From Brucella pseudogrignonensis (GTDB taxonomy: Bacteria; Pseudomonadota; Alphaproteobacteria; Rhizobiales; Rhizobiaceae), in NCBI RefSeq assembly GCF_032190615.1, contig NZ_JAVLAT010000001.1, positions 2,259,105-2,323,104 on the forward strand: a stretch of DNA of 64,000 bases. The letters are read 5' to 3'. Of the stretch, positions 1-64,000 are shown in pieces. The position numbers and the translations under genes were made by a program. Position 1 is the first letter of the stretch; each line of letters starts with the position of its first letter. The notes beneath the pieces are model-generated. The model made no database searches. It was not told where the DNA came from and was given only the letters and a program-made list of their open reading frames with translations.

Positions 1-2
1 AC

Positions 3-392
3 ATGGCTAAGGGTATAGAAATTCGCGAAGCCCATTTTCCGGGCCGCGCACCGATTGATGCCTATGGCAATGGCGGATTCCGCTTTGCTGATATGTCGCA
101 TATCGGGTCAATCCTTTGCCTGCCATCCGGTATTCATGGCTGGAAGCCGCAGACACCACCCATTATTTCGGTGAAAGATCTGGGCGCTATTCTGGAACAG
201 GCGAATGATATCGAAATCCTGCTGGTGGGTACGGGTATGGATTTGCGCCGAATCCCGGAAGATGTACGCGCTGTGCTACGCGAACATCGTATTTCGTCTG
301 ATCCGATGAGCACAGGCGCTGCTGTGCGTACTTATAATGTTTTGCTTGCGGAAGATCGTGCGGTTGCAGCTGCGCTGCTTGCGGTAGACTGA
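3..392 (+). CDS. Mth938-like domain protein (DUF498)
   Basis: The 129-residue product matches the small Mth938/DUF498 fold, which also includes the mitochondrial complex I assembly factor NDUFAF3. Visible family features are the central glycine-rich run ILLVGTGMD (about residues 72-80) and the later segment STGAAVRTYNVL, where a conserved TxxAxxTYN-type motif is expected. There is no signal peptide or membrane segment, so it should be cytoplasmic. The ATG is the third base of the window, so an upstream start cannot be excluded. The squalene/phytoene synthase-like gene follows only four bases after the stop, which suggests co-transcription. In related alphaproteobacteria this gene often follows the secDF export genes, but that part is outside the window. 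The molecular role in bacteria is unknown. Confidence 0.85.
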   Translation: MAKGIEIREAHFPGRAPIDAYGNGGFRFADMSHIGSILCLPSGIHGWKPQTPPIISVKDLGAILEQANDIEILLVGTGMDLRRIPEDVRAVLREHRISSDPMSTGAAVRTYNVLLAEDRAVAAALLAVD

Positions 393-396
393 ACTG

Positions 397-1230
397 ATGA
401 ACCAGAATCAAGAACATTGCCTGGCGCTTTTGCGTGAGGCTGACCGGGATCGTTATCTTTCAGTGCTTTATGCGCCGGAAGAAAAGCGGGGTGCGCTTGC
501 GGCACTTTATGCATTCAATGCGGAAATTGCGCGAATTCGCGATCTGGTTCATGAGCCATTGCCCGGTGAAGTGCGTCTGCAATGGTGGCGTGATCTGATC
601 AATGGCGAGGCGCGAGGAAGTGCTGAAGCACATCCTTTGGCAGCAGCACTGCTCGAGACGATAAGCAAATATGATCTGCCGCGCGTGGCTTTCGATAATT
701 ATTGCGAAGCGCGTATTTTCGATCTCTATGATGATACGATGCCAAGCCGGAATGATCTGGAAGGCTATTGCGGAGAAACCGCTTCTGCTTTGATTCAGCT
801 TGGCACACTTATTCTTGATCGTAATGCTGCGCAGGCGCACACAGAAACGATCGGCCACGCAGGTGTTGCGCAGGCGGTTACTGGCTTGTTGCGTCTTTTG
901 CCGATTCATCGTCGTCGCGGACAGCTTTATGTGCCTGCGGATATGTTGCAGGCGGTTGGCGTGTCGCGTGAAGCATTTCTGGCTAATGACGACAAATCTG
1001 CTCATGAGCGGGTTGTCAGTGTGATGATTGCGCTCGCACGCGAACATCTGGCGATTTTTGATAAGGCAAAGAAAGATTTGCCGAAAAGCCTCGGCCCGGC
1101 ATTTCTGCCTATGGCGCTTGTCCCGGCCTATCTCAATGCCATTGAGCGATTGGGCAGCAAGGCCGCCGATCAGGTTGCGGACCTTTCGGCTATACGAAAA
1201 CAATGGCTGATGTTTAGAGCTGGTTTTTAA
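397..1230 (+). CDS. Squalene/phytoene synthase family protein
   Basis: The 277-residue protein belongs to the trans-isoprenyl diphosphate synthase (head-to-head) family. The opening LLREADRDRYLSVLYAPEEK and the following ALYAFNAEIARIRDLV are typical, as is YCGETASALIQL near residues 125-137. The usual aspartate-rich DxxxD motifs are degenerate here: the first appears only as EIARIRD. It may therefore be a divergent or non-catalytic member, like the NDUFAF6-type relatives that assist complex I assembly. That reading fits its neighbour, an Mth938/NDUFAF3-like gene four bases upstream. A terpenoid role cannot be excluded. It ends just before a strong convergent terminator. Confidence 0.8.
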   Translation: MNQNQEHCLALLREADRDRYLSVLYAPEEKRGALAALYAFNAEIARIRDLVHEPLPGEVRLQWWRDLINGEARGSAEAHPLAAALLETISKYDLPRVAFDNYCEARIFDLYDDTMPSRNDLEGYCGETASALIQLGTLILDRNAAQAHTETIGHAGVAQAVTGLLRLLPIHRRRGQLYVPADMLQAVGVSREAFLANDDKSAHERVVSVMIALAREHLAIFDKAKKDLPKSLGPAFLPMALVPAYLNAIERLGSKAADQVADLSAIRKQWLMFRAGF

Positions 1231-1234
1231 ACGA

Positions 1235-1269
1235 ATAAGGCGGTTTTCTGAAAAGGAAAACCGCCTTAT
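1235..1269. terminator. Bidirectional intrinsic terminator
   Basis: A perfect 14-bp inverted repeat (1235-1248 pairs with 1256-1269) with a 7-base loop lies between two convergent genes. The arms carry A- and T-rich outer parts, so it can terminate both the synthase operon and trmFO. Confidence 0.85.
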
Positions 1270-1296
1270 CTCATCGATCTTTATTTTATTTCTGAA

Positions 1297-2703
1297 CTAT
1301 GCGTTGTTGCTCAGCCATTCCTTAAAATCGGTCAGTGCGCGTGCAGACAAAGCACGCTTTTTCGCAATCGTCTTTTCCTTGCCGCGAAGGCGCTTGCCTT
1401 CAGTTTTTGGCACTTCGATTGGCGGGAATAGGCCGAAATTCACATTCATCGGTTGGAACGAACGCTTGCCCGGCTCTGCATCATCAGCAACGATGTGACC
1501 GCCAGTGATGTGGCCGAGCAGCGCACCAAATGCAGTGGTGAGTGGTGGCGCGACTGGTGTTTTGCAAAGCTTTTCGGCAGCGGTGAAACGCCCAGCCAGA
1601 AGACCAATGGCAGATGATTCGACATAGCCTTCGCAACCGGTGATCTGGCCTGCAAAACGCACGCTTTCGCGTGATTTGAGACGCAGCACATTATCGAGCA
1701 GCACTGGCGAATTGAGATAGGTATTGCGGTGCAAGCCGCCAAGACGGGCAAATTCTGCGTTCTCAAGACCGGGGATCATCTTGAAGATACCGGTCTGTGA
1801 ACCGTATTTCAGCTTCGTTTGAAAACCGACCATGTTGTAAAGCGTGCCAAGCGCATTGTCCTGACGCAACTGCACGACAGCATAGGCCTTGACGGTCGGA
1901 TTGTGCTCATTGGTGAGGCCCATTGGCTTCATCGGGCCATGGCGCAAAGTTTCAGCGCCGCGCTCTGCCATGACTTCGATTGGCAGACAGCCATCAAAAT
2001 AGGGCGTACCTTCCCATTCCTTGAAATCTGTCGTGTCGCCTTCGATGAGGGCCGCAACGAAAGCCTCATACTGCTCCTTGTCCATAGGGCAGTTGATGTA
2101 ATCCTTGCCGGTGCCGCCTGGGCCAACCTTGTCGTAGCGCGACTGGAACCAGCAGACATCCATATTGATCGAATCAAAATGCACGATCGGCGCGATGGCG
2201 TCGAAGAATGCCAAAGCATTCGCACCGGTTTGTGCCTGAATAGATTCAGCTAATGAAGGCGCCGTCAGAGGGCCAGTCGCGACAATTGCCTGCCCCCATT
2301 CTTCTGGCGGCAAACCAGTGATTTCTTCGCGTTCAATGGTGATCAGCGGATGCGCCTCAAGCTTTGCGGTCACAGCCTGCGAAAAGCCATCGCGATCGAC
2401 CGCCAAAGCACCACCGGCCGGGACCTGATTGGCATCGGCGCAGGCCATGATCAGCGATCCCGCAAGGCGCATTTCTGCGTGAAGCACGCCAACAGCATTT
2501 GTTTCAGCATCGTCCGAGCGGAATGAATTGGAACAAACCAGTTCTGCAAGATTATCTGTCTTGTGCGCATCGGTGCCGCGAACGGGGCGCATTTCATGCA
2601 GAATAACTGGCACGCCAGCTTGCGCAAGCTGCCATGCGGCTTCTGATCCAGCGAGGCCGCCGCCGATGACATGTACGGGGGAGAGATTTGTATCTTTTGA
2701 CAT
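1297..2703 (-). CDS. trmFO: tRNA (uracil-54-C5)-methyltransferase, folate/FAD dependent
   Basis: TrmFO makes ribothymidine at position 54 of the tRNA T-loop, using methylenetetrahydrofolate as carbon donor and FADH2 as reductant. The N-terminal Rossmann motif [13 protein letters not shown] binds FAD. The blocks [30 protein letters not shown] and [14 protein letters not shown] are family hallmarks, the last carrying a conserved cysteine. The open frame reaches 2727, but ATG at 2703 gives the usual start MSKDTN followed directly by the FAD motif. An AAAGGAGG ribosome site at 2716-2723 serves it at a 12-base distance. Length is 468 residues, normal for the family. A hairpin array and a DUF1127 gene lie upstream on the same strand and may share its transcript. 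Confidence 0.97.
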
Positions 2704-2783
2704 GGCAATCCCATACCTCCTTTGCATGCCGCCTTCAATGGGAGAAGAGCGTCGCGGTAGTGTAAACAGGTGCCAGAAAAACT

Positions 2784-2932
2784 AATGGCATCCATCGCGG
2801 GAGGAGGTGCGATGGATGCCATTATTGTCAGACCGGAATTGGGAGGAGGAGAGTCCGGTCCTATAGTATCGCAAAGCTTGGGAGGAGGAGTGCTTTGCGA
2901 CGAGCCGAGCCTGATGGGAGGAGGATTCAGGC
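2784..2932 (-). ncRNA. Four tandem hairpins with CCTCCTCCC loops (cuckoo-type sRNA array)
   Basis: Four consecutive inverted repeats each expose CCTCCTCCC in the loop when read on the minus strand. The arms are 2784-2798/2809-2823 (15 bp), 2831-2837/2854-2860 (7 bp), 2869-2877/2892-2900 (9 bp) and 2909-2914/2927-2932 (6 bp). The stems differ in sequence while the loops are conserved, which indicates selection on the loop. The loop is complementary to Shine-Dalgarno sequences. The layout, a DUF1127 gene followed by several such hairpins on the same strand, matches the alphaproteobacterial cuckoo RNAs, such as the CcsR RNAs of Rhodobacter. They are likely processed from the DUF1127 transcript and act as anti-SD regulators or sponges. 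No expression evidence is available here. Confidence 0.75.
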
Positions 2933-2968
2933 CCAGCAAATTTGAATTCGTTTTAAAGTCCGTTAGAC

Positions 2969-3115
2969 TTAACGACCCTTGGACTGACGCGCTACATATG
3001 GGATGTCTGCGCGGGAAATGCCAAGATCATTGAGTTCGCGAGTCGAAAGCTGGTTAAGCTCGTTGACTGTGTCGCGGTAACGGCGCCAATTGCTGTAAGA
3101 GCGGATAAGGTTCAT
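2969..3115 (-). CDS. DUF1127 small basic protein (YjiS-like)
   Basis: This 48-residue basic protein contains the DUF1127 signature LSTRELNDLGISRADI at residues 23-38, preceded by a WRRYRDTVNEL helix. The start codon follows a GAAGGA ribosome site. Short DUF1127 proteins in alphaproteobacteria are stress-induced RNA-binding proteins; in Rhodobacter one (CcaF1) acts with its downstream CcsR RNAs. Here the same arrangement occurs, with four hairpins starting 37 bases after the stop. A weak promoter-like pair (CTGCAA, 17 bases, TTATAT) lies upstream between about 3175 and 3203 on the minus strand. Its match is poor and stress-sigma control is only inferred. Confidence 0.85.
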   Translation of the reverse strand: MNLIRSYSNWRRYRDTVNELNQLSTRELNDLGISRADIPYVARQSKGR

Positions 3116-3385
3116 GGTGGTATTCCTTCATCGTTGAGGAACTGATTATCAATTCATCTTGTTTGTTGCTCATGATATAACGCATTGTTTTCGCTACTTG
3201 CAGACCCAAGTTTGCATAGCTGCTTTGCGGGCTCCGCACGGCGCTCTAAATCGATTAGACTGGTGAAGCACAAAATTGCCGTAATGGGTTAGAACGTATT
3301 TGTTTGCCGGCTGGTGAGTTTCCTATATGTTCTTAGCCACTTGGTAGGTTGATACCGTCAACGGATAGATTCTTCGGGAGTTGTT

Positions 3386-4510
3386 TTGTCGTTTTCAGTT
3401 TCAGTAGAGCGCCTCGTCGCGCGCTGGCAGCAAGAAGGCCTTATTGATGCAGATACTGCATCGCGACTGAACGCTGACCTTGAAAAACGTGGACCCCGGT
3501 TCAGCCTTGGTTCGGTTCTGGCAACACTCGGCGGGCTTTTGCTGGGTGCCGCCGTCATCATGTTGGTGGCGGCGAACTGGCAAGATATGCCGCGCATGGC
3601 GCGTATCGGCTTGATCTTCGCATTGATATGGGTTTGCTATGTCGGTGGTGCCTGGCGGCAGATGCGCGGTGATACTGTGTTGCCGCAGGCTCTCTATATA
3701 ATTGCCGCCGCATCATTCGGTGCCGGTATCGCGCTTGTCGGGCAGATGTATCATATGTCGGGCGATGTGCATTCTGCTGCCGTCGTCTGGGCGGTTGGCG
3801 TTTTTGCCTCGGCCTTCCTTCTTCGTTCTTCCGTGCTCACGGCTTTTGGCGCGGCAGTCGCTTGCTTTTATCTCTCAACCTACTTTTTCGACAATGATTA
3901 TGGCAGTTTGAGCTATCGCTGGATCGGGCCCTTGTTAGTTCTGGTGGGAGCTATTGCTGCACGCTTCACACAATCTCGACATGCGGCGCATATATTGTGC
4001 CTGTTTGTTTTGGGATGGGCTGCACTTCTTTATTCTGAGAACGAGAGTCGTTTCATTCTCGGTATGATGTTAATTGTTGGCATTGGCTTCATGCTTGCGG
4101 ATGCTTTCGCACATGACCCACTTCAGAAACTGACACGCTTCGCACATCCGCTTGCATCTTACGGGCTGCTGCTTGCATTGCTGGCGTTGGGTATTCTCCA
4201 GCTCGACACCATGCTTTCGACGATCTTCGACAAAGACGTGACGCAAGATGTTGTCTTTGGCATTATCATTCTGGCGCTTGCAGTCGGCGCGCTTGCACTG
4301 TGCGGGCGGGATAATGGCAGCTTACGTTCGATTGCTTATGCAGCTTTTTCATTTGAAGTGCTTTATCTGGCCTTTACAACCGTCGGCTCAATGATCGGTA
4401 CATCGGGCTTTTTCCTGATCGCCGGTGTTCTGGTTCTTCTTCTTGCAGCCTTTGTCCGCCGTATGGAAAACAGGTTCGGACGAAAGCGCCAAGGGGAGTT
4501 GAAGCTATGA
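3386..4510 (+). CDS. DUF2157 multi-pass membrane protein
   Basis: The product has 374 residues. A cytoplasmic N-terminal domain (about residues 1-45) carries the DUF2157 pattern LVARWQQEGLIDADTASRL, and roughly ten hydrophobic helices follow. The second helix region contains ANWQDMPRMARIGLIF, a typical DUF2157 feature. The start is a TTG at 3386 with GGGAG five bases upstream; no better ATG exists nearby. The stop overlaps the next ATG by four bases (ATGA), so it is translationally coupled to the GDYXXLXY gene. This pairing is common in bacteria, where both are envelope proteins of unknown function. No substrate can be assigned. Confidence 0.88.
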   Translation: MSFSVSVERLVARWQQEGLIDADTASRLNADLEKRGPRFSLGSVLATLGGLLLGAAVIMLVAANWQDMPRMARIGLIFALIWVCYVGGAWRQMRGDTVLPQALYIIAAASFGAGIALVGQMYHMSGDVHSAAVVWAVGVFASAFLLRSSVLTAFGAAVACFYLSTYFFDNDYGSLSYRWIGPLLVLVGAIAARFTQSRHAAHILCLFVLGWAALLYSENESRFILGMMLIVGIGFMLADAFAHDPLQKLTRFAHPLASYGLLLALLALGILQLDTMLSTIFDKDVTQDVVFGIIILALAVGALALCGRDNGSLRSIAYAAFSFEVLYLAFTTVGSMIGTSGFFLIAGVLVLLLAAFVRRMENRFGRKRQGELKL

Positions 4511-5079
4511 GCTTATTAAAGAGTAAGTGGCTTTATGCTGGTGCGGTTGTCGCTGCCGCGCTTCAGACAGGCATTCTTTACGCAAGCATTGAGGAACGCG
4601 CCTCTGTACTGCGCTCTGGTCATGAGGTCGTACTGCAGACGCGCCCTGTTGATCCTCGAGACCTGATGCGTGGTGATTATGTGATCCTTGGCTATGACAT
4701 CACGTCGATTGACCGCAAGTTGATCAATGGGTCGCCTGTCGATGGTTCTCGCACTGTTTATGTATCTTTGAAGCCTGGTGATGGCGGCATTTGGCACGTG
4801 GCGCGCGCATCTTTCACACCTTTTACGGACCTCGCCTTGGATGAGGTGCAGATTCGTGGAGAATCGACCTATGCGATTTCAGACTATCCAGATGCCACGC
4901 TCACTTTGCGCTACGGCATTGAGCGTTATTATGTTCCTGAGGGCGAGGGGCGTGTGATTGAGGATAGCCAACGCGATCTGGAAATCACTGCGGTCGTTGC
5001 GGTGAATGATGCAGGGACCGCTGTAATCAAAGCTTTGCGTGATAAAGGAACCCAACTTTACGAAGAGCCGCTCTATTAA
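4507..5079 (+). CDS. GDYXXLXY domain protein
   Basis: The 190-residue protein has one N-terminal hydrophobic segment (about residues 10-26), a signal anchor or signal peptide. It carries the defining motif RGDYVILGYDI near residues 56-66. The rest is predicted to lie in the periplasm. It overlaps the DUF2157 gene by four bases, forming a two-gene operon. The family is named for the motif and has no established biochemical function; in other bacteria it is usually found beside, or fused with, DUF2157-type membrane proteins. No terminator is obvious after it. Confidence 0.85.
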   Translation: MSLLKSKWLYAGAVVAAALQTGILYASIEERASVLRSGHEVVLQTRPVDPRDLMRGDYVILGYDITSIDRKLINGSPVDGSRTVYVSLKPGDGGIWHVARASFTPFTDLALDEVQIRGESTYAISDYPDATLTLRYGIERYYVPEGEGRVIEDSQRDLEITAVVAVNDAGTAVIKALRDKGTQLYEEPLY

Positions 5080-5200
5080 TCGGGCTTTGAATAAAAAGAG
5101 CTTGGCTAAGGCGATAAGATCGCTATATAGGGGCGGAAAGCACGAAGGCGCTTCGGCTTGAAAGAGCTGAAAATCAATCTTGCAAAACGGCTTTTTTCCT

Positions 5201-5228
5201 TTGAACCGGGAAAATTGAGTGTTATAGA
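5201..5228 (+). promoter_or_regulatory. Candidate sigma-70 promoter for tRNA-Leu
   Basis: TTGAAC at 5201-5206 and TATAGA at 5223-5228 are separated by 16 bases and lie about 75 bases upstream of the tRNA. Both hexamers match the alphaproteobacterial housekeeping consensus reasonably well. No transcription start was measured. Confidence 0.45.
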
Positions 5229-5303
5229 GACGCGCGCTTTCGAGAGGCGGTTCAATACCTGAGACGATAATGTGTGTTCGGTGGAGTGCACGTCGGTTCA
5301 GAA

Positions 5304-5386
5304 GCGGATATGGCGAAATTGGTAGACGCACCAGATTTAGGTTCTGGCGGGAGACCGTGGGGGTTCGAGTCCCTCTATCCGCACCA
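5304..5386 (+). tRNA. tRNA-Leu(TAG)
   Basis: A complete cloverleaf can be drawn. The 7-bp acceptor stem pairs 5304-5310 with 5376-5382, and an encoded CCA occupies 5384-5386. The anticodon loop is at 5336-5342 with anticodon TAG at 5338-5340. The T-loop TTCGAGT and an extended variable arm are typical of class II leucine tRNAs. It decodes CTA and, by wobble, other CTN codons. It lies just upstream of trigger factor. Confidence 0.97.
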
Positions 5387-5472
5387 ACTGCCTCAAGGCA
5401 AAGAATTTCTCTCCCGCGACAAGGCAAAAGCGCCGGCAACGGCGGGACAATGATAGAAGTGAAGGTTTGAAC

Positions 5473-6900
5473 ATGCAGGTTACCGAAACGCTTAATGAAG
5501 GGCTGAAGCGCGAGATTAAAGTCGTGGTTCCTGCCGGAGATCTCGAAGCGAAGCTCTCTGAACGCCTAGAGACCGCGCGCGGTCGTGCTAAGATCAACGG
5601 TTTCCGTCCAGGTAAGGTGCCAACTGCGCACCTGCGCAAGACCTACGGTAAGTCCTTCATGGCAGAGATCGTGAACGAAATCCTCAATGATTCGTCGCGC
5701 TCGATTCTTGCTGACCGCAACGAAAAGTCGGCAACCCAGCCAGTCGTTTCGATGTCGGAAGACGAAAAAGAAGCTGAAAAGGTTCTCGACGGCAAGGCCG
5801 ATTTCGTTTTCTCGCTGACTTACGAAGTTCTGCCAAAGATCGAAGTCAAGGATTTCAGCAAGATCGCTGTAACCCGTGAAGTTGTCGACATTTCGGAAGA
5901 AGAAGTTGACGAACAGGTTAAGCGCATTGCTTCCTCGACCCGCACTTATGAAGCGAAGAAGGGCAAAGCTGAAAACGAAGATCGCGTAACGATCGACTAT
6001 CTCGGCAAGCTCGACGGCGAAGCCTTTGAAGGCGGCGCAGACACCGACGCTCAGCTCGTTCTTGGTTCGAACCAGTTCATTCCTGGATTTGAAGAACAGC
6101 TCGTTGGCGTTAAGGCGGGCGATGAGAAGGTTATCAACGTAACTTTCCCTGCTGAATACGGCGCAGCACATCTTGCTGGCAAAGAAGCGACCTTCGATAT
6201 CACTGTTAAGGGCGTTGAAAAGGCTGGAGAACTCGTTCTCGACGACGAAACTGCAAAGAAGCTCGGCATTGAGTCGCTTGAGCGTCTGCGTCAGGTTGTT
6301 CGTGAGCAGATCGAAAGCCAGTACGGCCAGATTACCCGTCAAAAGGTAAAGCGTCAGATTCTTGACGCGCTCGATGGCGATTACGCTTTTGAAACCCCTG
6401 AAAAGCTGGTTGAAGCCGAATTCAACAACATCTGGCAGCAGATCAACTTCGACCTGCAGCAGGCTGGTCGTACGTTTGAAGACGAAGAAACTACGGAAGA
6501 AGCTGCTCGCGAAGAATATCGCAAGCTTGCTGAACGCCGCGTTCGTCTCGGTCTGGTTCTCTCCGAAATCGGCGAAAAGGCTGGCGTAGAAGTAACTGAA
6601 GAAGAACTGCAGCGCGCAGTTTACGATCAGGTACGTCGCTACCCAGGTCAGGAAAAAGAAATCTACGAATTCCTGCGCAAGACGCCGGATGCAGTTGCTA
6701 ACCTTCGTGCACCGATCTTTGAAGAAAAGGTCGTTGATCATCTGCTCGCAAACATCAACGTGACCGATAAGAAGGTTTCGAAGGAAGTGCTGACTGCAGA
6801 AGACGAAGAAGGTTCGGAAGCAAAGCCTGCTAAGAAGGCAGCAGCCAAGAAGAAGGCCGCTCCTAAGAAGAAGGCAGAAGAAAAGTCCGACGAGGCTTAA
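5473..6900 (+). CDS. tig: Trigger factor (ribosome-associated chaperone)
   Basis: Trigger factor binds ribosomal protein uL23 at the exit tunnel and shields nascent chains; it also has peptidyl-prolyl isomerase activity. The N-terminal ribosome-binding signature is visible as GFRPGKVP (about residues 44-51). The FKBP-type domain follows at about 155-245 ([31 protein letters not shown]), then the helical C-terminal chaperone domain. The tail is a lysine-alanine-rich extension with several AAKKKA-type repeats, typical of rhizobial homologues. The frame opens with TTG at 5467, but ATG at 5473 has a GAAGG site seven bases upstream and is preferred, giving 475 residues. A strong terminator follows. 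Confidence 0.97.
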
Positions 6901-6927
6901 TTCTCTCTCTGACGTGAATATGGAATT

Positions 6928-6950
6928 GGCCGCGCATTGCGCGGCCTTTT
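6928..6950 (+). terminator. Intrinsic terminator of tig
   Basis: An 8-bp GC-only stem (6928-6935 with 6939-6946) and a three-base loop are followed by TTTT. It lies 27 bases after the tig stop. Confidence 0.85.
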
Positions 6951-6965
6951 CTGTTTGACCACGGC

Positions 6966-7070
6966 TAGAGCATTTCCATTTTTGATTGAATCAGAAAAAG
7001 TGCTCTATCTTTTTGTTTTTATGCACATCTAGTTCCGAAAACCGGTTCCCACTTTTCGGGATGTGCTCTA
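6966..7070. repeat. Rhizobial palindromic intergenic repeat (RIME/Bru-RS-like), copy 1
   Basis: The roughly 105-bp element is bounded by TAGAGCA at the left and TGCTCTA at the right. It holds two nested palindromes, including AAAACCGGTT near the centre. A second, related copy lies at 12387-12494 in opposite orientation. Elements of this look are dispersed in intergenic regions of Brucellaceae and Rhizobiaceae. It sits between tig and gatB and contains no gene. The family name is from memory, not from a search. Confidence 0.7.
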
Positions 7071-7162
7071 ATTGACTGGCCGAAAAGCTTGCATCCTATA
7101 GGGGTTTGCTCTAGCCAGTAATCAATCAGTTTTTAGCTCAATCCGAATATTTGCGAGCCAGC

Positions 7163-8665
7163 ATGACCCTTATTGATACGCGCACACCAGAACCGAAACG
7201 CTTCATCTCTGGCGCCACCGGCGACTGGGAAGTCGTCATTGGCATGGAAGTCCACGCACAGGTCACCTCCGAATCGAAGCTCTTCTCCGGTTCGTCCACA
7301 GCGTTCGGCGCGGAGCCGAATGCCAATGTGTCTTTGGTCGATGCTGCGATGCCGGGCATGTTGCCGGTGATCAATATTGAATGCGTCAAGCAGGCTGTGC
7401 GTACCGGCATTGGTCTCAACGCACAGGTCAATTTGAAGTCGGTTTTCGACCGTAAGAACTACTTCTATCCAGATCTGCCGCAGGGCTATCAGATTTCGCA
7501 GTTCAAGCAGCCAATCATTGGCGAAGGCAAGATCATGATCTCGGTTGGTCCCGACAATAAGGGCCAGTTCGAAGACGTTGAGATTGGTATTGAGCGTTTG
7601 CATCTGGAACAGGATGCGGGTAAGTCGATCCATGATCAGCATCCGACCATGTCCTATGTAGATCTGAATCGCTCTGGCGTGGCGCTGATGGAAATCGTTT
7701 CCAAGCCTGATCTGCGCTCATCGGATGAAGCGCGTGCTTATCTGACCAAGCTGCGCACGATTGTCCGCTATCTTGGCACTTGCGACGGCAACATGGATGA
7801 AGGCTCTATGCGTGCCGACGTGAACGTTTCCGTTCGTCGTCCGGGCGGTGAGTTCGGAACACGCTGCGAAATCAAGAATGTCAACTCGATCCGCTTTGTT
7901 GGTCAGGCAATTGAATATGAAGCACGTCGCCAGATTGCTATTCTGGAAGACGGCGGTTCTATCGATCAGGAAACACGTCTGTTTGATCCGGTGAAGGGTG
8001 AAACTCGTTCGATGCGCTCCAAGGAAGAAGCGCATGACTATCGCTATTTTCCGGATCCAGACTTGCTGCCGCTTGAATTTGATCAGGCATTTGTTGATGC
8101 ACTCGCTGCTGATCTGCCGGAATTACCAGACGTCAAGAAAGATCGCTTTGTCGAAAAGCTCGGCATCTCGGTTTACGACGCGTCGATTCTCGTCAGTGAA
8201 AAAGCCATTGCCGATTATTACGAAGTCGTTTGTGATGGTCGTGATGGCAAACTGGCGGCAAACTGGGTCATCAACGATCTTCTTGGTGCGCTGAACAAGG
8301 CGGGCAAGGACATTGAAGAATCGCCTGTTACGCCTGCACAGCTCGGTGCGATCATTGATCTGATTAAGGACGGTACAATTTCCGGCAAGATCGCCAAGGA
8401 ATTGTTTGAAATCGTCTGGAACGAAGGTGGTGAACCGAAGCAGATTGTCGAAGATCGCGGCATGAAGCAGGTGACTGATACCGGCGCGATTGAGAAGGCT
8501 GTTGACGACATCATTGCAGCCAACCCGGAAAAGGCTCAGCAGGCCAAGGAAAAGCCAAGCATGGCTGGCTGGTTTGTTGGACAGGTGATGAAGGCTACGG
8601 GCGGCAAGGCTAACCCGCAGGCCGTTAACGATCTGGTTAAGTCCAAGCTCGGGATTGAAGAATAA
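7163..8665 (+). CDS. gatB: Aspartyl/glutamyl-tRNA amidotransferase subunit B
   Basis: GatB is the kinase and tRNA-binding subunit of the GatCAB complex, which converts Glu-tRNA(Gln) or Asp-tRNA(Asn) to the correctly charged form in the cytoplasm. Family blocks include [10 protein letters not shown] near residue 25, [16 protein letters not shown] and HLEQDAGKS. The C-terminal YqeY-like tail domain ends [19 protein letters not shown]. The frame opens with TTG at 7151; ATG at 7163 gives a 500-residue protein of the family's usual length. The ribosome site is weak. The stop overlaps the start of the next gene (TAATG), so the acetyltransferase is probably co-translated. Confidence 0.97.
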
Positions 8666-9168
8666 TGTGGGTTCGCAGCGCCAGTGAAGCGGATCTGAAG
8701 GCTGTGCACGAATTGCTGGTTTCAACTTGGCATGCGACTTTCGATGATATTCTTGGTCAGGAGACGGTGAATGCCGTCACTGGCCAATGGCATTCTGTTG
8801 CAGCACTCAAGGCCAATCTCAAGAAGCCATATTCGGAATTCATCGTTGCAGACAACGGTGAGGGCGGTATCGACGGGATGGCTTTTGCAAGTCAGACCGG
8901 AGAAGGAAAAGCCTCGCTTCATCAGCTTTACGTTCGGCCTGAGACGCAGGTTCAGGGCATCGGTACGATGCTTCTGGCGGAAATTGAAATGGCTTTTCCC
9001 GGCGTTAATACGATGCATCTTGAAGTCATCGAGCGCAACGTAAAGTCTGTTCGTTTTTACGAGCGTAAAGGCTATGCGCAGGTCGGCCGCAGCGAAGATT
9101 GGGGCGATCCCAATTGCAAAGAGCCAGTGCTGATTATGGAAAAGTCTCTTGAAGGCTGGAGCATGTAG
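8665..9168 (+). CDS. GNAT family N-acetyltransferase
   Basis: The 167-residue single-domain protein has the GNAT acetyl-CoA-binding motif A in LHQLYVRPETQVQGIGTMLL (about residues 91-110) and motif B in VIERNVKSVRFYERKGY (about 121-137). These place it in the broad Gcn5-related superfamily of cytoplasmic acetyltransferases. The substrate cannot be told from sequence; small-molecule or protein N-acetylation are both possible. Its start codon overlaps the gatB stop by one base. Confidence 0.88.
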   Translation: MWVRSASEADLKAVHELLVSTWHATFDDILGQETVNAVTGQWHSVAALKANLKKPYSEFIVADNGEGGIDGMAFASQTGEGKASLHQLYVRPETQVQGIGTMLLAEIEMAFPGVNTMHLEVIERNVKSVRFYERKGYAQVGRSEDWGDPNCKEPVLIMEKSLEGWSM

Positions 9169-9300
9169 CAACTCTTTGCTGCTGCATCATACTCTTGTGA
9201 CAGCGGCAACTTGCCCCTTGCCTTGTGCCTTTGATAGGGCCATAAGCGTTCAAAACCCGGCAGTTATTCTGCCTGTGGCAATAACGGATCTGGATAGGTC

Positions 9301-9711
9301 ATGAAAACATTTATTACGCAAGTCTTCACGTGGTGGAATAGCCAGACGCTTGGCACCCGCCTTCATACCTGGCGCAAAGGCGAACGGGTTGGCGAAGATG
9401 AGTTTGGTAATATCTACTATCAGGGTGGCAAAGACTCTGAAGGTCGTACCCGTCGCTGGGTGATTTTCAACGGTTATGCAGAAGCAAGCTCGATCCCTCC
9501 GGGCTGGCATGGGTGGATTCATCACCGCGTTGATACACCGCCAAGCAAGGAAGACTACAAGCCACGTGACTGGCAGAAGCCACATTTGCAGAACCTTACA
9601 GGTTCGCCACTCGCTTATCGTCCAAAGGGCGCGATTGCTATTCCGGGAACAACACCGGGCGAACGTCCGCGCGTTACGGGTGAATATGACGCCTGGACAC
9701 CGGGTAACTAA
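9301..9711 (+). CDS. NADH:ubiquinone oxidoreductase NDUFA12-type subunit
   Basis: The 136-residue protein matches the NDUFA12/B17.2 family, an accessory subunit of respiratory complex I found in alphaproteobacteria and mitochondria. Family marks are GTRLHTWRKGERVGEDEFGN (residues 18-37), the YYQGG and GRTRRWVIFNGYAEAS blocks, IPPGWHGWIHHRVD, and a proline-rich C-terminus with a YDAWTPG ending. It has no transmembrane helix and should sit on the matrix-like, cytoplasmic arm of the complex. It is followed by a clean terminator, so it is probably monocistronic. Confidence 0.93.
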   Translation: MKTFITQVFTWWNSQTLGTRLHTWRKGERVGEDEFGNIYYQGGKDSEGRTRRWVIFNGYAEASSIPPGWHGWIHHRVDTPPSKEDYKPRDWQKPHLQNLTGSPLAYRPKGAIAIPGTTPGERPRVTGEYDAWTPGN

Positions 9712-9724
9712 TTAAGCAGAAAAT

Positions 9725-9751
9725 ACGGCATGATTATTCATGCCGTTTTTT
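9725..9751 (+). terminator. Intrinsic terminator after NDUFA12-type gene
   Basis: A perfect 9-bp stem (9725-9733 with 9738-9746) and four-base loop are followed by a run of six T. Confidence 0.9.
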
Positions 9752-9887
9752 ATTGCGCGCGGTTTGCGTAAATGGGCTGAGGATATATGCCTCTGCTGTG
9801 TGACGATACGGCATTGTTGCTTGCGACTGGGCAACGAATCGTCACATTTGATCCCTAGGAATTATCCCGGCGCTATAATTAACCAGA

Positions 9888-10361
9888 TTGATACGGATAT
9901 CCGTTTTGACGAAGTATTCTCCCAGCACGGCTATAAACGGTAAAAACTGGTTCAAGCAGACATCTAAGGCTGCTTTGCTCGCGCTGTTGGTTGGTTCGTT
10001 CAGCTTCAATGCAGCTTATGCCGAGCGTATTTCTAATCCCGTTGCAGAGTTTTCGGGGCTGGATAAGATCACAGGCCGTATTACCAGCTTTGACGTTTAT
10101 ATTAATGAGACCGTGCAGTTCGGTGCGCTACAGGTAACGCCGAAGGTTTGCTATTCGCGTACCGAGAGCGAAACTCCGCGTACCGATAGTTTTGTCGAAG
10201 TTGATGAAATTACGCTTGATCGTAAGATTCGTCGCATCTTCACCGGCTGGATGTTTGCTGATAGCCCGGGTCTGAATGCCGTTGAGCATCCGATCTATGA
10301 CGTATGGCTGAAAGACTGTAAACAGAAATCTGATGTTCCACCGCCGGATCAGCGTAAGTAA
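9888..10361 (+). CDS. DUF2155 domain secreted protein
   Basis: The conserved core is DUF2155, with blocks NPVAEFSGLDKITGRI, FDVYINETVQFGALQV, PKVCYSRT and WMFADSPGLNAVEHPIYDVW. A hydrophobic stretch before AYA-ER (about residues 28-45) looks like a Sec signal peptide, so the mature protein should be periplasmic with two conserved cysteines that may form a disulfide. The start is uncertain. The listed TTG (9888) lacks a ribosome site, and TTG at 9906 is an alternative. A perfect TATAAT at 9874-9879 lies so close that the message would be nearly leaderless. Function is unknown. It converges with aat. Confidence 0.8.
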   Translation: MIRISVLTKYSPSTAINGKNWFKQTSKAALLALLVGSFSFNAAYAERISNPVAEFSGLDKITGRITSFDVYINETVQFGALQVTPKVCYSRTESETPRTDSFVEVDEITLDRKIRRIFTGWMFADSPGLNAVEHPIYDVWLKDCKQKSDVPPPDQRK

Positions 10362-10370
10362 TCATTAGAT

Positions 10371-10985
10371 TTAAAAAATGGCATTGCCCTGAAGCGCTTC
10401 ATCAAGAAGCGCTTCATATTTTTTGCGCTTCACTTCGATTGCGCCAAAGCGCTCAAGGTGGGCTGTGGTAAATTGCGTATCCAGCAGCACAAATCCCTGT
10501 TTCTTCAGGTGCTCAACGAGATAAGCAAGGCAGACCTTTGATGCGTCGCGCTTGCGAGTGAACATGCTTTCGCCGAAGAAAGCGCGGCCCAGCGTTACGC
10601 CATATAGCCCGCCAACCAGCTGACCGTCATGCCATGCTTCAACCGTGTGGCAATGACCAGCCTCAAAAAGCTTACCATAGGCCTCGCGGATGGGAGCGTT
10701 GATCCATGTTCGCGCACGTTCGCCGGAGCCACACGCGCAGCCGTCGATAACGCCCTCAAAATCACTGTCGAGCTTAATTTCAAAAACAGCTTGTCGGATA
10801 GTTTTTTGCAGGCTTTTCGGAACGTGAAAGCCATCAAGCGGGATGATGCCGCGCTTATCAGGTCGAACCCAGAAAATCTCGGGATCGTCCGCTTCTTCTG
10901 CCATAGGGAAAACCCCGGTGGCATAGGCCCGCAGGAGCAATTCCGGGTCGATTGAATAGTCGTCCGGGGAAGCTCCTGCGGTCAA
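10371..10985 (-). CDS. aat: Leucyl/phenylalanyl-tRNA--protein transferase
   Basis: Aat adds Leu or Phe to proteins with N-terminal Arg or Lys, marking them for ClpS/ClpAP degradation (N-end rule). Family motifs are [63 protein letters not shown] and FFGESMF, with the C-terminal [16 protein letters not shown]. The open frame reaches 11039, inside accC, by 49 bases. TTG at 10985 avoids that overlap and gives about 204 residues with an N-terminus like other Brucella-type Aat proteins, so it is preferred. The gene follows accC within six bases, as the last gene of the acc operon. Confidence 0.93.
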
Positions 10986-10990
10986 TTTAC

Positions 10991-12349
10991 TTATGCACCT
11001 GATGTTTCTGACTGCTGAGCCAGATACTTCTCCAGCCAATGGATATCATAATCACCATTAGCAATGTCCTGATTGGAAATCAGGTCCTGGAAAAGGGGCA
11101 GGGTCGTCTTGACACCATCGACCACGAACTCATCAAGTGCGCGACGCAGACGCATCATGCATTCAACACGGTTGCGGCCGTGTACGATCAGCTTGCCGAT
11201 GAGGCTATCGTAATATGGCGGAATGCGGTATCCGGAGTAAACGCCCGAATCCACACGGATGCCAAGGCCACCCGGCGTATGATAATGGGTGATCAAGCCC
11301 GGTGAAGGCGTGAAGTTGCGCGGATCTTCAGCATTGATGCGGCATTCAATGGCATGGCCATGGAAGCGAACATCGCTCTGCTTGACGGAAAGGCCGAGAC
11401 CAGCTGCTACGCGGATCTGCTCGTGAACGAGGTCGATGCCGGTAATAGCTTCAGTGACTGGATGCTCCACCTGAAGACGGGTGTTCATTTCGATGAAATA
11501 GAACTCGCCGTTTTCATAGAGAAATTCGATCGTGCCTGCGCCGCGATAGCCCATATCGGCCACAGCATTGGCACAGATCATGCCGATCTTGTCGCGTGCT
11601 TCCGCATTCAACGCTGGCGAATTGGCTTCTTCCCAGACCTTCTGGTGACGACGCTGCAACGAGCAGTCGCGTTCGCCAAGATGGATTGCATTGCCGGCAC
11701 CATCGCCCATGACCTGTACTTCGATGTGACGCGGCTTTTCGAGATATTTCTCGATGTAAACTGCATCATCACCAAAAGCTGCACCCGCTTCGGTACGCGC
11801 TGTGGCAAGTGCTACGGCCAGATCATCTTCAGTGCGCGCGACCTTCATACCGCGGCCACCACCACCGGCAGATGCCTTGATGATGACTGGATAGCCGATT
11901 TCTTTTGCGATGCGCTTGGCTTCGCCTTCGTCGGTTACGCCACCATCTGAACCGGGAACGACTGGGATGCCGAGGCGCTTAGCGGTGCGCTTGGCTTCAA
12001 TCTTGTCGCCCATGATACGGATATGCGAAGAAGTTGGTCCGATGAAGGTAATGCCATGTGCTTCAAGAATCTCAGCGAACTTGGCATTCTCGGAAAGGAA
12101 ACCGTAGCCCGGATGGATTGCGTCCGCGCCGGTGATTTCACAGGCGGCAACGATTTGATGAATATTCAGGTAGCTGTCGCGTGATGGAGGCGGTCCAATG
12201 CACACGCTTTCGTCAGCAAGACGAACATGCATCGCATCGGCGTCTGCCGTGGAATGAACTGCGACCGTCTTGATGCCCAGTTCTTTACAAGCCCTGAGCA
12301 CACGAAGAGCGATTTCGCCACGATTGGCTATGAGTATCTTTTGAAACAT
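10991..12349 (-). CDS. accC: Acetyl-CoA carboxylase, biotin carboxylase subunit
   Basis: AccC carboxylates the biotin on AccB using ATP and bicarbonate, the first half of malonyl-CoA synthesis. The N-terminus [17 protein letters not shown] is the standard biotin carboxylase start. The glycine-rich ATP lid [14 protein letters not shown], the block HIEVQVMGD and the catalytic region [16 protein letters not shown] are all intact. The frame extends to 12370, but ATG at 12349 matches the family start; its ribosome site is weak. It follows accB on the same strand, separated by a 160-base gap that holds a dispersed palindromic repeat. Confidence 0.97.
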
Positions 12350-12386
12350 TGCGCTTTGCTGCCCGTTCATTGAATAAGCCTGAATT

Positions 12387-12494
12387 CTAAAGCATGTCTC
12401 TCAAAAGTGGAAACCGGTTTTGAGATAAAGACATGCTTAAAAACAAAGAGATAGAGCGAGTGTTGAGGATACCATAGGGTGCGACACGCTCTAA
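12387..12494. repeat. Rhizobial palindromic intergenic repeat (RIME/Bru-RS-like), copy 2
   Basis: The element shares AAAGTGGGAACCGGTTTT-like core and AGAGC/GCTCT borders with the copy at 6966-7070, in the opposite orientation. It forms a nested hairpin from AAGCATGTCT and AGACATGCTT arms. It lies inside the accB-accC intercistronic gap, so it would be transcribed with the operon. Confidence 0.65.
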
Positions 12495-12511
12495 TGACCC
12501 AATGGGTCGTC

Positions 12512-12979
12512 TTATTCAATGACGACAAGTGGTTCGCCGAATTCAACAGGCGCTGCATCTTCAACCAGAATTGCCTTAACCGTGCCAGCACGTGGAGCGG
12601 CGATCTGGTTCATTGTCTTCATAGCTTCGATGATGAGAAGGGTCTGGCCTTCCTTAACCTGTGTGCCAACTTCGATGAAGTTGCGTGCGCCAGGAGCGGG
12701 CGCGAGATAGGCCGTGCCGACCATTGGTGAAGGAACCGCATTCTTGCTAAGTTCCGCTTTGGTCGGCTCTGTGGCTACAGCAGCAGTAGCAACAGGTGCA
12801 GCGGCAGCAACCGGTGCTGCCTGCATGACAGTTGCCGCTGCCTGAACCGTTACATTGCGCGAAACGCGAATGCGGAGTTCACCATGTTCGACTTCGATAT
12901 CGGTGAGGTCGGTTTCATTGAGAATGTTCGCGAGATCGCGGATTGTATCTTTATCGATGACGGAAGTTTTGCTGGACAT
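12512..12979 (-). CDS. accB: Acetyl-CoA carboxylase, biotin carboxyl carrier protein
   Basis: AccB carries the biotin that moves carboxyl groups between AccC and the carboxyltransferase. The C-terminal biotinyl domain is complete. The biotinylation motif EAMKTMNQ places the modified lysine at residue 121, and [20 protein letters not shown] follows. A flexible alanine/valine/proline linker (about residues 44-80) joins it to the N-terminal helix [20 protein letters not shown]. Length, 155 residues, is typical. It lies between aroQ (17 bases upstream) and accC on the same strand. Confidence 0.97.
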
Positions 12980-12996
12980 ATCAGGCCCCTTTACGC

Positions 12997-13458
12997 TTAC
13001 CCGTTGTTTTCTTCTTCTTTGGCAATTGCCGCGAGTGCGCGCAGGCCGAGCAGGTATCCTTCCGCGCCAAAGCCGCAGATAACGCCCTTGGCGACTGCGG
13101 AGACATAGGAATGATGCCGGAACGCTTCACGCGCATGAATATTCGACAGATGCACCTCAACAACCGTTACCTTGGCCGAGCGGATTGCATCGTGAATAGC
13201 AACCGAAGTATGACTGTAAGCAGCCGGGTTTATCAGGACATAGGCGTTTTTATTGCCTGCTTCCTGAATCCAGCTGACCAGATCACCTTCGTAATTCGTC
13301 TGACGAAAATCGACAGTAAGGCCCAGTTGTTCAGATTCGCGTTTGCAGCTCGCTTCGATATCATCGAGCGTTGCCACACCGTAGATGCCCGGCTCGCGCT
13401 TCCCAAGAAGATTGAGATTGGGGCCGTTCAAAACAAAAACCGTTTTTACCATGTTCAT
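12997..13458 (-). CDS. aroQ: Type II 3-dehydroquinate dehydratase
   Basis: AroQ dehydrates 3-dehydroquinate to 3-dehydroshikimate in the shikimate pathway. The type II signature is present: [12 protein letters not shown] at the N-terminus, the catalytic tyrosine in [29 protein letters not shown] with the conserved histidine, and [17 protein letters not shown]. Start ATG 13458 (153 residues) or ATG 13452 (151) are both possible; neither has a strong ribosome site. It heads the minus-strand operon aroQ-accB-accC-aat, an arrangement shared across the order. Confidence 0.95.
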
Positions 13459-13646
13459 CCGTTATGGATTACGGGCCTATTACGAAATTTCGATTACACT
13501 TCGCATTCCATATAGAGAGGTTAGACGCAAGCTGAAACCCTCTAAATTAATGCTAATGTTACACCACAGCGTTTTTCCCGCTATTCTTTGTGGAATGAAT
13601 GCAATTTGTGGCAAAAATAGTCACTTATTTGTTTTGGCGAGTGGAT

Positions 13647-13675
13647 CGCGCCCTGAAGAAAAACTGCAGGGCGCG
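13647..13675 (-). terminator. Possible terminator hairpin after the DsbA-like gene
   Basis: A perfect 9-bp GC-rich stem (13647-13655 with 13667-13675) lies 12 bases beyond the DsbA-like stop. No strong T run follows on the minus strand, so it may only stabilise the 3' end. The remaining intergenic DNA up to aroQ holds no gene I can recognise. Confidence 0.45.
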
Positions 13676-13687
13676 CTCCTAATCGGC

Positions 13688-14488
13688 TCAGCTTTTATCA
13701 GCTGTACGTGCAGCGGCGATTCTTTCGATCAGACCTTCGGCACCGATTGCACCCGGCACCAGATCGTTTCCGATGATGTAAGATGGCGTTCCGGTGATGT
13801 TAAGCTTTTGTGCGAGCTGATAGGTTTCCTGGAAAGCTTTTGTGATCGCAGGGTCTTTCATCTTCTCGCGAAGCTGGACTTCATCAGCACCAAGCTTGAC
13901 TGCGTCGGCGATAGCTGAGGCTTCGGTTGCGCGTTCCTGTGCGCCTAAAAGAACTTCATGATACTCGACATATTTTTCCGGCATCAAAGCTTTGAAAGCC
14001 TGCGCGACAACATGCGCGCGCATCGAGTCTGGTCCGAGGATCGGAAATTCCTTCATCACGAAGCGAACATTCTTATCGTTTTTGAGGATCGCTTCCATGT
14101 CGGGCAGGGCGCGTTTGCAATAGCCGCAATTATAATCGAAAAACTCATAAACCGTGACGTCACCGTCTGGATTACCAAACACTGCGTCATGTGCAGGATT
14201 GAAAAGCTGATCCTGACTGGAAGCCAGAACCTGCTTCACCTGTTCTTGAGCTGCCTCTGCCTGTTTAGTTTCAAGGGCAGTTTGCACTTCGACCATGATT
14301 TCCGGGTTCTGTAGCAAATAATTGCGCACAATGCTTTCGACAGCCTGTTGGGTCATCGCAGGTGCCGCAGCCGCCTCAATCGGGGCAACTGGCGCTGGAT
14401 GCTTCTCAGTTCCTGCATAATAGCCGAGAGCGAGGGCTCCGGCACCAATGATGCCGCCTGCCAATCCGCCTAAAATTACGTTCTTCAT
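13688..14488 (-). CDS. DsbA family thiol oxidoreductase, membrane anchored
   Basis: An N-terminal hydrophobic glycine-rich segment (about residues 4-24) anchors or exports the protein. A helical spacer follows (about 45-95), then a thioredoxin fold with the redox motif CGYC at 121-124 inside FFDYNCGYCKRALPD. The downstream ITGTPSYIIG block has the cis-proline expected of DsbA/DsbG-like proteins (Com1/BdbD-like group). It should form or rearrange disulfides in periplasmic proteins. ATG 14488 is preferred over an in-frame GTG three codons earlier. It is downstream of the M48 protease gene on the same strand but separated by a terminator-like hairpin. Confidence 0.9.
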   Translation of the reverse strand: MKNVILGGLAGGIIGAGALALGYYAGTEKHPAPVAPIEAAAAPAMTQQAVESIVRNYLLQNPEIMVEVQTALETKQAEAAQEQVKQVLASSQDQLFNPAHDAVFGNPDGDVTVYEFFDYNCGYCKRALPDMEAILKNDKNVRFVMKEFPILGPDSMRAHVVAQAFKALMPEKYVEYHEVLLGAQERATEASAIADAVKLGADEVQLREKMKDPAITKAFQETYQLAQKLNITGTPSYIIGNDLVPGAIGAEGLIERIAAARTADKS

Positions 14489-14521
14489 ATCGATCACTTT
14501 CTTACGTTCTGAAAAACTGCT

Positions 14522-14546
14522 CAGACATTCTCAATTGGAATGTCTG
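14522..14546 (-). terminator. Intrinsic terminator after the M48 protease gene
   Basis: A 9-bp perfect stem (14522-14530 with 14538-14546), read on the minus strand, is followed after four bases by a run of five T. It lies five bases after the protease stop. Confidence 0.65.
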
Positions 14547-14550
14547 GGGA

Positions 14551-15969
14551 TTATTTTTTCTTCGTTTTGGCGTTGATGATGTCTTGCGCGCGCAGCCAGT
14601 CGGGCGTTCCCCGTTTCATCTGTTTTTGAGCGCGAATAGCAAAAATTTGGGCCTGCTGTAGGTTGCCGGAATAGTAGTTCATGTCTGCCGTTGCAAGATC
14701 AGCACGCGCCATATCGCCAGACTGGCCATAAGCCTGTGCGAGATAACCATATCCTCCCGGAAATTCGGGGTCGGCTGCAATCCCTGCTTTTAGCTCCTTG
14801 ATTGCATTCGGCATATTAGCTTTGGTGCCGGTCAGCATTAAAGCACGACCATAGCTCATCCGCAGCAATGGTGACTTGCGCGTATCCAACGCAACGGCGC
14901 GCTGGAATGCTTTTGCAGCACCTTGAGCGTCGTTGGCCTTGATCAGCACTTCGCCCATCATTTCATGGAAATACGGATTTTTTGGCTGTTCTTTAATCAG
15001 CGCTTCGAACTTCGGAATTGCGGAACGCGCCGAGCCGTTCAGGTAAGTTGTGATTGCACTGCCGTAACGCGCAGGCAAGCCACCGGGATTGGCTTTAAAC
15101 ATGCGTTGCAATGCGCCCATATTGTTAGAATAGGCAGCAATCTTAGCACGCGCCATATCATGTCTGAGCTGAAGAGCGGCTGAGTCCGTCTTGTTGTAAT
15201 TTGGACTCTTTTTTGCGAGCTCCTGCAGATTGGCTATGCGTTCACGCGGCAACGGGTGGCTGATGCGATACTGATCGATCTGCGTGCCTGAAAGCGAAAG
15301 GGCAGAAGCAAACCGCTGGAATGTATCGAGCATTCCTTTTGTCGATTGGCCAGTTGCATTGAGATAATTCACCGCCAGACGATCCGCAGTGATTTCTTCA
15401 GTGCGCTGATAGCTCAACAGGCTGCGCATCGCCATTTCGTTACTACCCATGGCAATGCCACCGCCAGCACCCGCAGCGCCGCTGCTGCCTGATGCTGCAC
15501 CCGCAACGCCAACGCCAACGCCAAGCAACATGCCGATAACCGCCATCGTGCGGGCACGGCTTAATTGTTCACGCAAACGGTCCTGATGGCCGCCTGCAAT
15601 ATGGCCTGCTTCATGTGCAATTACGCCGATAATTTCATTGGGCGTTTCGGACTGCATGATTGCGCCGGTATTGATGAAAATACGGCGTCCATCAACAAAA
15701 GCATTGAAGCTTTGGGAATTGACGAGAATGACGCGGACACCGCGTCCACCCAGATTAGCTGCTTTAAGGATTGGTCCAGCATAATCCGCAACAAGCGCTT
15801 CAATCTCAGCATCACGCACAACCGGAACGCCACCACCACGTGACTGAGCCTGTGCAGGCAATACGCCCGTAACGCCGATAGCAAGTGCCGCAAAAGCGGC
15901 TACGGAACGGCGGATGACGCGGCGGAAAGAAAACGCTTCCATCGGAAAAGTTGCAGACATGCTCCCCAT
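14551..15969 (-). CDS. M48 family periplasmic metalloprotease with TPR region (BepA-like)
   Basis: A signal peptide ends near VLPAQA-QS. The zinc-binding HExxH motif appears as IAHEAGHIAGGHQ (about residues 118-130), and the third ligand glutamate is in RTEEITADRLAVNYL. The C-terminal half (about 260-470) is helical with TPR-like repeats such as AKAFQRAVALDTRKSPLLR. This architecture matches YfgC/BepA, which degrades or chaperones misassembled outer-membrane proteins in the periplasm. ATG 15969 is preferred because GAGAGG stands four bases upstream; ATG at 15981 and 15960 are alternatives. A methionine- and glycine-rich insertion follows the zinc motif. Confidence 0.9.
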   Translation of the reverse strand: MGSMSATFPMEAFSFRRVIRRSVAAFAALAIGVTGVLPAQAQSRGGGVPVVRDAEIEALVADYAGPILKAANLGGRGVRVILVNSQSFNAFVDGRRIFINTGAIMQSETPNEIIGVIAHEAGHIAGGHQDRLREQLSRARTMAVIGMLLGVGVGVAGAASGSSGAAGAGGGIAMGSNEMAMRSLLSYQRTEEITADRLAVNYLNATGQSTKGMLDTFQRFASALSLSGTQIDQYRISHPLPRERIANLQELAKKSPNYNKTDSAALQLRHDMARAKIAAYSNNMGALQRMFKANPGGLPARYGSAITTYLNGSARSAIPKFEALIKEQPKNPYFHEMMGEVLIKANDAQGAAKAFQRAVALDTRKSPLLRMSYGRALMLTGTKANMPNAIKELKAGIAADPEFPGGYGYLAQAYGQSGDMARADLATADMNYYSGNLQQAQIFAIRAQKQMKRGTPDWLRAQDIINAKTKKK

Positions 15970-16143
15970 TATGCCTCTCATCCTGCTTAAAAGAAAATGA
16001 TGCGAATCTTAAAGGTCAAATCTACTTTAAGGGCTTTATCTCAATCTTCATCGCTGTTTTTACCAAAGCCGCTGTTGCTTTACCAATTCGGCGATTATAG
16101 GGCGAGGGAGTAACATTGCATTCCCTGCATTTTGGAGACTAAG

Positions 16144-17307
16144 TTGAATACTCTTTCACACCGAAGCGCGGTCGAACCGTTTCACGCCATGGATGTTCTG
16201 GCGGAGGCCAATCGTCGTCGTGCGGCGGGCCATCCGATAATTTCGATGGCAGTAGGCCAGCCAGCAGACCCTGCGCCGCAAATTGTGCGGCTGGCTGCGG
16301 AACGCGCCCTGAAAGATGGTCGCATCGGTTACACCGATGCACTTGGTCTCATCGAACTGCGTGAGGCGATTGCTGCGCATTATGCGCAGTGCTATGGCGT
16401 ATCTGTTTCGCCTCAGCGTATTGCGATTACCACAGGCTCATCGGCTGCGTTTAATCTGGCATTTCTGGTCTATTTCGATCCGGGCGACCGTGTTGCAATC
16501 ACGCGTCCGGGTTATCCGGCCTATCGCAACATTCTGACGGCGCTTGGCCTTGAAGTGGTTGAAATCGCCAATGAAGGCGGCGCATCAGGTGCACTGACCG
16601 CTCAGGCATTGGCAGCTGCTCATGCGGAAAAGCCGTTGAAGGGCGTGCTTTTTGCAAGCCCGGCCAACCCAACGGGTGCCGTGATAGACAAACCAGAACT
16701 CAAGGCAATCATTGAAACAGCGCAGGAACTCGGCATTCGCGTTATTTCGGATGAAATTTATCACCGCCTTTCTTATGAAGCCGAAGATGTAACTGCTTTG
16801 CAGATTTCAGATGATGTGACGATCATCAACTCGTTCTCAAAATATTATTGCATGACCGGTTGGCGCATTGGCTGGATGGTGTTGCCGGAAGCTGATGTGC
16901 GGGCAATCGAGTGCCTCGGTCAGAGCCTTTATATTTCAGCGCCTGAACTTTCGCAGCGCGCTGCAATCGAAGCATTCAATGCGACCGCTGAGCTTGAGCG
17001 CGTGAAAGATCGCTATCGCCAGAACCGCAAAATCCTGCTCGATCATCTTCCAACAATGGGATTGAGCCTTGCTGCACCGATGGATGGCGCATTCTACGCC
17101 TATTGTGATGTTTCTCGCTTCACCAATGACAGCATGGAATTTGCACGTCAGATGATCGCTGAAACCAATATTGCCGCCACACCGGGTCGCGATTTTGATC
17201 CGATTGATGGTCATCGAACTATGCGATTTTCTTATGCGGGCAGCATTGAGGAAATAGAGGAAGTGGTACGTCGTCTTGAAGCTTGGCTGCCACAGCAAAA
17301 GGCCTGA
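16144..17307 (+). CDS. Class I/II pyridoxal-phosphate aminotransferase
   Basis: This is a fold-type I aminotransferase. The cofactor lysine lies in NSFSKYYCMTGWRIGW, the substrate/PLP blocks include ASPANPTGAV and VISDEIYHRLSY, and the C-terminal arginine is in HRTMRFSYAG. Members with this pattern include aspartate/aromatic/alanine aminotransferases, and the specificity cannot be read from sequence. TTG 16144 is chosen as start because GGAG lies six bases upstream; the frame also allows TTG at 16132. It is transcribed away from the M48 protease gene and ends at a bidirectional terminator shared with rne. Confidence 0.9.
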   Translation: MNTLSHRSAVEPFHAMDVLAEANRRRAAGHPIISMAVGQPADPAPQIVRLAAERALKDGRIGYTDALGLIELREAIAAHYAQCYGVSVSPQRIAITTGSSAAFNLAFLVYFDPGDRVAITRPGYPAYRNILTALGLEVVEIANEGGASGALTAQALAAAHAEKPLKGVLFASPANPTGAVIDKPELKAIIETAQELGIRVISDEIYHRLSYEAEDVTALQISDDVTIINSFSKYYCMTGWRIGWMVLPEADVRAIECLGQSLYISAPELSQRAAIEAFNATAELERVKDRYRQNRKILLDHLPTMGLSLAAPMDGAFYAYCDVSRFTNDSMEFARQMIAETNIAATPGRDFDPIDGHRTMRFSYAGSIEEIEEVVRRLEAWLPQQKA

Positions 17308-17360
17308 CCATAAAACACCAGAGCGCTTCAAACTTTTCGGAGCGCGCTCTAAACCTAAAA

Positions 17361-17386
17361 GAAAACCGGCGTTTCCGCCGGTTTTC
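17361..17386. terminator. Bidirectional intrinsic terminator
   Basis: A perfect 10-bp stem (17361-17370 with 17377-17386) and six-base loop separate the aminotransferase gene from the 3' end of rne. The outer arms are A- or T-rich on each side. A short imperfect palindrome at about 17322-17352 just before it resembles a fragment of the dispersed repeat. Confidence 0.88.
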
Positions 17387-17415
17387 TTATATTCTACATC
17401 AGAGTGTGGCTGGGT

Positions 17416-20196
17416 TTAGAAAAATCCCTTTTTCTGCCACCAGCCGCCGCGCTTTGGCTTCTGTTCCTCTGTTTCACTGGACGTAACCACAGGCTCGGTG
17501 ACCTTTTCAGGTTCTGCAACCTTCTTTGGTTCCTCAACAGCTGCGACTTCCGCTTCAATTGACACGTCTTCGGCTTCTGTCTTAGCAGCCGCTTTGCGGG
17601 TACGGCGCTTCGGCTTTGCAGCCTCAACCTCTTCCGCAGCGACGGCGACTTCTGCGGTTACGTCTTCTTCAGTGACCTTCTTGCGACCACGCGTCTTGCG
17701 CGCAGGTTTGGCTTGTTCTTCGACCGGATCCGCCGCAACAACATCGTCATTCGCAGCTTCTTCGCTCTTTGCAGCCTTGCGACCACGCGGCTTGCGTGCC
17801 GGCTTTGCAGCGTTTTCGTCTGCTTCAACAACAGCAGTTGGTTCAACTGCTACTGGCGCTTCAACCGTTACGGTTTCGACCGCCACCACTTCGTTGGCAA
17901 CGACTTCAGCAGCCTTTTTCTCAACCCGTGAAGGAATGACTGGCGTATAGCCAACAAACTCTGGATCAGGAACTTTCTTAGCGTGAAAGTCATCCTCACG
18001 ACGATTTTTGCGACCTCCGCGGCGACCACGACGACGCTTCTTGCGACGATCTTCTTCGCTCAACGAACCATTGCTCGGCGATAATTTGTCTTCATCATCA
18101 TCGTCGTCCGAGGCTTCCGAACCGGAATCCGCCTGTGCAGACTGCTCACCACCTTCACGATCGCGACCACCACGACGACGGCGACGCTTACGGCGCTTGC
18201 GATCGCCTTCTTCGCTGCTTTCTTCGCGAGCAGGTGCCTCGGCGGCGATTTCTTCTTCGGCCTCATCCTCATCCAGCGGAATATCCGGATCGTTCAGATC
18301 ATCTTCATAGACGATTGGTGCAGCAGGATGAATTGTGATTGGACGCGTCGATGGCGCACCCTTGTCGATGACAAAATGCTGATGGCCCACGCTATCGTCG
18401 GCATCAATGCTGATTGCAGCGCCGAAACGGCCTTCAAGCTCTGCCAGCAATTCGCGCTTATTGTTCAGTACGTAAAGCGCCGAAGCAACCGGAGTGCGCA
18501 CAGTGATGTCATAGCCCGAATGGCGCAGAAGATAATCTTCAATGCCACGAATGATATGCAGCGCCATGGACGAGTCGGAGCGAACATGTCCGGTTCCACC
18601 ACAATGCTGGCACACCTGCATCGTGCTTTCGAGCACCGACGCACGAATGCGCTGACGCGACATTTCGAGAAGGCCGAAATGCGAAATGCGGCCAACCTGA
18701 ATGCGGGCACGATCGTCTTTCAGACAATCCTTCATCTTCTTTTCGACAGCGCGGTTGTTGCGCTTTTCTTCCATGTCGATGAAGTCGACGACAATCAGAC
18801 CGGCAAGATCGCGCAAGCGAAGCTGACGCGCGACTTCTTCAGCCGCTTCCAGATTGGTCTGAAGTGCAGTGTCCTCAATCGAATGTTCACGGGTCGAACG
18901 ACCTGAGTTGACGTCGATTGCAACCAGAGCTTCGGTCTGATTGATAATCAGATAACCGCCAGATTTCAGCGTAACCTGCGGCAGAAGCATGCGATCAAGC
19001 TGTGCTTCCAGACCATACCGCGTGAAAATCGGAACCTGTTCGCGGTAGGGCTGAACAACCTTGGCATGCGTTGGCATCAGCATACGCATGAACTCTTTTG
19101 CTTCACGGTAGCCGGTTTCACCCGCAACGAGAATTTCCGAGATTTCCTTGTTGTAGAGATCACGGATCGAGCGCTTGATCAGACTGCCTTCTTCATAAAC
19201 GAGCGAAGGAGCCGTTGATTGCAGCGTCAGCGTGCGGACATTTTCCCACATACGCATCAGGTATTCGTAGTCGCGCCTGACTTCCTGCTTTGTGCGATTG
19301 GCACCAGCGGTACGCAAGATCACGCCCATGCCCTGCGGCACTTCGAGTTCTTTGACGATATCCTTAAGACGCTTGCGATCCTGAATATTGGTGATTTTGC
19401 GCGAAATGCCACCACCGCGCGCAGTGTTTGGCATCAGCACCGAATAACGACCTGCAAGTGACAAATAGGTCGTAAGAGCCGCGCCTTTATTGCCGCGCTC
19501 TTCCTTCACCACCTGAACCAGAATGATCTGGCGGCGCTTAATCACTTCCTGAATGTTGTACTGACGGCGATTGGTGCGAACATGCGATGGAAGCTCTTCC
19601 ATGGCATCTTCGGAACCAACCGATTCAACCATATCTTCTTCGTTTTCGACTTCGTTGTCGTCACTGTCGCTATCGTTGGCTTCGATAGATTCTGAAACAA
19701 CATCACCAGCCTGCTTCATCAAAGCGATGGCAGGTGTACCCGCGACGTAATTTACGAATGCCGGACCAACTGGCTCTGCAGCAGGCACTCCGTCTTTAGC
19801 AAAGTTACCATGCTGGCCATCGCGACGGCCACGACGACGATGACGGCGCGAACGATCACTGTTCTTTGCTTTTGGTTCGTCGTCTTCGTCCTCATCTTCG
19901 GCGCGCGCGGCTTTCGCTTCTGCTTCAAGCAGAGCAAGGCGATCAGCAACCGGGATCTGATAATAATCAGGATGAATTTCAGAGAATGCAAGGAAGCCAT
20001 GGCGATTGCCGCCATATTCCACGAATGCAGCCTGAAGGGATGGTTCGACGCGTGTAACGCGTGCGAGATAGATATTTCCCTTCAGTTGCTTCTTATGTTC
20101 CGACTCAAAGTCGAATTCTTCAATTTTGTTCCCGCGCGTCACGATAACGCGCGTCTCCTCCGGGTGGGAGGCATCGATAAGCATTTTGTTGGACAT
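17416..20196 (-). CDS. rne: Ribonuclease E
   Basis: RNase E cleaves AU-rich single-stranded RNA and organises the degradosome. The N-terminal S1 domain (KGNIYLARVTRVEPSLQAAFVEYGG) is interrupted by a long acidic/basic insertion (about residues 95-215), typical of alphaproteobacteria. The catalytic DNase I-like core has VAIDVNSGRSTRE and GLIVVDFIDM with the metal-binding aspartates. The zinc-link CQHCGGTGHV joins protomers. The C-terminal half is disordered, with arginine-rich (KRRKRRRRRGGRDRE) and acidic patches and repeated KPARKPRGRK-like motifs, likely RNA- and partner-binding. The frame runs to 20310, but ATG 20196 begins the conserved MSNKMLIDASHPEETRVIV, giving 926 residues. Confidence 0.96.
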   Translation of the reverse strand: MSNKMLIDASHPEETRVIVTRGNKIEEFDFESEHKKQLKGNIYLARVTRVEPSLQAAFVEYGGNRHGFLAFSEIHPDYYQIPVADRLALLEAEAKAARAEDEDEDDEPKAKNSDRSRRHRRRGRRDGQHGNFAKDGVPAAEPVGPAFVNYVAGTPAIALMKQAGDVVSESIEANDSDSDDNEVENEEDMVESVGSEDAMEELPSHVRTNRRQYNIQEVIKRRQIILVQVVKEERGNKGAALTTYLSLAGRYSVLMPNTARGGGISRKITNIQDRKRLKDIVKELEVPQGMGVILRTAGANRTKQEVRRDYEYLMRMWENVRTLTLQSTAPSLVYEEGSLIKRSIRDLYNKEISEILVAGETGYREAKEFMRMLMPTHAKVVQPYREQVPIFTRYGLEAQLDRMLLPQVTLKSGGYLIINQTEALVAIDVNSGRSTREHSIEDTALQTNLEAAEEVARQLRLRDLAGLIVVDFIDMEEKRNNRAVEKKMKDCLKDDRARIQVGRISHFGLLEMSRQRIRASVLESTMQVCQHCGGTGHVRSDSSMALHIIRGIEDYLLRHSGYDITVRTPVASALYVLNNKRELLAELEGRFGAAISIDADDSVGHQHFVIDKGAPSTRPITIHPAAPIVYEDDLNDPDIPLDEDEAEEEIAAEAPAREESSEEGDRKRRKRRRRRGGRDREGGEQSAQADSGSEASDDDDDEDKLSPSNGSLSEEDRRKKRRRGRRGGRKNRREDDFHAKKVPDPEFVGYTPVIPSRVEKKAAEVVANEVVAVETVTVEAPVAVEPTAVVEADENAAKPARKPRGRKAAKSEEAANDDVVAADPVEEQAKPARKTRGRKKVTEEDVTAEVAVAAEEVEAAKPKRRTRKAAAKTEAEDVSIEAEVAAVEEPKKVAEPEKVTEPVVTSSETEEQKPKRGGWWQKKGFF

Positions 20197-20833
20197 AATT
20201 GTCTTTCTTACCGGCGATAAGACGCAAGCCGCGTGCGCCGGACGAAACCCTGAAGGCTGTCGTCCTGGCTGGGGAGCATCTGCCGGATGATAATGGGTTC
20301 GTCGGAACAAAAGCTGCTGTGTTTGCGCGCGATGGCCAACTGGCGATCACGGTCTTCAGGCTTGCAATGGTCAGTCTTGCTTGACCCATAGCTGTTCCGT
20401 TCGAAACGACCTCATACATGGCCCGAAAAAGCCGGGCCGACCTGTTTGCTCTTTTCAGAGCGCTGGCGACAGCGCGTATCCATGCGCAGTCGGCCGATTA
20501 AAAAACGGAGGCGGCGGGGATGCCGTATTCCGCTGAATTCTGTGCGGGCTAGGGGGTAGTGAATACCATACATCACTGTTTTAGCTATCTTTCGTCGCGA
20601 TCCGTATTGAAAACCGGCAAACGATTCTGACAGCTATTCCGAAGCCTATTTAAGCTTTTATGGCGTCGTTCGCGCTATGACAAGTATGAATATCAGTTGA
20701 CACCGTGATCGCAATTTTGCCGAAAGGTGATTATAGAACGGGCAATGACCTGTGCTGTTGGTCAAAAGCCGGGATCAAAGCCTTTGTTAACCATAATTCG
20801 ATACGGTTTGATTGATCAAATGTACGCATCCAT
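20197..20833. other. Intergenic region: rne leader and divergent promoters
   Basis: This roughly 640-bp stretch between divergent rne and the amidase gene holds no convincing gene. The rne-proximal third is GC-rich with several short inverted repeats (for example around 20407-20420 and 20452-20480), suggesting a structured 5' leader; RNase E autoregulates through its leader in enterobacteria. A possible minus-strand promoter (TTGTCA, 17 bases, TAAAAG) lies near 20655-20685. The amidase-proximal part is AT-rich without a clear promoter match. Confidence 0.5.
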
Positions 20834-20932
20834 ATGCTTTGGCCAAAATGGCCAACTTTCGATGAATTCATAATGTTTAGATCGCGAACACCTATGCATT
20901 GTCTGAGCCTGCAAAATATTGCCAGAAATAAA

Positions 20933-22141
20933 ATGAACGCGCGAAATATGTTCGTGCTTTTGGCGATGCTATGCGCTGCGTTGTTGCATATCAGTCAGGC
21001 GAAGGCCGCCAGCAATGCGCCGCTGTCTGCATTGACCTATCGCATGGCTGGCGATGATTTGCGTATGCGCGTTGTTGTGATGTTTGATCAGGAGCCGAAA
21101 TTTTCGACACTCCTTTTGGCTAATCCTCATAGGCTGGTTTTTGACCTTCCTGAAACGCGCTTTGGTTTTGATGAAAACAGCCTGGCGGCGAGGGGGATTG
21201 TCTCGCGTGTGCGCTATGGTTCTATTGGCAAGAATCGCTCGCGCCTCATTCTGACATTGCGCGGTCCGTTTGATGTTGAAAACGTTCAGGTGATTAAAAA
21301 CGAAACGACGTCAGGATATCGTCTTGTTGCAGACATCGTGGCGACGTCCGATCAGCAATTTGAAGCGAAGCTTGCGGCACCACACGATGTAACCGGATCG
21401 ACGAGCCTAAAAGTTGCGTCACCTTCGATCGATAGTGAACCGCGTCCGTTTATCGTGATGATTGATCCGGGGCATGGCGGCATTGATAGCGGTGCAGAAA
21501 GCCTGAGCGGTATTAAAGAGAAGGATTTGACGCTCGCATTCGGTGAGGAGTTACGTGATCGTCTCGCTAAAGAAAGCAACATAAAGGTTTTAATGACCCG
21601 CGATGATGACACGTTCCTGCGTTTGTCAGAACGGGTGCGTCTTGCGCGACAATATTCAGCTGACCTTTTCATTTCTATCCACGCGGATACGATCAATCAG
21701 GGTGATATCCGGGGCGCTACTGTTTATACAATCTCTGACAAGGCATCTGACTCCGTCGCACGCGCGATGGCTGAGCGTGAAAATAAGTCGGATAGCATTG
21801 GTGGTGCTGTTCCTGAAGAGCTACCTGAAGTTGCCGATATTCTGCTCGATCTCACACGTCGCGAAACGCATACGTTTTCGCTGAGCTTTGCTGAGAAAGT
21901 GATCGGAGCCTTGCAAGGTGAAGTTAACCTGATCAACAATCCGCATCGGTTTGCTGGTTTTCAAGTGCTGCGTGCGCCGGATGTGCCGTCAGTGTTGATC
22001 GAGATCGGTTATCTTTCAAATGCGGAAGATGAGAAACTCATCAGTAATCCGCAATGGCGTCGCAAGCTGGCAGATCGCATTGCGACGGCAATAAAGGCGT
22101 TTGAATTGCAAAAGCACCCTGGGACTTTGTCGCGAGGTTAA
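20933..22141 (+). CDS. N-acetylmuramoyl-L-alanine amidase with AMIN domain
   Basis: A signal peptide (MFVLLAMLCAALLHISQAKA region) precedes an AMIN domain (about residues 30-135), which directs such amidases to septal peptidoglycan. An Amidase_3 zinc hydrolase domain follows (about 165-395). The metal-binding blocks are visible: IDPGHGGIDSGA, KEKDLTLAFGEEL with the glutamate, and LFISIHADT. The late segment VPSVLIEIGYLSNAEDE contains the catalytic glutamate. It cleaves the amide between MurNAc and the stem peptide, as AmiC does in cell separation. The frame extends to 20834; ATG 20933 is preferred because it starts the signal peptide, although its ribosome site is weak. The PBP1A gene follows. 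Confidence 0.92.
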   Translation: MNARNMFVLLAMLCAALLHISQAKAASNAPLSALTYRMAGDDLRMRVVVMFDQEPKFSTLLLANPHRLVFDLPETRFGFDENSLAARGIVSRVRYGSIGKNRSRLILTLRGPFDVENVQVIKNETTSGYRLVADIVATSDQQFEAKLAAPHDVTGSTSLKVASPSIDSEPRPFIVMIDPGHGGIDSGAESLSGIKEKDLTLAFGEELRDRLAKESNIKVLMTRDDDTFLRLSERVRLARQYSADLFISIHADTINQGDIRGATVYTISDKASDSVARAMAERENKSDSIGGAVPEELPEVADILLDLTRRETHTFSLSFAEKVIGALQGEVNLINNPHRFAGFQVLRAPDVPSVLIEIGYLSNAEDEKLISNPQWRRKLADRIATAIKAFELQKHPGTLSRG

Positions 22142-22392
22142 AATAATGTAATGTTTAGTGGGGGTTGATATTTCTCCCCGCTTATAAGATGCATGCATGC
22201 AACAGTTTTACGTATTTTTATTGTCGGTACGCGTTTGTATGACTTTAAATCGGTAAAAACTTGGAAATGATCTTGCCTTTGACGCATTTGCTGGTCAGTA
22301 ACCACCTATTGCCGAAATGGCGCTGATTAACGAGCATGATTGTTAGTTGCTCCCTAATTTTTCGAACGATCTGAAGGCAGGATTCCGCATCT

Positions 22393-24858
22393 ATGGTAAG
22401 GCTTATCGGATATTTCTTCGGTATAGGTACAGTTTTCGCGCTCATTGTAGCTGGCGGAGTTGCTGTTTATATCGGGAGTGTAACCAAAGAGTTGCCTGAC
22501 TACGAAGTGCTCGCAAAATACGAGCCTCCTGTCATGACGCGCGTTCACGCATCTGACGGTAGTCTGATGGCTGAATATGCACGGGAAAGGCGGATGTATC
22601 TGCCAATCCAAGCGGTGCCAAATCGTGTAAAAGCTGCCTTTATTTCTGCAGAAGATAAAACCTTCTATGAGCATCATGGTCTTGATTTTGGTGGCCTCGC
22701 TCGGGCGGTGGTGACCAATGTGAAGAATATGGGATCCGGTCGCCGACCCGTTGGCGCTTCGACGATCACACAGCAGGTCGCGAAAAATTTCCTTTTGAGT
22801 TCAAATCAGACTTACGATCGCAAAATAAAAGAAGCGATTCTTGCGATGCGTATCGAGCAGGCCTACTCGAAAGACCGCATTTTAGAGCTTTACCTCAATG
22901 AAATTTTCTTTGGTCTTGGTTCCTATGGTATCGCTAGCGCTGCACTAACCTATTTCGACAAGTCAGTCGGTGAATTGAGCATTGCGGATGCCGCTTATCT
23001 GGCTGCGCTGCCAAAAGGCCCCAACAATTATCACCCATTCCGTTACCCGGATCGCGCGATGGAACGGCGCAACTGGGTTATCGATCGTATGGCTGAGAAC
23101 GGCTATATTACGACGCAGGAAGCTGATGAAGCTAAGAAGCAGCCGCTTGGTGTAAACCCACGGACGGCAACTCATTATCTCTTTGCTTCTGAATATTTTA
23201 GTGAAGAAGTACGCCGTCAGATTATCCAGAAATACGGTGTTGATGCGCTGTATGAAGGTGGCCTGTCTGTTCGTACAACACTTAATCCTACGATGCAGAC
23301 CGAAGCACGTAAGTCGCTGCAAACTGCTCTTCTGCGCTACGATGAAGCGCGTGGCTGGCGCGGCCCTCTGAAACATGCCGAGCTGGGCAGTGACTGGGCG
23401 GCGGCATTTGGCGATATGCAGTCATTTGAAGACGTGCCAGAATGGCAGTTGGCTGTTGTTCTAAATGTATCTGGTGCTGGCGCCGACATTGGTTTGCAGC
23501 CTGCTATTGACGGTTCTGGTTTCCGCGGAAAAGAGCGCAAGCGGGGGTTCATTGCTGCTGATGACATGAAGTGGGCGATGCGTGTTACCAATATCGACGG
23601 TAAGCGCGGTAGCGCCAAGTCTCCGGAAGGTGTCTTGAAAACCGGAGATATCGTCTATGTGTCCAAAGCTGGTGACGGTGAATCACGTTTCCGTCTGCAG
23701 CAGCCTCCAAAGCTTCAGGGCGCAATGGTTGCTATGGATCCGCACACTGGCCGCGTTCTTGCGATGGTTGGCGGATTCTCGTATGGGCAATCGGAGTTTA
23801 ACCGTGCAACGCAGGCTTATCGTCAGCCTGGCTCTTCATTCAAGCCATTCGTTTATGCAGCGGCACTCGACAATGGCTATACGCCTGCGTCTGTTGTGCT
23901 TGATGGACCTCTTGAAGTTAATCAGGGCGGCGCGCTTGGGGTGTGGGCTCCGAAAAACTATTCGGGCAAATTTTCTGGTCCATCGACACTTCGCTACGGC
24001 ATTGAACAATCGCGTAACGTTATGACCGTTCGTCTTGCGCAAGACATGGGCATGAAGACTGTTGCGGAATATGCTGAGCGGTTCGGTATCTATGACAAGA
24101 TGTTACCAGTTTTGTCTATGTCGTTGGGTGCTGGTGAAACCACTGTGCTGAGAATGGTGACGGCTTATTCGGTCATCGCGAATGGCGGGCAGAGTATTAC
24201 ACCTTCAATGATTGATCGTATTCAGGATCGTTACGGCAAAACAGTCTTCAAACATGACGGGCGTCAGTGTGAAGGTTGTAATGCGCAGCAATGGTCGGGG
24301 CAGGAAGAGCCGACATTGATCGATAATCGCGATCAGGTTCTTGATCCGATGACCGCTTACCAGATTACATCAATGATGGAAGGCGTCGTTCAGCGCGGTA
24401 CAGCACAGTTGCTAAAGAGCCTCGACCGTCCGCTGGCTGGTAAGACAGGTACGACAAACGACGAAAAAGATGCTTGGTTTGTTGGCTTTACTCCTGATCT
24501 CGTTGTTGGCGTCTTCATGGGCTATGACACACCAACACCACTGGGTCGCGGTGGTACGGGTGGCGGTTTGGCTGCTCCGGTGTTCAAAGACTTTATGACT
24601 CAAGCTCTGGCCGGTACGCCAAAAGTCGATTTCCGCGTACCAGAAGGCATGACGTTGATCGCGATTAACCGTAAAACTGGTATGCGTACCAATCAGGGTG
24701 ATCCAAACCTCATCATGGAAGCTTTTAAGCCGGGAACAGGTCCATCGGATAGCTATTCAGTTATTGGTATGGATCAGTATCGTGAAGGATCGCCGGTTCA
24801 GCCGCAATCGCCACAAGCGACCCGAGCAATCAATTCGGGTTCGGGTGGACTTTACTGA
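22393..24858 (+). CDS. Penicillin-binding protein 1A (bifunctional glycosyltransferase/transpeptidase)
   Basis: This class A PBP polymerises and cross-links peptidoglycan. A single N-terminal membrane helix (residues 5-27) is followed by a GT51 domain with the catalytic glutamate in SAEDKTFYEHHGLDF and the block GASTITQQVAKNFLL. An OB-like insert and the transpeptidase domain come next. The active-site serine is in SSFK (residues 481-484), the SxN motif in EQSRNVMT, and KTGT starts at residue 684. The protein has 821 residues, normal for the family. It follows the amidase gene by 250 bases without a clear terminator, so the two cell-wall genes may be linked. Equivalent genes are called mrcA or ponA. 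Confidence 0.96.
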   Translation: MVRLIGYFFGIGTVFALIVAGGVAVYIGSVTKELPDYEVLAKYEPPVMTRVHASDGSLMAEYARERRMYLPIQAVPNRVKAAFISAEDKTFYEHHGLDFGGLARAVVTNVKNMGSGRRPVGASTITQQVAKNFLLSSNQTYDRKIKEAILAMRIEQAYSKDRILELYLNEIFFGLGSYGIASAALTYFDKSVGELSIADAAYLAALPKGPNNYHPFRYPDRAMERRNWVIDRMAENGYITTQEADEAKKQPLGVNPRTATHYLFASEYFSEEVRRQIIQKYGVDALYEGGLSVRTTLNPTMQTEARKSLQTALLRYDEARGWRGPLKHAELGSDWAAAFGDMQSFEDVPEWQLAVVLNVSGAGADIGLQPAIDGSGFRGKERKRGFIAADDMKWAMRVTNIDGKRGSAKSPEGVLKTGDIVYVSKAGDGESRFRLQQPPKLQGAMVAMDPHTGRVLAMVGGFSYGQSEFNRATQAYRQPGSSFKPFVYAAALDNGYTPASVVLDGPLEVNQGGALGVWAPKNYSGKFSGPSTLRYGIEQSRNVMTVRLAQDMGMKTVAEYAERFGIYDKMLPVLSMSLGAGETTVLRMVTAYSVIANGGQSITPSMIDRIQDRYGKTVFKHDGRQCEGCNAQQWSGQEEPTLIDNRDQVLDPMTAYQITSMMEGVVQRGTAQLLKSLDRPLAGKTGTTNDEKDAWFVGFTPDLVVGVFMGYDTPTPLGRGGTGGGLAAPVFKDFMTQALAGTPKVDFRVPEGMTLIAINRKTGMRTNQGDPNLIMEAFKPGTGPSDSYSVIGMDQYREGSPVQPQSPQATRAINSGSGGLY

Positions 24859-25009
24859 CCTTCCCCTCTTTACACTGCGTCGCGTGCTAACTATGGTCCG
24901 CGGCGCTTGGATGGCTGTTTGCCAATCCTTTTAAAAGTGCGAGGCTTGCTCTGATAGAGCATATGTTCTCTCCACATATATGCAGAATAATTGAAGGAAC
25001 GATTTGCCC

Positions 25010-26138
25010 ATGCGCGCGGAAATCGAGACGCTGGTTGACGAAATCCAGCAGGCCATAAGCCTGCTGAGGAGGCATCTTTGACTGGGATCAGGCAATTAAA
25101 CGTCTGGGCTATCTGAACCAGAGAGCTGAAGATCCTACCCTTTGGAATGATGCACAGGAAGCCCAGAAGCTGATGCGTGAGCGCCAGCAGCTGGAAGATA
25201 GCATCAACGGCATCAATACACTTAGACAGACACTCAATGACAGTATCGAACTCATCGCCATGGGCGAAGAGGAAGGCGATAAGTCGATCATTGCTGATGC
25301 TGAAAACACCATTCGCGATCTGAAGAAGGAAGTCGATAGTCGACAGATCGACATGCTGCTTTCAGGCGAGGCTGATGCGAATGACACCTATCTTGAAGTC
25401 CATGCTGGCGCAGGCGGCACGGAAAGTCAGGATTGGGCGTCAATGCTTTTGCGTATGTATACGCGTTGGGCAGAGCGCAGCGGACGCAAAGTCGAAGTCA
25501 TGGAAGTGCATTACGGCGAAGAAGCAGGCATCAAGTCGGCGTCGATCCTCATCAAGGGTCATAATTCCTATGGCATGGCAAAGACGGAATCCGGCGTTCA
25601 TCGTCTCGTCCGTATTTCGCCTTACGATTCGAATGCGCGTCGTCATACATCCTTTGCAAGTATCTGGGTTTATCCGGTCATCGATGACAATATTGATGTG
25701 CAGGTAACAGAAGCAGATGTTCGCATCGATACCTATCGCGCCTCCGGTGCAGGCGGTCAGCACGTCAACACAACTGACTCGGCAGTCCGCATTACACACA
25801 TTGCTTCAGGCATTGTCGTACAGTGTCAGGCAGAACGTTCGCAGCACAAAAACCGTGAAAAAGCCTGGGCTATGCTCCGTGCCCGTCTTTACGAGGAAGA
25901 GCTGAAGAAGCGCGAAGAAGCGACTGACGCCGCCAATGCCAGTAAAACTGATATTGGTTGGGGACATCAGATCCGCTCTTACGTCTTGCAACCTTATCAG
26001 CTCGTCAAGGATCTGCGTACCGGTGTTGAAAGCACCAACCCGCAGGAAGTGCTTGATGGTGCTGTTACCCCATTCATGGAAGCCGCTCTTGCGCACCGCA
26101 TTCATGGTGGGGCTGAGCTAATCGAAGACATTGATTGA
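25010..26138 (+). CDS. prfB: Peptide chain release factor 2 (programmed +1 frameshift)
   Basis: RF2 ends translation at UGA and UAA. The message starts at ATG 25010 (GAAGGA ribosome site). It reads 23 codons to CTT at 25076-25078, meets in-frame TGA at 25079-25081, and continues one base forward as GAC from 25080 to the stop at 26138, giving 375 residues in total. The internal AGGAGG at 25067-25072, three bases before CTT, and CTTTGAC match the E. coli autoregulatory site. The catalytic GGQ is in [16 protein letters not shown]. The stop-reading tripeptide is SPY rather than the enterobacterial SPF, as in other Rhizobiales homologues I recall. A conventional gene call would miss the first 54 or so residues. 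Confidence 0.97.
25067..25082 (+). promoter_or_regulatory. prfB +1 recoding site
   Basis: Internal Shine-Dalgarno AGGAGG (25067-25072), a three-base spacer, slippery CTT (25076-25078) and stop TGA followed by C form the canonical RF2 recoding site. Low RF2 lets the ribosome slip forward; high RF2 terminates and stops synthesis. Confidence 0.97.
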
Positions 26139-26160
26139 TCTTCGTATTGATAAAGATGCT

Positions 26161-26188
26161 AAAAACCCGGCTATATGCCGGGTTTTTT
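26161..26188 (+). terminator. Intrinsic terminator of prfB
   Basis: An 11-bp stem (26161-26171 with 26177-26187) has a GC core, and its 3' arm ends in a run of six T. Confidence 0.9.
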
Positions 26189-26210
26189 ATGCAGCTTATT
26201 CTCGGAACAC

Positions 26211-26609
26211 TCAGGAGTCTTTTGATGCGGCGCGCTCTACAATCGGGCGGTTCTTGTGTGTGCGTGGGCCAGTGATGATCATGTCGATTTTCTGAATTGT
26301 CAGCGCATCTTCCGGCGTCAAACGGTCTGGCTGAACAGAGATACCCGGAAGAGGTTCGGTTGGCATCTCAGGTAATGGCTGCAATACCGCTTGTTTTTTG
26401 AATATCGATGCGAGCTTGCTATTTGATTGTTGTGGCTTTTCAGTAAGCTTTTCGAACGTCGTATAAACTCCGCCCCCCACAGCAACAACGAAAGCTACCG
26501 CACCAAAAATTGACGTTCGTACCCATTTCGTGGACCAGGGCCAAGCGGCAGGATTATTCAGATGCCCATTGCATCCGTCGTTTCCTGGTTTGTTCCACTT
26601 TTTTATCAT
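26211..26609 (-). CDS. Uncharacterised single-pass membrane protein
   Basis: The 132-residue frame has a short, polar, tryptophan-containing N-terminus, one hydrophobic helix (about residues 33-51, SIFGAVAFVVAVGGGVYTTF), and a proline-rich outer region that ends with basic and acidic residues. No domain is recognised. It is transcribed against prfB and lies between that gene's terminator and bcp. No strong ribosome site is visible, so the start and the gene itself are moderately supported. A periplasmic bitopic protein is the simplest reading. Confidence 0.5.
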   Translation of the reverse strand: MIKKWNKPGNDGCNGHLNNPAAWPWSTKWVRTSIFGAVAFVVAVGGGVYTTFEKLTEKPQQSNSKLASIFKKQAVLQPLPEMPTEPLPGISVQPDRLTPEDALTIQKIDMIITGPRTHKNRPIVERAASKDS

Positions 26610-26751
26610 GCTGGTCGTCTTTGCATCCCAGATATTTGATTCTATTGCATCTTATCATGGTTAACAAAGCTTTTCCGAAGCTTTCGCAATGCCTGCTTAA
26701 ACGAGAATGAAAAAGGGCAATCACATTACCGGTATTGCCCTTATTGTTTGA

Positions 26752-27216
26752 TCAAAGTGCGCGTGCAGCCTCGAGTACGGCTTGCGCATGGCCATCGACT
26801 TTTACTTTTTCCCAGACCTTAGCAACACGACCTTCTGCATCGATCAGAAACGTAGTTCTTTCGACGCCCATATATTTGCGGCCATACATGCTCTTTTCGA
26901 GCCAGACACCGTAAGCTTCAAGCACTGTCTTGTCTTCATCTGCGGCCAGATCGACGGTCAACTCGTGCTTTTTGCGAAATTTCGCATGTTTATCCGCGCT
27001 ATCCGGCGATAGACCAATGACACGTACATTCAGCTTGTCGAACTCAGGCTTGAGCTGAGAAAATGCTATGGCTTCTTTTGTGCAGCCAGAAGTATCATCC
27101 TTTGGGTAGAAATAAAGAACGACTGGGTTTCCTTTGAGAGACGACAGATTAATGCTGTCATTATCAGAGGGCAAAGTGAAGTCCGGTGCGAGATCTCCAA
27201 CTTGGGGACGAGCCAT
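26752..27216 (-). CDS. bcp: Thiol peroxidase of the Bcp/PrxQ family
   Basis: This cytoplasmic peroxiredoxin reduces organic peroxides and H2O2. The frame reaches 27297, but ATG 27216 has an AAAGG site and yields the standard MARPQVGDLAPDFTLP start (154 residues). The peroxidatic cysteine is C45 in YPKDDTSGCTKEAIAF. The resolving cysteine that E. coli Bcp has five residues later is replaced (isoleucine at 50), so this is probably a 1-Cys or alternative 2-Cys type needing another thiol partner. Later blocks (GVERTTFLIDAEGRVAKVW) are typical. It is divergent from the large AsmA-like gene. Confidence 0.94.
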   Translation of the reverse strand: MARPQVGDLAPDFTLPSDNDSINLSSLKGNPVVLYFYPKDDTSGCTKEAIAFSQLKPEFDKLNVRVIGLSPDSADKHAKFRKKHELTVDLAADEDKTVLEAYGVWLEKSMYGRKYMGVERTTFLIDAEGRVAKVWEKVKVDGHAQAVLEAARAL

Positions 27217-27465
27217 ATCTAAGCCTTTCTTTTGTGGATATACGGAGAAACTGCCTGTTACACTTAAAGCTATCGCATTCGTATCAGTCTTGTGCAACGT
27301 AGCGTAACTCAGGCAGCGAAGTGTGTATCTTTAGGGAGATGCTAAAGAAGTGCAACGTCGGTTTGCTGATCGAACTTAGGCTAACAAAAACAGTATATTA
27401 TCGAGTTCTCATGATTCCTTTCATGAGATGGTTTAAATAGAGAAATCAGGTGGTCGGCTGGAATA

Positions 27466-30400
27466 TTGACTGAGAAAGAGCACAAAATACGCTTTTCCAA
27501 GCGCGAGATGAAGAGAATCGTGCGCCTGGCGGCTGACGGAGATGATGGAGGCGTGTTCGTAATCGGGCGTCGTAAACGCTCATTTTTTTCGTTGTGCTCT
27601 CACGCTGTTCTGTCGCTATGTATCGCACTTGTTCTGATCGGCGGAGTTGGTTTTGTTATTTTGCGTGGTGGCGTGACCAGCAATATGCTCCGCGAAGAAG
27701 CTCAGAAAAATTTGACTCGTTTACTCGGTGATCGGGCATCTGCTTCAATTGGGAGTGCTGGATTTTCGCTAGATCAGAATAGCCTGGTGGCCTTAGAGGC
27801 CCGTGATGTGTCAATTTCTGATCCCGGGCAGCGCATCGAAATCCAGAATATTAAGTCGGTACGCTTGGGGCTTGCGCCGCTTCCGCTTTTGACCGGCAAT
27901 GTGCGGGTTGCGGAATTGGAAATTGATGGCGCGGCGTTTGATTTGCCTGAACAGGAAGGAGCAGGGTTTTGGAAGTCTCTGCCTTATGACAAGCGCGGTT
28001 TTGTAGATTTTGATGTGCTTTCGGATGATCTTTTTTCTGCGATGCGCCGAAATCTTGAACTGTTACATGACCAGAATACAAAGGCTCTGAGCCTGATGAA
28101 TACAACGGTGCGGTTTAAGGCTGGGGATGAGCAGCAGAGCATAGAAATCAGAAAGCTGCGACTGATTGAAGATGCAGGCCGCATCAAGCTGGATGGAACT
28201 GTTGTATGGAACGGCAAGATAATTGCTGTTGACGGGAACATCGATCGCAAGGGTGAAGATAACGAACTTGATTCATTCAAGGTCAATATCAGTAATATTC
28301 CTCTCGATCTGGGTTCGTCTGCAGCGGTCGCACCAATAATTGATGGCAATCGGGTTAATCCCGCCCATTTTGAACTCAAAGGTAATGCAAGTCTCACGCT
28401 CTCGGGAAAAACGGCTCATGCTGAAGAACCGGATACAATTGGCGCAGAGTTAGCCGTTGATGGCATCGACATGCAGCTTGGACGTGTTGAGGATGTGCGT
28501 GGATCGGCTGTGCTGAGGCTGGAGCATTCCGTTGGTAGTCAGAAGATTGAAGTGTTGCCGTCGCGTGTCCAGCTGGGTGGGTTGCAGGCTCAGTTCAATG
28601 GCGCTTTTGGACCAGATTTTCAGGCTCAGGATGCAGTTTCTGATCCTAGTTACCGCTTTGAAATACTGACAACTTCTGCGATCAGCATGCCAGCCGAATC
28701 GAGTGATCCACCACTTTCGTTTGGTGTGCGAATTGCTGGAAGTTTCCTATCAAAACAGCAGCGAATCCAGTTCTCAAATCTCGATGTTCAAACCGCAAGC
28801 GGCGAACTCTATGGCCAGGGCAGTATTGGTTTCGGGAGCGGTTCGCCGGAAATGATTTTCATGCTGCGCATTCCGGAAATGCCTGTCGCCGATGCAAAGC
28901 ATCTTTGGCCTATTGACGTTGCTGACGGCGCACGTGCCTGGGTATTGAAGAATCTTTTTGGTGGTCGCCTGACAGATAGCCGCATCGAAATTTCTTTGGC
29001 AGGTGGTCGCTTTAATGGGCCCGGGCTTCCTCCACCGCTGACGGACGAAGAAATAAAAGCTGATTTTAATGTCGAACAGACGCGTTTTGATGTTATTGGT
29101 GAATTGCCACCTGTTCGCGATGTCAACGGAACAGTGAGCGTTCGTGGTGCACGTACGACCATCAAGCTTGATAAGGGCGTTGCTTACACGCCTGATAACC
29201 GACAGGCAGATGTTTCTGAAGGTACGTTGTTTATTCCCTGGGGACCGCAGCGTCCGGTTATTGCAAATCTTGATCTACTGGTGTCGGGACAAGCAGCCGC
29301 TATTGCAGAAATCGCTGGGAAAAAGCCGATTGATGTTCTTAAAAACGTGCCTTTCCTGCCGCAGGATGTCACTGGCGACGTTAAATCGCGCGTTAAAGTC
29401 AGTTTTGCAGTGTCGAAAGATCCGCCACCCGGAACTCTCAAGTGGGAAGCTGATATCGGCTTTAAAAACCTCTCTATAGGCAAACCTGTTGGTGGATCAA
29501 AGGTTACTGATGCTGATGGAAATATAAAGGTTGATCAGACAGCTGCGATAATTACTGCTGATGCAAAGCTTGATGGTATTCCTGCCAAAATCACAATGAC
29601 CGAGCCTGTTGATCGTTCAGGGCCAGCAAAGCGCGACCAGCAAGTTCGACTCGAAATCGACGACAAGTCGCGTGATAAAGTGCTGCCGGGCTTAAAGGAC
29701 GTCTTCTCAGGGCCAATTTCGATTGATCTTGGAATGGAAGAAAATGGCAAACGACATGTGGTGGCGAACCTTGACAAAACTCAGGTTGACTTACCTTGGC
29801 TCGGTTGGCGTAAGGGCAGCGGTATAGCGTCCAAAGCAGAGTTCGATCTCGTTAAAAGCACTGGCAGTGATGGCAAGATCGACATTCGCAACCTCGTGCT
29901 GACTGGTGATGCATTTGGCGCAAAGGGTAGCTTCTCTATTGCCGGTGGCGACCTACAGTCGGCAGATTTAACTGATGTGCGGCTTAATCGTTCTGATAGG
30001 CTCTCCATAAAGGCCACTAAGGGAACGGGTGGATACCGCGTGAATGTCAGCGGTTCTAAGTTTGATGCACGATCGCTGATCAAGCAATTTTCTGATGTAG
30101 GTAAGAAAACTGGTGGCTCCAAAGGCAACACTACACGCGTTGTTGTAAGCGCGCAGATTGATCAGGTTACAGGGTTTAATGATGAGACCCTGCGCAATGT
30201 TGCCGTTTCTTATGAAAGTGCTGGAAGCAAAATCTCTGGTGTGTCCGTAAACGCCCAGACGTCTTCTGGGGAGTCATTTGTCGCCACTAATAATGATCAG
30301 GGCGATGCGCGTTCTGTGTCTTTGCAGTCCAATGATGCTGGCGCGATCCTTCGTTTCTTTGATTTCTACGATAAGATGCGGGGCGGAAAAATTACAGTTG

Positions 30401-30903
30401 GCTTGGCGGGCCAGGGCAATGGTCCGTTGAGCGGTCAGATTGATGCCAGAAACTTTTCGATCATCAACGAGCCTCGCCTTGCAAAAATTGTTTCTTCTTC
30501 GCCATCAACAGGTGGCACAAGCCTCAATCAGGCCGTTAAACGTGATATCGACGTATCCCGAGTTGATGTGGAGCGCGGCTTCTCTTTGATAGAAAAAGGC
30601 ACAGGATATTTGAAGCTTTCGAAGGGCGTTCTTCGATCGCCAACCGTTGGGGCAACGTTTCAGGGCACTCTTTATGATCCGCAGGGAAATATGTCGATGA
30701 CCGGCACATTCATGCCTGCTTATGGCGTGAACCGGATCTTCGGTGAAGTACCGATCTTTGGCGCGCTTTTGGGCAACGGACGTGATCGCGGTCTTTTGGG
30801 TATAACGTTCAAGCTTGAAGGTACCGCTAAAGCGCCACAAGTAATTGTCAACCCGATTTCAATTATTGCTCCCGGTATTTTTCGTTCGATCTTTGAGTTT
30901 TGA
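27466..30903 (+). CDS. Large AsmA-like/DUF3971 envelope protein (YhdP-type)
   Basis: This 1145-residue protein has a basic cytoplasmic N-terminus, one transmembrane helix (about residues 46-68) and a long periplasmic part rich in beta strands. The pattern matches DUF3971 plus a C-terminal AsmA-like domain. The final part (GNMSMTGTFMPAYGVNRIFG, followed by FGALLGNGRDRGLLGITFKL) is the characteristic C-terminal block. E. coli YhdP, TamB and other AsmA-like proteins bridge the envelope and carry phospholipids to the outer membrane; a similar role is inferred here. TTG 27466 is used as start; ATG 27508 is an alternative that would shorten the N-terminus by 14 residues. It ends at a strong terminator facing tyrS. 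Confidence 0.85.
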   Translation: MTEKEHKIRFSKREMKRIVRLAADGDDGGVFVIGRRKRSFFSLCSHAVLSLCIALVLIGGVGFVILRGGVTSNMLREEAQKNLTRLLGDRASASIGSAGFSLDQNSLVALEARDVSISDPGQRIEIQNIKSVRLGLAPLPLLTGNVRVAELEIDGAAFDLPEQEGAGFWKSLPYDKRGFVDFDVLSDDLFSAMRRNLELLHDQNTKALSLMNTTVRFKAGDEQQSIEIRKLRLIEDAGRIKLDGTVVWNGKIIAVDGNIDRKGEDNELDSFKVNISNIPLDLGSSAAVAPIIDGNRVNPAHFELKGNASLTLSGKTAHAEEPDTIGAELAVDGIDMQLGRVEDVRGSAVLRLEHSVGSQKIEVLPSRVQLGGLQAQFNGAFGPDFQAQDAVSDPSYRFEILTTSAISMPAESSDPPLSFGVRIAGSFLSKQQRIQFSNLDVQTASGELYGQGSIGFGSGSPEMIFMLRIPEMPVADAKHLWPIDVADGARAWVLKNLFGGRLTDSRIEISLAGGRFNGPGLPPPLTDEEIKADFNVEQTRFDVIGELPPVRDVNGTVSVRGARTTIKLDKGVAYTPDNRQADVSEGTLFIPWGPQRPVIANLDLLVSGQAAAIAEIAGKKPIDVLKNVPFLPQDVTGDVKSRVKVSFAVSKDPPPGTLKWEADIGFKNLSIGKPVGGSKVTDADGNIKVDQTAAIITADAKLDGIPAKITMTEPVDRSGPAKRDQQVRLEIDDKSRDKVLPGLKDVFSGPISIDLGMEENGKRHVVANLDKTQVDLPWLGWRKGSGIASKAEFDLVKSTGSDGKIDIRNLVLTGDAFGAKGSFSIAGGDLQSADLTDVRLNRSDRLSIKATKGTGGYRVNVSGSKFDARSLIKQFSDVGKKTGGSKGNTTRVVVSAQIDQVTGFNDETLRNVAVSYESAGSKISGVSVNAQTSSGESFVATNNDQGDARSVSLQSNDAGAILRFFDFYDKMRGGKITVGLAGQGNGPLSGQIDARNFSIINEPRLAKIVSSSPSTGGTSLNQAVKRDIDVSRVDVERGFSLIEKGTGYLKLSKGVLRSPTVGATFQGTLYDPQGNMSMTGTFMPAYGVNRIFGEVPIFGALLGNGRDRGLLGITFKLEGTAKAPQVIVNPISIIAPGIFRSIFEF

Positions 30904-30911
30904 TGGATAAC

Positions 30912-30940
30912 AAAAAAGCCCGGCTCAGCCGGGCTTTTTT
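30912..30940. terminator. Bidirectional intrinsic terminator
   Basis: A perfect 13-bp stem (30912-30924 with 30928-30940), with A6 and T6 outer arms, lies between the AsmA-like gene and the 3' end of tyrS. Confidence 0.92.
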
Positions 30941-30958
30941 TACGTGAATTTTATCCAA

Positions 30959-32212
30959 TTAAGCAGGACGGATCAGCACGTGACGCTTCTTGCCAAGCGA
31001 AACTTTGATAACGCCTTGATCGTTAAGTGCTGATGCATTGATCGACAAACGAGGGTCGGTCACAACTTCATCATTAATGCGAACTGCGCCGCCTTCAATG
31101 TGACGACGTGCTTCGCCATTGGTGGCGCAAAGTTCAGCAAGCACCATCAATGCAAGCACACCGATGCCATCATTGAGTGTCGCTTTGTGCACGCCAACGG
31201 TCGGAAGATTTTCAGAAAGTTCACCGTCCTCAAACGTTTTGCGAGCGGTATCAGCGGCTTCTTCGGCTGTATCGCGACCATGTAGAATTGCGGTAATCTC
31301 GGTGGCGAGGATTTTCTTCGCCTCGTTGATTTCAGAGCCACCGAGAGCTGCCAGCTTAGCGATCTCATCCAGTGGCAGCGTTGTGTAGAGCTTCAGGAAG
31401 CGTTCGACGTCTGCATCTTCTGTATTGCGCCAATACTGCCAGAAGTCATAGGCACTGAGCATATCTGCGTTTAGCCAGATCGCACCGCCCAGCGACTTGC
31501 CCATCTTCTGGCCAGAAGCTGTGGTCAGCAATGGCGAGGTGAGGGCGTAGAGCTGTGGCGTACCCATACGGTGACCGAGATCGATACCGTTGATGATATT
31601 GCCCCACTGATCGGAGCCGCCCATCTGAAGGCGTACGCCATAACGTTTGTTAAGCTCAACGAAGTCATAGGCCTGAAGAATCATGTAGTTAAATTCGAGG
31701 AACGAAAGCGACTGTTCACGATCCAGGCGTGTTTTGACAGAATCAAACGACAACATGCGGTTAACCGAGAAATGACGGCCAACATCGCGCAGGAATTCGA
31801 GATAATTGATATCGCGCAGCCAGTCAGCATTGTTGACCATCAGCGCGTCTTTCGGACCGTTGCCGAAAGTCAGGTAGTTTGCGAAGACGCGTTTGATACC
31901 GGCGATATTATCGGCAATGGTATCTTCGGTCATAAGCTTGCGTGCTTCATCCTTGAAGGATGGATCGCCAACCATGCCTGTGCCGCCACCCATAAGGGCT
32001 ACAGCGCGATGGCCTGTATGTTGCAGCCAATGCAGCATCATGATCTGAATCAGGCCGCCTGCATGCAGGCTTGGCGCTGTCGGATCAAAGCCGATATAGG
32101 CTGTCACGGTTTCCTTAACCAACAATTCGTCGAGGCCGCTTTCATCAGACATCTGATGAATAAAGCCGCGCTCGGAAAGCGTGCGAAGAAAATCGGATTT
32201 AAAACCGGACAT
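30959..32212 (-). CDS. tyrS: Tyrosyl-tRNA synthetase
   Basis: This class I synthetase charges tRNA-Tyr. Family blocks include [16 protein letters not shown] (the HIGH-like motif, here HAGG), [12 protein letters not shown], the tyrosine-binding [30 protein letters not shown], and the KMSKS-like loop [15 protein letters not shown]-terminal S4 RNA-binding domain follows (about residues 350-410, [14 protein letters not shown]). At 417 residues it is the usual bacterial length. An AGGAAAAGGG ribosome site precedes ATG 32212. It is divergent from anmK. Confidence 0.97.
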
Positions 32213-32326
32213 GCCCTTTTCCTGACTGATTAGGCGAGAATGAAATTAACAGTAATCAAGTGCTTACTGCCTTATGATATTTTGCCTTTAGCATTATTCA
32301 TGCAAAAATAACAAGGAAAGTCCGAT

Positions 32327-33454
32327 ATGGCCGATTTGAAACGCGCAATTGGGTTGATGAGCGGCACGTCGATGGATGGTATCGATATCGCGCTTGTCAC
32401 CACCGATGGCGAGAGTTTGGTCGAACGCGGACCATCTAGTGCAGTTTCTTATTCTGATGGATTTCGCGCACGGTTGAAGGCAGCTCTTATTGATGCGCTT
32501 AGTATCAGTGATCGCAGTGAGCGTCCTGGCGTTCTCAGACAACTTGAACATGATCAAACCCTTCTTCATGCGATTGCCGTTCAGGATTTTCTCTATGAGA
32601 ATTCATTGGACCCGAAAGATATTGATGTGATCGGGTTCCATGGTCAGACCGTACTGCATCGCCCGCGCGAGGCGCTCACCGTTCAGATCGGCGATGGAGC
32701 ATTGCTTGCCGCAGAAACCGGCATTCCTGTTGTTTATGACATGCGCGCAGAGGATATGCGGAATAGTGGTGAGGGTGCCCCGTTGATCCCGGCCTATCAT
32801 GCGGCTCTCGCTGCCAACTTGCCTTCAGGTCTTGAAGGGCCGGTCGTCTTCGTCAATATCGGCGGCATATCCAACCTCACTTATGTCGACGAAGCAGGCA
32901 GGCTGATGGCCTATGATAGCGGGCCGGGCAACATGCTGATTGATCAATGGATGGAACTGCATGAGCGGGGCAGCTATGACCCGGGCGGTATCACAGCAAT
33001 GAGCGGTGTCGTTGATGATGCTCTGGCCGCTCGTTATCTCGATCACGCGTTTTTCAAAGGGAATCATCGCCGATCGCTGGATCGTGGCGATTTTATCGTT
33101 CCGGCAAAAGATACTGTGGATTTAGCTACAGGTGCACGCACACTCGCATATGTGAGTGCAGCCTCCATTCTGCGTTCTGCATCGCATTTGCCGTCACAGC
33201 CCCGTACTTATGTGGTGAGCGGCGGCGGACGTAAGAATGCGGCCATTATGTCTGAGCTGAGTGCGTTGACTGAACACGAAGGCGCTCGTGTCGTTGACGC
33301 CGACAATGTTGGTATCGATGGCGATGCAATGGAAGCGGAAGCATGGGCCTATCTGGCTGTGCGATCCATGCGTGGGCTTCCACTGACATATCCAACCACA
33401 ACGGGTTGCGATAAGCCTGTGTCGGGCGGGGTTCTGGTTCTTCCGCCACAATAA
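32327..33454 (+). CDS. anmK: Anhydro-N-acetylmuramic acid kinase
   Basis: AnmK phosphorylates and opens 1,6-anhydro-MurNAc released by lytic transglycosylases, feeding it back as MurNAc-6-phosphate. The N-terminal phosphate-binding block [15 protein letters not shown] (about residues 8-22) and [35 protein letters not shown] and VVSGGGRKN are all in order. Length 375 residues is typical. Ribosome site AGGAAAG lies before ATG 32327. It belongs functionally with the cell-wall genes in this window (amidase and PBP1A). It is divergent from tyrS. Confidence 0.96.
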
Positions 33455-33483
33455 AAGCCCGGCGATCAAACACACCGGGCTTT
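33454..33483. terminator. Bidirectional intrinsic terminator
   Basis: A 9-bp stem (33454-33462 with 33475-33483) overlaps the last base of the anmK stop and faces the convergent hydrolase gene. Confidence 0.8.
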
Positions 33484-33506
33484 CATCAAGTCAAACTATA
33501 AAGCGT

Positions 33507-34181
33507 TTAACGCAGACGCTTCTGGCGGACTTCAACCAGTTCGCCAGCAAGGCGACGATCCAGATATTCCGAGCACTCATCGATCAGAAGATCACCCTGT
33601 CCGGTGAAGAAGTGGTTCGCACCCGGCATTGTGTTCTGGGTGATCGTGATCCCCTTCTGTGTCTTAAGCTTGTCGACAAGCACCTGCACGTCCTTTGGAG
33701 GTGCAACCTTGTCCTGATCACCGTGAATGATCAGACCCGATGAAGGGCAAGGTGCGAGGAACGCGAAGTCATAGGTGTTTGGCTGCGGAGCGACTGAGAT
33801 GAAGCCCTCGATTTCCGGGCGGCGCATCAGAAGCTGCATACCGATCCATGAACCAAACGAATAACCGGCAACCCAGCAATTCTTGGAATCTGGATGCAAA
33901 GCCTGAACCCAGTCAAGGGCGCTTGCCGCATCTGACAGTTCGCCAGCGCCGTGGTCGAACTCGCCCTGACTGCGGCCAATGCCACGGAAATTGAAGCGAA
34001 GCGTCGTAAAACCGCGCTGTTGAAACATGTAGAACAGATCATAAACGATCTTGTTGTTCATGGTTCCACCGAACTGCGGGTGCGGATGCAGGATAAGCGC
34101 TATTGGTGCGTTCTTTTCGCGTGAAGGCTGATAACGGCCTTCAAGGCGTCCGGCTGGGCCGTTGAAAATGACTTCTGGCAT
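33507..34181 (-). CDS. Alpha/beta hydrolase
   Basis: The 224-residue protein has the small bacterial hydrolase fold. The oxyanion-like start is ALILHPHPQFGGTMNN, the strand-turn is FNFRGIGRSQGEFDHG, and the nucleophile elbow is GYSFGS (about residues 107-112). The acid region is IHGDQDKVAPP and the catalytic histidine lies in GANHFF. All three triad members can be placed. ATG 34181 is chosen over the frame's upstream ATG because GGAG stands six bases before it. Related proteins are annotated as CocE/NonD-type or dienelactone-like hydrolases; the substrate is unknown. Confidence 0.88.
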   Translation of the reverse strand: MPEVIFNGPAGRLEGRYQPSREKNAPIALILHPHPQFGGTMNNKIVYDLFYMFQQRGFTTLRFNFRGIGRSQGEFDHGAGELSDAASALDWVQALHPDSKNCWVAGYSFGSWIGMQLLMRRPEIEGFISVAPQPNTYDFAFLAPCPSSGLIIHGDQDKVAPPKDVQVLVDKLKTQKGITITQNTMPGANHFFTGQGDLLIDECSEYLDRRLAGELVEVRQKRLR

Positions 34182-34384
34182 GTGTACTCCGCTAGTGATC
34201 GGAAGATCGGCTCTCAAGTGGCGAACTTGACGTGGCAGTGCGCCGCTTCTAGAACCAATTTGAAATTTCGTTAGACTGGACCATAGTTCAGTACCTGATG
34301 TGGCTTAATAGGCTTTTCCTGACTGAAAATTCAAGAAAATTGCGCTTATCGCCACGTAAAGGCTTCGCTTAGGAGATAGTATCG

Positions 34385-35551
34385 GTGATCGGAACCGGCA
34401 AGAGGCTCTATCTGGACTATAATGCCAGTGCGCCATTGCTTGATGAAGCACGCAATGCGGTCATCGATGCATTAGGCATTACCGGCAACCCGTCATCAGT
34501 GCATCGTGAAGGACGAGCCGCACGTGCATTGGTCGAATCGGCGCGGCGCAGTGTGGCAGCGCTTGTAAATGCTAAGTCGGACCATGTATTTTTCACATCG
34601 GGCGCGACTGAAGCCGGATCCACACTCCTGACACCAGTTTATATGATGGGCCGCTCCCCCGTGCGTCTGTCACATCTTTATATCAGCGCTACCGAGCATC
34701 CTTGCATGCTGGCCGGTGGGCAGTTCTTGCCAGAAAACATCTCCGTTATTCCCGTTGATGAAAACGGTATCCTGCGTCTTGAAGCTTTAGAACAGGCCTT
34801 AAAAGCTCACGACAAAAGCGCAGGCTTGCCGCTCGTTGCCGTTCAGGCAGCAAACAATGAAACTGGCGTGATCCAGCCAATCCGCGATATTGCAGCAATT
34901 GTCAAAGCGTCAGGCGGTATATTCGTCGTTGACGCTGTGCAGGCAGCAGGACGTATTAAATTAGATATTACAGATAATTGCGGTGATTACTTAATAATCT
35001 CATCACACAAGATTGGTGGGCCGAAGGGTGTGGGTGCGGTTATCGCAATTTCTGATCTGATGATGCCAAAAGCACTGGTGCGCGGTGGCGGTCAGGAAAA
35101 GGGTCATCGGGCTGGCACCGAGGCGCTGCCACTTATTGCGGGCTTTGGGAGAGCAGCTGACGTTGCGGCGGAACGACTGAACGGCGATGGCTGGTCTTCG
35201 CAATTGCGTGACAGACTGGAAGCCGGGCTTATGGAAATAACACCCGATGCCACAATCCATGGCAAAGAAGTTGATCGTCTGCCAAACACGACGTTTTTCT
35301 CGCTCGACGGGCAAAAGGCTGAGACCGTCCAGATCGCATTTGATCTTGGCGGCATAGCTTTGTCGGCGGGCTCAGCGTGTTCGTCGGGCAAGGTGGGGCC
35401 GAGCCACGTGCTGGCCGCTATGGGGCATGAAGATGGTCCCGGCGCGATCCGCGTGTCACTTGAGCCAGAAGCCTCGGCAGAATCTGTTGATCAGTTCCTG
35501 GACGTTTTGCGCAAAATCGTCGCCCGTCACGAGCGTTCCAGACCCAGTTAA
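34385..35551 (+). CDS. Cysteine desulfurase (NifS/IscS-like), first gene of the suf cluster
   Basis: This class V aminotransferase-fold enzyme takes sulfur from cysteine as persulfide. The PLP lysine is in IISSHKIGGPKGVG (near residue 206) and the catalytic cysteine in SAGSACSSGKVGPSH (near 328). N-terminal LYLDYNASAPLLDEA is typical. Start is GTG 34385 with AGGAG nine bases upstream. It lies about 190 bases before sufB in the same direction, an arrangement general in Rhizobiales. It is distinct from the SufS-type desulfurase at the other end of the cluster. A short palindrome TGAAAATTCA at 34324-34333 upstream is a possible operator, weakly supported. Confidence 0.92.
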   Translation: MIGTGKRLYLDYNASAPLLDEARNAVIDALGITGNPSSVHREGRAARALVESARRSVAALVNAKSDHVFFTSGATEAGSTLLTPVYMMGRSPVRLSHLYISATEHPCMLAGGQFLPENISVIPVDENGILRLEALEQALKAHDKSAGLPLVAVQAANNETGVIQPIRDIAAIVKASGGIFVVDAVQAAGRIKLDITDNCGDYLIISSHKIGGPKGVGAVIAISDLMMPKALVRGGGQEKGHRAGTEALPLIAGFGRAADVAAERLNGDGWSSQLRDRLEAGLMEITPDATIHGKEVDRLPNTTFFSLDGQKAETVQIAFDLGGIALSAGSACSSGKVGPSHVLAAMGHEDGPGAIRVSLEPEASAESVDQFLDVLRKIVARHERSRPS

Positions 35552-35742
35552 AAGCAGAATCAGGCGTAAGCTGTAAATTATTCTTGAATTTTACTGGCAA
35601 ATTTAAAGCTGGGCTTGAAATTGAGTTTAGAAAGGTTTTAAAGAAGCGTCACGCACACTATATTGTGGCGACGATAACGGCTATCATCGCCCTGACGTTT
35701 GCAACTGTCGAACCTTGAATTCGACGAGGATGGAGAACGCCA

Positions 35743-37266
35743 ATGCCTGCAGTGCAGGAGACCATTGATCAGGTTCGCGGCTTGGACGTGGACCAGTATA
35801 AGTACGGATTTGAGACAACTATCGAATCCGAGAAGGCCCCGAAGGGTCTGAACGAAGACATCATTCGCTTCATTTCTGCTAAAAAAGACGAGCCGGAATG
35901 GATGCTGGAGTGGCGTTTGAAAGCCTATGAACGCTGGCTTACCATGGAAGAGCCAACGTGGGCGCGCGTCGAATATCCAAAGATCGACTTTCAGGATCTT
36001 TATTATTATGCAGCCCCGAAGAATCAGACCGGTCCGAAGTCGCTGGATGAAGTCGATCCGGAGCTACTTCGCACCTATGAAAAGCTCGGTATTCCGCTGC
36101 GCGAACAGGAAATCCTTGCTGGCGTGCGCAAGCAGGGCGATCCAAGCGAAATCGACGGCAATCCATCGGACAATGTCTATGCATCTGGCCGCGTGGCTGT
36201 TGATGCCGTTTTCGACAGTGTTTCGGTTGTCACGACCTTCAAGGCAGAGCTCGCCAAAGCTGGCGTGATCTTCTGCTCGATCTCGGAAGCCATTCGCGAG
36301 CATCCTGAACTGGTTCAGAAGTATCTCGCTTCGGTTGTTCCTGTTTCGGACAATTATTACGCGACACTGAATTCTGCTGTCTTCACCGATGGTTCGTTTG
36401 TCTATGTGCCAAAGGGCGTTCGCTGCCCGATGGAGCTTTCGACCTATTTCCGTATCAACGAAAAGAATACGGGTCAGTTTGAACGCACGCTGATCATCGC
36501 GGAAGAGGGCGCTTACGTCTCCTATCTCGAAGGCTGCACTGCACCACAGCGTGATGAAAATCAGCTCCATGCAGCTGTTGTTGAACTGGTTGCGCTTGAA
36601 AATGCTGAGATCAAGTACTCGACTGTTCAGAACTGGTATCCGGGTGACAGCAACGGCAAGGGCGGCATCTACAATTTCGTGACCAAGCGTGGCGATTGCC
36701 GTGGCGATAATTCCAAGATTTCATGGACGCAGGTTGAAACCGGCTCTGCGGTAACATGGAAATATCCGTCCTGCATTCTGCGTGGCGACAATTCGCGTGG
36801 TGAGTTCTACTCGATTGCCGTTTCCAACGGTTATCAGCAGATCGACAGTGGCACCAAGATGATTCACCTTGGCAAGAACACGTCGAGCCGCATCATCTCC
36901 AAGGGTATTTCGGCAGGCAACTCCAACAATACCTATCGCGGACAGGTTTCTGCGCATCGCAAGGCCGAGAATGCCCGTAACTTCACCCAGTGCGACTCGC
37001 TGCTGATCGGCAATGATTGCGGCGCGCATACTGTACCCTACATCGAGGCGAAAAACGCCACGGCACAGTTTGAGCACGAGGCAACCACCTCCAAGATTTC
37101 CGAAGATCAGCTGTTCTACGTTATGCAGCGCGGTATCCCGGAAGAGGAGGCTATCGCCCTCATCGTCAATGGTTTTGTGAAGGAAGTCATTCAGGAACTG
37201 CCAATGGAATTTGCTGTCGAAGCACAGAAGCTTATTGGCATTTCGCTTGAAGGCAGCGTCGGTTAA
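35743..37266 (+). CDS. sufB: Fe-S scaffold protein SufB
   Basis: SufB is the core of the SufBCD scaffold on which clusters form before transfer to apoproteins. The protein is 507 residues, with the beta-helix region showing [34 protein letters not shown]-like repeats and [20 protein letters not shown]. The late block [20 protein letters not shown] contains the conserved cluster-region residues. ATG 35743 has a GGAG site. The 190-base gap upstream holds no gene. sufC follows after about 105 bases. Confidence 0.97.
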
Positions 37267-37371
37267 TCCGACGCGCTTTACTGCCTTACCGCATCCGATT
37301 TTCTGGCCAGCCCTTTAACTGGCATAAGCAGTCCCTCGCTGAGGCTGCGCTGAGAGACAAGGTTTATACCC

Positions 37372-38127
37372 ATGCTTGAGATCATCAACCTTCATGCAAA
37401 GATCGCTGACACGGATACAGAAATCATCCGTGGTCTGAACCTCACTGTAAACAAGGGCGAAGTTGCCGCTATTATGGGCCCGAATGGCTCTGGCAAATCG
37501 ACATTGTCCTATATCCTTGCAGGCCGCGACGATTACGACGTGACTGAAGGCGACATTCTTTACAACGGCGAGTCGATTCTCGAACTCGATCCTGCTGAAC
37601 GCGCTGCCAAGGGCATCTTCCTTGCGTTCCAGTATCCGATGGAAATCCCAGGCGTTGCCACGATGGAGTTCCTGAAAGTTGCGATGAACAGCCAGCGCAA
37701 AGCGCGCGGCGAAGCAGAACTGAAGATTCCTGAATTCATCAAGCGCGTGAAGGATGCTGCTGGCGGCCTGAACATCGATATGAACATGCTCAAGCGTCCG
37801 CTGAATGTGGGCTTCTCGGGCGGCGAAAAGAAGCGTGCTGAAATTCTTCAGATGCAACTGCTGGAGCCAAGCCTTTGCGTTCTCGACGAAACCGATTCCG
37901 GCCTCGACATCGATGCGCTGAAGATCGTTTCGGATGGCGTGAATGCGCTGCGTTCGCCAGACCGCGCCGTAATCGTGATTACTCACTATCAGCGTTTGCT
38001 TGATTATATCGTTCCAGACAGCGTGCATGTTCTTTACAAGGGACAGGTCATCAAGTCGGGCGATAAGACACTCGCAAATCACCTTGAAGAAAACGGCTAT
38101 GCTGACATTATCGGCGAAGTAGCCTGA
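37372..38127 (+). CDS. sufC: Fe-S assembly ATPase SufC
   Basis: SufC is the ABC-type ATPase that drives conformational change in SufBCD. It has Walker A GPNGSGKST (about residues 36-44), the Q-loop FLAFQYPMEIPGV, signature SGGEKKRAEILQM, Walker B CVLDETDSGLDID and switch histidine VITHYQRLLDYI. These match SufC specifically rather than transport ATPases. It is soluble and 251 residues long. The gap to sufD is only ten bases, with the sufD ribosome site inside it. Confidence 0.97.
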   Translation: MLEIINLHAKIADTDTEIIRGLNLTVNKGEVAAIMGPNGSGKSTLSYILAGRDDYDVTEGDILYNGESILELDPAERAAKGIFLAFQYPMEIPGVATMEFLKVAMNSQRKARGEAELKIPEFIKRVKDAAGGLNIDMNMLKRPLNVGFSGGEKKRAEILQMQLLEPSLCVLDETDSGLDIDALKIVSDGVNALRSPDRAVIVITHYQRLLDYIVPDSVHVLYKGQVIKSGDKTLANHLEENGYADIIGEVA

Positions 38128-38137
38128 GGAGCGGATT

Positions 38138-39406
38138 ATGAACATCCAGACCTCAAAACCAAGGACACCCGCTGAAAGCGCGCTTATCGACAGCTTCGCA
38201 ACCCGTATGGGCGAGTTGCCGGGCAATGGCGATGTCGTCATTGCGCGTGACAATGCGCTGGAAGAACTGAAAATCAATGGTCTTCCGTCGCGTCGCATTG
38301 AAAGCTGGCACTACACGGATTTCCGCACGCTGCTGAAAAGCGTGCCGGATTTCAATCCGACGGCTGGAACGAACGCGCTTCCAACATTGCTTGCAGGCTC
38401 GACTCTTCTTGCTGCAAGCAATGGTGCCGCACTGAGCGCCAAGGCTCCCGAAGGCGTGACACTGACGGCTGTGCGTGATGCGCTTTCTGATGGATCGCTC
38501 GTTCCGCAGCTTAGCGTTCGTGGCACTGACGACACGATTGGCCAGATCAATGCTGCCTATGTCAGCGATGGTTGGGCTGTTTCGATTGCTGATGATGTTG
38601 AGCTTGAAGCCCCGCTTGAAATTCAGAACATCCAGAAGTCCGGGCAGGGGCATACACGCTTTCCGGTCGAAATTGGCTCGAATGCCAAGGCAACGATCAT
38701 CGAGCGCCAGACAGGCGGCGAGGACGATGCTTTCTCGACATCGGTAAGCAATGTGATTGTCGGCGATGGTGCTGATGTTATCTGGGTGATCCTGCGCGAT
38801 TTCGGTCATTCGACGCAGCTTGCGCAGTTTAATGCAACGATTGGCGCAGGTTCGAAGCTCACGCTTTACATCGTCAATGCCGGTGGCAAGCTGATCCGTC
38901 AGGAAGTGCATCTGACTGTTGCAGGTGAGGATTCGGATTTTGAACTCCGTGGCCTCAATCTGTTGGCTGACGATTCCCACACCGACATCACCATGACGGT
39001 TGCGCATCTGGTTGAGAATACACGTTCGACCCAGATCATCCGCAATGTGGTCAAGGACCGCGCACGCGGCGTTTTCCAGGGCATGATCCGTGTCGCACAG
39101 ATCGCTCAGAAAACCGATGCGCGCATGGCCTGCAATACGCTGCTGCTGTCTGATGATGGCGAGTTTGATGCAAAGCCTGAGCTTGAAATCTTTGCCGATG
39201 ACGTTGCTTGCGGTCACGGTGCAACGGTGACTGAGCTTTCCAAAGACTATCTCTTCTATCTGATGGCACGCGGCGTTCCTGAAAACGAAGCCCGCGGTTT
39301 GCTGATCAAGGCATTCATTGCCGAGATCATTGAAGAGCTGGAGAATGAAGCTCTGGTAGAGGCACTGGAAGAAGTGCTCTCAAACTGGCTTTCAGCCCAC
39401 GCTTGA
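38138..39406 (+). CDS. sufD: Fe-S assembly protein SufD
   Basis: SufD pairs with SufB to form the scaffold and helps iron entry. Family marks are the N-terminal LPSRRIESWHYTDFRTLLK, the beta-helical middle, and the C-terminal ACNTLLLSDDGEFDAKPELE, then VACGHGATVTELSKDYLFYL with the conserved histidine and RGVPENEARGLLIKAFIAEI. The protein is 422 residues. AGGAG precedes ATG 38138. A terminator-like hairpin immediately after the stop may reduce transcription of sufS and the last gene. Confidence 0.95.
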   Translation: MNIQTSKPRTPAESALIDSFATRMGELPGNGDVVIARDNALEELKINGLPSRRIESWHYTDFRTLLKSVPDFNPTAGTNALPTLLAGSTLLAASNGAALSAKAPEGVTLTAVRDALSDGSLVPQLSVRGTDDTIGQINAAYVSDGWAVSIADDVELEAPLEIQNIQKSGQGHTRFPVEIGSNAKATIIERQTGGEDDAFSTSVSNVIVGDGADVIWVILRDFGHSTQLAQFNATIGAGSKLTLYIVNAGGKLIRQEVHLTVAGEDSDFELRGLNLLADDSHTDITMTVAHLVENTRSTQIIRNVVKDRARGVFQGMIRVAQIAQKTDARMACNTLLLSDDGEFDAKPELEIFADDVACGHGATVTELSKDYLFYLMARGVPENEARGLLIKAFIAEIIEELENEALVEALEEVLSNWLSAHA

Positions 39407-39412
39407 TTGAAC

Positions 39413-39440
39413 AAGGCGGAGTAAAAATCTACTCCGCCTT
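39413..39440 (+). terminator. Intra-operon terminator-like hairpin between sufD and sufS
   Basis: A perfect 11-bp stem (39413-39423 with 39430-39440) has a six-base A-rich loop and only TTTT, starting in the last arm bases, after it. It lies between stop and start of two genes of the same pathway. It may act as an attenuator or as a barrier that sets relative levels. Confidence 0.7.
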
Positions 39441-39468
39441 TTCTGCCTCAATGGTAGAAGGAACGATC

Positions 39469-40713
39469 ATGAATCAAAAGAATCCGCTTATAGCGCGCTA
39501 TGACGTCGAGGCGATCCGCAGAGATTTCCCCATCCTGTCGCGGCAGGTTCATGGCAAGCCGCTCGTTTATCTTGATAATGGTGCGTCCGCGCAAAAGCCG
39601 CAAAGCGTCATTGATGCGATCACCAATGCTTATTCAAATGAATATGCGAATGTGCATCGCGGTCTGCATTTTCTCTCCAATGCTGCGACCGACGCTTACG
39701 AAAAATCGCGCGAAACAGTCCGCCGCTTTCTGAATGCTAGTTCGATAGACGAAGTCGTCTTCACCAAAAATGCGACCGAAGCAATCAATACGGTTGCCTA
39801 CGGCTATGGCATGCCACAGATTGGCGAGGGTGATGAAATCCTGCTGTCGATTATGGAACATCATTCCAATATCGTGCCATGGCATTTTATTCGAGAACGT
39901 CAGGGCGCAAAGCTCGTCTTCACACCCGTTGATGACGAAGGCGTGTTCCATATCGAGGAATTTGAAAAGCGCCTGACCGAGCGTACTAAGCTTGTCGCCA
40001 TTACTCATATGTCCAATGCGCTTGGCACAGTAACACCGATCAAAAAGATCGTCGAACTCGCCCATGCGCGTGGTATTCCGGTGCTGGTTGATGGCAGTCA
40101 GGGTGCGGTGCATATGCCTGTCGATGTGCAAGATCTTGGTTGTGACTGGTATGTCTTTACCGGACACAAGGTCTATGGTCCGTCCGGCATTGGTGTTCTT
40201 TATGGTCGCGCAGAAATGCTCGAAAAGATGCGCCCGTTTCAGGGCGGTGGCGAAATGATTGAGGAAGTGACGGAAGAAAACGTCACTTACAATCACCCGC
40301 CGCATCGTTTTGAGGCAGGCACGCCGCCAATTGTTCAGGCAATTGGCCTTTGTGCAGCGCTTGAATATATGGAAAAAGTCGGCCGTCACGCGATTGCAGC
40401 GCATGAAGAAGACTTGCGCGACTATGCGAATGAGCAGTTGGGTAAGATCAATAGCTTACGCATTTATGGCAATGCGCCGGACAAGGGCGCTATTATTTCG
40501 TTTGCGCTGGAAGGTATTCACGCGCATGACGTTTCGATGGTGATTGACCGGGCAGGGGTTGCGGTGCGTGCAGGCACACATTGCGCACAGCCGCTCTTGA
40601 AACGTTTTGGCGTCACCTCTACATGCCGTGCTTCATTCGCACTATATAATACACGCGCTGAAGTCGATGCATTGGCAGAAGCCTTGGAAAAGGCAAGGAA
40701 GTTTTTCGGATGA
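39469..40713 (+). CDS. sufS: Cysteine desulfurase SufS
   Basis: SufS supplies sulfur to the SufBCD scaffold, usually through SufE or SufU. PLP lysine is in FTGHKVYGPSGIGVLYG, and the active cysteine is in RAGTHCAQPLLKRFG. The N-terminus has RRDFPILSRQVHGKPLVYLD. The open frame begins at TTG 39403, overlapping sufD, but ATG 39469 has AAGGA eight bases upstream and gives the normal 414-residue protein, so it is preferred. This leaves the hairpin at 39413-39440 in the untranslated gap. The stop overlaps the next gene by four bases. Confidence 0.95.
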   Translation: MNQKNPLIARYDVEAIRRDFPILSRQVHGKPLVYLDNGASAQKPQSVIDAITNAYSNEYANVHRGLHFLSNAATDAYEKSRETVRRFLNASSIDEVVFTKNATEAINTVAYGYGMPQIGEGDEILLSIMEHHSNIVPWHFIRERQGAKLVFTPVDDEGVFHIEEFEKRLTERTKLVAITHMSNALGTVTPIKKIVELAHARGIPVLVDGSQGAVHMPVDVQDLGCDWYVFTGHKVYGPSGIGVLYGRAEMLEKMRPFQGGGEMIEEVTEENVTYNHPPHRFEAGTPPIVQAIGLCAALEYMEKVGRHAIAAHEEDLRDYANEQLGKINSLRIYGNAPDKGAIISFALEGIHAHDVSMVIDRAGVAVRAGTHCAQPLLKRFGVTSTCRASFALYNTRAEVDALAEALEKARKFFG

Positions 40714-41129
40714 CCGAGATTGAACAAAAAGTTCATGAGCAGACTGAAACCGCGATGGACGATGCAGGTGCATCGGCAGGGGATAAGTATGTTTTCTCCG
40801 CCTCTGCTATTCCACAGGAAGAATTGCTTCGCCTGACTGATGACATCATCAGCGCACTGAAGACAGTTTATGATCCTGAAATTCCAGCGGATATTTACGA
40901 GCTTGGTCTGATCTATAAGATCGACATTGAAGATGACCGCACTGTCAAAATCGAAATGACACTGACCGCACCGGGTTGTCCGGTTGCTGGCGAAATGCCG
41001 GGCTGGGTTGAGAATGCTGTCGGTGCAGTTGAAGGCGTTTCGATGGTCGAAGTGACGATGACTTTTGATCCGCCATGGTCAGCTGATCGTATGTCGGAAG
41101 AGGCACAGGTTGCCGTCGGCTGGTATTAA
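40710..41129 (+). CDS. SUF-associated DUF59/MIP18 family protein (SufT-like)
   Basis: The 139-residue protein has a variable acidic N-terminus (about residues 1-40) and a DUF59 domain with the pattern LKTVYDPEIPADIYELGLIYKI and MTLTAPGCPVAGEMPGWVENA. DUF59 proteins (SufT, MIP18) help cluster maturation or transfer. It overlaps sufS by four bases (ATGA), so translation is coupled. In other Brucellaceae an A-type carrier gene (sufA-like) commonly follows, but here a terminator closes the operon. Confidence 0.92.
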   Translation: MTEIEQKVHEQTETAMDDAGASAGDKYVFSASAIPQEELLRLTDDIISALKTVYDPEIPADIYELGLIYKIDIEDDRTVKIEMTLTAPGCPVAGEMPGWVENAVGAVEGVSMVEVTMTFDPPWSADRMSEEAQVAVGWY

Positions 41130-41130
41130 A

Positions 41131-41159
41131 ATAAAAGCCCCGCATTGCGGGGCTTTTAT
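41131..41159. terminator. Bidirectional terminator ending the suf operon
   Basis: A perfect 13-bp stem (41131-41143 with 41147-41159) and three-base loop have T-rich tails in both directions. It faces the glycosyltransferase gene. Confidence 0.92.
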
Positions 41160-42131
41160 TTAATGGCCGGTGGTATTGGCATAATGCATGGAATTTTTGC
41201 CAAAGCACCCTTGTAAAAGACCAACCAAACCGCCGAGTGCTGTTGCGGAGGAAACAAGACCCTGACCGCCACGGAATGGAATGGAAAGACTTGCACCGAT
41301 AAATTTAACCGCACGTCCTGCAATCTTTACAGGCAGCTTTTTCAGTGTTTTGTTCGGGTTCTCCCGATAACGGGCACCAAATTCCGTGATGTTATGATCA
41401 CGATTGCGGCGATAATGATAACTCAGCGTCAGGCGAGATGATGGCACTGTTTCATAGACGATAGCATCGCACGCCCAGCCTGTTTTGGCATGGAGTGATT
41501 TCGCTTTTGCCCACAGATTCCAGTCTTCGCCGCCTGTTAGTCCAAATTGGGAATCAAAGCGTAAACCAGTGGTTCGGAAGAAATCGAGCTTCCCCATCCA
41601 GCTACCGGTGGCAACTTTAATAGAGTCGCTACGCCCCGCCTCGCATTTTAATCGACACTTTCGCTCTGACTTATAGCCACTACGCTCAATCCCCGACCAA
41701 ACAAGCTTTTGTAGAAGCGTCAGGTTTTCGTCAAAAGGCTTTGGTCTGACCGGGGAGCCAATAATATCAAGATCAAGACGATCCCGTTCAGCCAACAGAT
41801 TAATCAACCAATCCTGCTCAACGAACTCATCGTCATCGACATAAACCAGAAAATCAAAGCCGTGCTCAATTGAATGGTTCAGCGCTCGATTACGTGCTGA
41901 TGATATTCCCAATACCTCTTCGACAACATATTCAATATTATCGTTTGGCATATTTGTACGGAATTGATTGATCGTCGCTTCAAGTGTTGGCGAAGCGTTA
42001 TTTTCGACAACTAAAAATGAAATATCAGCATTATTTGGCTTTTTAATCGCCGCAAGCGACGAGAACAACATGCAGAGCATGTTTGGCCTGTTGCGTGTAG
42101 CAACTGAAATGCAGATTCGCCGTTGTGACAT
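41160..42131 (-). CDS. Family 2 glycosyltransferase
   Basis: The 323-residue protein has a GT-A fold: N-terminal ICISVATRNRPNMLCMLFSSL, the central LGISSARNRALNHSI, and the metal-binding DxD-like motif VYVDDDEFVEQDW (about residues 95-107). The later GGEDWNLWAKAK contains the likely catalytic ED pair. A hydrophobic C-terminal segment (about 275-305) may attach it to the membrane. Such enzymes add sugars to exopolysaccharide or lipopolysaccharide. It lies alone between the suf operon and the phage attachment site and is more AT-rich than the suf genes, so it could be a lateral acquisition. The donor and acceptor are unknown. Confidence 0.87.
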   Translation of the reverse strand: MSQRRICISVATRNRPNMLCMLFSSLAAIKKPNNADISFLVVENNASPTLEATINQFRTNMPNDNIEYVVEEVLGISSARNRALNHSIEHGFDFLVYVDDDEFVEQDWLINLLAERDRLDLDIIGSPVRPKPFDENLTLLQKLVWSGIERSGYKSERKCRLKCEAGRSDSIKVATGSWMGKLDFFRTTGLRFDSQFGLTGGEDWNLWAKAKSLHAKTGWACDAIVYETVPSSRLTLSYHYRRNRDHNITEFGARYRENPNKTLKKLPVKIAGRAVKFIGASLSIPFRGGQGLVSSATALGGLVGLLQGCFGKNSMHYANTTGH

Positions 42132-42307
42132 GATAGATTTCGCCCCGAAATATATCTGAAATATTATGCAAGCTTATTATTTAATAATTATGAATGCAAT
42201 AGTTGAAATATTTCAATGCTAATAAGTTGGTATCATTGTGAATGATAACATCTCATTTAAGTATGTAAAAGTCTGGGGTTTTTGTGCTGCGCACCAGATA
42301 CAAATAG

Positions 42308-42357
42308 TGGTGCCCCCAGAGAGACTCGAACTCCCGACCCCCTGATTACAAATCAGG
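42308..42357 (-). other. Left prophage attachment site: 3' half of tRNA-Thr(TGT)
   Basis: On the minus strand, 50 bases reproduce the 3' half of tRNA-Thr: a 5-bp anticodon stem enclosing a loop with TGT, variable region, T-arm GTTCGAGTC, acceptor 3' strand and CCA (42308-42310). The D-arm and the 5' acceptor strand are missing upstream, where unrelated sequence begins. Such a partial tRNA next to an integrase is the displaced end of a tRNA target. The intact tRNA-Thr should be at the other prophage end, beyond the window. Confidence 0.88.
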
Positions 42358-42410
42358 ACCGAGGCCTTATTTTCTGGGCTTCTTAGCTCCCATGTTGCAT
42401 TCTTGTCGCG

Positions 42411-43655
42411 TCAGATACCGCCTGAATAGATTGAGTCCGCTGCCGCAGCAAGCTCTTTTCCGTCATCATCACGCGGGAAAAGATGCCCGTATGTGTCCAT
42501 TGTCATCGCAATTGTTGAATGCCCCATACGCTCCTGAACGAGCTTTGGAGGCAATTCCAAACCGCCGTCAGCCTTCCGATTTATGCACCAAGATGCGTAC
42601 CAATGTCGCAGGCAGTGCATGCCGGTGTATTTAGCTTCAAAGACTGACTCGCCATTCTCGTCTTTATCGCCACTATCGATGGAGACGCCAGCAGCTATCC
42701 AAGCTGGATGAAGGCCACGCCGGAGAATGTTCCGAAGTCCTTCAACATTGCCTGCCCCATTCGGAAACACCAATTCAAGAACCGTTACGGGATTTCCGTC
42801 AGCATCCTTTTTGCCGGTATCGCGGCGAGGGCAGGCGAGCTTCCATTCCTTCAGTGTATTAATGACCAGAGGCGGAACAGGTATAGTCCGCTCACCTGAA
42901 ATTGATTTAGGCTTGCCAATGTCATCGTAGCGATCCGCACGTTGATGAACGCGCAAAGTCTTTTTCTCAAAGTCTACATCTTCCCAGCGCAAACCACGAA
43001 GCTCGGAGGCGCGAAGCCCGGTAAAGATTGCCGTCATGATCAATGGTCGCCAGCGTCCCGAAATCGAACCAAGAAGCGCGGTTATCTCTTCACGTGCAGG
43101 AATATCAATACCGACCTTTAAACGGCCTTTCTGACGCTTCTCTGAGCGGCTTGCGCCTTTGCCTCGTTTGGCCTGCATCTCTCTTGCTGCATTGCGCACC
43201 ACAAGACCACGCTCCTGTGCATCTGCCAGCATCGTTCCAAGAGTCGTGAGTGTCCGCTTGATCATAAAAGCCGACCTGTCCGCGTTGCGCAACTCGTCCT
43301 CGTAGGCCCGTAAGCGAACCGTGTTGAGTGCTGTCAGCTTCGCAGAGCCAAGGAAGGGCGCGATGTGCAGGCGCAGTGTCCGCTCGTAATCCTCGACCGA
43401 TGATCGTTCAAGATCAGAGCGTTTCACCGCAGCTATCCAGAGCTTGCCAGCCTCATAGACAGTTACTGTTGCACTGTCAGCGACATGCGTACCTTCGCGC
43501 ACTTCGACCTTTGCCGTGGCTTCAAAATCAACGGCCTCTTTTTTGCGGTCAAACGTCTTGAGGCGGCGCTTGCCATGCAGATCGACATAATCAACCACCC
43601 ATGCCGATTTCTGTTCGCCCTTCGGCGTTGTCCATTCTCGTTTGCGTATAGACAT
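42411..43655 (-). CDS. Phage tyrosine integrase
   Basis: The 414-residue recombinase contains the full catalytic set: R215 in AIFTGLRASELRGLRW, H347/R350 in GMHCLRHWYAS, H379 in RMGHST and nucleophile Y389 in TMDTYGHLF. The N-terminal part (about residues 1-60) is an arm-binding domain, and a SAM-like core-binding domain spans about 60-160. It is transcribed toward the tRNA-Thr fragment 54 bases away and should catalyse integration into that gene. Its start overlaps the stop of the Arc-like gene (TGATG), so the two form an operon. Confidence 0.95.
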   Translation of the reverse strand: MSIRKREWTTPKGEQKSAWVVDYVDLHGKRRLKTFDRKKEAVDFEATAKVEVREGTHVADSATVTVYEAGKLWIAAVKRSDLERSSVEDYERTLRLHIAPFLGSAKLTALNTVRLRAYEDELRNADRSAFMIKRTLTTLGTMLADAQERGLVVRNAAREMQAKRGKGASRSEKRQKGRLKVGIDIPAREEITALLGSISGRWRPLIMTAIFTGLRASELRGLRWEDVDFEKKTLRVHQRADRYDDIGKPKSISGERTIPVPPLVINTLKEWKLACPRRDTGKKDADGNPVTVLELVFPNGAGNVEGLRNILRRGLHPAWIAAGVSIDSGDKDENGESVFEAKYTGMHCLRHWYASWCINRKADGGLELPPKLVQERMGHSTIAMTMDTYGHLFPRDDDGKELAAAADSIYSGGI

Positions 43656-44356
43656 CAGAATGGGAAGTCCGGGTCAGTATCTTTATTCAAGTTCCTGCGG
43701 TTCTCTTCCATCTGAATTCGATCCCACAGCGACATGTTGGCATACTGAATTTGTTTCTCGAGTTTGTCTTTTGGAATGCTATCCAGAATTGCTTTTGCGC
43801 CTTCTACATCGTTCTCGCTCAACCGTTTTGTGAATTCAGCGAAGTCGTACTTGGGTAAGACCTCGGATAGATAAACGGCATCATGAAGTGGGTTAGCCTT
43901 TTCAGGTGGCGGCACAGCGTATTTTTCTGGACGCCCCACGACTTCCATAGCCCGAAGCTCTTCATCGCTATATTCTGGCTCGTACAAGTCTGCTTCAATT
44001 TCGGCTTGGCGCTCTCGATAATTCGACCACAGTTCGCCAACTGCATCTCTGGTTTCTGGATCAACATCAGTCACACGTCCGGTAATGATGCCGTGAACAG
44101 TCTCTTCAAAGTCAGTGATAAATTGTTGAACGCGTGGATCCGTTTTCCCGGCAGACAGCAGAGACAGTGCGTCACCAAGCTCTTGCAGGCGTTTTCCTAA
44201 AGGCCACTGTTCAGGCCATTCGCGCTCAAGTACGCGAACGATTTCATAATTCATACTCGTGCCTTCCCGATCAGCATGAGCTTTGATCCGGTCACGCAGG
44301 CCATCTGGTAGCCTAAGCACGTATTTGTCTTGGGGTTGCACAGGTTTTTTTATCAT
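43655..44356 (-). CDS. Arc-type ribbon-helix-helix repressor with long C-terminal domain
   Basis: Residues 9-45 (KYVLRLPDGLRDRIKA, then ADREGTSMNYEIVRVLERE) match the Arc ribbon-helix-helix fold. A further 190 residues form an acidic helical domain of unknown function. ATG 44356 is used; an in-frame GTG 11 codons upstream would read through operator sequence. It is co-transcribed with the integrase and divergent from the early operon, across three palindromes of TGGCT-N3-AGCCA. It is the best candidate for the lysogeny repressor or the regulator of integrase; no CI-like gene is seen in the window. Confidence 0.85.
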   Translation of the reverse strand: MIKKPVQPQDKYVLRLPDGLRDRIKAHADREGTSMNYEIVRVLEREWPEQWPLGKRLQELGDALSLLSAGKTDPRVQQFITDFEETVHGIITGRVTDVDPETRDAVGELWSNYRERQAEIEADLYEPEYSDEELRAMEVVGRPEKYAVPPPEKANPLHDAVYLSEVLPKYDFAEFTKRLSENDVEGAKAILDSIPKDKLEKQIQYANMSLWDRIQMEENRRNLNKDTDPDFPF

Positions 44357-44358
44357 GG

Positions 44359-44431
44359 TGGCTACAAGCCATAAAAAACGGGTTGACACAATACTGGCTA
44401 TCAGCCATGGTTAACAAATGGCTACCAGCCA
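44359..44431. promoter_or_regulatory. Three-palindrome operator between repressor and early operon
   Basis: Three 13-bp palindromes with identical arms TGGCT/AGCCA and a 3-base centre occur at 44359-44371, 44395-44407 and 44419-44431. Centres are 36 and 24 bp apart, both multiples of 12, suggesting related faces of the helix. The first abuts the repressor start codon. TTGACA at 44383-44388 (plus) and TTGTTA/TATTGT on the minus strand lie among them, so bound protein would block both promoters. Binding by the adjacent Arc-like protein is inferred. Confidence 0.8.
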
Positions 44432-44465
44432 TTACAATAACTACACCTGATAGGATGGCGCGAAA

Positions 44466-44654
44466 ATGGCAGAGTCAGAAACTAAAATCGATTTGATCTG
44501 GGGCATTAATGCGATTGCGAAGCTGATCGGACGAACCGACAGGCAGGCTTTCCACATGGCAAGCACAGGACAAATCCCAGCAAAGAAAGTCGGGGGGCGT
44601 TGGTGCGCTGAACGCGGCGAACTGGTGGCTTTCTTCAAAGGGAAAGCCGCATGA
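44466..44654 (+). CDS. Small helix-turn-helix protein (excisionase-like)
   Basis: The 62-residue protein resembles small winged HTH/excisionase-type DNA-binding proteins: GINAIAKLIGRTDRQAFHMASTG forms the helix-turn-helix, and IPAKKVGGRWCAERGELVAFF is the wing and following helix. It is the first gene rightward from the operator region. It may be an excisionase, partner to the integrase, or an early regulator; sequence alone does not decide. Its stop overlaps the next start by four bases. Confidence 0.75.
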   Translation: MAESETKIDLIWGINAIAKLIGRTDRQAFHMASTGQIPAKKVGGRWCAERGELVAFFKGKAA

Positions 44655-44956
44655 CCCAGAAAGCAAAAAGCCCGGCAGTGCGCCAACACTTGCCGAGCCG
44701 AGTTCAAACCCAGACTAAAGGATTGAAGAACATGGACAGCAATAGCACACAGAACGCCGGGGGCGCAACTGAGTTGCCGGTTGAACGGGTAAACCGCTTA
44801 TCGCGGGAATTATCCGAAGCGCTCAACGGATGGATGGACGGCGAATTTATGGCCGTGATCCTGCCATCCACACGCGGCAACGGCTACCCGATTATGTTCG
44901 GGAACATCGACAATCAGAAAGAAGCTCTTGAGGTCATGGCGGGGAGGGCAATTTGA
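44651..44956 (+). CDS. Phage early hypothetical protein
   Basis: No family is recognised. The conserved-looking part is the C-terminal half (VNRLSRELSEALNGWMDGEF, then PIMFGNIDNQKEALEVM), which resembles small phage proteins of unknown role. The frame can start at ATG 44651, overlapping the previous gene, or at ATG 44732 (75 residues). An imperfect hairpin at 44673-44695 lies between the two, favouring the later start with a structured leader. The stop overlaps the next gene by one base. Confidence 0.6.
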   Translation: MTQKAKSPAVRQHLPSRVQTQTKGLKNMDSNSTQNAGGATELPVERVNRLSRELSEALNGWMDGEFMAVILPSTRGNGYPIMFGNIDNQKEALEVMAGRAI

Positions 44957-45225
44957 TGGCTGGCGCAAGAATTATTCGTACTCAACACGATGAGATTGCC
45001 GACTTAGAAACTCCGATTTGTGATGCCGAAAATTCAATCTCAATTTTACAGCGCCTGCTCGACATGAATTTCAGCAAGCCTCACACAGAATTAACAGGAA
45101 GCCCCGAACGGTTTCACCTTAGCGAAAGCCAAGTCTCGGACATGCTTTTCGCCGCGAACTTGGTCATGACCTCTGTAGCCCACATAAAAGCGCAGTGGGA
45201 CGTAGCTTTGGAGGCAAGACGATGA
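44956..45225 (+). CDS. Phage early hypothetical protein
   Basis: This 89-residue product is mostly helical; its N-terminal part resembles a short coiled coil (HDEIADLETPICDAENSISI). No family is recognised. It is embedded in the early chain: its ATG overlaps the previous stop (TGATG) and its own stop overlaps the next ATG. Such overlaps support translation of the whole group. Confidence 0.6.
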   Translation: MAGARIIRTQHDEIADLETPICDAENSISILQRLLDMNFSKPHTELTGSPERFHLSESQVSDMLFAANLVMTSVAHIKAQWDVALEARR

Positions 45226-45491
45226 GTGGCCTTCAACACCTTATCACTATGCACAAGGCAACCATGGCCGTTTATAACGGCGTCCCTGACGATGATTGGC
45301 CAGATATTGCGGATCAAGTCTCAGCGACGATTGAAACCTCACGCGCCGAGATTGTGAAGTATCGGCCTCACTCACTGCATGAAATGCACCGCAAAGCCGA
45401 GTTTATGCTGTCGTGTAAGTCGTTCACCGAATGGGGCGACATTGACATCAAGGACGTAATTCACGGTTTCACGCGTGGGGTGCAGTCATGA
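45222..45491 (+). CDS. Phage early hypothetical protein
   Basis: This 89-residue protein with no recognised domain starts at ATG 45222, overlapping the previous stop by four bases. It is acidic in the middle (GVPDDDWPDIADQ) and helical around RPHSLHEMHRKAEFML. The stop overlaps the next small gene. It may belong to the replication or host-takeover set of the phage; nothing more can be said. Confidence 0.6.
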   Translation: MSGLQHLITMHKATMAVYNGVPDDDWPDIADQVSATIETSRAEIVKYRPHSLHEMHRKAEFMLSCKSFTEWGDIDIKDVIHGFTRGVQS

Positions 45492-45607
45492 GCCTTTTCC
45501 GCCTTCGCATTAACGCAGCTCGCCTTGTCATGATCGTCGGCGGCTGGCTCGCTGTAACCATTTGCCCTGAGCTTAGAGAACCGGAAGATCGGGGAAGTGG
45601 CCGATGA
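45488..45607 (+). CDS. 39-residue phage protein with one hydrophobic segment
   Basis: ATG 45488 overlaps the upstream stop and TGA 45605-45607 overlaps the next start, so it fits exactly into the chain of coupled genes. It encodes a basic N-terminus and one hydrophobic stretch (LVMIVGGWLAVTI). The role is unknown; it could be a small inner-membrane protein. Confidence 0.5.
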   Translation: MSLFRLRINAARLVMIVGGWLAVTICPELREPEDRGSGR

Positions 45608-46227
45608 GCGCGGTTCGTAAGCAGATCAACCAAGATAACGATTTGAGATTTTTCCCAAAACCATCAGGCGAATTGAACCGTGATCTGTCTGGAAAGCGGT
45701 GGGAGGCAGAACAGCAAAAGGGCTTGCCTCTCCGATGGCCCACCAATCGCGTTGAACAGGGTAAGCTTTTCGATGCATGGCACGATGTTGCTGCGCAGAT
45801 CGTAAATGATAAGGGCAGATCGCGCTTCCGCCTGCTGTCCGCAGCAACAAAGCTGATTTATTGGAAAACCGGGATCATTCCAGCGACCAATGAACAGTGG
45901 GCTTTAAGTTGTGGTCGCTGCGCTTTGAAGACGGTCACTCGTGATATCGAATTATACGGGTGTCTGGGTATCTTCATTGTCCGATACGGCTGGAAGAAGC
46001 GGCAATATGACGGCAAGATTGTGCGAACTCGCAGTATAATTCCATCTCTCCCAGAAACTTTGAAATCGTCAATCACGCTAAATTCGGACGAATTTCATAT
46101 GGACACCTGTGGTCCCGACGAATGGGGTGTTTTCTCTGACATTCATATAGACACCTGTGGTCCCGAACATCGAGACCTGTGTGGTCCCGGTACCTTAGAT
46201 ACCTATGAAGAGGGCGAAGGGGAGTAA
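45604..46227 (+). CDS. Winged-helix replication-initiator-like phage protein
   Basis: No exact family is recognised, but residues 72-120 (FRLLSAATKLIYWKTGIIPA, then TNEQWALSCGRCALKTVTRD) look like a winged-helix DNA-binding domain such as those of phage or plasmid initiators. The C-terminal 45 residues are acidic, with three repeats of D-T/L-CGP. These reflect repeats in the DNA rather than a known fold. An initiator that carries its own origin, as lambda O does, is the leading interpretation. It overlaps the preceding small gene and is followed two bases later by a DUF6074 gene. Confidence 0.6.
   Translation: MSAVRKQINQDNDLRFFPKPSGELNRDLSGKRWEAEQQKGLPLRWPTNRVEQGKLFDAWHDVAAQIVNDKGRSRFRLLSAATKLIYWKTGIIPATNEQWALSCGRCALKTVTRDIELYGCLGIFIVRYGWKKRQYDGKIVRTRSIIPSLPETLKSSITLNSDEFHMDTCGPDEWGVFSDIHIDTCGPEHRDLCGPGTLDTYEEGEGE
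46080..46190 (+). repeat. Iteron-like repeats inside the replication-type gene (candidate origin)
   Basis: Two 25-bp near-identical copies (46094-46118 and 46142-46166, one mismatch) contain GACACCTGTGGTCCCGA. A third, shorter copy is at 46174-46190. Core starts are 46102, 46150 and 46174, that is, 48 and 24 bp apart. A perfect AAATTC-GGAC-GAATTT palindrome and AT-rich DNA lie directly upstream at 46080-46095. The spacing and setting resemble phage origins with iterons in the initiator gene. Confidence 0.6.
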
Positions 46228-46229
46228 TC

Positions 46230-46520
46230 ATGCAGCTTGATCTTTTCACTCATCGCAAGCCAGCAACCATTCATGCATTCCCGCTCTCGCGTAGACGCTT
46301 ACTTGTCAACGAAGCAGCGGAAGCCCTGACGGTCAAAAGCTATTCGCAGGGCAAGGCGCATTGGACCCGCCTTGTAAATCGGCTTTGGAAGGAAATGACT
46401 GCATCTGGCCTCAGTGCCAAGATGATCGATGCCCAGATTAGCGCATTGGCTGATGCTGTAAGCCAAGAAATGAATATTCGAAATTACTACCGTTCATCCA
46501 ATGGAGGCGGCGCAGCATGA
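46230..46520 (+). CDS. DUF6074 family protein
   Basis: The 96-residue protein has the pattern common to a small family in rhizobial prophages: FPLSRRRLLVNEAAEAL, then GKAHWTRLVNRLWKEM, then SAKMIDAQISALADAV. These form a mostly helical fold. Its function is unknown. It follows the replication-type gene by two bases, and its stop overlaps the next small frame. Confidence 0.7.
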   Translation: MQLDLFTHRKPATIHAFPLSRRRLLVNEAAEALTVKSYSQGKAHWTRLVNRLWKEMTASGLSAKMIDAQISALADAVSQEMNIRNYYRSSNGGGAA

Positions 46521-46645
46521 TTATTCTCAACGCAGTAAGCGAGCCGCGCAGCGGATCGATGGGGTTTGGGGGATCATCCCCCGGTCAGGAGTTTGAGGAT
46601 GAAATCCTCATATTGCGAAGCAAACAGAGCGCAGGTTTATCATGA
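46517..46645 (+). CDS. 42-residue frame with two strong hairpins in the coding DNA
   Basis: ATG 46517 overlaps the DUF6074 stop, and TGA 46643-46645 overlaps the next ATG, so the frame fits the coupled chain. Its DNA contains two perfect hairpins: GGGGGA/TCCCCC (46568-46573 with 46577-46582) and GAGGAT/ATCCTC (46595-46600 with 46604-46609). It may therefore be a structured RNA spacer rather than a protein gene, or both. Confidence 0.4.
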   Translation: MIILNAVSEPRSGSMGFGGSSPGQEFEDEILILRSKQSAGLS

Positions 46646-47079
46646 ATAAAGCGAACACAGGTTATGTAGACATAGCAGTTGGTCAATGGGTCGTGGCATT
46701 TGGCGGGGAATATTTCCACCCAGATAATTCGCTGATCAAGAGCATTGAAGCTCTCCAGTACAAAGGCGCTGGTTGGGACTGGTGTACCGATAAGGTGCTG
46801 GTGGTTCACTGCATAAGCAAGGTTATGCCTAAGACCTATCTGGGCTATCGCAATGACGATGGTGCGGAGTTCCGTGAAAGCCGCAATGCAATTGTGGCAA
46901 CCTTTTCGACCGAGAAGGAGGCCGAGATTTGCAGAAGACAGTTACTGGCTATCGGTGCGCTTGCTGATGAACGGATCGCGGCGGAAACTGCGCGTTTGAT
47001 AGACCCCTTTGAGAAAGCAGAACGGGCTTATGCTCTTCAGCAGGTGAGAGGATTGCTGCCGCATATTTTCGGAGCGTAG
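46642..47079 (+). CDS. Phage hypothetical protein
   Basis: This 145-residue protein has no recognised domain. The N-terminal half is aromatic-rich with beta-strand character (YVDIAVGQWVVAFGGEYFHP), the C-terminal third is helical and charged. It follows the chain of early genes with a four-base overlap. After it comes a 115-base gap without a gene before the RNase H gene. Confidence 0.6.
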   Translation: MNKANTGYVDIAVGQWVVAFGGEYFHPDNSLIKSIEALQYKGAGWDWCTDKVLVVHCISKVMPKTYLGYRNDDGAEFRESRNAIVATFSTEKEAEICRRQLLAIGALADERIAAETARLIDPFEKAERAYALQQVRGLLPHIFGA

Positions 47080-47196
47080 TCGTGTCCATACCAGATCAAG
47101 CCATACAGGTAGTGAGCCGCTGAGCGGTAGGCACTTATTGCAGTGTAACATTCCTGCAGGGGTGCATGTGAAAGAGATTAGAAGGACTAATGATTG

Positions 47197-47982
47197 ATGA
47201 CTTACGAATGGCCTGAGAGCCTTTACACACTGCGCGACTGGTTGAAACAGAATGGTCTTTCGTCTGCCAGCCTCAAGACCGAGCGTCAGGCAGCGTTCAT
47301 GGCGCAGCAACTGCTTGGCACTCGTCACAAGTTCCCGGAGAAGGGCGCGTCATGCTTTCCTCTTTTAAAGGCCATACAAGACACCTTGCCGGAAGATGGG
47401 AAAAGTATCATCCCGAAGGCAAAAACGAGTCAGGCGGTCAAATCTAGTGGAAAGGGCAGCAAGCGAGCTGACGGTGCCGACATCAATTTGCCAGCCGCTG
47501 GCCTTATTGTGTTCTCCGATGGCGGCTGTGATCCAAACCCCGGCGCTGGTGGCTGGGGAATGGCCGTCTATCGTGATGGCGTGGAGGTGCATTCTGACTG
47601 TGGCGGGATGCTAGAAAGCACCAATAACGTCATGGAACTAACCGGTATGCTGAATGCGATCCGATGGGCAGCATCTCAGAGTGAACCGGTGCATATCCTG
47701 TGTGATAGCCAATACGTAGTTAACGGCTGCAATGACTGGCGGCATGGCTGGAAGAAACACGGCTGGAAGCGCGGTAAGAAAGAACTCGCAAATGCCGACC
47801 TGTGGCAGGAGATCGACGCCGCATTGAATGGTGCAGATCAGATCACCATTGCATGGGTTAAAGGCCATGCCGGGGTTGAAGGTAATGAGCGAGCCGACGA
47901 GCTGGCAACCATGGGCCGAGAGATTGCGCGTGGGAAGACTGAGCCGTCAATGATCGAGCAACAATTGCAATATGTGGTCTGA
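47197..47982 (+). CDS. Ribonuclease H with N-terminal extension (phage-encoded)
   Basis: The C-terminal 160 residues form a type 1 RNase H: FSDGGCDPNPGAGGWG (catalytic D109), the MEL block (E148), LCDSQYVVNG (D171), the basic handle region NDWRHGWKKHGWKRGKKE, and GHAGVEGNERADELA (D235), numbered from TTG 47194. All catalytic acids are present, so it should degrade RNA in RNA-DNA hybrids. About 100 N-terminal residues (helical, then a lysine/serine linker) are not part of the domain and do not match the usual HBD type. ATG 47197 is listed. It probably serves phage DNA replication. Confidence 0.9.
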   Translation: MTYEWPESLYTLRDWLKQNGLSSASLKTERQAAFMAQQLLGTRHKFPEKGASCFPLLKAIQDTLPEDGKSIIPKAKTSQAVKSSGKGSKRADGADINLPAAGLIVFSDGGCDPNPGAGGWGMAVYRDGVEVHSDCGGMLESTNNVMELTGMLNAIRWAASQSEPVHILCDSQYVVNGCNDWRHGWKKHGWKRGKKELANADLWQEIDAALNGADQITIAWVKGHAGVEGNERADELATMGREIARGKTEPSMIEQQLQYVV

Positions 47983-47987
47983 CTTCT

Positions 47988-48476
47988 ATGGACGATGTGC
48001 GTTTAGCCGAACTCGCGAATACATACCCGCAGGCATGGCAGTGCTTTGCGAACCACGGTATCCGTGTTGTGGTGCCGAACGCAGTGCCTGGAATTGGTGA
48101 GACACGTGCAATCGGTACGCTCGACCGGCTAATCAGAAAGTACGGCGAACAGCATGCTGATTTTGTGGTTATGACTTTGGCGGAAAGCCACAATAACCGG
48201 AACTTCATTGATGAAACTACGCTCTGGGCTGTCAGTGACATGGTGCGCACGGCAAAGCGCAATTATCCCGGCGTAATGGAGAATGATTTAGAGGCTTGGT
48301 TCACTTTTTGGGATGGTACTCCGCTGGGTGTTCTAGCCGACTGGTGCCACGGCTTGGATGGACTGGTTTCTAAGCGACCCGCGCTCGTAGGTATGCTATT
48401 TGAAAGAATGCTCCGGCATTTTGGCGAAATGAGCCAACAGCCTGATTTGCTTGACGATAGAGGGATTACAGTATGA
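47988..48476 (+). CDS. Phage hypothetical protein
   Basis: No known family is recognised in these 162 residues. The sequence is acidic and contains GETRAIGTLDRLIRKYGEQH and TLAESHNNRNFIDETTLWA. It resembles hypothetical proteins from rhizobial prophages located near replication genes, but no function follows. It starts five bases after RNase H and overlaps the next gene by four bases, indicating co-translation. Confidence 0.62.
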   Translation: MDDVRLAELANTYPQAWQCFANHGIRVVVPNAVPGIGETRAIGTLDRLIRKYGEQHADFVVMTLAESHNNRNFIDETTLWAVSDMVRTAKRNYPGVMENDLEAWFTFWDGTPLGVLADWCHGLDGLVSKRPALVGMLFERMLRHFGEMSQQPDLLDDRGITV

Positions 48477-49285
48477 ACGAACAGGAAGTGCGAGCCCTTT
48501 TTATTCATGCCGCTTTTGTCGATAACCGGTTGCCCGAGACAGGACGGCCAGCACGTTTGAAGGCTCAGGCTTTGCCGTATTTCCATACTCAACAGGAAAA
48601 GGCGGGCTGGATACCGGCAGACTATGTGAATGGTGAGCCTATCCCGGGCAAGACTGCTCAGGAACGCAGGCGGCTCAAACGTCTGGCTAATGATAAGCTG
48701 GAGTTTAACGACCGTGGAAGGCTTGGAGAAGAAGCTGATCGGTTCTGGTCTGGTCGATCGACGCGCCTGCAAGCGGAAGATCTTTCAATCTGGGAAAAGG
48801 CAAATGACCTTATCAGGCTCGTCACTCGTGAGCGGAACCGGCGCTGTCTTTGGGCTTACGCAATGTCTCAGGCCAAAGCTTTGAAAGTATCCTCGGTCAA
48901 TGCTTCTGGCGAGTTGCGTTGGCTGCGAATGTCGTTCTCCAAGTGGTGCGCAACGGTGGAAGGTGTGCATCGGAACTACGGAAAAGTTTGTGCAGACACG
49001 GCAATTGTTGAAATTTCAGGCAAACTTGCCAGCAATGGCGCGCAGCCTAACGAAAAGGCACGAAACTGCACCTTGCGACTTACCCCGGAAATCGGTGATA
49101 TTCGGGATAAGATGGAGGCCAGCGCGTCAAGAGATTACAACACGTTCACAACTGATGGATGGGCTGTAAAAGACCGCAAGGTGGCGCTTCAAAGGTTTGA
49201 TGAAAAGCTGATCTACGTTGATATGTCGGACTTGAGAAACCGGCGCAGACGAAAGCAGTATTTGGATAAGGCGAAGGCAGCATAG
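48473..49285 (+). CDS. Phage hypothetical protein, possible DNA-binding
   Basis: This 270-residue basic protein has no certain family. An HTH-like stretch is visible at WLRMSFSKWCATVEGVHRNYGKV (about residues 149-171), and the C-terminus is strongly basic (LRNRRRRKQYLDKAKAA). The position at the end of the early operon and this motif suggest a regulator, such as an antiterminator or late-gene activator, but this is inference. It overlaps the previous gene by four bases, and a small membrane frame overlaps its stop. Confidence 0.6.
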   Translation: MNEQEVRALFIHAAFVDNRLPETGRPARLKAQALPYFHTQQEKAGWIPADYVNGEPIPGKTAQERRRLKRLANDKLEFNDRGRLGEEADRFWSGRSTRLQAEDLSIWEKANDLIRLVTRERNRRCLWAYAMSQAKALKVSSVNASGELRWLRMSFSKWCATVEGVHRNYGKVCADTAIVEISGKLASNGAQPNEKARNCTLRLTPEIGDIRDKMEASASRDYNTFTTDGWAVKDRKVALQRFDEKLIYVDMSDLRNRRRRKQYLDKAKAA

Positions 49286-49449
49286 TGGGTTTTCAGCTTT
49301 TTCTGGCAGCATTTACCATCATTCTTAGCGCTCCCTTCGTTTATGTCGGCGCAAAAATAAGAATGCCGACCTTATACAAGTTCGCCTATTTCGCCATTAT
49401 TGTGCTTATTGCAGGTGTGACGATTATCAAAGGTCGGCATGTTGGATGA
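49285..49449 (+). CDS. 54-residue small membrane protein (tentative)
   Basis: GTG 49285 overlaps the previous stop (TAGTG) and the frame runs 54 codons. It encodes two hydrophobic segments (FQLFLAAFTIILSAPFVYVG and FAYFAIIVLIAGVTII) separated by a basic turn. The length and hairpin topology resemble small phage membrane proteins, such as holin-like ones, but it lies in the early part of the phage. The start codon is weak and there is no homology evidence. Confidence 0.45.
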   Translation: MGFQLFLAAFTIILSAPFVYVGAKIRMPTLYKFAYFAIIVLIAGVTIIKGRHVG

Positions 49450-49513
49450 AGGCAATGCCGGAAGATTGCCCCGTATCTTCAAATGACAGGAATGTCTAAG
49501 GGATTAACTCAAC

Positions 49514-50026
49514 CTATCCCGCAGCCTCTGGGTCGTTTGGCTTACTTTCATTTGCAGTTTTGGACGGTGTTTTGATGTCGTCTTTCCCATGAGAAAATAG
49601 CGCAAGCGTTATCAATGCGAATACCATGATGATGATTGCTACGTCGAAGGCGTTAAGTGCGCAGGCTATTCCGATGGCACCAGTGGCCCAAAGGCTCGCA
49701 GCCGTAGCCGTTCCTTTAACGGACGAACTCAGGCGTAGAATAGCGCCACCACCAATAAAGCCCATGCCAGTGATGACGCCTTCGATAATACGGGCCAGCG
49801 CTTCTGGGTTATCTGCCGTCAACCCCTCTGTGGCTTTAACGAAACCGCAGCTAGCAACAGCAACTAGAGGAAAAGTTCTTAGGCCTGCGCTTCGTTCTTC
49901 GACCTCGCGGTGCCAACCGATAGGCAGAGCTAATATATAGGCTGCTGCCATGGTAATGATGTGCGGCCAAACATTGAAATTGTCAGCACTTAAAGCTTGA
50001 TGAAGTGCTGATTGAAACTGCTCCAT
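49514..50026 (-). CDS. MgtC/SapB family membrane protein (prophage cargo)
   Basis: MgtC proteins are inner-membrane proteins needed for growth in low magnesium and inside macrophages, including in Brucella suis. This 170-residue member has the family core ALPIGWHREVEERSAGLRTF, then GVITGMGFIGGGAIL and VKGTATAASLWATGAIG, with four or five membrane helices and a short polar tail; the ACT-like C-terminal domain of Salmonella MgtC is absent. GGGAGCGG precedes ATG 50026. It is transcribed against the surrounding phage genes, as expected for an independently expressed moron. It is followed rightward by two more envelope genes. Confidence 0.9.
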   Translation of the reverse strand: MEQFQSALHQALSADNFNVWPHIITMAAAYILALPIGWHREVEERSAGLRTFPLVAVASCGFVKATEGLTADNPEALARIIEGVITGMGFIGGGAILRLSSSVKGTATAASLWATGAIGIACALNAFDVAIIIMVFALITLALFSHGKDDIKTPSKTANESKPNDPEAAG

Positions 50027-50200
50027 TGTACCGCTCCCACTATTGACGCAGCGATAACGTAGTCAGTTCATTTCAGTTCCAAGCAGAACGGACTGCGCAA
50101 TGTCTGACGACCGGCGGGTTTGCAAGTCTATCTGTCAAACCCGCTGCTTAAGCGGATGGGAAAAAATACGAGCGGCTTTCGGGCTAACTCCCATTTGTCA

Positions 50201-50377
50201 TTAATGTGGAAGTATCGCATTAATTTGGGTAACCATATCATTTAGCTGGATGCGTAGTTCAGCATCTTCTTCTGCTCGTTCATGGTCGGATAGTCCAGAA
50301 CGGGCATGGAGCTTAGCCTTAATCTCTTCGATCTTGGCTTTGATGTGTTCAATTTCATCTTTGACGATATGCGACAT
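50201..50377 (-). CDS. 58-residue coiled-coil protein (tentative)
   Basis: This small minus-strand frame encodes a highly charged, helical protein with heptad-like repeats in DEIEHIKAKIEEIKAKLHAR. No known family is recognised. It lies between mgtC and the Omp31-like gene. The start lacks a strong ribosome site, but composition and continuous amphipathic pattern support coding. The remaining DNA between 50027 and 50200, and from 50378 to 50580, has no other gene I can see. Confidence 0.45.
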   Translation of the reverse strand: MSHIVKDEIEHIKAKIEEIKAKLHARSGLSDHERAEEDAELRIQLNDMVTQINAILPH

Positions 50378-50580
50378 TGTGTTTGCCTACATTAGAGTGG
50401 AGATGCTTAGACGCTAGTAGCTTTCGCTTCGCCTTTTGTTTAATATTTTTTAATCATAATAAAGCGCTACTCGGCTAAAATTCCCTATTAGATTGGGTGT
50501 GGCTTATTTACTACAGACTTTTGAGCAAGATGCCATATCTTAATCTCTAGAGTTTTTCTAAAGGGCTTGGAGAGATTAAA

Positions 50581-51306
50581 ATGAAAATTAAAGCGATCTT
50601 GTTTGCTTCGGCAGCTATTTTTGCAGGCATCTCGGTAGCTAATGCAGCTGACGCCATTGTATACGAAGAACCAGCACCGGTTGTTTCTGCACCTGTGTTT
50701 TCTTGGACTGGCGGTTATCTCGGCGGTCAAGTGGGTTGGGGTTGGGCGAAGTCCACCTTTGATCTAAACGGTTACAATATTGGCCACATGAAACCAGACG
50801 GTTTCCTCGGCGGTCTTTACGCAGGTTATAACTTCGACCTCGGCAACAATGTGGTTCTGGGTCTCGATGGTGACGTAACCTTCAATAATCAGAAAGACAA
50901 TATTTCTGAGACCTTTACTGATGGCGTAGATAGCCTGACCCTCGGCGCTGAAAGCAAGCTGCGTACTTCTGGTGCGGTTCGCGCACGCGTAGGTTATGCA
51001 TTTGACCGTTGGCTCCCATACGTTGCCGCAGGTGTTGCGATTGGCAGCGTTAAGAATACCGTCTCAGCTTCTGGTAACATTGACGGTCAAGCTTTTGATG
51101 TTTCTGAGTCCAAAAGCAAAACACACGTTGGTTGGACTGCTGGCGCTGGCGTAGATTACGCTGCAACAGATAACGTCATTCTGCGTCTCGAATACCGTTA
51201 CAGCGACTACGGTAAGAAGAACTACTCGGTAGTAGACGACGTGCTCACAGCTCGTAACAAGTTCAAGACCAACGAAGTTCGTCTCGGCGTTGCCTACAAG
51301 TTCTAA
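50581..51306 (+). CDS. Omp25/Omp31 family outer-membrane beta-barrel protein (prophage cargo)
   Basis: This 241-residue protein has a clear signal peptide (cleavage likely after SVANA, residue 22). A mature eight-strand barrel follows, with FSWTGGYLGGQVGWGWAKS at the N-terminus and the Omp31-like repeat regions. The last residues form the terminal strand ending in phenylalanine (VRLGVAYKF). It matches the Brucella Omp25/Omp31 family, abundant outer-membrane proteins that affect virulence and host interaction. A GGAG site lies before ATG. It is inside the prophage, between the early and packaging genes, with its own terminator, so it is likely a lysogenic-conversion gene. Confidence 0.93.
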   Translation: MKIKAILFASAAIFAGISVANAADAIVYEEPAPVVSAPVFSWTGGYLGGQVGWGWAKSTFDLNGYNIGHMKPDGFLGGLYAGYNFDLGNNVVLGLDGDVTFNNQKDNISETFTDGVDSLTLGAESKLRTSGAVRARVGYAFDRWLPYVAAGVAIGSVKNTVSASGNIDGQAFDVSESKSKTHVGWTAGAGVDYAATDNVILRLEYRYSDYGKKNYSVVDDVLTARNKFKTNEVRLGVAYKF

Positions 51307-51330
51307 TAACTGGTGACCTCCAGTTTAATT

Positions 51331-51358
51331 AAACCGCTCGGAGAAATCTGGGCGGTTT
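51331..51358 (+). terminator. Intrinsic terminator of the Omp31-like gene
   Basis: A 9-bp stem with one G-T pair (51331-51339 with 51350-51358) is followed by a T run. It lies 25 bases after the stop. Confidence 0.8.
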
Positions 51359-51422
51359 TTTATTGGAAATCGAACCTGATGCATAGCGGATGGGCAAGAA
51401 TTCGAGGCAACGCCTCAACGGA

Positions 51423-51552
51423 ATGCGAGGCGGCGGATTGCAGCCGATCCCGGCGAATAGCTGCAAGTGAGCGCTGGGATAGTTGGATAACTGGCAGGAG
51501 AAACCCCGTGTATACTGCTGCCCAGATGGGCCGACTACGGTGCGCCTCGCAT
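51423..51552. ncRNA. Candidate structured RNA element, about 130 nt
   Basis: A perfect 10-bp inverted repeat closes the region (51423-51432 with 51543-51552). Inside are a perfect 7-bp stem (51438-51444 with 51460-51466), a GGCAG/CTGCC stem with a loop containing GGAGAAACC, and further short helices, suggesting a multi-branched fold. The overlapping 82-residue frame has no protein-like features. Strand and function are unknown; a regulatory RNA or leader of the lipocalin gene is possible. The rest of the 317-base gap (51307-51623) holds only the terminator and a small GAGGC/GCCTC hairpin at 51404-51416. Confidence 0.4.
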
Positions 51553-51623
51553 ATAAACTAGTCAGACTTGAAACATGCCATTGGCGTCATATCTACGCTG
51601 CCAGAAACAAATGAGGTGGTGAG

Positions 51624-52157
51624 ATGAAGCTGAAGCATTTAAGCATTATAACAGCATTGGCTGGTCTGGCGATTTTGACCGCTTGTAAAACCACACGGCA
51701 CGATTTGGCGTTGGCTCCAGTGCATAATTTCGATGCAGATCGATATTTGGGTAAGTGGTATGAACTCGGTCGCATTGAAAACCGCTTTGAAAAAGGTATG
51801 AACCAGACAACCGCCCAGTACTCCCTAAACGAGGATGGGACTATAAAGGTTGTTAATGCGGGTTTCGATCCGGCCAAAGGCAAATTCAGAAGTTCTACCG
51901 GCAAGGCTAAGTTTGCTGAGGGAGCAGATGTTGGTGCTTTGAAAGTTTCTTTCTTTGGCCCGTTTTACGGCGCTTATAATATCGTGGCGCTTGACCGTAA
52001 TTATCAATGGTCGATTGTTGCTGGAGATAATCCGAATAAATATTTTTGGGTGCTCTCGCGTCAGCCCAAGCTAACAAATGCGCTGAAATCTGAGGCTTTA
52101 AAGGTTGCTAATACCCTCGGTGTTGATCCATCTACAATCATTTGGGTGAAGCAGTAA
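51624..52157 (+). CDS. Bacterial lipocalin (Blc-type) lipoprotein (prophage cargo)
   Basis: This 177-residue lipoprotein has a lipobox LTAC with the lipidated cysteine at residue 21, then the lipocalin fold. The first conserved block is DADRYLGKWYELGRIENRFE (the GxW motif), with a later DRNYQWSIVAGDNPNKYFW block typical of Blc/apolipoprotein D-like proteins. Blc binds lysophospholipids at the outer membrane and is stress-induced. GAGGTGG precedes the ATG. It lies downstream of the Omp31-like gene and is the third envelope gene of the cargo block. A role in membrane maintenance of the lysogen is inferred. Confidence 0.93.
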   Translation: MKLKHLSIITALAGLAILTACKTTRHDLALAPVHNFDADRYLGKWYELGRIENRFEKGMNQTTAQYSLNEDGTIKVVNAGFDPAKGKFRSSTGKAKFAEGADVGALKVSFFGPFYGAYNIVALDRNYQWSIVAGDNPNKYFWVLSRQPKLTNALKSEALKVANTLGVDPSTIIWVKQ

Positions 52158-52183
52158 TTTTCGATTTAACGAAGAGAAACAAG

Positions 52184-52214
52184 ACCCGCCACGCTTCGGC
52201 GCACCCCGGCGGGT
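52184..52214 (+). terminator. Probable terminator of the lipocalin gene
   Basis: A 7-bp GC-rich stem (52184-52190 with 52208-52214) with a 17-base loop lies 26 bases after the lipocalin stop; only a weak T-rich tail follows. Confidence 0.5.
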
Positions 52215-52216
52215 TA

Positions 52217-52441
52217 CTATTTATGGTTTGTGAAAGAGCTTGCAGCGCGTATGGCAGTTAATTCAACCTGACCGCCACTTTGTTCAAAAGCTCTGATTAC
52301 AAATCTGGCAAGCTTGTCTTTACCATCATGTGTGGTTGGACACTGCCCCAGAAGATCACAGCACCGGCTATATGCATTTTGCAGTGCTTTAAGATCATGT
52401 GGTGTGAATACGCCCCTATAAGCTGAACTTTTGAAAGGCAT
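52217..52441 (-). CDS. Small conserved protein of rhizobial genomes
   Basis: This 74-residue protein starts MPFKSSAYRGVFTPHDLKAL, with a helix, two adjacent cysteines (SRCCDLLGQC) and the sequence GKDKLARFVIRAFE. It resembles small hypothetical proteins widespread in Rhizobiales, whose role is unknown. The frame extends to 52492, but ATG 52441 has a strong GGGAGG site seven bases upstream. It is read toward the lipocalin gene. Confidence 0.7.
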   Translation of the reverse strand: MPFKSSAYRGVFTPHDLKALQNAYSRCCDLLGQCPTTHDGKDKLARFVIRAFEQSGGQVELTAIRAASSFTNHK

Positions 52442-52514
52442 CCCCGTTTCCTCCCTTCCGAATAAGAAACATCGGAAGGTGGTCAAATTCAACTGAAATC
52501 TTATTGTTATTCAG

Positions 52515-52531
52515 CCCCGCCTAGTGCGGGG
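52515..52531 (+). terminator. Intrinsic terminator hairpin
   Basis: A perfect 6-bp GC stem (52515-52520 with 52526-52531) with TTTTCTGTTT after it, reading rightward. It has no gene directly upstream on its strand other than the distant lipocalin gene. Confidence 0.6.
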
Positions 52532-52605
52532 TTTTCTGTTTGGGGAGAGTAATGGCAACTTGTGACCTGAAAATCTCCCTGAATGGAGATAGCCTGTCTG
52601 TGATG

Positions 52606-52824
52606 CTATCGACGCTTACCGAGGCCGCGAATAGATTTCCTGAATTTGGCGACAACCTTCTCCGCTTCCTTAATTCCGGCGAAGAGCTGTTCACTGTCGA
52701 TGACGACATCAGACCCACACCCGGCGCAGGTGAGCTTGTCGTGAGTTTTAAGCCAAGCGATGGTCTTCTCGGTCTTGTGTCCGCATTTAGGGCAAGTAAC
52801 CCCGATTTTCTGATCTTCAAACAT
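52606..52824 (-). CDS. Zinc-ribbon protein
   Basis: This 72-residue protein carries a CPKCGHKTEKTIAWLKTH segment followed by LTCAGCGSDVV, four cysteines in two CxxC pairs that should bind zinc, and a basic helical C-terminus. GGGAGG stands six bases before ATG 52824. Similar small zinc ribbons are common near packaging genes of rhizobial phages. A frame on the opposite strand covers the same DNA and also has a good ribosome site, but the cysteine pattern favours this strand. Confidence 0.75.
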   Translation of the reverse strand: MFEDQKIGVTCPKCGHKTEKTIAWLKTHDKLTCAGCGSDVVIDSEQLFAGIKEAEKVVAKFRKSIRGLGKRR

Positions 52825-53010
52825 GATGAGCCTCCCGCTGGCAATTCAGCACAGGCGCATTGAACTGTCTAGCCATTCTGGGAGCGGCACTCCTTTCACT
52901 CATCCCACCGGGCGATGAGGCAATAGCTACACTCGCGCAGAAGAAGCAACACTGGCTGCTCCGGGGCAATGCCTTGCATATCAACAGTGTGAAGTGGGCA
53001 AGCCCGGTAG

Positions 53011-53436
53011 TCACTTTTGCCAAACAAAAACTGTCGTGTTGAAGTTTGCTTTGCATTCTGGACAAGTGAGGTTGGAATAGCCGCCACCTCGATATTGTGT
53101 GAGACGGTAGAACCGACCGAAGTTTTGTTCACACCTTGGGCAAAAAGGTTCACCCTTAGGACTGCCATCGTCAAATGGTTCGTACTTGAAACCGTTGTAC
53201 TCAACTAGCTTACCGCGGAACTCGAACGCTGACTTGAGGCGCTTAGCCTCACTTTTCTCAGCTTCGATGACTTCGCTTGCTTCTATTAGGCCAATCTTAG
53301 CGTCCGCTAGCTGTGACATCACATCGGCCAGTTTCGCCTTGAGCTCTGCTTTGTCAAATTGCGCGTCAATTGAGCGAAGCTCATTCACGATTTTGAGTGC
53401 GCCTGTAACTGAGGCAATAGCTTCAACTATTGTCAT
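53011..53436 (-). CDS. Coiled-coil protein with C-terminal zinc ribbon
   Basis: This 141-residue protein has a helical N-terminal half with coiled-coil character (AELKAKLADVMSQLADAK, then EVIEAEKSEAKRLKSAFEF) and a C-terminal zinc ribbon of two pairs, FCPRCEQNFG and LTCPECKANF. ATG 53436 is preferred because GGAG stands seven bases upstream, although the frame reaches 53487. No specific family is recognised. With the previous zinc ribbon gene, it forms a minus-strand pair between the cargo block and the packaging operon. Confidence 0.7.
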   Translation of the reverse strand: MTIVEAIASVTGALKIVNELRSIDAQFDKAELKAKLADVMSQLADAKIGLIEASEVIEAEKSEAKRLKSAFEFRGKLVEYNGFKYEPFDDGSPKGEPFCPRCEQNFGRFYRLTQYRGGGYSNLTCPECKANFNTTVFVWQK

Positions 53437-53501
53437 GTGTTTCTCCGTCCAATACCCGACAGGAATAAACCGTGGCTTGCAAATCAAAGCAAGAGGGATA
53501 G

Positions 53502-53570
53502 ATGCCTAAGATCAAAACCCTCAAGCCTCTCGTGTCCACGATGAAGCCAAGGCTGGGACATGAAGGATAG
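53502..53570 (+). CDS. 22-residue frame; likely displaced N-terminus of the HNH protein
   Basis: This frame, with a strong GAGGG ribosome site, encodes MPKIKTLKPLVSTMKPRLGH and stops two codons later. Sequences of this kind are the N-terminal part of many phage HNH endonucleases. The HNH frame starts at 53560, inside this one, in the +1 frame. It is either an overlapping leader peptide or the cut-off start of the endonuclease. Confidence 0.5.
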   Translation: MPKIKTLKPLVSTMKPRLGHEG

Positions 53571-53991
53571 GCGAAGAGCGCACAGGCCAGACCGAGATAC
53601 AGCACAGCCCTATAGGCAATGGTACAAGACAGCGAGATGGCAGAAGCTACGTTGGTCCATCCTCGTCCGCGACCTATTCACCTGCCAGATGTGCGGCGTG
53701 ATCCTGAGAGAAGGAAGATCAGAAAAGGGCGCAAGCGGGTTAAGACCGGCAGTATGCGACCACCTGATACCACATAAGGGTGATGAAGCCCTGTTCTTCA
53801 GTGAGAGCAACCTATGGGCAGTATGTGACAGCTGCCATGATGGTCCATGCCAATCGATAGAACGAATGCACTATCGAAGCCCAGACACTATCAGGATCAA
53901 AAAGATCGAGCATCGCAATGTTGGGCAGGATGGATACCCAACAGCGCCTAAAGATCGATGGATAGATCGAAGCTTTCATATAGGCGCATAG
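53560..53991 (+). CDS. HNH endonuclease (packaging module)
   Basis: This 143-residue protein begins with the family lead-in QPYRQWYKTARWQKLRWSIL. It has the two zinc-binding CxxC pairs (CQMC and CDSC) around the HNH motif CDHLIPHKGD ... NLWAVCDSCHD. In HK97-type phages, an HNH protein next to the terminase genes stimulates DNA cleavage during packaging. It overlaps a 22-residue frame that may be its true start. Its own ATG has only an AAGG-like site. The 190 bases between it and the small terminase contain no other gene. Confidence 0.88.
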   Translation: MKDRRRAHRPDRDTAQPYRQWYKTARWQKLRWSILVRDLFTCQMCGVILREGRSEKGASGLRPAVCDHLIPHKGDEALFFSESNLWAVCDSCHDGPCQSIERMHYRSPDTIRIKKIEHRNVGQDGYPTAPKDRWIDRSFHIGA

Positions 53992-54183
53992 ACGAGCGTT
54001 TTGATTGAAGTGTTGCAATGCATCAAAAAAAGATCAAACGCCTCTCAGTGGCCCGATATGGGGCGGTCAGATAGGCCGGGGCGGGGTAAAAGTCTACAGC
54101 TGACCGTCAGCCAGACCCGCGTCCCAAGCATTTACACGCATCCGCAATTCATAAAAAGGGTTTAGGCCCGTGAAAGGGCTGAA

Positions 54184-54581
54184 ATGCCACGTCCGCAAAC
54201 GCCACTTGCTAAGGCGGCGCTAACTGGCGCTGACAAGAAAGACCCGCAACGTTATCGCGACAGAAGTAACCCGAAAGCTTCGGGGCGCGGTATCGAAAAG
54301 CCCCAGATTATCTGAGTAAGAATGCAAAAAAGGCATGGGCAATCTTTGTCGATGAAATCCCGTGGCTGGTCTACGAGGACCGAGCGGCACTAGAGATTGT
54401 CAGCATCATGAGGGGGCAGATTATCGAAGGCGCAAGCGATCTGCCTGCTTCATTCTTTGGCAATTACCGCATGGCCGTTTCATCACTAGGCGCAACGCCG
54501 GTTGATCGGTCCAAGGTTCACCAGCCACATGAAGAAGCTGATGATGATCCCTTTGCAGAATTTGACGGTAGGCAACATTGA
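54184..54581 (+). pseudogene. Terminase small subunit (P27 family), frameshifted
   Basis: The N-terminal part MPRPQTPLAKAALTGADKKD (frame from ATG 54184) is in one frame to residue 40, then hits TGA at 54313. The remaining family sequence, DYLSKNAKKAWAIFVDEIP, then LVYEDRAALEIVSIM and GATPVDRSKVH, continues in the next frame from 54306 to the stop at 54581. Adding one C to the CCCC at 54301-54304 restores a 132-residue P27-type small terminase. As it stands, packaging recognition of phage DNA should fail. A sequencing error in the C run cannot be excluded. The large terminase start overlaps its stop (TTGA). Confidence 0.85.
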
Positions 54582-56269
54582 GCTACGCAGATAAGGCGCA
54601 TCAATACGCCCGTGACGTTGTTTCAGGCGCTATTCCGGCCTGCAAGTATGTCTATCAGGCTTGCCAGCGACAGCTTGACGATCTGGCTAATCCGCCGAAG
54701 GGCTATCACTTCGATACCGGAAGGGCAGAGCGCATCTGCCGATTTGTCGAGCTATGCCCACATATCAAAGGCCCGTCAGCTTCACGCGGCGATCTGATGA
54801 TTTTGGAGCCGTGGCAGCTATTCATCTTGAGCACGTCATTCGGCTGGGTGGATAGTAACGGAAATAGGCGGTTTCGTCGCGTTTATGTGGAAGTCCCCCG
54901 CGGTAACGGGAAGTCATCTTTCTCGTCGCCGGTTGGTCTTTACATGCTTGCGCTTGACGGTGAAGCCGGTGCTGAAATCTACTCGGCAGCGACGACACGC
55001 GATCAGGCTCGCATTGTTTTCCGCGATGCACAGGCGATGGCAAGAAAGATGCCTGCCTATCGCAATCGGTTTAAGGTCGATGTCAGTGCACAGTCTCTTG
55101 TGCAGATGAAAACATCGAGCGCGTTCAAGGCTCTATCCGCTGACGGGCATACGCTTGACGGTTTGAATATTCATCTGGCTATCGTAGACGAGCTTCACGC
55201 GCACAAAAGCCGTGATGTTTATGATGTTCTGGAAACAGGGCTTGGCAAACGGCCTCAATCGATGCTGTGGATGATCACCACGGCAGGCAGCAACAAGCAC
55301 GGTATCTGCTACGAGGTCAGGAAGTTCGTTCTTGATGTTCTGGCTGGCACTGTAGCGGGGGAGGCTGCTGACGCTGTATTCGGAATTATTTACACCATTG
55401 ACGAGGGCGACGATCCGTTTGCAGAAGAAACTTTGCGGAAGGCAAACCCGAATTGGGGTGTGTCTGTCGATCCTAAGATTGTCTTACAGACGGCAGGCAA
55501 GGCCAGACAGGTTGCAACAGCAAGGGCGAATTATCTCACCAAGCATCTGAATGTTTGGGTTGACGCTAATTCGGCGCTGTTTGACACAGACTGGTGGCGC
55601 AAATGCGAGGACCGCGATCTTGTTGAGGAAGACTTTGCCAACGACGAATGTGTCATTGGCCTTGATCTGGCAAGTAAGATCGACATTGCAGCGCGTGTAA
55701 ACCTCTATCGCAGGTTGATAGATGGGAAGGCTCATTATTATGTTTTCCCACGTTTTTACCTACCGAGAGTTGCAATAGAAGAAGATAAGCACCCGATGTA
55801 TCGCGGGTGGGAGATGCAGGGCGACATAACTGCCACTGCCGGTGAGACAATCGACTTCGGTTCAATCGAGGATGACATCAAGGCGGAAGGTCCGGGATTA
55901 AATCTGCAAGCTGTAGCAACTGACCCATGGCAAGCGCAGCAGATGATCCAGAACCTCAAGCGCGATGGAATGCCTGCCGAGGAATATCGGCAAACAGTGG
56001 CAACGATGAGCGAGGCGACGAAAACGCTTGATGCTCTCATGCGGGAACAGCGCATTCATCACACCGGAAATGCGGTGATGAACTGGATGATCGGCAATGT
56101 TGTCGGGCATTACGATGCAAAAGAGAACGTCTACCCGCGCAAGGAGATGCCTCAAAACAAGATCGACGGTGCGGTGGCGCTAATCATGGCTCTTGGCTGG
56201 TTTATTCAGCAGGAAACGGAACATGATGGCATGGATGATTACTTCAAGAGCTTGGCAGGTGCAGCGTGA
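54578..56269 (+). CDS. Phage terminase large subunit
   Basis: The packaging motor ATPase/nuclease has 563 residues. The Walker A variant PRGNGKS is at about 107-113, Walker B IVDELHAHKS has D204 E205, and the C-terminal nuclease domain starts with CVIGLDLASKIDIAA (first catalytic aspartate). The sequence is of the HK97/Terminase_1 group. The start is TTG 54578, overlapping the small subunit stop; no ATG fits better. It ends four bases into the portal gene (GTGA overlap). Confidence 0.95.
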   Translation: MSYADKAHQYARDVVSGAIPACKYVYQACQRQLDDLANPPKGYHFDTGRAERICRFVELCPHIKGPSASRGDLMILEPWQLFILSTSFGWVDSNGNRRFRRVYVEVPRGNGKSSFSSPVGLYMLALDGEAGAEIYSAATTRDQARIVFRDAQAMARKMPAYRNRFKVDVSAQSLVQMKTSSAFKALSADGHTLDGLNIHLAIVDELHAHKSRDVYDVLETGLGKRPQSMLWMITTAGSNKHGICYEVRKFVLDVLAGTVAGEAADAVFGIIYTIDEGDDPFAEETLRKANPNWGVSVDPKIVLQTAGKARQVATARANYLTKHLNVWVDANSALFDTDWWRKCEDRDLVEEDFANDECVIGLDLASKIDIAARVNLYRRLIDGKAHYYVFPRFYLPRVAIEEDKHPMYRGWEMQGDITATAGETIDFGSIEDDIKAEGPGLNLQAVATDPWQAQQMIQNLKRDGMPAEEYRQTVATMSEATKTLDALMREQRIHHTGNAVMNWMIGNVVGHYDAKENVYPRKEMPQNKIDGAVALIMALGWFIQQETEHDGMDDYFKSLAGAA

Positions 56270-57519
56270 ACCTATTGCGAAAGATGCTGAATGGTTTCGT
56301 TGGCGATACGCCTGTTAAGCGGAACCTGACCGTTCGTGAGCCTGACGCTTGGTATCCGGGTGACAGCATCGGCGGGGCCGGGGAGATCATCACTGAAAAG
56401 AATGTTCTTGCACTGTCTGCGGTGTGGGCATGTGTGAACCTGATTTCAGGTACAATCTCGTCGTTGCCGCTTATGGTTTATCGCAAGAGTGCTGACGGAT
56501 CACGCGAGGTCGCAAGCGATCACCCACTCTATGTTGTGCTGCACGACAGCCCGAATTACGACCAGACAGCGGTTGACTTCTGGGACTTCATGGCGGCATC
56601 GGTTGAGCTTTGGGGCAATGGTTACGCTCGTGTCAATCGATCAAATGGTAATGTTCGGGTCTTAACTCCTATTCTTCCGGCGCTGATGAGCGTTCAGAAG
56701 AAGTCCAACGGCGATCTGATTTACAAGTGGACTGAGGACGGCAAGGCGAACGAAGCCACAGATCGCGAAATCCTGCATATCCGTGGTTTCGGCGGCAACC
56801 CACTTGGCGGAGCGTCGACGCTTTACTTCGGTCGCCGTGTGTTTGGCTTATCGCAGGCAGCGGATAGATCAGCCGGATCGATGTTTGAGAACGGTTTGCG
56901 ACCTTCTGGTGTTCTCAAGTTCGAGAAGTGGCTGAACGATGAGCAGCGCGAGCTTGCCGAACAGAAACTTGCAGCGAAAATCGGAAGCGGCAATGCTGGC
57001 AAGCCTATCATCCTAGAGGGCGGCACCGAATGGCAGCAACTGACGATTACGCCAGAAGATGCCCAGATGCTGGAAACCCGCTCATTCTCTATTGAGGAAA
57101 TCTGTCGGTTCTTCGGTGTGCCTCCGCATATGGTTGGTCACACATCGAAATCGACAAGTTGGGGATCGGGTATTGAAGCGCAAACACTCGGCTTTCAGAA
57201 GTTCACACTTCGCCGTCGTTTGAAGCGCATTGAACAGGCACTGATGAAACAGCTCCTGACGCCAGCGGATAAGGCGGCAGGGGTTATCATAGAATTTAAC
57301 CAAGAAGGCCTTCTGCGGGGCGATACGGCGGGAAGAGCGCGGTTCTACCAGCAGATGACGGCAATCGGCGCGATGACGATCAACGAAGTCCGAGAGCTTG
57401 AGAACTTGCCACCTGTCGAGGGCGGAGATGTTCCACGCATGCAGATGCAGAATGTGCCCATTACCGAAGCCGGTGCAGACCGAGAACTGACCCCGCGTCA
57501 GAGCGACAACGAGGAATAA
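56266..57519 (+). CDS. HK97-type portal protein
   Basis: The 417-residue portal forms the dodecameric ring at one capsid vertex, through which DNA enters and to which the tail attaches. Family blocks: LSAVWACVNLISGTISSLPL near residue 47, VELWGNGYARVNR, EILHIRGFGG, and SIEEICRFFGVPPHMVGH. Start is GTG 56266 overlapping the terminase stop. The protein is complete and gives no sign of decay. Protease and capsid genes follow. Confidence 0.94.
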   Translation: MNLLRKMLNGFVGDTPVKRNLTVREPDAWYPGDSIGGAGEIITEKNVLALSAVWACVNLISGTISSLPLMVYRKSADGSREVASDHPLYVVLHDSPNYDQTAVDFWDFMAASVELWGNGYARVNRSNGNVRVLTPILPALMSVQKKSNGDLIYKWTEDGKANEATDREILHIRGFGGNPLGGASTLYFGRRVFGLSQAADRSAGSMFENGLRPSGVLKFEKWLNDEQRELAEQKLAAKIGSGNAGKPIILEGGTEWQQLTITPEDAQMLETRSFSIEEICRFFGVPPHMVGHTSKSTSWGSGIEAQTLGFQKFTLRRRLKRIEQALMKQLLTPADKAAGVIIEFNQEGLLRGDTAGRARFYQQMTAIGAMTINEVRELENLPPVEGGDVPRMQMQNVPITEAGADRELTPRQSDNEE

Positions 57520-57524
57520 TCTCG

Positions 57525-58187
57525 ATGAAAACCAAAGACTTTGCCTTGCAGGTTAAAGACCTGTCGGAAGACGGCACCTTTACGGGTTACGGCTCGGTCA
57601 ACGGCAATGTTGACAGCTATGGCGAGCGGGTAATGCCCGGTGCTTTCGCTGGCAGTCTCGCTAAGCATAAGCGCGAAGGCACAAGCGTTCTGATGCTTTG
57701 GCAGCATAACCCGAATGAACCGATCGGTATCTGGGATGATCTTGCTGAGGATGCAAAAGGCCTTTGGGGTAAGGGCCGCTTGATCATGGAAGTGCAGAAG
57801 GCTCGTGAAGTCCATGCGCTCATGAAGGCGAATGCTATCGGTGGTCTTTCCATCGGGTACCGAGAAATCAAAGCCACTCCTGACGGCAATGTGCGCAATC
57901 TGGATGAATTGGACCTGCGGGAAATCTCCCCGGTTTCTTTCCCAGCCAATCGCCGCGCCCGTATCGAGGCAGTGAAATCTGAACGCATGGATGAGTTTGC
58001 CAGACGCCTCCGCGATGGCGACCCCATGCCGATCAAAGAATTTGAGGACATCTTGCGAGAGGCAGGGGTTCCAAAAAGCATGGCATGCGCGATTGCCTCG
58101 CATGGTTATGCAAAGGCCGTTCTGGGTGATCCAGAGGGCGAAAAGGCAAGCGACGCAACCGCATTCTTAAAAGCATTGCGCGGTTAA
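57525..58187 (+). CDS. HK97-type prohead protease
   Basis: This 220-residue U35-type serine protease (herpes assemblin fold) trims the scaffold part of the capsid protein. The conserved histidine is in MLWQHNPNEPIG and the serine in IGGLSIGYRE. LREISPVSFPAN is also typical. The C-terminal 65 residues are variable. It starts five bases after the portal stop. Confidence 0.93.
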   Translation: MKTKDFALQVKDLSEDGTFTGYGSVNGNVDSYGERVMPGAFAGSLAKHKREGTSVLMLWQHNPNEPIGIWDDLAEDAKGLWGKGRLIMEVQKAREVHALMKANAIGGLSIGYREIKATPDGNVRNLDELDLREISPVSFPANRRARIEAVKSERMDEFARRLRDGDPMPIKEFEDILREAGVPKSMACAIASHGYAKAVLGDPEGEKASDATAFLKALRG

Positions 58188-58221
58188 ATCTCACCCTCTT
58201 TGTCCAGAAAGGACATTATCA

Positions 58222-59442
58222 ATGAGCGACAATAAAACAGCAGAGCAGCTTGCTCTGGAGGTTAAGGCTGACTTCGAGAAGAAGTTTGACAGCGTCAAGG
58301 AAATCGCTGAACAGGCCGTGGCTGAAGCCAAGAAGAATGGCGACATCAGCGAGAGCCTCAAGGCAAAGGCTGACGAAAGCCTTACCGCCATGAATGAACT
58401 CAAGGCACGTCTTGACGATTTCGAGCAGAAGGCAGCACGCGGCGGTGGCGAAGGCGACCGGGAAAAGTCGATTGGTGAGCAGTTCGTTGAAAACGACAAG
58501 GTCAAGGAATTTCTCGGTCAGGCGAACCCTCGCGGTCGCATCGACATTCAGACCAAGGCCACGCTGACCACGGCAACCACGAACGCCGCCGGTTCCGTTG
58601 GCGCTGCAATTCAGACCACCCGACTTCCCGGCATTCTTGAGCTGCCCCAGCGCCGTCTGACTATCCGTGATCTGCTCTCGCAGGGTCAGATGGACGGCGG
58701 TTCACTGGAATACGTCAAGGAAAAGGGTTTCAACAACCGCGCCGCTGGCGTGGCTGAAGGTGCGGCAAAGCCAAACTCGGATATTCAGTTCGAGCTGGTA
58801 ACGACCTCTGCCAAGGTCATTGCACACTGGATGAAGGCTTCCCGTCAGGTGCTGTCTGACGTGTCACAGCTTCGCTCGATCATTGATCAGCGCTTGCTGT
58901 ACGGTCTGGCATACGTTGAAGAAAACCAGCTTCTCAACGGTGACGGCACAGGCCAGAACCTGCTCGGCATCATCCCGCAGTCGACAGCGTTCGCTATCCC
59001 TGCCGGGACAACCATGCCAGCAACTGTTACCGGCATTGATCGTCTTCGTGTGGCGATGCTTCAGGCGGCGCTTGCTGAATATCCAGCAACCGGCCATGTC
59101 CTCAATCCGATTGATTGGACGTCGATTGAACTGCTCAAGGACACTCAGGGCCGTTACATCATCGGCAATCCGCAGGGTACGCTTTCGCCTACTCTTTGGG
59201 GCCTTCCTGTTGTCACCACTCAGGCGGTTGCGGCTGGTAAGTTCCTCACCGGTGCGTTCAAGCTTGGTGCGCAGATTTTCGACCGCTGGCAGGCACGTGT
59301 TGAAGTCGCAACTGAGAATGAAGACGACTTCATCAAGAACCTTGTCACCATCCTTGCTGAAGAACGTCTCGCTCTGGCTGTCTATCGTCCAGAAGCGTTC
59401 ATCTACGGCGATGTGAACGCGGCTCCGGGTGGCGGCGAATAA
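58222..59442 (+). CDS. HK97-type major capsid protein
   Basis: The 406-residue shell protein has an N-terminal delta domain (about residues 1-105) that is a coiled coil with many charged residues and ends in a loop. The protease should cut near SIGEQFVENDKV. The HK97 fold follows, with GSLEYVKEKGFNNRA and KVIAHWMKASRQVLSDVSQL, then VEENQLLNGDGTGQNLLGI. The C-terminus has VVTTQAVAAGKFLTGAFK, a normal end block. A ribosome site precedes ATG, and the gene is intact. Confidence 0.95.
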   Translation: MSDNKTAEQLALEVKADFEKKFDSVKEIAEQAVAEAKKNGDISESLKAKADESLTAMNELKARLDDFEQKAARGGGEGDREKSIGEQFVENDKVKEFLGQANPRGRIDIQTKATLTTATTNAAGSVGAAIQTTRLPGILELPQRRLTIRDLLSQGQMDGGSLEYVKEKGFNNRAAGVAEGAAKPNSDIQFELVTTSAKVIAHWMKASRQVLSDVSQLRSIIDQRLLYGLAYVEENQLLNGDGTGQNLLGIIPQSTAFAIPAGTTMPATVTGIDRLRVAMLQAALAEYPATGHVLNPIDWTSIELLKDTQGRYIIGNPQGTLSPTLWGLPVVTTQAVAAGKFLTGAFKLGAQIFDRWQARVEVATENEDDFIKNLVTILAEERLALAVYRPEAFIYGDVNAAPGGGE

Positions 59443-59502
59443 GTTCTGATCAAATCGACGGGCAGTTAACGCTGCCCGTTTCTTGATCTGAAGGAGATTG
59501 CC

Positions 59503-59685
59503 ATGAAAACCTATGAAGTTTTACGCCGTCATCAGGGTGATAAATTCTATGAACCCGGCGATGAACGACAGGCATCCGAAACTGATGTGTCGCATTTGGT
59601 GAAGAATGGCGTTTTGAAGGAAAAGTCCGAGGAAAAGCCGAAGAATAAGGCTGAAGGTCGGGCAGAAAAGAACAAAGGCGGTTGA
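59503..59685 (+). CDS. Small phage head-region protein
   Basis: The 60-residue product resembles small proteins between capsid and connector genes in rhizobial phages: KFYEPGDERQASETDVSHLVKNGVL, with a lysine- and glutamate-rich tail. Its role is unknown; it may be a minor head component. AAGGAG lies before ATG. Confidence 0.75.
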   Translation: MKTYEVLRRHQGDKFYEPGDERQASETDVSHLVKNGVLKEKSEEKPKNKAEGRAEKNKGG

Positions 59686-59688
59686 TAA

Positions 59689-60255
59689 ATGCTGCTTCCT
59701 GTCCGCACACAAGCGCCAGCAGACCTACCGGTATCGCTTGAAGAAGCTCGTCAACATCTGATTGTGTCGGGTTTCACCGATGATGATAACCAGATCACGC
59801 GCTTTATTCAGGCCGCGACCGATCATCTTGAGCGTACGCTTAACATCGCGCTTGTCACTCAGACGTGGAAGCAATCGTTTTGCTCGTTTAATAGCTTCCT
59901 GCGGCTGCGTATGGGGCCAGTGGCTAGCGTTGAGGCCGTGAAGTACTTCGACACCGATAATGTGGAGAAAACCGTTTCAGAGGCCTCCTACAAGACGCTG
60001 GACTATGCCTGCGGAACAGTTCTTTCGCTCGCTTACGGTAACTCGTGGCCCGCTACTGTAGCCCGCGCCGATGCGGTCACTATCGAATACAAGGCAGGGA
60101 CAGCCCCGGCAGACGTGCCAGCCTCTCTCAAGGCGGCAATCCTGATGCATGTTGGGCTGATGTACTCATACCGAGGCGACCCAGAAGGCCCACGGATTGA
60201 GAGCAATCAAGCCTATGAAGCTCTTATCTGGCCGTTTCGCCGTCCGAAGGTGTAA
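59689..60255 (+). CDS. Head-tail connector protein (gp6-like)
   Basis: This 188-residue protein belongs to the HK97 gp6-like adaptor family. Its N-terminal pattern PVSLEEARQHLIVSGFTDDD (about residues 15-34) and helix ITRFIQAATDHLERTL are typical. The C-terminal part has LKAAILMHVGLMYSYRGDPE. The ring it forms joins the portal to the tail. The position between capsid and head-closure genes supports this. Confidence 0.88.
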   Translation: MLLPVRTQAPADLPVSLEEARQHLIVSGFTDDDNQITRFIQAATDHLERTLNIALVTQTWKQSFCSFNSFLRLRMGPVASVEAVKYFDTDNVEKTVSEASYKTLDYACGTVLSLAYGNSWPATVARADAVTIEYKAGTAPADVPASLKAAILMHVGLMYSYRGDPEGPRIESNQAYEALIWPFRRPKV

Positions 60256-60257
60256 TC

Positions 60258-60599
60258 ATGGCTAGATTAGGATCAGGGCAACTTCGTTCATCTATCACCT
60301 TCAGCACCATCACCGAAGTGCCGGACGGGCATGGTGGTTTCGAGCCGACCCCGACCGATTTCACAGTCCGCGGCAATATCCGGTATCTGCGGGGAGGGGA
60401 AACGGTTCAGGCGGCAAGGTTGACGGGTAAGCAGCCGGTTGTTGTCACGGTGCGCAGAAGTAGCCAGACGGCAGCTTTGACCACTGATGACGGTATGCGT
60501 GATGCGCGCACCGGAACCGAGTACCAGATCAGGGCAATTGTCCCGACCGAGGATCGGCAGTTTATGGAAATTACAGCGGAAAGCGGGGTGGCGACATGA
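60258..60599 (+). CDS. Head closure / head-tail adaptor protein
   Basis: The 113-residue product matches the SPP1 gp16-like head-closure family: GQLRSSITFSTITEVPDGHG, then GETVQAARLTGKQPVVVTVR and the closing block TGTEYQIRAIVPTEDRQFME. It is beta-rich and should plug the connector after packaging. It begins two bases after the connector gene and overlaps the next start by four bases. Confidence 0.87.
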   Translation: MARLGSGQLRSSITFSTITEVPDGHGGFEPTPTDFTVRGNIRYLRGGETVQAARLTGKQPVVVTVRRSSQTAALTTDDGMRDARTGTEYQIRAIVPTEDRQFMEITAESGVAT

Positions 60600-61012
60600 G
60601 TGTTTCCGTCTCATTCCAAGACCTGATTATTTCCACGCTCAAGGCCAACGCGAAGGTTTCGGCACTTGTCGGTGATCGTGTGTATGACGGCCCACCTGAA
60701 AAGCCGACATTTCCATATATCTCGATGGGCGCGAGTGATTTTCGCACCGATGATGCTGATTGCATCAATAGCCGTGAAGAAACAATCCAGATTGATTGCT
60801 GGGTGCGCAAGAATGGCCGGAAATGGCCGTGCAAAGAGATTGTTGACGCCATTGTAGGCGCTTTGAGAAACACCACTGGTGAGCTGTTAAGCGGCGCTCT
60901 TGTGGGTCTTAATATCGAATTGTCGCGTGTTTTGGATGATCCAGACGGTATAACCGCTCATGGCATTGTGCAAGTCACCGGACTGATTGACGAGGAATGG
61001 GAAGATGGTTGA
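60596..61012 (+). CDS. DUF3168 tail completion protein
   Basis: The 138-residue protein has the DUF3168 pattern: LIISTLKANAKVSALVGDRV, then YDGPPEKPTFPYISMG and a late QVTGLIDEEW. These proteins sit at the tail terminator or tail completion position (gp17-like). It overlaps both neighbours slightly (ATGA upstream, 8 bases downstream). Confidence 0.86.
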   Translation: MSVSVSFQDLIISTLKANAKVSALVGDRVYDGPPEKPTFPYISMGASDFRTDDADCINSREETIQIDCWVRKNGRKWPCKEIVDAIVGALRNTTGELLSGALVGLNIELSRVLDDPDGITAHGIVQVTGLIDEEWEDG

Positions 61013-61439
61013 GGGCTTAGACCGGCTCAAGCGAAAGCTTACTAAGACCATTCCGCAGGCTGTATTCGATGCGACGATCAAAGCAATGGAGCAAGGTGCT
61101 GGCGAAGTCGTCAGTATGATGCGTCGATTGGCACCGAAAGATACGGGTGCACTTGCACAGACGATCAACTGGACGTGGGGCGATGCGCCGAAAGGCTCAA
61201 TGGTCCTCGGCAAGTCAGCACCGACACGCGACGGTTTGGTGATCACGATCTACGCTGGCGATACGTCAACGATGGTTGGTGAACGTGAGCAATTCCAGCT
61301 TGCCAGACTTCAAGAGTTCGGCACCCAGCACATGAAGGCCAGCCCGTATTTCTTCCCATCATGGCGCACGTTGCGAAAGCGTGTCCGGGGCAGGGTTACG
61401 CGCCAGATGCGCAAAGCAGTCAGAGACGGAGCGAAATAA
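61005..61439 (+). CDS. HK97 gp10-like tail morphogenesis protein
   Basis: This 144-residue protein resembles HK97 gp10 family members, minor proteins at the neck or tail terminator: VEGLDRLKRKLTKTIPQAVF, then MMRRLAPKDTGALAQTINW and ARLQEFGTQHMKASPYFFPS. ATG 61005 is used because the frame's earlier ATG (60987) lies deep in the previous gene and AGGAATGGGAAG stands just before 61005. Confidence 0.86.
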   Translation: MVEGLDRLKRKLTKTIPQAVFDATIKAMEQGAGEVVSMMRRLAPKDTGALAQTINWTWGDAPKGSMVLGKSAPTRDGLVITIYAGDTSTMVGEREQFQLARLQEFGTQHMKASPYFFPSWRTLRKRVRGRVTRQMRKAVRDGAK

Positions 61440-61639
61440 TGGCTTGGGCAATCTTTAAAGTGGAATGCAACTGGTCGCGTCCTCGCAGCCGGTATTCGTT
61501 CAACGCCAAGGCTTCGCCGGAACCGCAAGAACGTCCGCAAGACTTCATTGATTACTGCGTATCGAAAGGCTGGGCCGAAGCGGTCGCAAGCCCGACACGC
61601 GATCAGAAACGCGCCCTGAAAGGCCGTAAACGGGCTTAG
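61439..61639 (+). CDS. 66-residue phage protein
   Basis: ATG 61439 overlaps the last base of the gp10-like stop (TAATG). The protein is basic with aromatic residues (AWAIFKVECNWSRPRSRYSF) and a helical middle. Similar small proteins occur between gp10 and tail tube genes in related phages; the role is unknown. Confidence 0.6.
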   Translation: MAWAIFKVECNWSRPRSRYSFNAKASPEPQERPQDFIDYCVSKGWAEAVASPTRDQKRALKGRKRA

Positions 61640-61716
61640 CCCAATCACCTGAAACCGGGCCTCAAGCCCTATCAAGGCTGGCGTATTGCTGGCCCGTTTT
61701 CGCATGGAGAAATAAC

Positions 61717-62169
61717 ATGGCCGTTAAGCCAATTACCGCAGAATTTCAGCATCTTGTTGTTGAGATTGAAACAGATGTCGAGGGTACTTTCTCGAAGATT
61801 TGCGGCATCACACAGCGCGGTATCAACCGCCAGCACAACATGCAGACAACGGAAGTACCCGCCGATTGTGAAGATGAAAGCCTGCCAGCTGTTGTTGAAC
61901 GTGCTGTTCAGTCCTCGGAAGTTACAATCTCAGGTACTGGCGTATGGGCCAGCCAGAGCCATCAAATGATGCTTGATTGGTGGTATTCGGGCGGTAAGAA
62001 GACAATTCGTGTTCAGCACGTCAATTCTGCTGTTGGTGACACAGAATATGAAACAGGATCAGCGATCCTCGTGTACCTCAACAATGCCGTTGAAAAAGGC
62101 CAAAAGGTATCGGCTGAAATCGAAATTCAGTTCGACGGATTGCCAACCCGTACCGCTAAGGCTGCGTAA
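61717..62169 (+). CDS. Major tail (tube) protein
   Basis: This 150-residue beta-rich protein fits a siphophage tail tube subunit: FQHLVVEIETDVEGTFSKIC, ITQRGINRQHNMQTTEVPAD, TISGTGVWASQSHQMMLDWW and GSAILVYLNNAVEKGQKVSA. The position before the tail chaperone and tape measure genes is the standard place of this gene. GGAG precedes ATG. Its stop overlaps the next start by one base. Confidence 0.87.
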   Translation: MAVKPITAEFQHLVVEIETDVEGTFSKICGITQRGINRQHNMQTTEVPADCEDESLPAVVERAVQSSEVTISGTGVWASQSHQMMLDWWYSGGKKTIRVQHVNSAVGDTEYETGSAILVYLNNAVEKGQKVSAEIEIQFDGLPTRTAKAA

Positions 62170-62567
62170 TGGCGAAGGCTCTCACATGGGCTGGCGGAGA
62201 GCATGATTTTGAACTCCGCCTTGTACACCTTCGCGCCCTGCAAGACAAATGCGATGCAGGGCCGCAATGGATATTGATGCGGCTCACTTCCAAGCAATGG
62301 TTCATTGATGATGTGATCCAGCCTATCCGCCTCGGTCTTGAAGGCGGCGGCATGGAAAAAGAAGCCGCTCGTAAGCTTGTCCAGAAATTCGTTGAAGATC
62401 GACCGCTCACATTGTCAGTGCTGACTGCGCAGGCTGTGTTGATGGTTGCACTCTTTGGCGATGAGGATGATCAGCCGGGGGAGCGGAAAGCGGGGGCGAA
62501 GAAGACCCGAACCCGCTCCCGCGCGGAAAGTGGAAATTCAACCGCTTCTACCAATGGGCCGGAATAA
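62169..62567 (+). CDS. Tail assembly chaperone, upstream frame (GTA gp10-like)
   Basis: This 132-residue protein resembles the gene-transfer-agent gp10 family: WAGGEHDFELRLVHLRALQD, then RLTSKQWFIDDVIQPIRLGL. It occupies the position of lambda gpG, which coats the tape measure. The end (about residues 100-132) is low-complexity and overlaps a second frame, shifted by -1, that carries a conserved chaperone-like sequence. A fusion product by frameshifting is likely. Confidence 0.8.
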   Translation: MAKALTWAGGEHDFELRLVHLRALQDKCDAGPQWILMRLTSKQWFIDDVIQPIRLGLEGGGMEKEAARKLVQKFVEDRPLTLSVLTAQAVLMVALFGDEDDQPGERKAGAKKTRTRSRAESGNSTASTNGPE

Positions 62568-62710
62568 TCCATCGCGACATCGGCAAGATGACGCTTTGGG
62601 AATTTCGCTGTGCGGTTGAAGGCTTCAAAGCCGCCAATGCGACCGAAGAAAAAGCCGCTCCCGGTATGAGCGACGATCAACTTGCAGAACTTGGAATTGA
62701 GGGCTTCTGA
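62471..62710 (+). CDS. Tail assembly chaperone, downstream frame (-1 relative to gp10-like gene)
   Basis: The frame is open from 62471 to TGA 62708-62710 and encodes KWKFNRFYQWAGIIHRDIGK followed by MTLWEFRCAVEGFKAAN and a short tail. This resembles the small tail-assembly chaperone that follows the gp10-like gene in related phages. The first ATG is 62588, too late for the conserved lead-in. It is therefore probably expressed as an extension of the previous gene by -1 frameshifting. No textbook heptamer is seen; runs of five G at 62477-62481 and 62492-62496 are the best slip sites. The stop overlaps the tape measure ATG. Confidence 0.6.
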   Translation, partial: SAGGAESGGEEDPNPLPRGKWKFNRFYQWAGIIHRDIGKMTLWEFRCAVEGFKAANATEEKAAPGMSDDQLAELGIEGF

Positions 62711-64000
62711 TGGCGACTGACGTTGAACGCCTTGTCGTGGCTATGGAGGCCCGCACGGCCTCTTTTGAAAAGGCGCTCAACCGGGCAAATGGCGTTGCTA
62801 ATCAACGCGCTCGCCAGATCGAGAAGCGCTTTTCCACGATGAACGACAACATCAGTCGTTCATTTCAGAATATGCTTCGTGCTGGTGCTGCGATCGGTGG
62901 CCTTGGCATTGGTGTAAGTGAAATCCAGCGTATGGCTGACACTTGGACTGATTTGTCCTCTCGTGTAGGCCTTGCTGTCGGGGATATGGATAAAGCTCCT
63001 CAGGTAATGGAGCGTATCTATGACATGGCGCAGCGCACCTATTCCGGTATGCAAAACACGGCTGAAAGCTTTCTCACAAATGCGGGCGCTCTCAAAGAGC
63101 TTGGTTACAATACCAATCAGCAGCTTGATTACACCGAAGCATTGAATAACGCGCTCGTGGTGTCAGGCGCTAAGTCTGATCGCGCAGCTCGTGTGATTGA
63201 CGCTCTCGGCAAGTCGATGGCGGCGGGTAAGCTTCAAGGCGACAACCTGAATACGGTGATTGAAGTTGGTGGACGTGTTGCCGAAGTGCTTGCCGCCCAG
63301 CTCGGCATTGGTGTCAATCAGCTTCGCGAAGCAGGCAAGGAAGGCAAGATCACCGGTGACGTGATCTACAAGGCTTTGACCACGCGCTTGCAGGAACTGA
63401 CAGCCGAAGCCGAGAGCATGCCTGCAACTATATCTGACGGGTTTCAGAAGGTCGCCAACGGCTTATTGAAGTTCGTCGGGACAATGGATCAGGCGTCTGG
63501 CGTTTCTGCTACTATCGCGCAAGGACTGGTTTTTGTCGGTGATAACTTCGAGCATGTTGCATTAGCAGCAGCGGCAGCGGCGACAGTTCTTCTGGGGCAG
63601 TATGTTCCGGCGATGGCACGAGTGGCGCTGGCAGGCGCGACGATGGTTGCAACTAACCCGTTCTTGCTTCTGATTACCGCGATTAGCTCGGCTACGTTCG
63701 CTCTCTCGGCGTTCGGTGACCAGATCCAGCCGATTGCACAATGGATGTTGCGTCACTTGTTCGCGATGATCTTCTAGGGGCGCTAAACCTGATATCCGAT
63801 GCATTAGGCGGCAATGAGGTTAGCTGGGAAGATGTTTGGGAAACAACCAAGGGTGCAGCAAATAACATTATCGGTGCTGTTGGCCTTCTCTACGATACCA
63901 CCGTAACGACATTTACTAAGCTGCCCGGTGCTGTTGCCGAAGCCGTCATTAATGCCATGAACTCGATGATTGCAGGCATAGAAAGCGGGCTTCAAACAGT
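62710..64000 (+). pseudogene. Tail tape measure protein, frameshifted and cut by the window edge
   Basis: The first frame (ATG 62710 to TAG 63775-63777, 355 residues) has the tape-measure N-terminus: VERLVVAMEARTASFEKALN, then AGKLQGDNLNTVIEVGGRVA, which is characteristic, and a hydrophobic segment near residues 285-330. The reading continues in the -1 frame from about 63741 (MDVASLVRDDLLGALNLISD, then WEDVWETTKGAANNI) to the window end. One lost A in the CAA/ATG junction near 63739-63741 would explain this. A full protein should be far longer. It is either a real inactivation or a sequencing error. Confidence 0.82.

What the first reader, a model, noticed from the sequence alone, without database searches (positions are those of the whole stretch)
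49514..52157. Envelope cargo block in the prophage: MgtC, Omp31-like protein and Blc lipocalin
Three unrelated envelope proteins lie between the phage early region and packaging genes. mgtC is on the opposite strand and the Omp31-like gene has its own terminator, as expected for genes expressed in the lysogen. MgtC and Omp25/31 proteins affect host-cell survival in Brucella, and Blc handles membrane lipids. This suggests lysogenic conversion of the cell surface and a possible route by which Omp31-type genes move between Brucellaceae.
Basis: partly seen in the sequence, partly recalled or inferred. Interest (0 to 1): 0.8.

Follow-up and report, generated by a model that had tools for sequence, protein, structure and literature searches.

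The report
Swappable stress-and-envelope cargo in prophages
A virus resident in the chromosome of a Brucella-group bacterium carries a small removable block of bacterial cell-surface genes; one of them looks set to be switched on by the bacterium's own stress alarm, and other resident viruses carry genes of the same kinds in a corresponding slot.

Summary
Observation confirmed: mgtC (-), an outer-membrane barrel gene (+) and a Blc-like lipocalin gene (+) lie between early and packaging genes of a tyrosine-integrase prophage. They form a cargo block. A second prophage in the same genome shares 99.9% of the late module from 52178 on but lacks the cargo: homologues of the two left-flank genes abut the right-flank gene. 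A decayed island holds the same block, with a different omp. In other prophages these genes are alternative occupants of one slot, with HWE kinases, DUF892, LprI and defence-type genes. New: a perfect EcfG general-stress promoter motif starts 54 nt before mgtC. It recurs in 21 of 24 distinct upstream regions of this mgtC type (shuffles: mean 0.07) and before most phage-slot DUF892 genes, never before omp (0 of 58). So mgtC is probably expressed in the lysogen through the host's stress sigma factor. The virulence reading is weaker: this MgtC lacks the C-terminal domain of the host's longer MgtC. No function was tested.

The parts
42411..43655 (-). tyrosine integrase of the prophage (left end)
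   Evidence: phrog_1 integrase 199 bits; XerC/XerD-type NCBIfam hits below cut-off
48473..49285 (+). last early gene, left flank of the cargo block (phrog_37864 family)
   Evidence: homologue (30%) abuts the right flank in the cargo-free second-chromosome prophage
49286..52177 (.). cargo block present here, absent from the second-chromosome prophage; similarity to the second-chromosome island starts at 49274 and stops at 52170
49285..49449 (+). 54-aa ORF with membrane-like sequence, function unknown
   Evidence: no NCBIfam or PHROG hit
49514..50026 (-). mgtC, short type (170 aa, PF02308 only)
   Evidence: relatives in prophages
50056..50080 (-). EcfG-type (general stress sigma factor) promoter motif GGAAC-N16-CGTT, first base 54 nt upstream of the mgtC start codon
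50201..50377 (-). 58-aa ORF conserved in the island copy (dN/dS 0.11), function unknown
   Evidence: no NCBIfam or PHROG hit
50581..51306 (+). outer-membrane beta-barrel (Omp25/31 type; label recalled), 241 aa, signal-like N-terminus and C-terminal Phe by inspection
   Evidence: OMP_b-brl; own-genome paralogues; tree
51331..51358 (+). terminator-like hairpin after omp, conserved in the island and with two phage-borne omps
51399..51550 (+). element with a 26-nt core shared by other phage-type loci, in some just after an omp
51624..52157 (+). Blc-like lipocalin, lipobox-like LTAC at residues 18-21 by inspection
   Evidence: phrog_2809
52185..52214 (+). hairpin at the right border of the block; sub-threshold hit to Rfam abiF RNA; also at the border in the cargo-free prophage
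53560..53991 (+). gene before the terminase genes, called HNH here by eye; homologues stand at the same place in other phages
   Evidence: no Pfam hit; homologues
54578..56269 (+). terminase large subunit

Best explanation
The block is a moron cassette in a variable cargo slot of prophages of the Brucella group. Shown from sequence: it is present in one prophage and absent from a sister prophage of the same genome, it recurs in a decayed island, and the same gene families occupy the corresponding slot of other prophages. Inferred: mgtC is transcribed in the lysogen from a host-type EcfG (PhyR-NepR-EcfG general stress response) promoter, independently of the phage programme, while omp and blc use other promoters and omp ends at its own terminator. 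The products would add an inner-membrane MgtC-type protein, an outer-membrane barrel and a lipid-binding lipoprotein, which most likely help the lysogen under envelope or nutrient stress and so help the prophage persist. Confidence by step: cargo block about 0.9; EcfG control of mgtC about 0.8; envelope/stress benefit about 0.4.
For: Cargo-free site in the same genome: late module 99.92% identical over 11,562 bp from 52178; homologues of the two left-flank genes (45% and 30%) directly before the 98.9% right-flank gene. Same borders in the island comparison. Slot survey by primase-helicase, not by cargo: 65 closed slots of 159-5410 bp among 73 viral contigs; HWE kinase 17, Omp 11, LprI 9, DUF892 7, MgtC 6, p60 4, FmdA 3, Blc 2; 33 held none of the panel. 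Motif: 21 of 24 distinct upstream regions of the short mgtC type, 200 dinucleotide shuffles mean 0.07, maximum 2; all 9 motif bases invariant in those 21 (they were picked by the motif) while their spacers average 38% pairwise identity. In closed slots mgtC 6 of 6 and DUF892 7 of 7 have it, none elsewhere in 140,878 bp; the six mgtC slots and four of the DUF892 slots are contigs already used. The motif equals the R. etli EcfG1 motif GGAAC-N16-CGTT (PMC3892343, passages). The host has ecfG-, nepR-, phyR- and HWE-kinase-type genes side by side with one strict motif in that locus, and two of its three chromosomal DUF892 genes have the motif upstream.
Against: No transcript or phenotype data. Strict motifs are not enriched genome-wide (70, against 141 for the pattern read backwards), so a single match means little; the conserved position is the evidence. 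Three of 24 mgtC upstream regions lack it, among them the 91% relative in B. gallinifaecis (L137). omp 0 of 58 and blc 1 of 26 have it, so the stress link covers only part of the block. None of the five BA14K genes has a strict motif close upstream on its strand, although a passage of PMC12354254 names ba14K among the top EcfG targets of B. abortus; no strict motif lies directly before nepR. The late module recurs at several contig ends, so assembly near 52.2 kb could be affected by the repeat.
Confidence: 0.72

Rival explanations
1. The slot is mainly an anti-phage hotspot, and omp and blc act in superinfection exclusion by altering phage receptors or outer-membrane lipids, rather than in stress fitness.
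For: The same slot holds matches to AriAB (L311), PDC-S39 (L301), PDC-S49 (L293) and PDC-S20 (L318) defence models, and RhuM and a Schlafen-AAA protein in other contigs. Phage hotspots of antiviral systems are described in PMC9122126 (passages). The omps of the two copies differ mostly in several stretches that could be loops.
Against: MgtC, DUF892, HWE kinase and formamidase are not known exclusion proteins (recalled). Signalling, stress and envelope genes outnumber defence-model hits in the 65 slots, but the panel was built from cargo seen earlier and only 10 other slot proteins were scanned with PADLOC, of which 4 hit. dN/dS of omp is 0.085 overall.
Confidence: 0.3
2. Virulence cargo: the block raises survival in host cells.
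For: Family-level resemblance to MgtC and, by recalled label, to Omp25/31 proteins.
Against: Short MgtC without the C-terminal domain. The type is patchy in the genus (13 of 35 genomes at 65% identity or more). None of the 80 loci kept of 247 bears the name of a classical agent, but such genomes may not have been among those searched. No data.
Confidence: 0.1
3. Accidental hitch-hiking: a chromosomal mgtC-omp-blc cluster was picked up by imprecise excision and is neutral.
For: mgtC genes with the motif also lie where no phage-panel genes were found; omp-blc pairs occur outside recognised prophages (L166, L171).
Against: Recurrent presence in the same slot of different phages and purifying selection on all four ORFs tested.
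Confidence: 0.1
4. Assembly artefact: the cargo-free sister prophage or the join at 52.2 kb is a mis-assembly of a repeat.
For: Contigs C1, C2 and C5-C7 hold this repeat, most of them at an end.
Against: Independent loci show omp followed by the same right-flank sequence (L109) and, in the island, blc followed by the 52509-52851 sequence. The two left halves are different unique sequence.
Confidence: 0.06

Closest known systems
P2/P4-type phage hotspots of antiviral systems (PMC9122126, passages read)
   Same: Small variable locus of about 1-5 kb between two conserved phage genes, with high turnover; a match to the AriAB model (the PARIS genes, equivalence recalled) occurs here too.
   Different: Other phages and host class; here the commonest cargo of my panel is signalling, stress and envelope genes, two families of which carry a host general-stress promoter motif.
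Lipocalins of temperate phages: lambda-like coliphage records and phrog_2809; S. meliloti phiLM21-like prophages (PMC12429752, section 10 read in full)
   Same: Lipocalin carried by a temperate phage.
   Different: Under 60% identity in all 19 phage records matched; here it stands with an omp and mgtC.
MgtC/SapB family
   Same: PF02308 domain.
   Different: Short form without PF21770; about 32-38% to the longer MgtC proteins of the genus.
Omp25/31-type outer membrane proteins of the Brucella group (label recalled)
   Same: Full-length paralogues in this genome, mostly 45-75%, and in 35 of 35 genus genomes.
   Different: Phage-borne; groups with the Omp of phage contig L109 and with L166. No named reference was compared.
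Alphaproteobacterial EcfG general stress response regulon
   Same: Same motif and spacing as R. etli EcfG1; host has the locus.
   Different: The target gene is prophage cargo. Searches 'general stress response'+prophage+EcfG (3 papers, judged by listing) and MgtC+EcfG (none) showed no paper on this.

Membership tests
Moron / prophage cargo block | extra DNA between phage genes, absent at the same place in a close relative | tested here: met
   cargo-free second-chromosome prophage
Moron / prophage cargo block | own promoter and terminator, expressed in the lysogen | tested here: inconclusive
   EcfG motif before mgtC, hairpins after omp and at the right border; no promoter found for omp or blc; no transcripts
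P2/P4-like variable hotspot | variable contents between two conserved genes across related phages | tested here: met
   65 closed slots, 159-5410 bp, many gene families, for the primase-helicase phages; for the window's phage type only the sister prophage and L392-L394, which show no panel cargo
EcfG regulon member (mgtC) | GGAAC-N16/17-CGTT at a promoter distance, conserved across relatives | tested here: met
   21 of 24; shuffles mean 0.07
EcfG regulon member (mgtC) | loss of expression without EcfG | not testable with these tools
   needs a wet test
Long MgtC (virulence-type) protein | membrane domain PF02308 plus C-terminal MgtC_SapB_C domain PF21770 | tested here: not met
   PF02308 only, 170 aa; the genome's own 238-aa MgtC has both
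Bacterial lipocalin | lipocalin family homology and lipoprotein signal | tested here: met
   Lipocalin_2 126 bits, PDB 3mbt E 1e-46; LTAC lipobox by inspection
Blc subfamily as curated in NCBIfam PRK10477 | score above the model's cut-off | tested here: not met
   196 bits against cut-off 267; hence 'Blc-like'
Omp25/31 family | full-length homology to named members | tested here: inconclusive
   full-length paralogues in the genome and genus, but no hit bears the name; label recalled
Omp31 proper | closest to the named Omp31 rather than Omp25 paralogues | not tested
   no named reference sequence was used

The most novel reading that the evidence does not exclude
Prophages of the Brucella group run part of their cargo on the host's general stress response: they keep EcfG-promoted genes (mgtC, DUF892) together with HWE-family kinases, outer-membrane barrels and lipocalins in one exchangeable slot, so that the lysogen's stress and envelope state is tuned by which prophage it holds, possibly with the phage kinase feeding the same PhyR pathway.
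Probability: 0.35. Interest if true: 0.82.

Novelty: new variant of a known kind. Interest (0 to 1): 0.6.

Why it matters
Cargo hotspots of temperate phages are best known as stores of defence or toxin genes. Here a slot shared by many prophages is loaded with envelope, signalling and stress genes, and two cargo families carry a promoter motif for the host's stress sigma factor. If confirmed, it gives a simple rule for when such cargo is expressed in alphaproteobacterial lysogens (stress, not induction). It also makes testable whether prophages are a main carrier of Omp25/31-type surface genes in a group that includes important pathogens.

Tried and rejected
DNA search of the block in phage records: no match. 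Megablast of the 22-kb prophage region found only a 375-bp stretch of the capsid gene of Agrobacterium phage Rivra at 73%. The viral-contig scan with Blc gave 28 pattern matches but no relative, so lipocalin-bearing slots were found only through other queries. No PDB relative by sequence for the Omp or MgtC at E 0.01.

Rejected: simple duplication of the whole block inside the genome. MgtC and Blc of the island are 93% and 91% like the window's, but its Omp (75%) groups with the Omps of phages L110/L111 (100/92 support). Rejected: stress control of the whole block, since omp and blc lack the motif. Rejected: orthology of the block's MgtC to the genus's long MgtC. The MgtC tree is poorly resolved (7 of 38 inner branches starred), so the direction chromosome-to-phage is not claimed. 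The Omp tree's bootstrap had not quite settled (0.989); of 58 distinct Omp-type ORFs 53 entered it (short, under-38% and cut copies dropped). An earlier count said 22 of 25 mgtC upstream regions; the counted value is 21 of 24.

No structure prediction was run. Papers: PMC5492332, PMC4729917, PMC11076708, PMC3892343, PMC6599016, PMC4438053, PMC12354254 and PMC9122126 were seen as passages found by search terms; PMC12429752 as passages and section 10 in full; all others as search listings only. The statement that the stress-linked cargo is not in print rests alone.
Full report
What is there. The three genes lie at the stated coordinates and belong to the named kinds of family: MgtC, outer-membrane barrel, lipocalin. 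The surroundings are a tyrosine-integrase prophage: integrase 42411-43655, early genes to 49285, then the block, then a gene called HNH here by eye, large terminase, portal, protease, capsid, connectors and tape measure up to the end of the window. The window ends exactly at the end of contig C1, so the right end of the prophage is not seen.

The block is cargo, shown by a comparison inside the same genome. The second chromosome-sized contig (C2) holds another prophage whose late module matches the window at 99.92% over 11,562 bp from 52178 to 63738. Upstream it differs: homologues of the window's last two early genes (45% and 30% identity) are followed by the gene that in the window stands to the right of blc (98.9%), with about 0.1 kb and the border hairpin between. 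The window prophage has about 2.8 kb more at this place. Three viral contigs with 89-90% identical portal proteins (L392-L394) also show the left-flank homologues without any cargo of my panel. Caution: contigs C1, C2, C5, C6 and C7 all hold this late repeat, most of them at an end, so read-level confirmation is wanted.

The block has travelled. A second copy lies on C2 at 778826-781351, in a region with a tRNA-Pro and ORFs that by eye resemble an integrase C-terminus and transposase pieces and with one gene like my phage panel. The nucleotide similarity starts at 49274 and ends at 52170 of the window, close to the borders given by the sister prophage, with a further matching stretch at 52509-52851. 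Protein identities are MgtC 93%, Omp 75%, Blc-like 91%; dN/dS is 0.096, 0.085 and 0.057, and 0.111 for the small ORF 50201-50377. The island's Omp groups with the Omps of phages L110/L111 at 100/92 support, the window's Omp with phage contig L109 and with L166 at 100/100, so block members have been exchanged one by one.

The same gene families fill one slot in other prophages. Viral contigs found through MgtC (9 loci) or Omp (6 loci) had a terminase large subunit in 6 of 9 and 5 of 6. In the same 11 loci the cargo lies after a Prim-Pol/AAA_25 primase-helicase, and further down lies a conserved gene here called p4. Three genus genomes have MgtC and two have the Blc-like gene in such a slot (L180, L181, L182; L173, L178). 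To avoid choosing by cargo I fetched 73 viral contigs by the primase-helicase alone: 65 slots were closed at both ends, 159 to 5410 bp long. Panel cargo in these 65: HWE kinase 17, Omp 11 (four of them only 41-43% alike), LprI 9, DUF892 7, MgtC 6, p60 4, formamidase 3, Blc-like 2; 33 slots held none of the panel. The panel was made from cargo seen earlier, and some contigs are the same or near-identical phages, so these are not independent events. Of 10 other slot proteins scanned with PADLOC, 4 matched defence models: AriAB (L311), PDC-S39, PDC-S49 and PDC-S20. RhuM, DUF4145, a Schlafen-AAA protein and an autotransporter also occur. The window's phage is of another kind (its early genes found no match in those loci) but draws on the same cargo pool.

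Stress wiring. A strict GGAAC-N16-CGTT motif starts 54 nt before mgtC in the window and in the island. It is the motif given for EcfG1 of Rhizobium etli (PMC3892343, passage). Of 100 distinct mgtC-type ORFs collected, 24 have a strict motif within 300 nt. Among the short type of the Brucella group (named Brucellaceae genomes, genus genomes without names, viral contigs and unnamed Rhizobiales genomes) 21 of 24 distinct upstream regions have it; misses are L137, L175 and L148, and one further copy, L116, had no upstream sequence and was not counted. 200 dinucleotide shuffles gave a mean of 0.07 and a maximum of 2. The other three of the 24 hits are L043, L095 and L164. In the 21 sequences the spacers average 38% pairwise identity and columns beside the motif 45-52% conservation. 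DUF892 genes, cargo and chromosomal, in the loci held: 9 of 14. Comparison sets: primase-helicase 0 of 13, p4 0 of 12, HWE 0 of 5, LprI 0 of 5, p60 0 of 5; omp 0 of 58, blc 1 of 26. In the 65 closed slots the motif stands before 6 of 6 mgtC and 7 of 7 DUF892 genes and nowhere else in 140,878 bp; the six mgtC contigs had been used. The host has EcfG-, NepR-, PhyR- and HWE-kinase-type genes together, with one strict motif in that locus but none directly before nepR. Two of its three DUF892 genes have the motif 86 and 162 nt before the matched start (coordinates). Against it: genome-wide the motif is not enriched (70, against 141 for the reversed pattern), and the five BA14K genes show none close upstream.

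Function. The phage HWE kinase has PAS_4 and HWE_HK domains, as has the chromosomal kinase beside phyR (26% identity), so a link to PhyR is conceivable but not shown. In Brucella ovis an HWE kinase, PhyK, influences the envelope, while earlier studies found no evidence that PhyK acts directly through EcfG (PMC12354254, passages). The window's MgtC lacks the C-terminal domain of the genome's long MgtC. What MgtC, Omp25/31 and Blc proteins do in general is recalled knowledge, not tested here. The most economical reading is a fitness cassette for the lysogen under stress, with superinfection exclusion by the surface proteins as the main rival.

Verdict. New here are the cargo-free sister prophage, the shared slot and the EcfG-type promoter motif on phage-borne mgtC and DUF892.

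Noticed in passing
window 51399-51550; L109, L215, L226, L392, L393, L394, L404: A 26-nt core (two letters allowed at eight positions) with a variable, structured-looking tail lies after omp; found in 8 of 315 loci of 4 kb or more. Possibly a small RNA or repeat element.
   Followed up: partly
window 52185-52214: Hairpin at the right border of the block is a sub-threshold hit to the Rfam abiF RNA family (29.7 bits, cut-off 37, E 0.02).
   Followed up: no
window about 63.7 kb: The tape-measure ORF stops early; six other places in the same genome with the same sequence have about 58 bp more here. It lies near a contig end and may be an assembly effect.
   Followed up: no
G000 C2:1308748-1310901 (L359): The genome has a further copy of the primase-helicase of the slot-bearing phage family at 96% identity.
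   Followed up: no
   Followed up: partly
L101, L104, L106, L113, L181 and others: Prophages carry a PAS-HWE histidine kinase in the cargo slot, 17 of 65 closed slots.
   Followed up: partly
window 50201-50377 (-): Small conserved 58-aa ORF under purifying selection, no NCBIfam or PHROG hit.
   Followed up: no
L311 11579-13147: Single ORF matching the AriAB defence model (411.7 bits) in the same phage slot.
   Followed up: no
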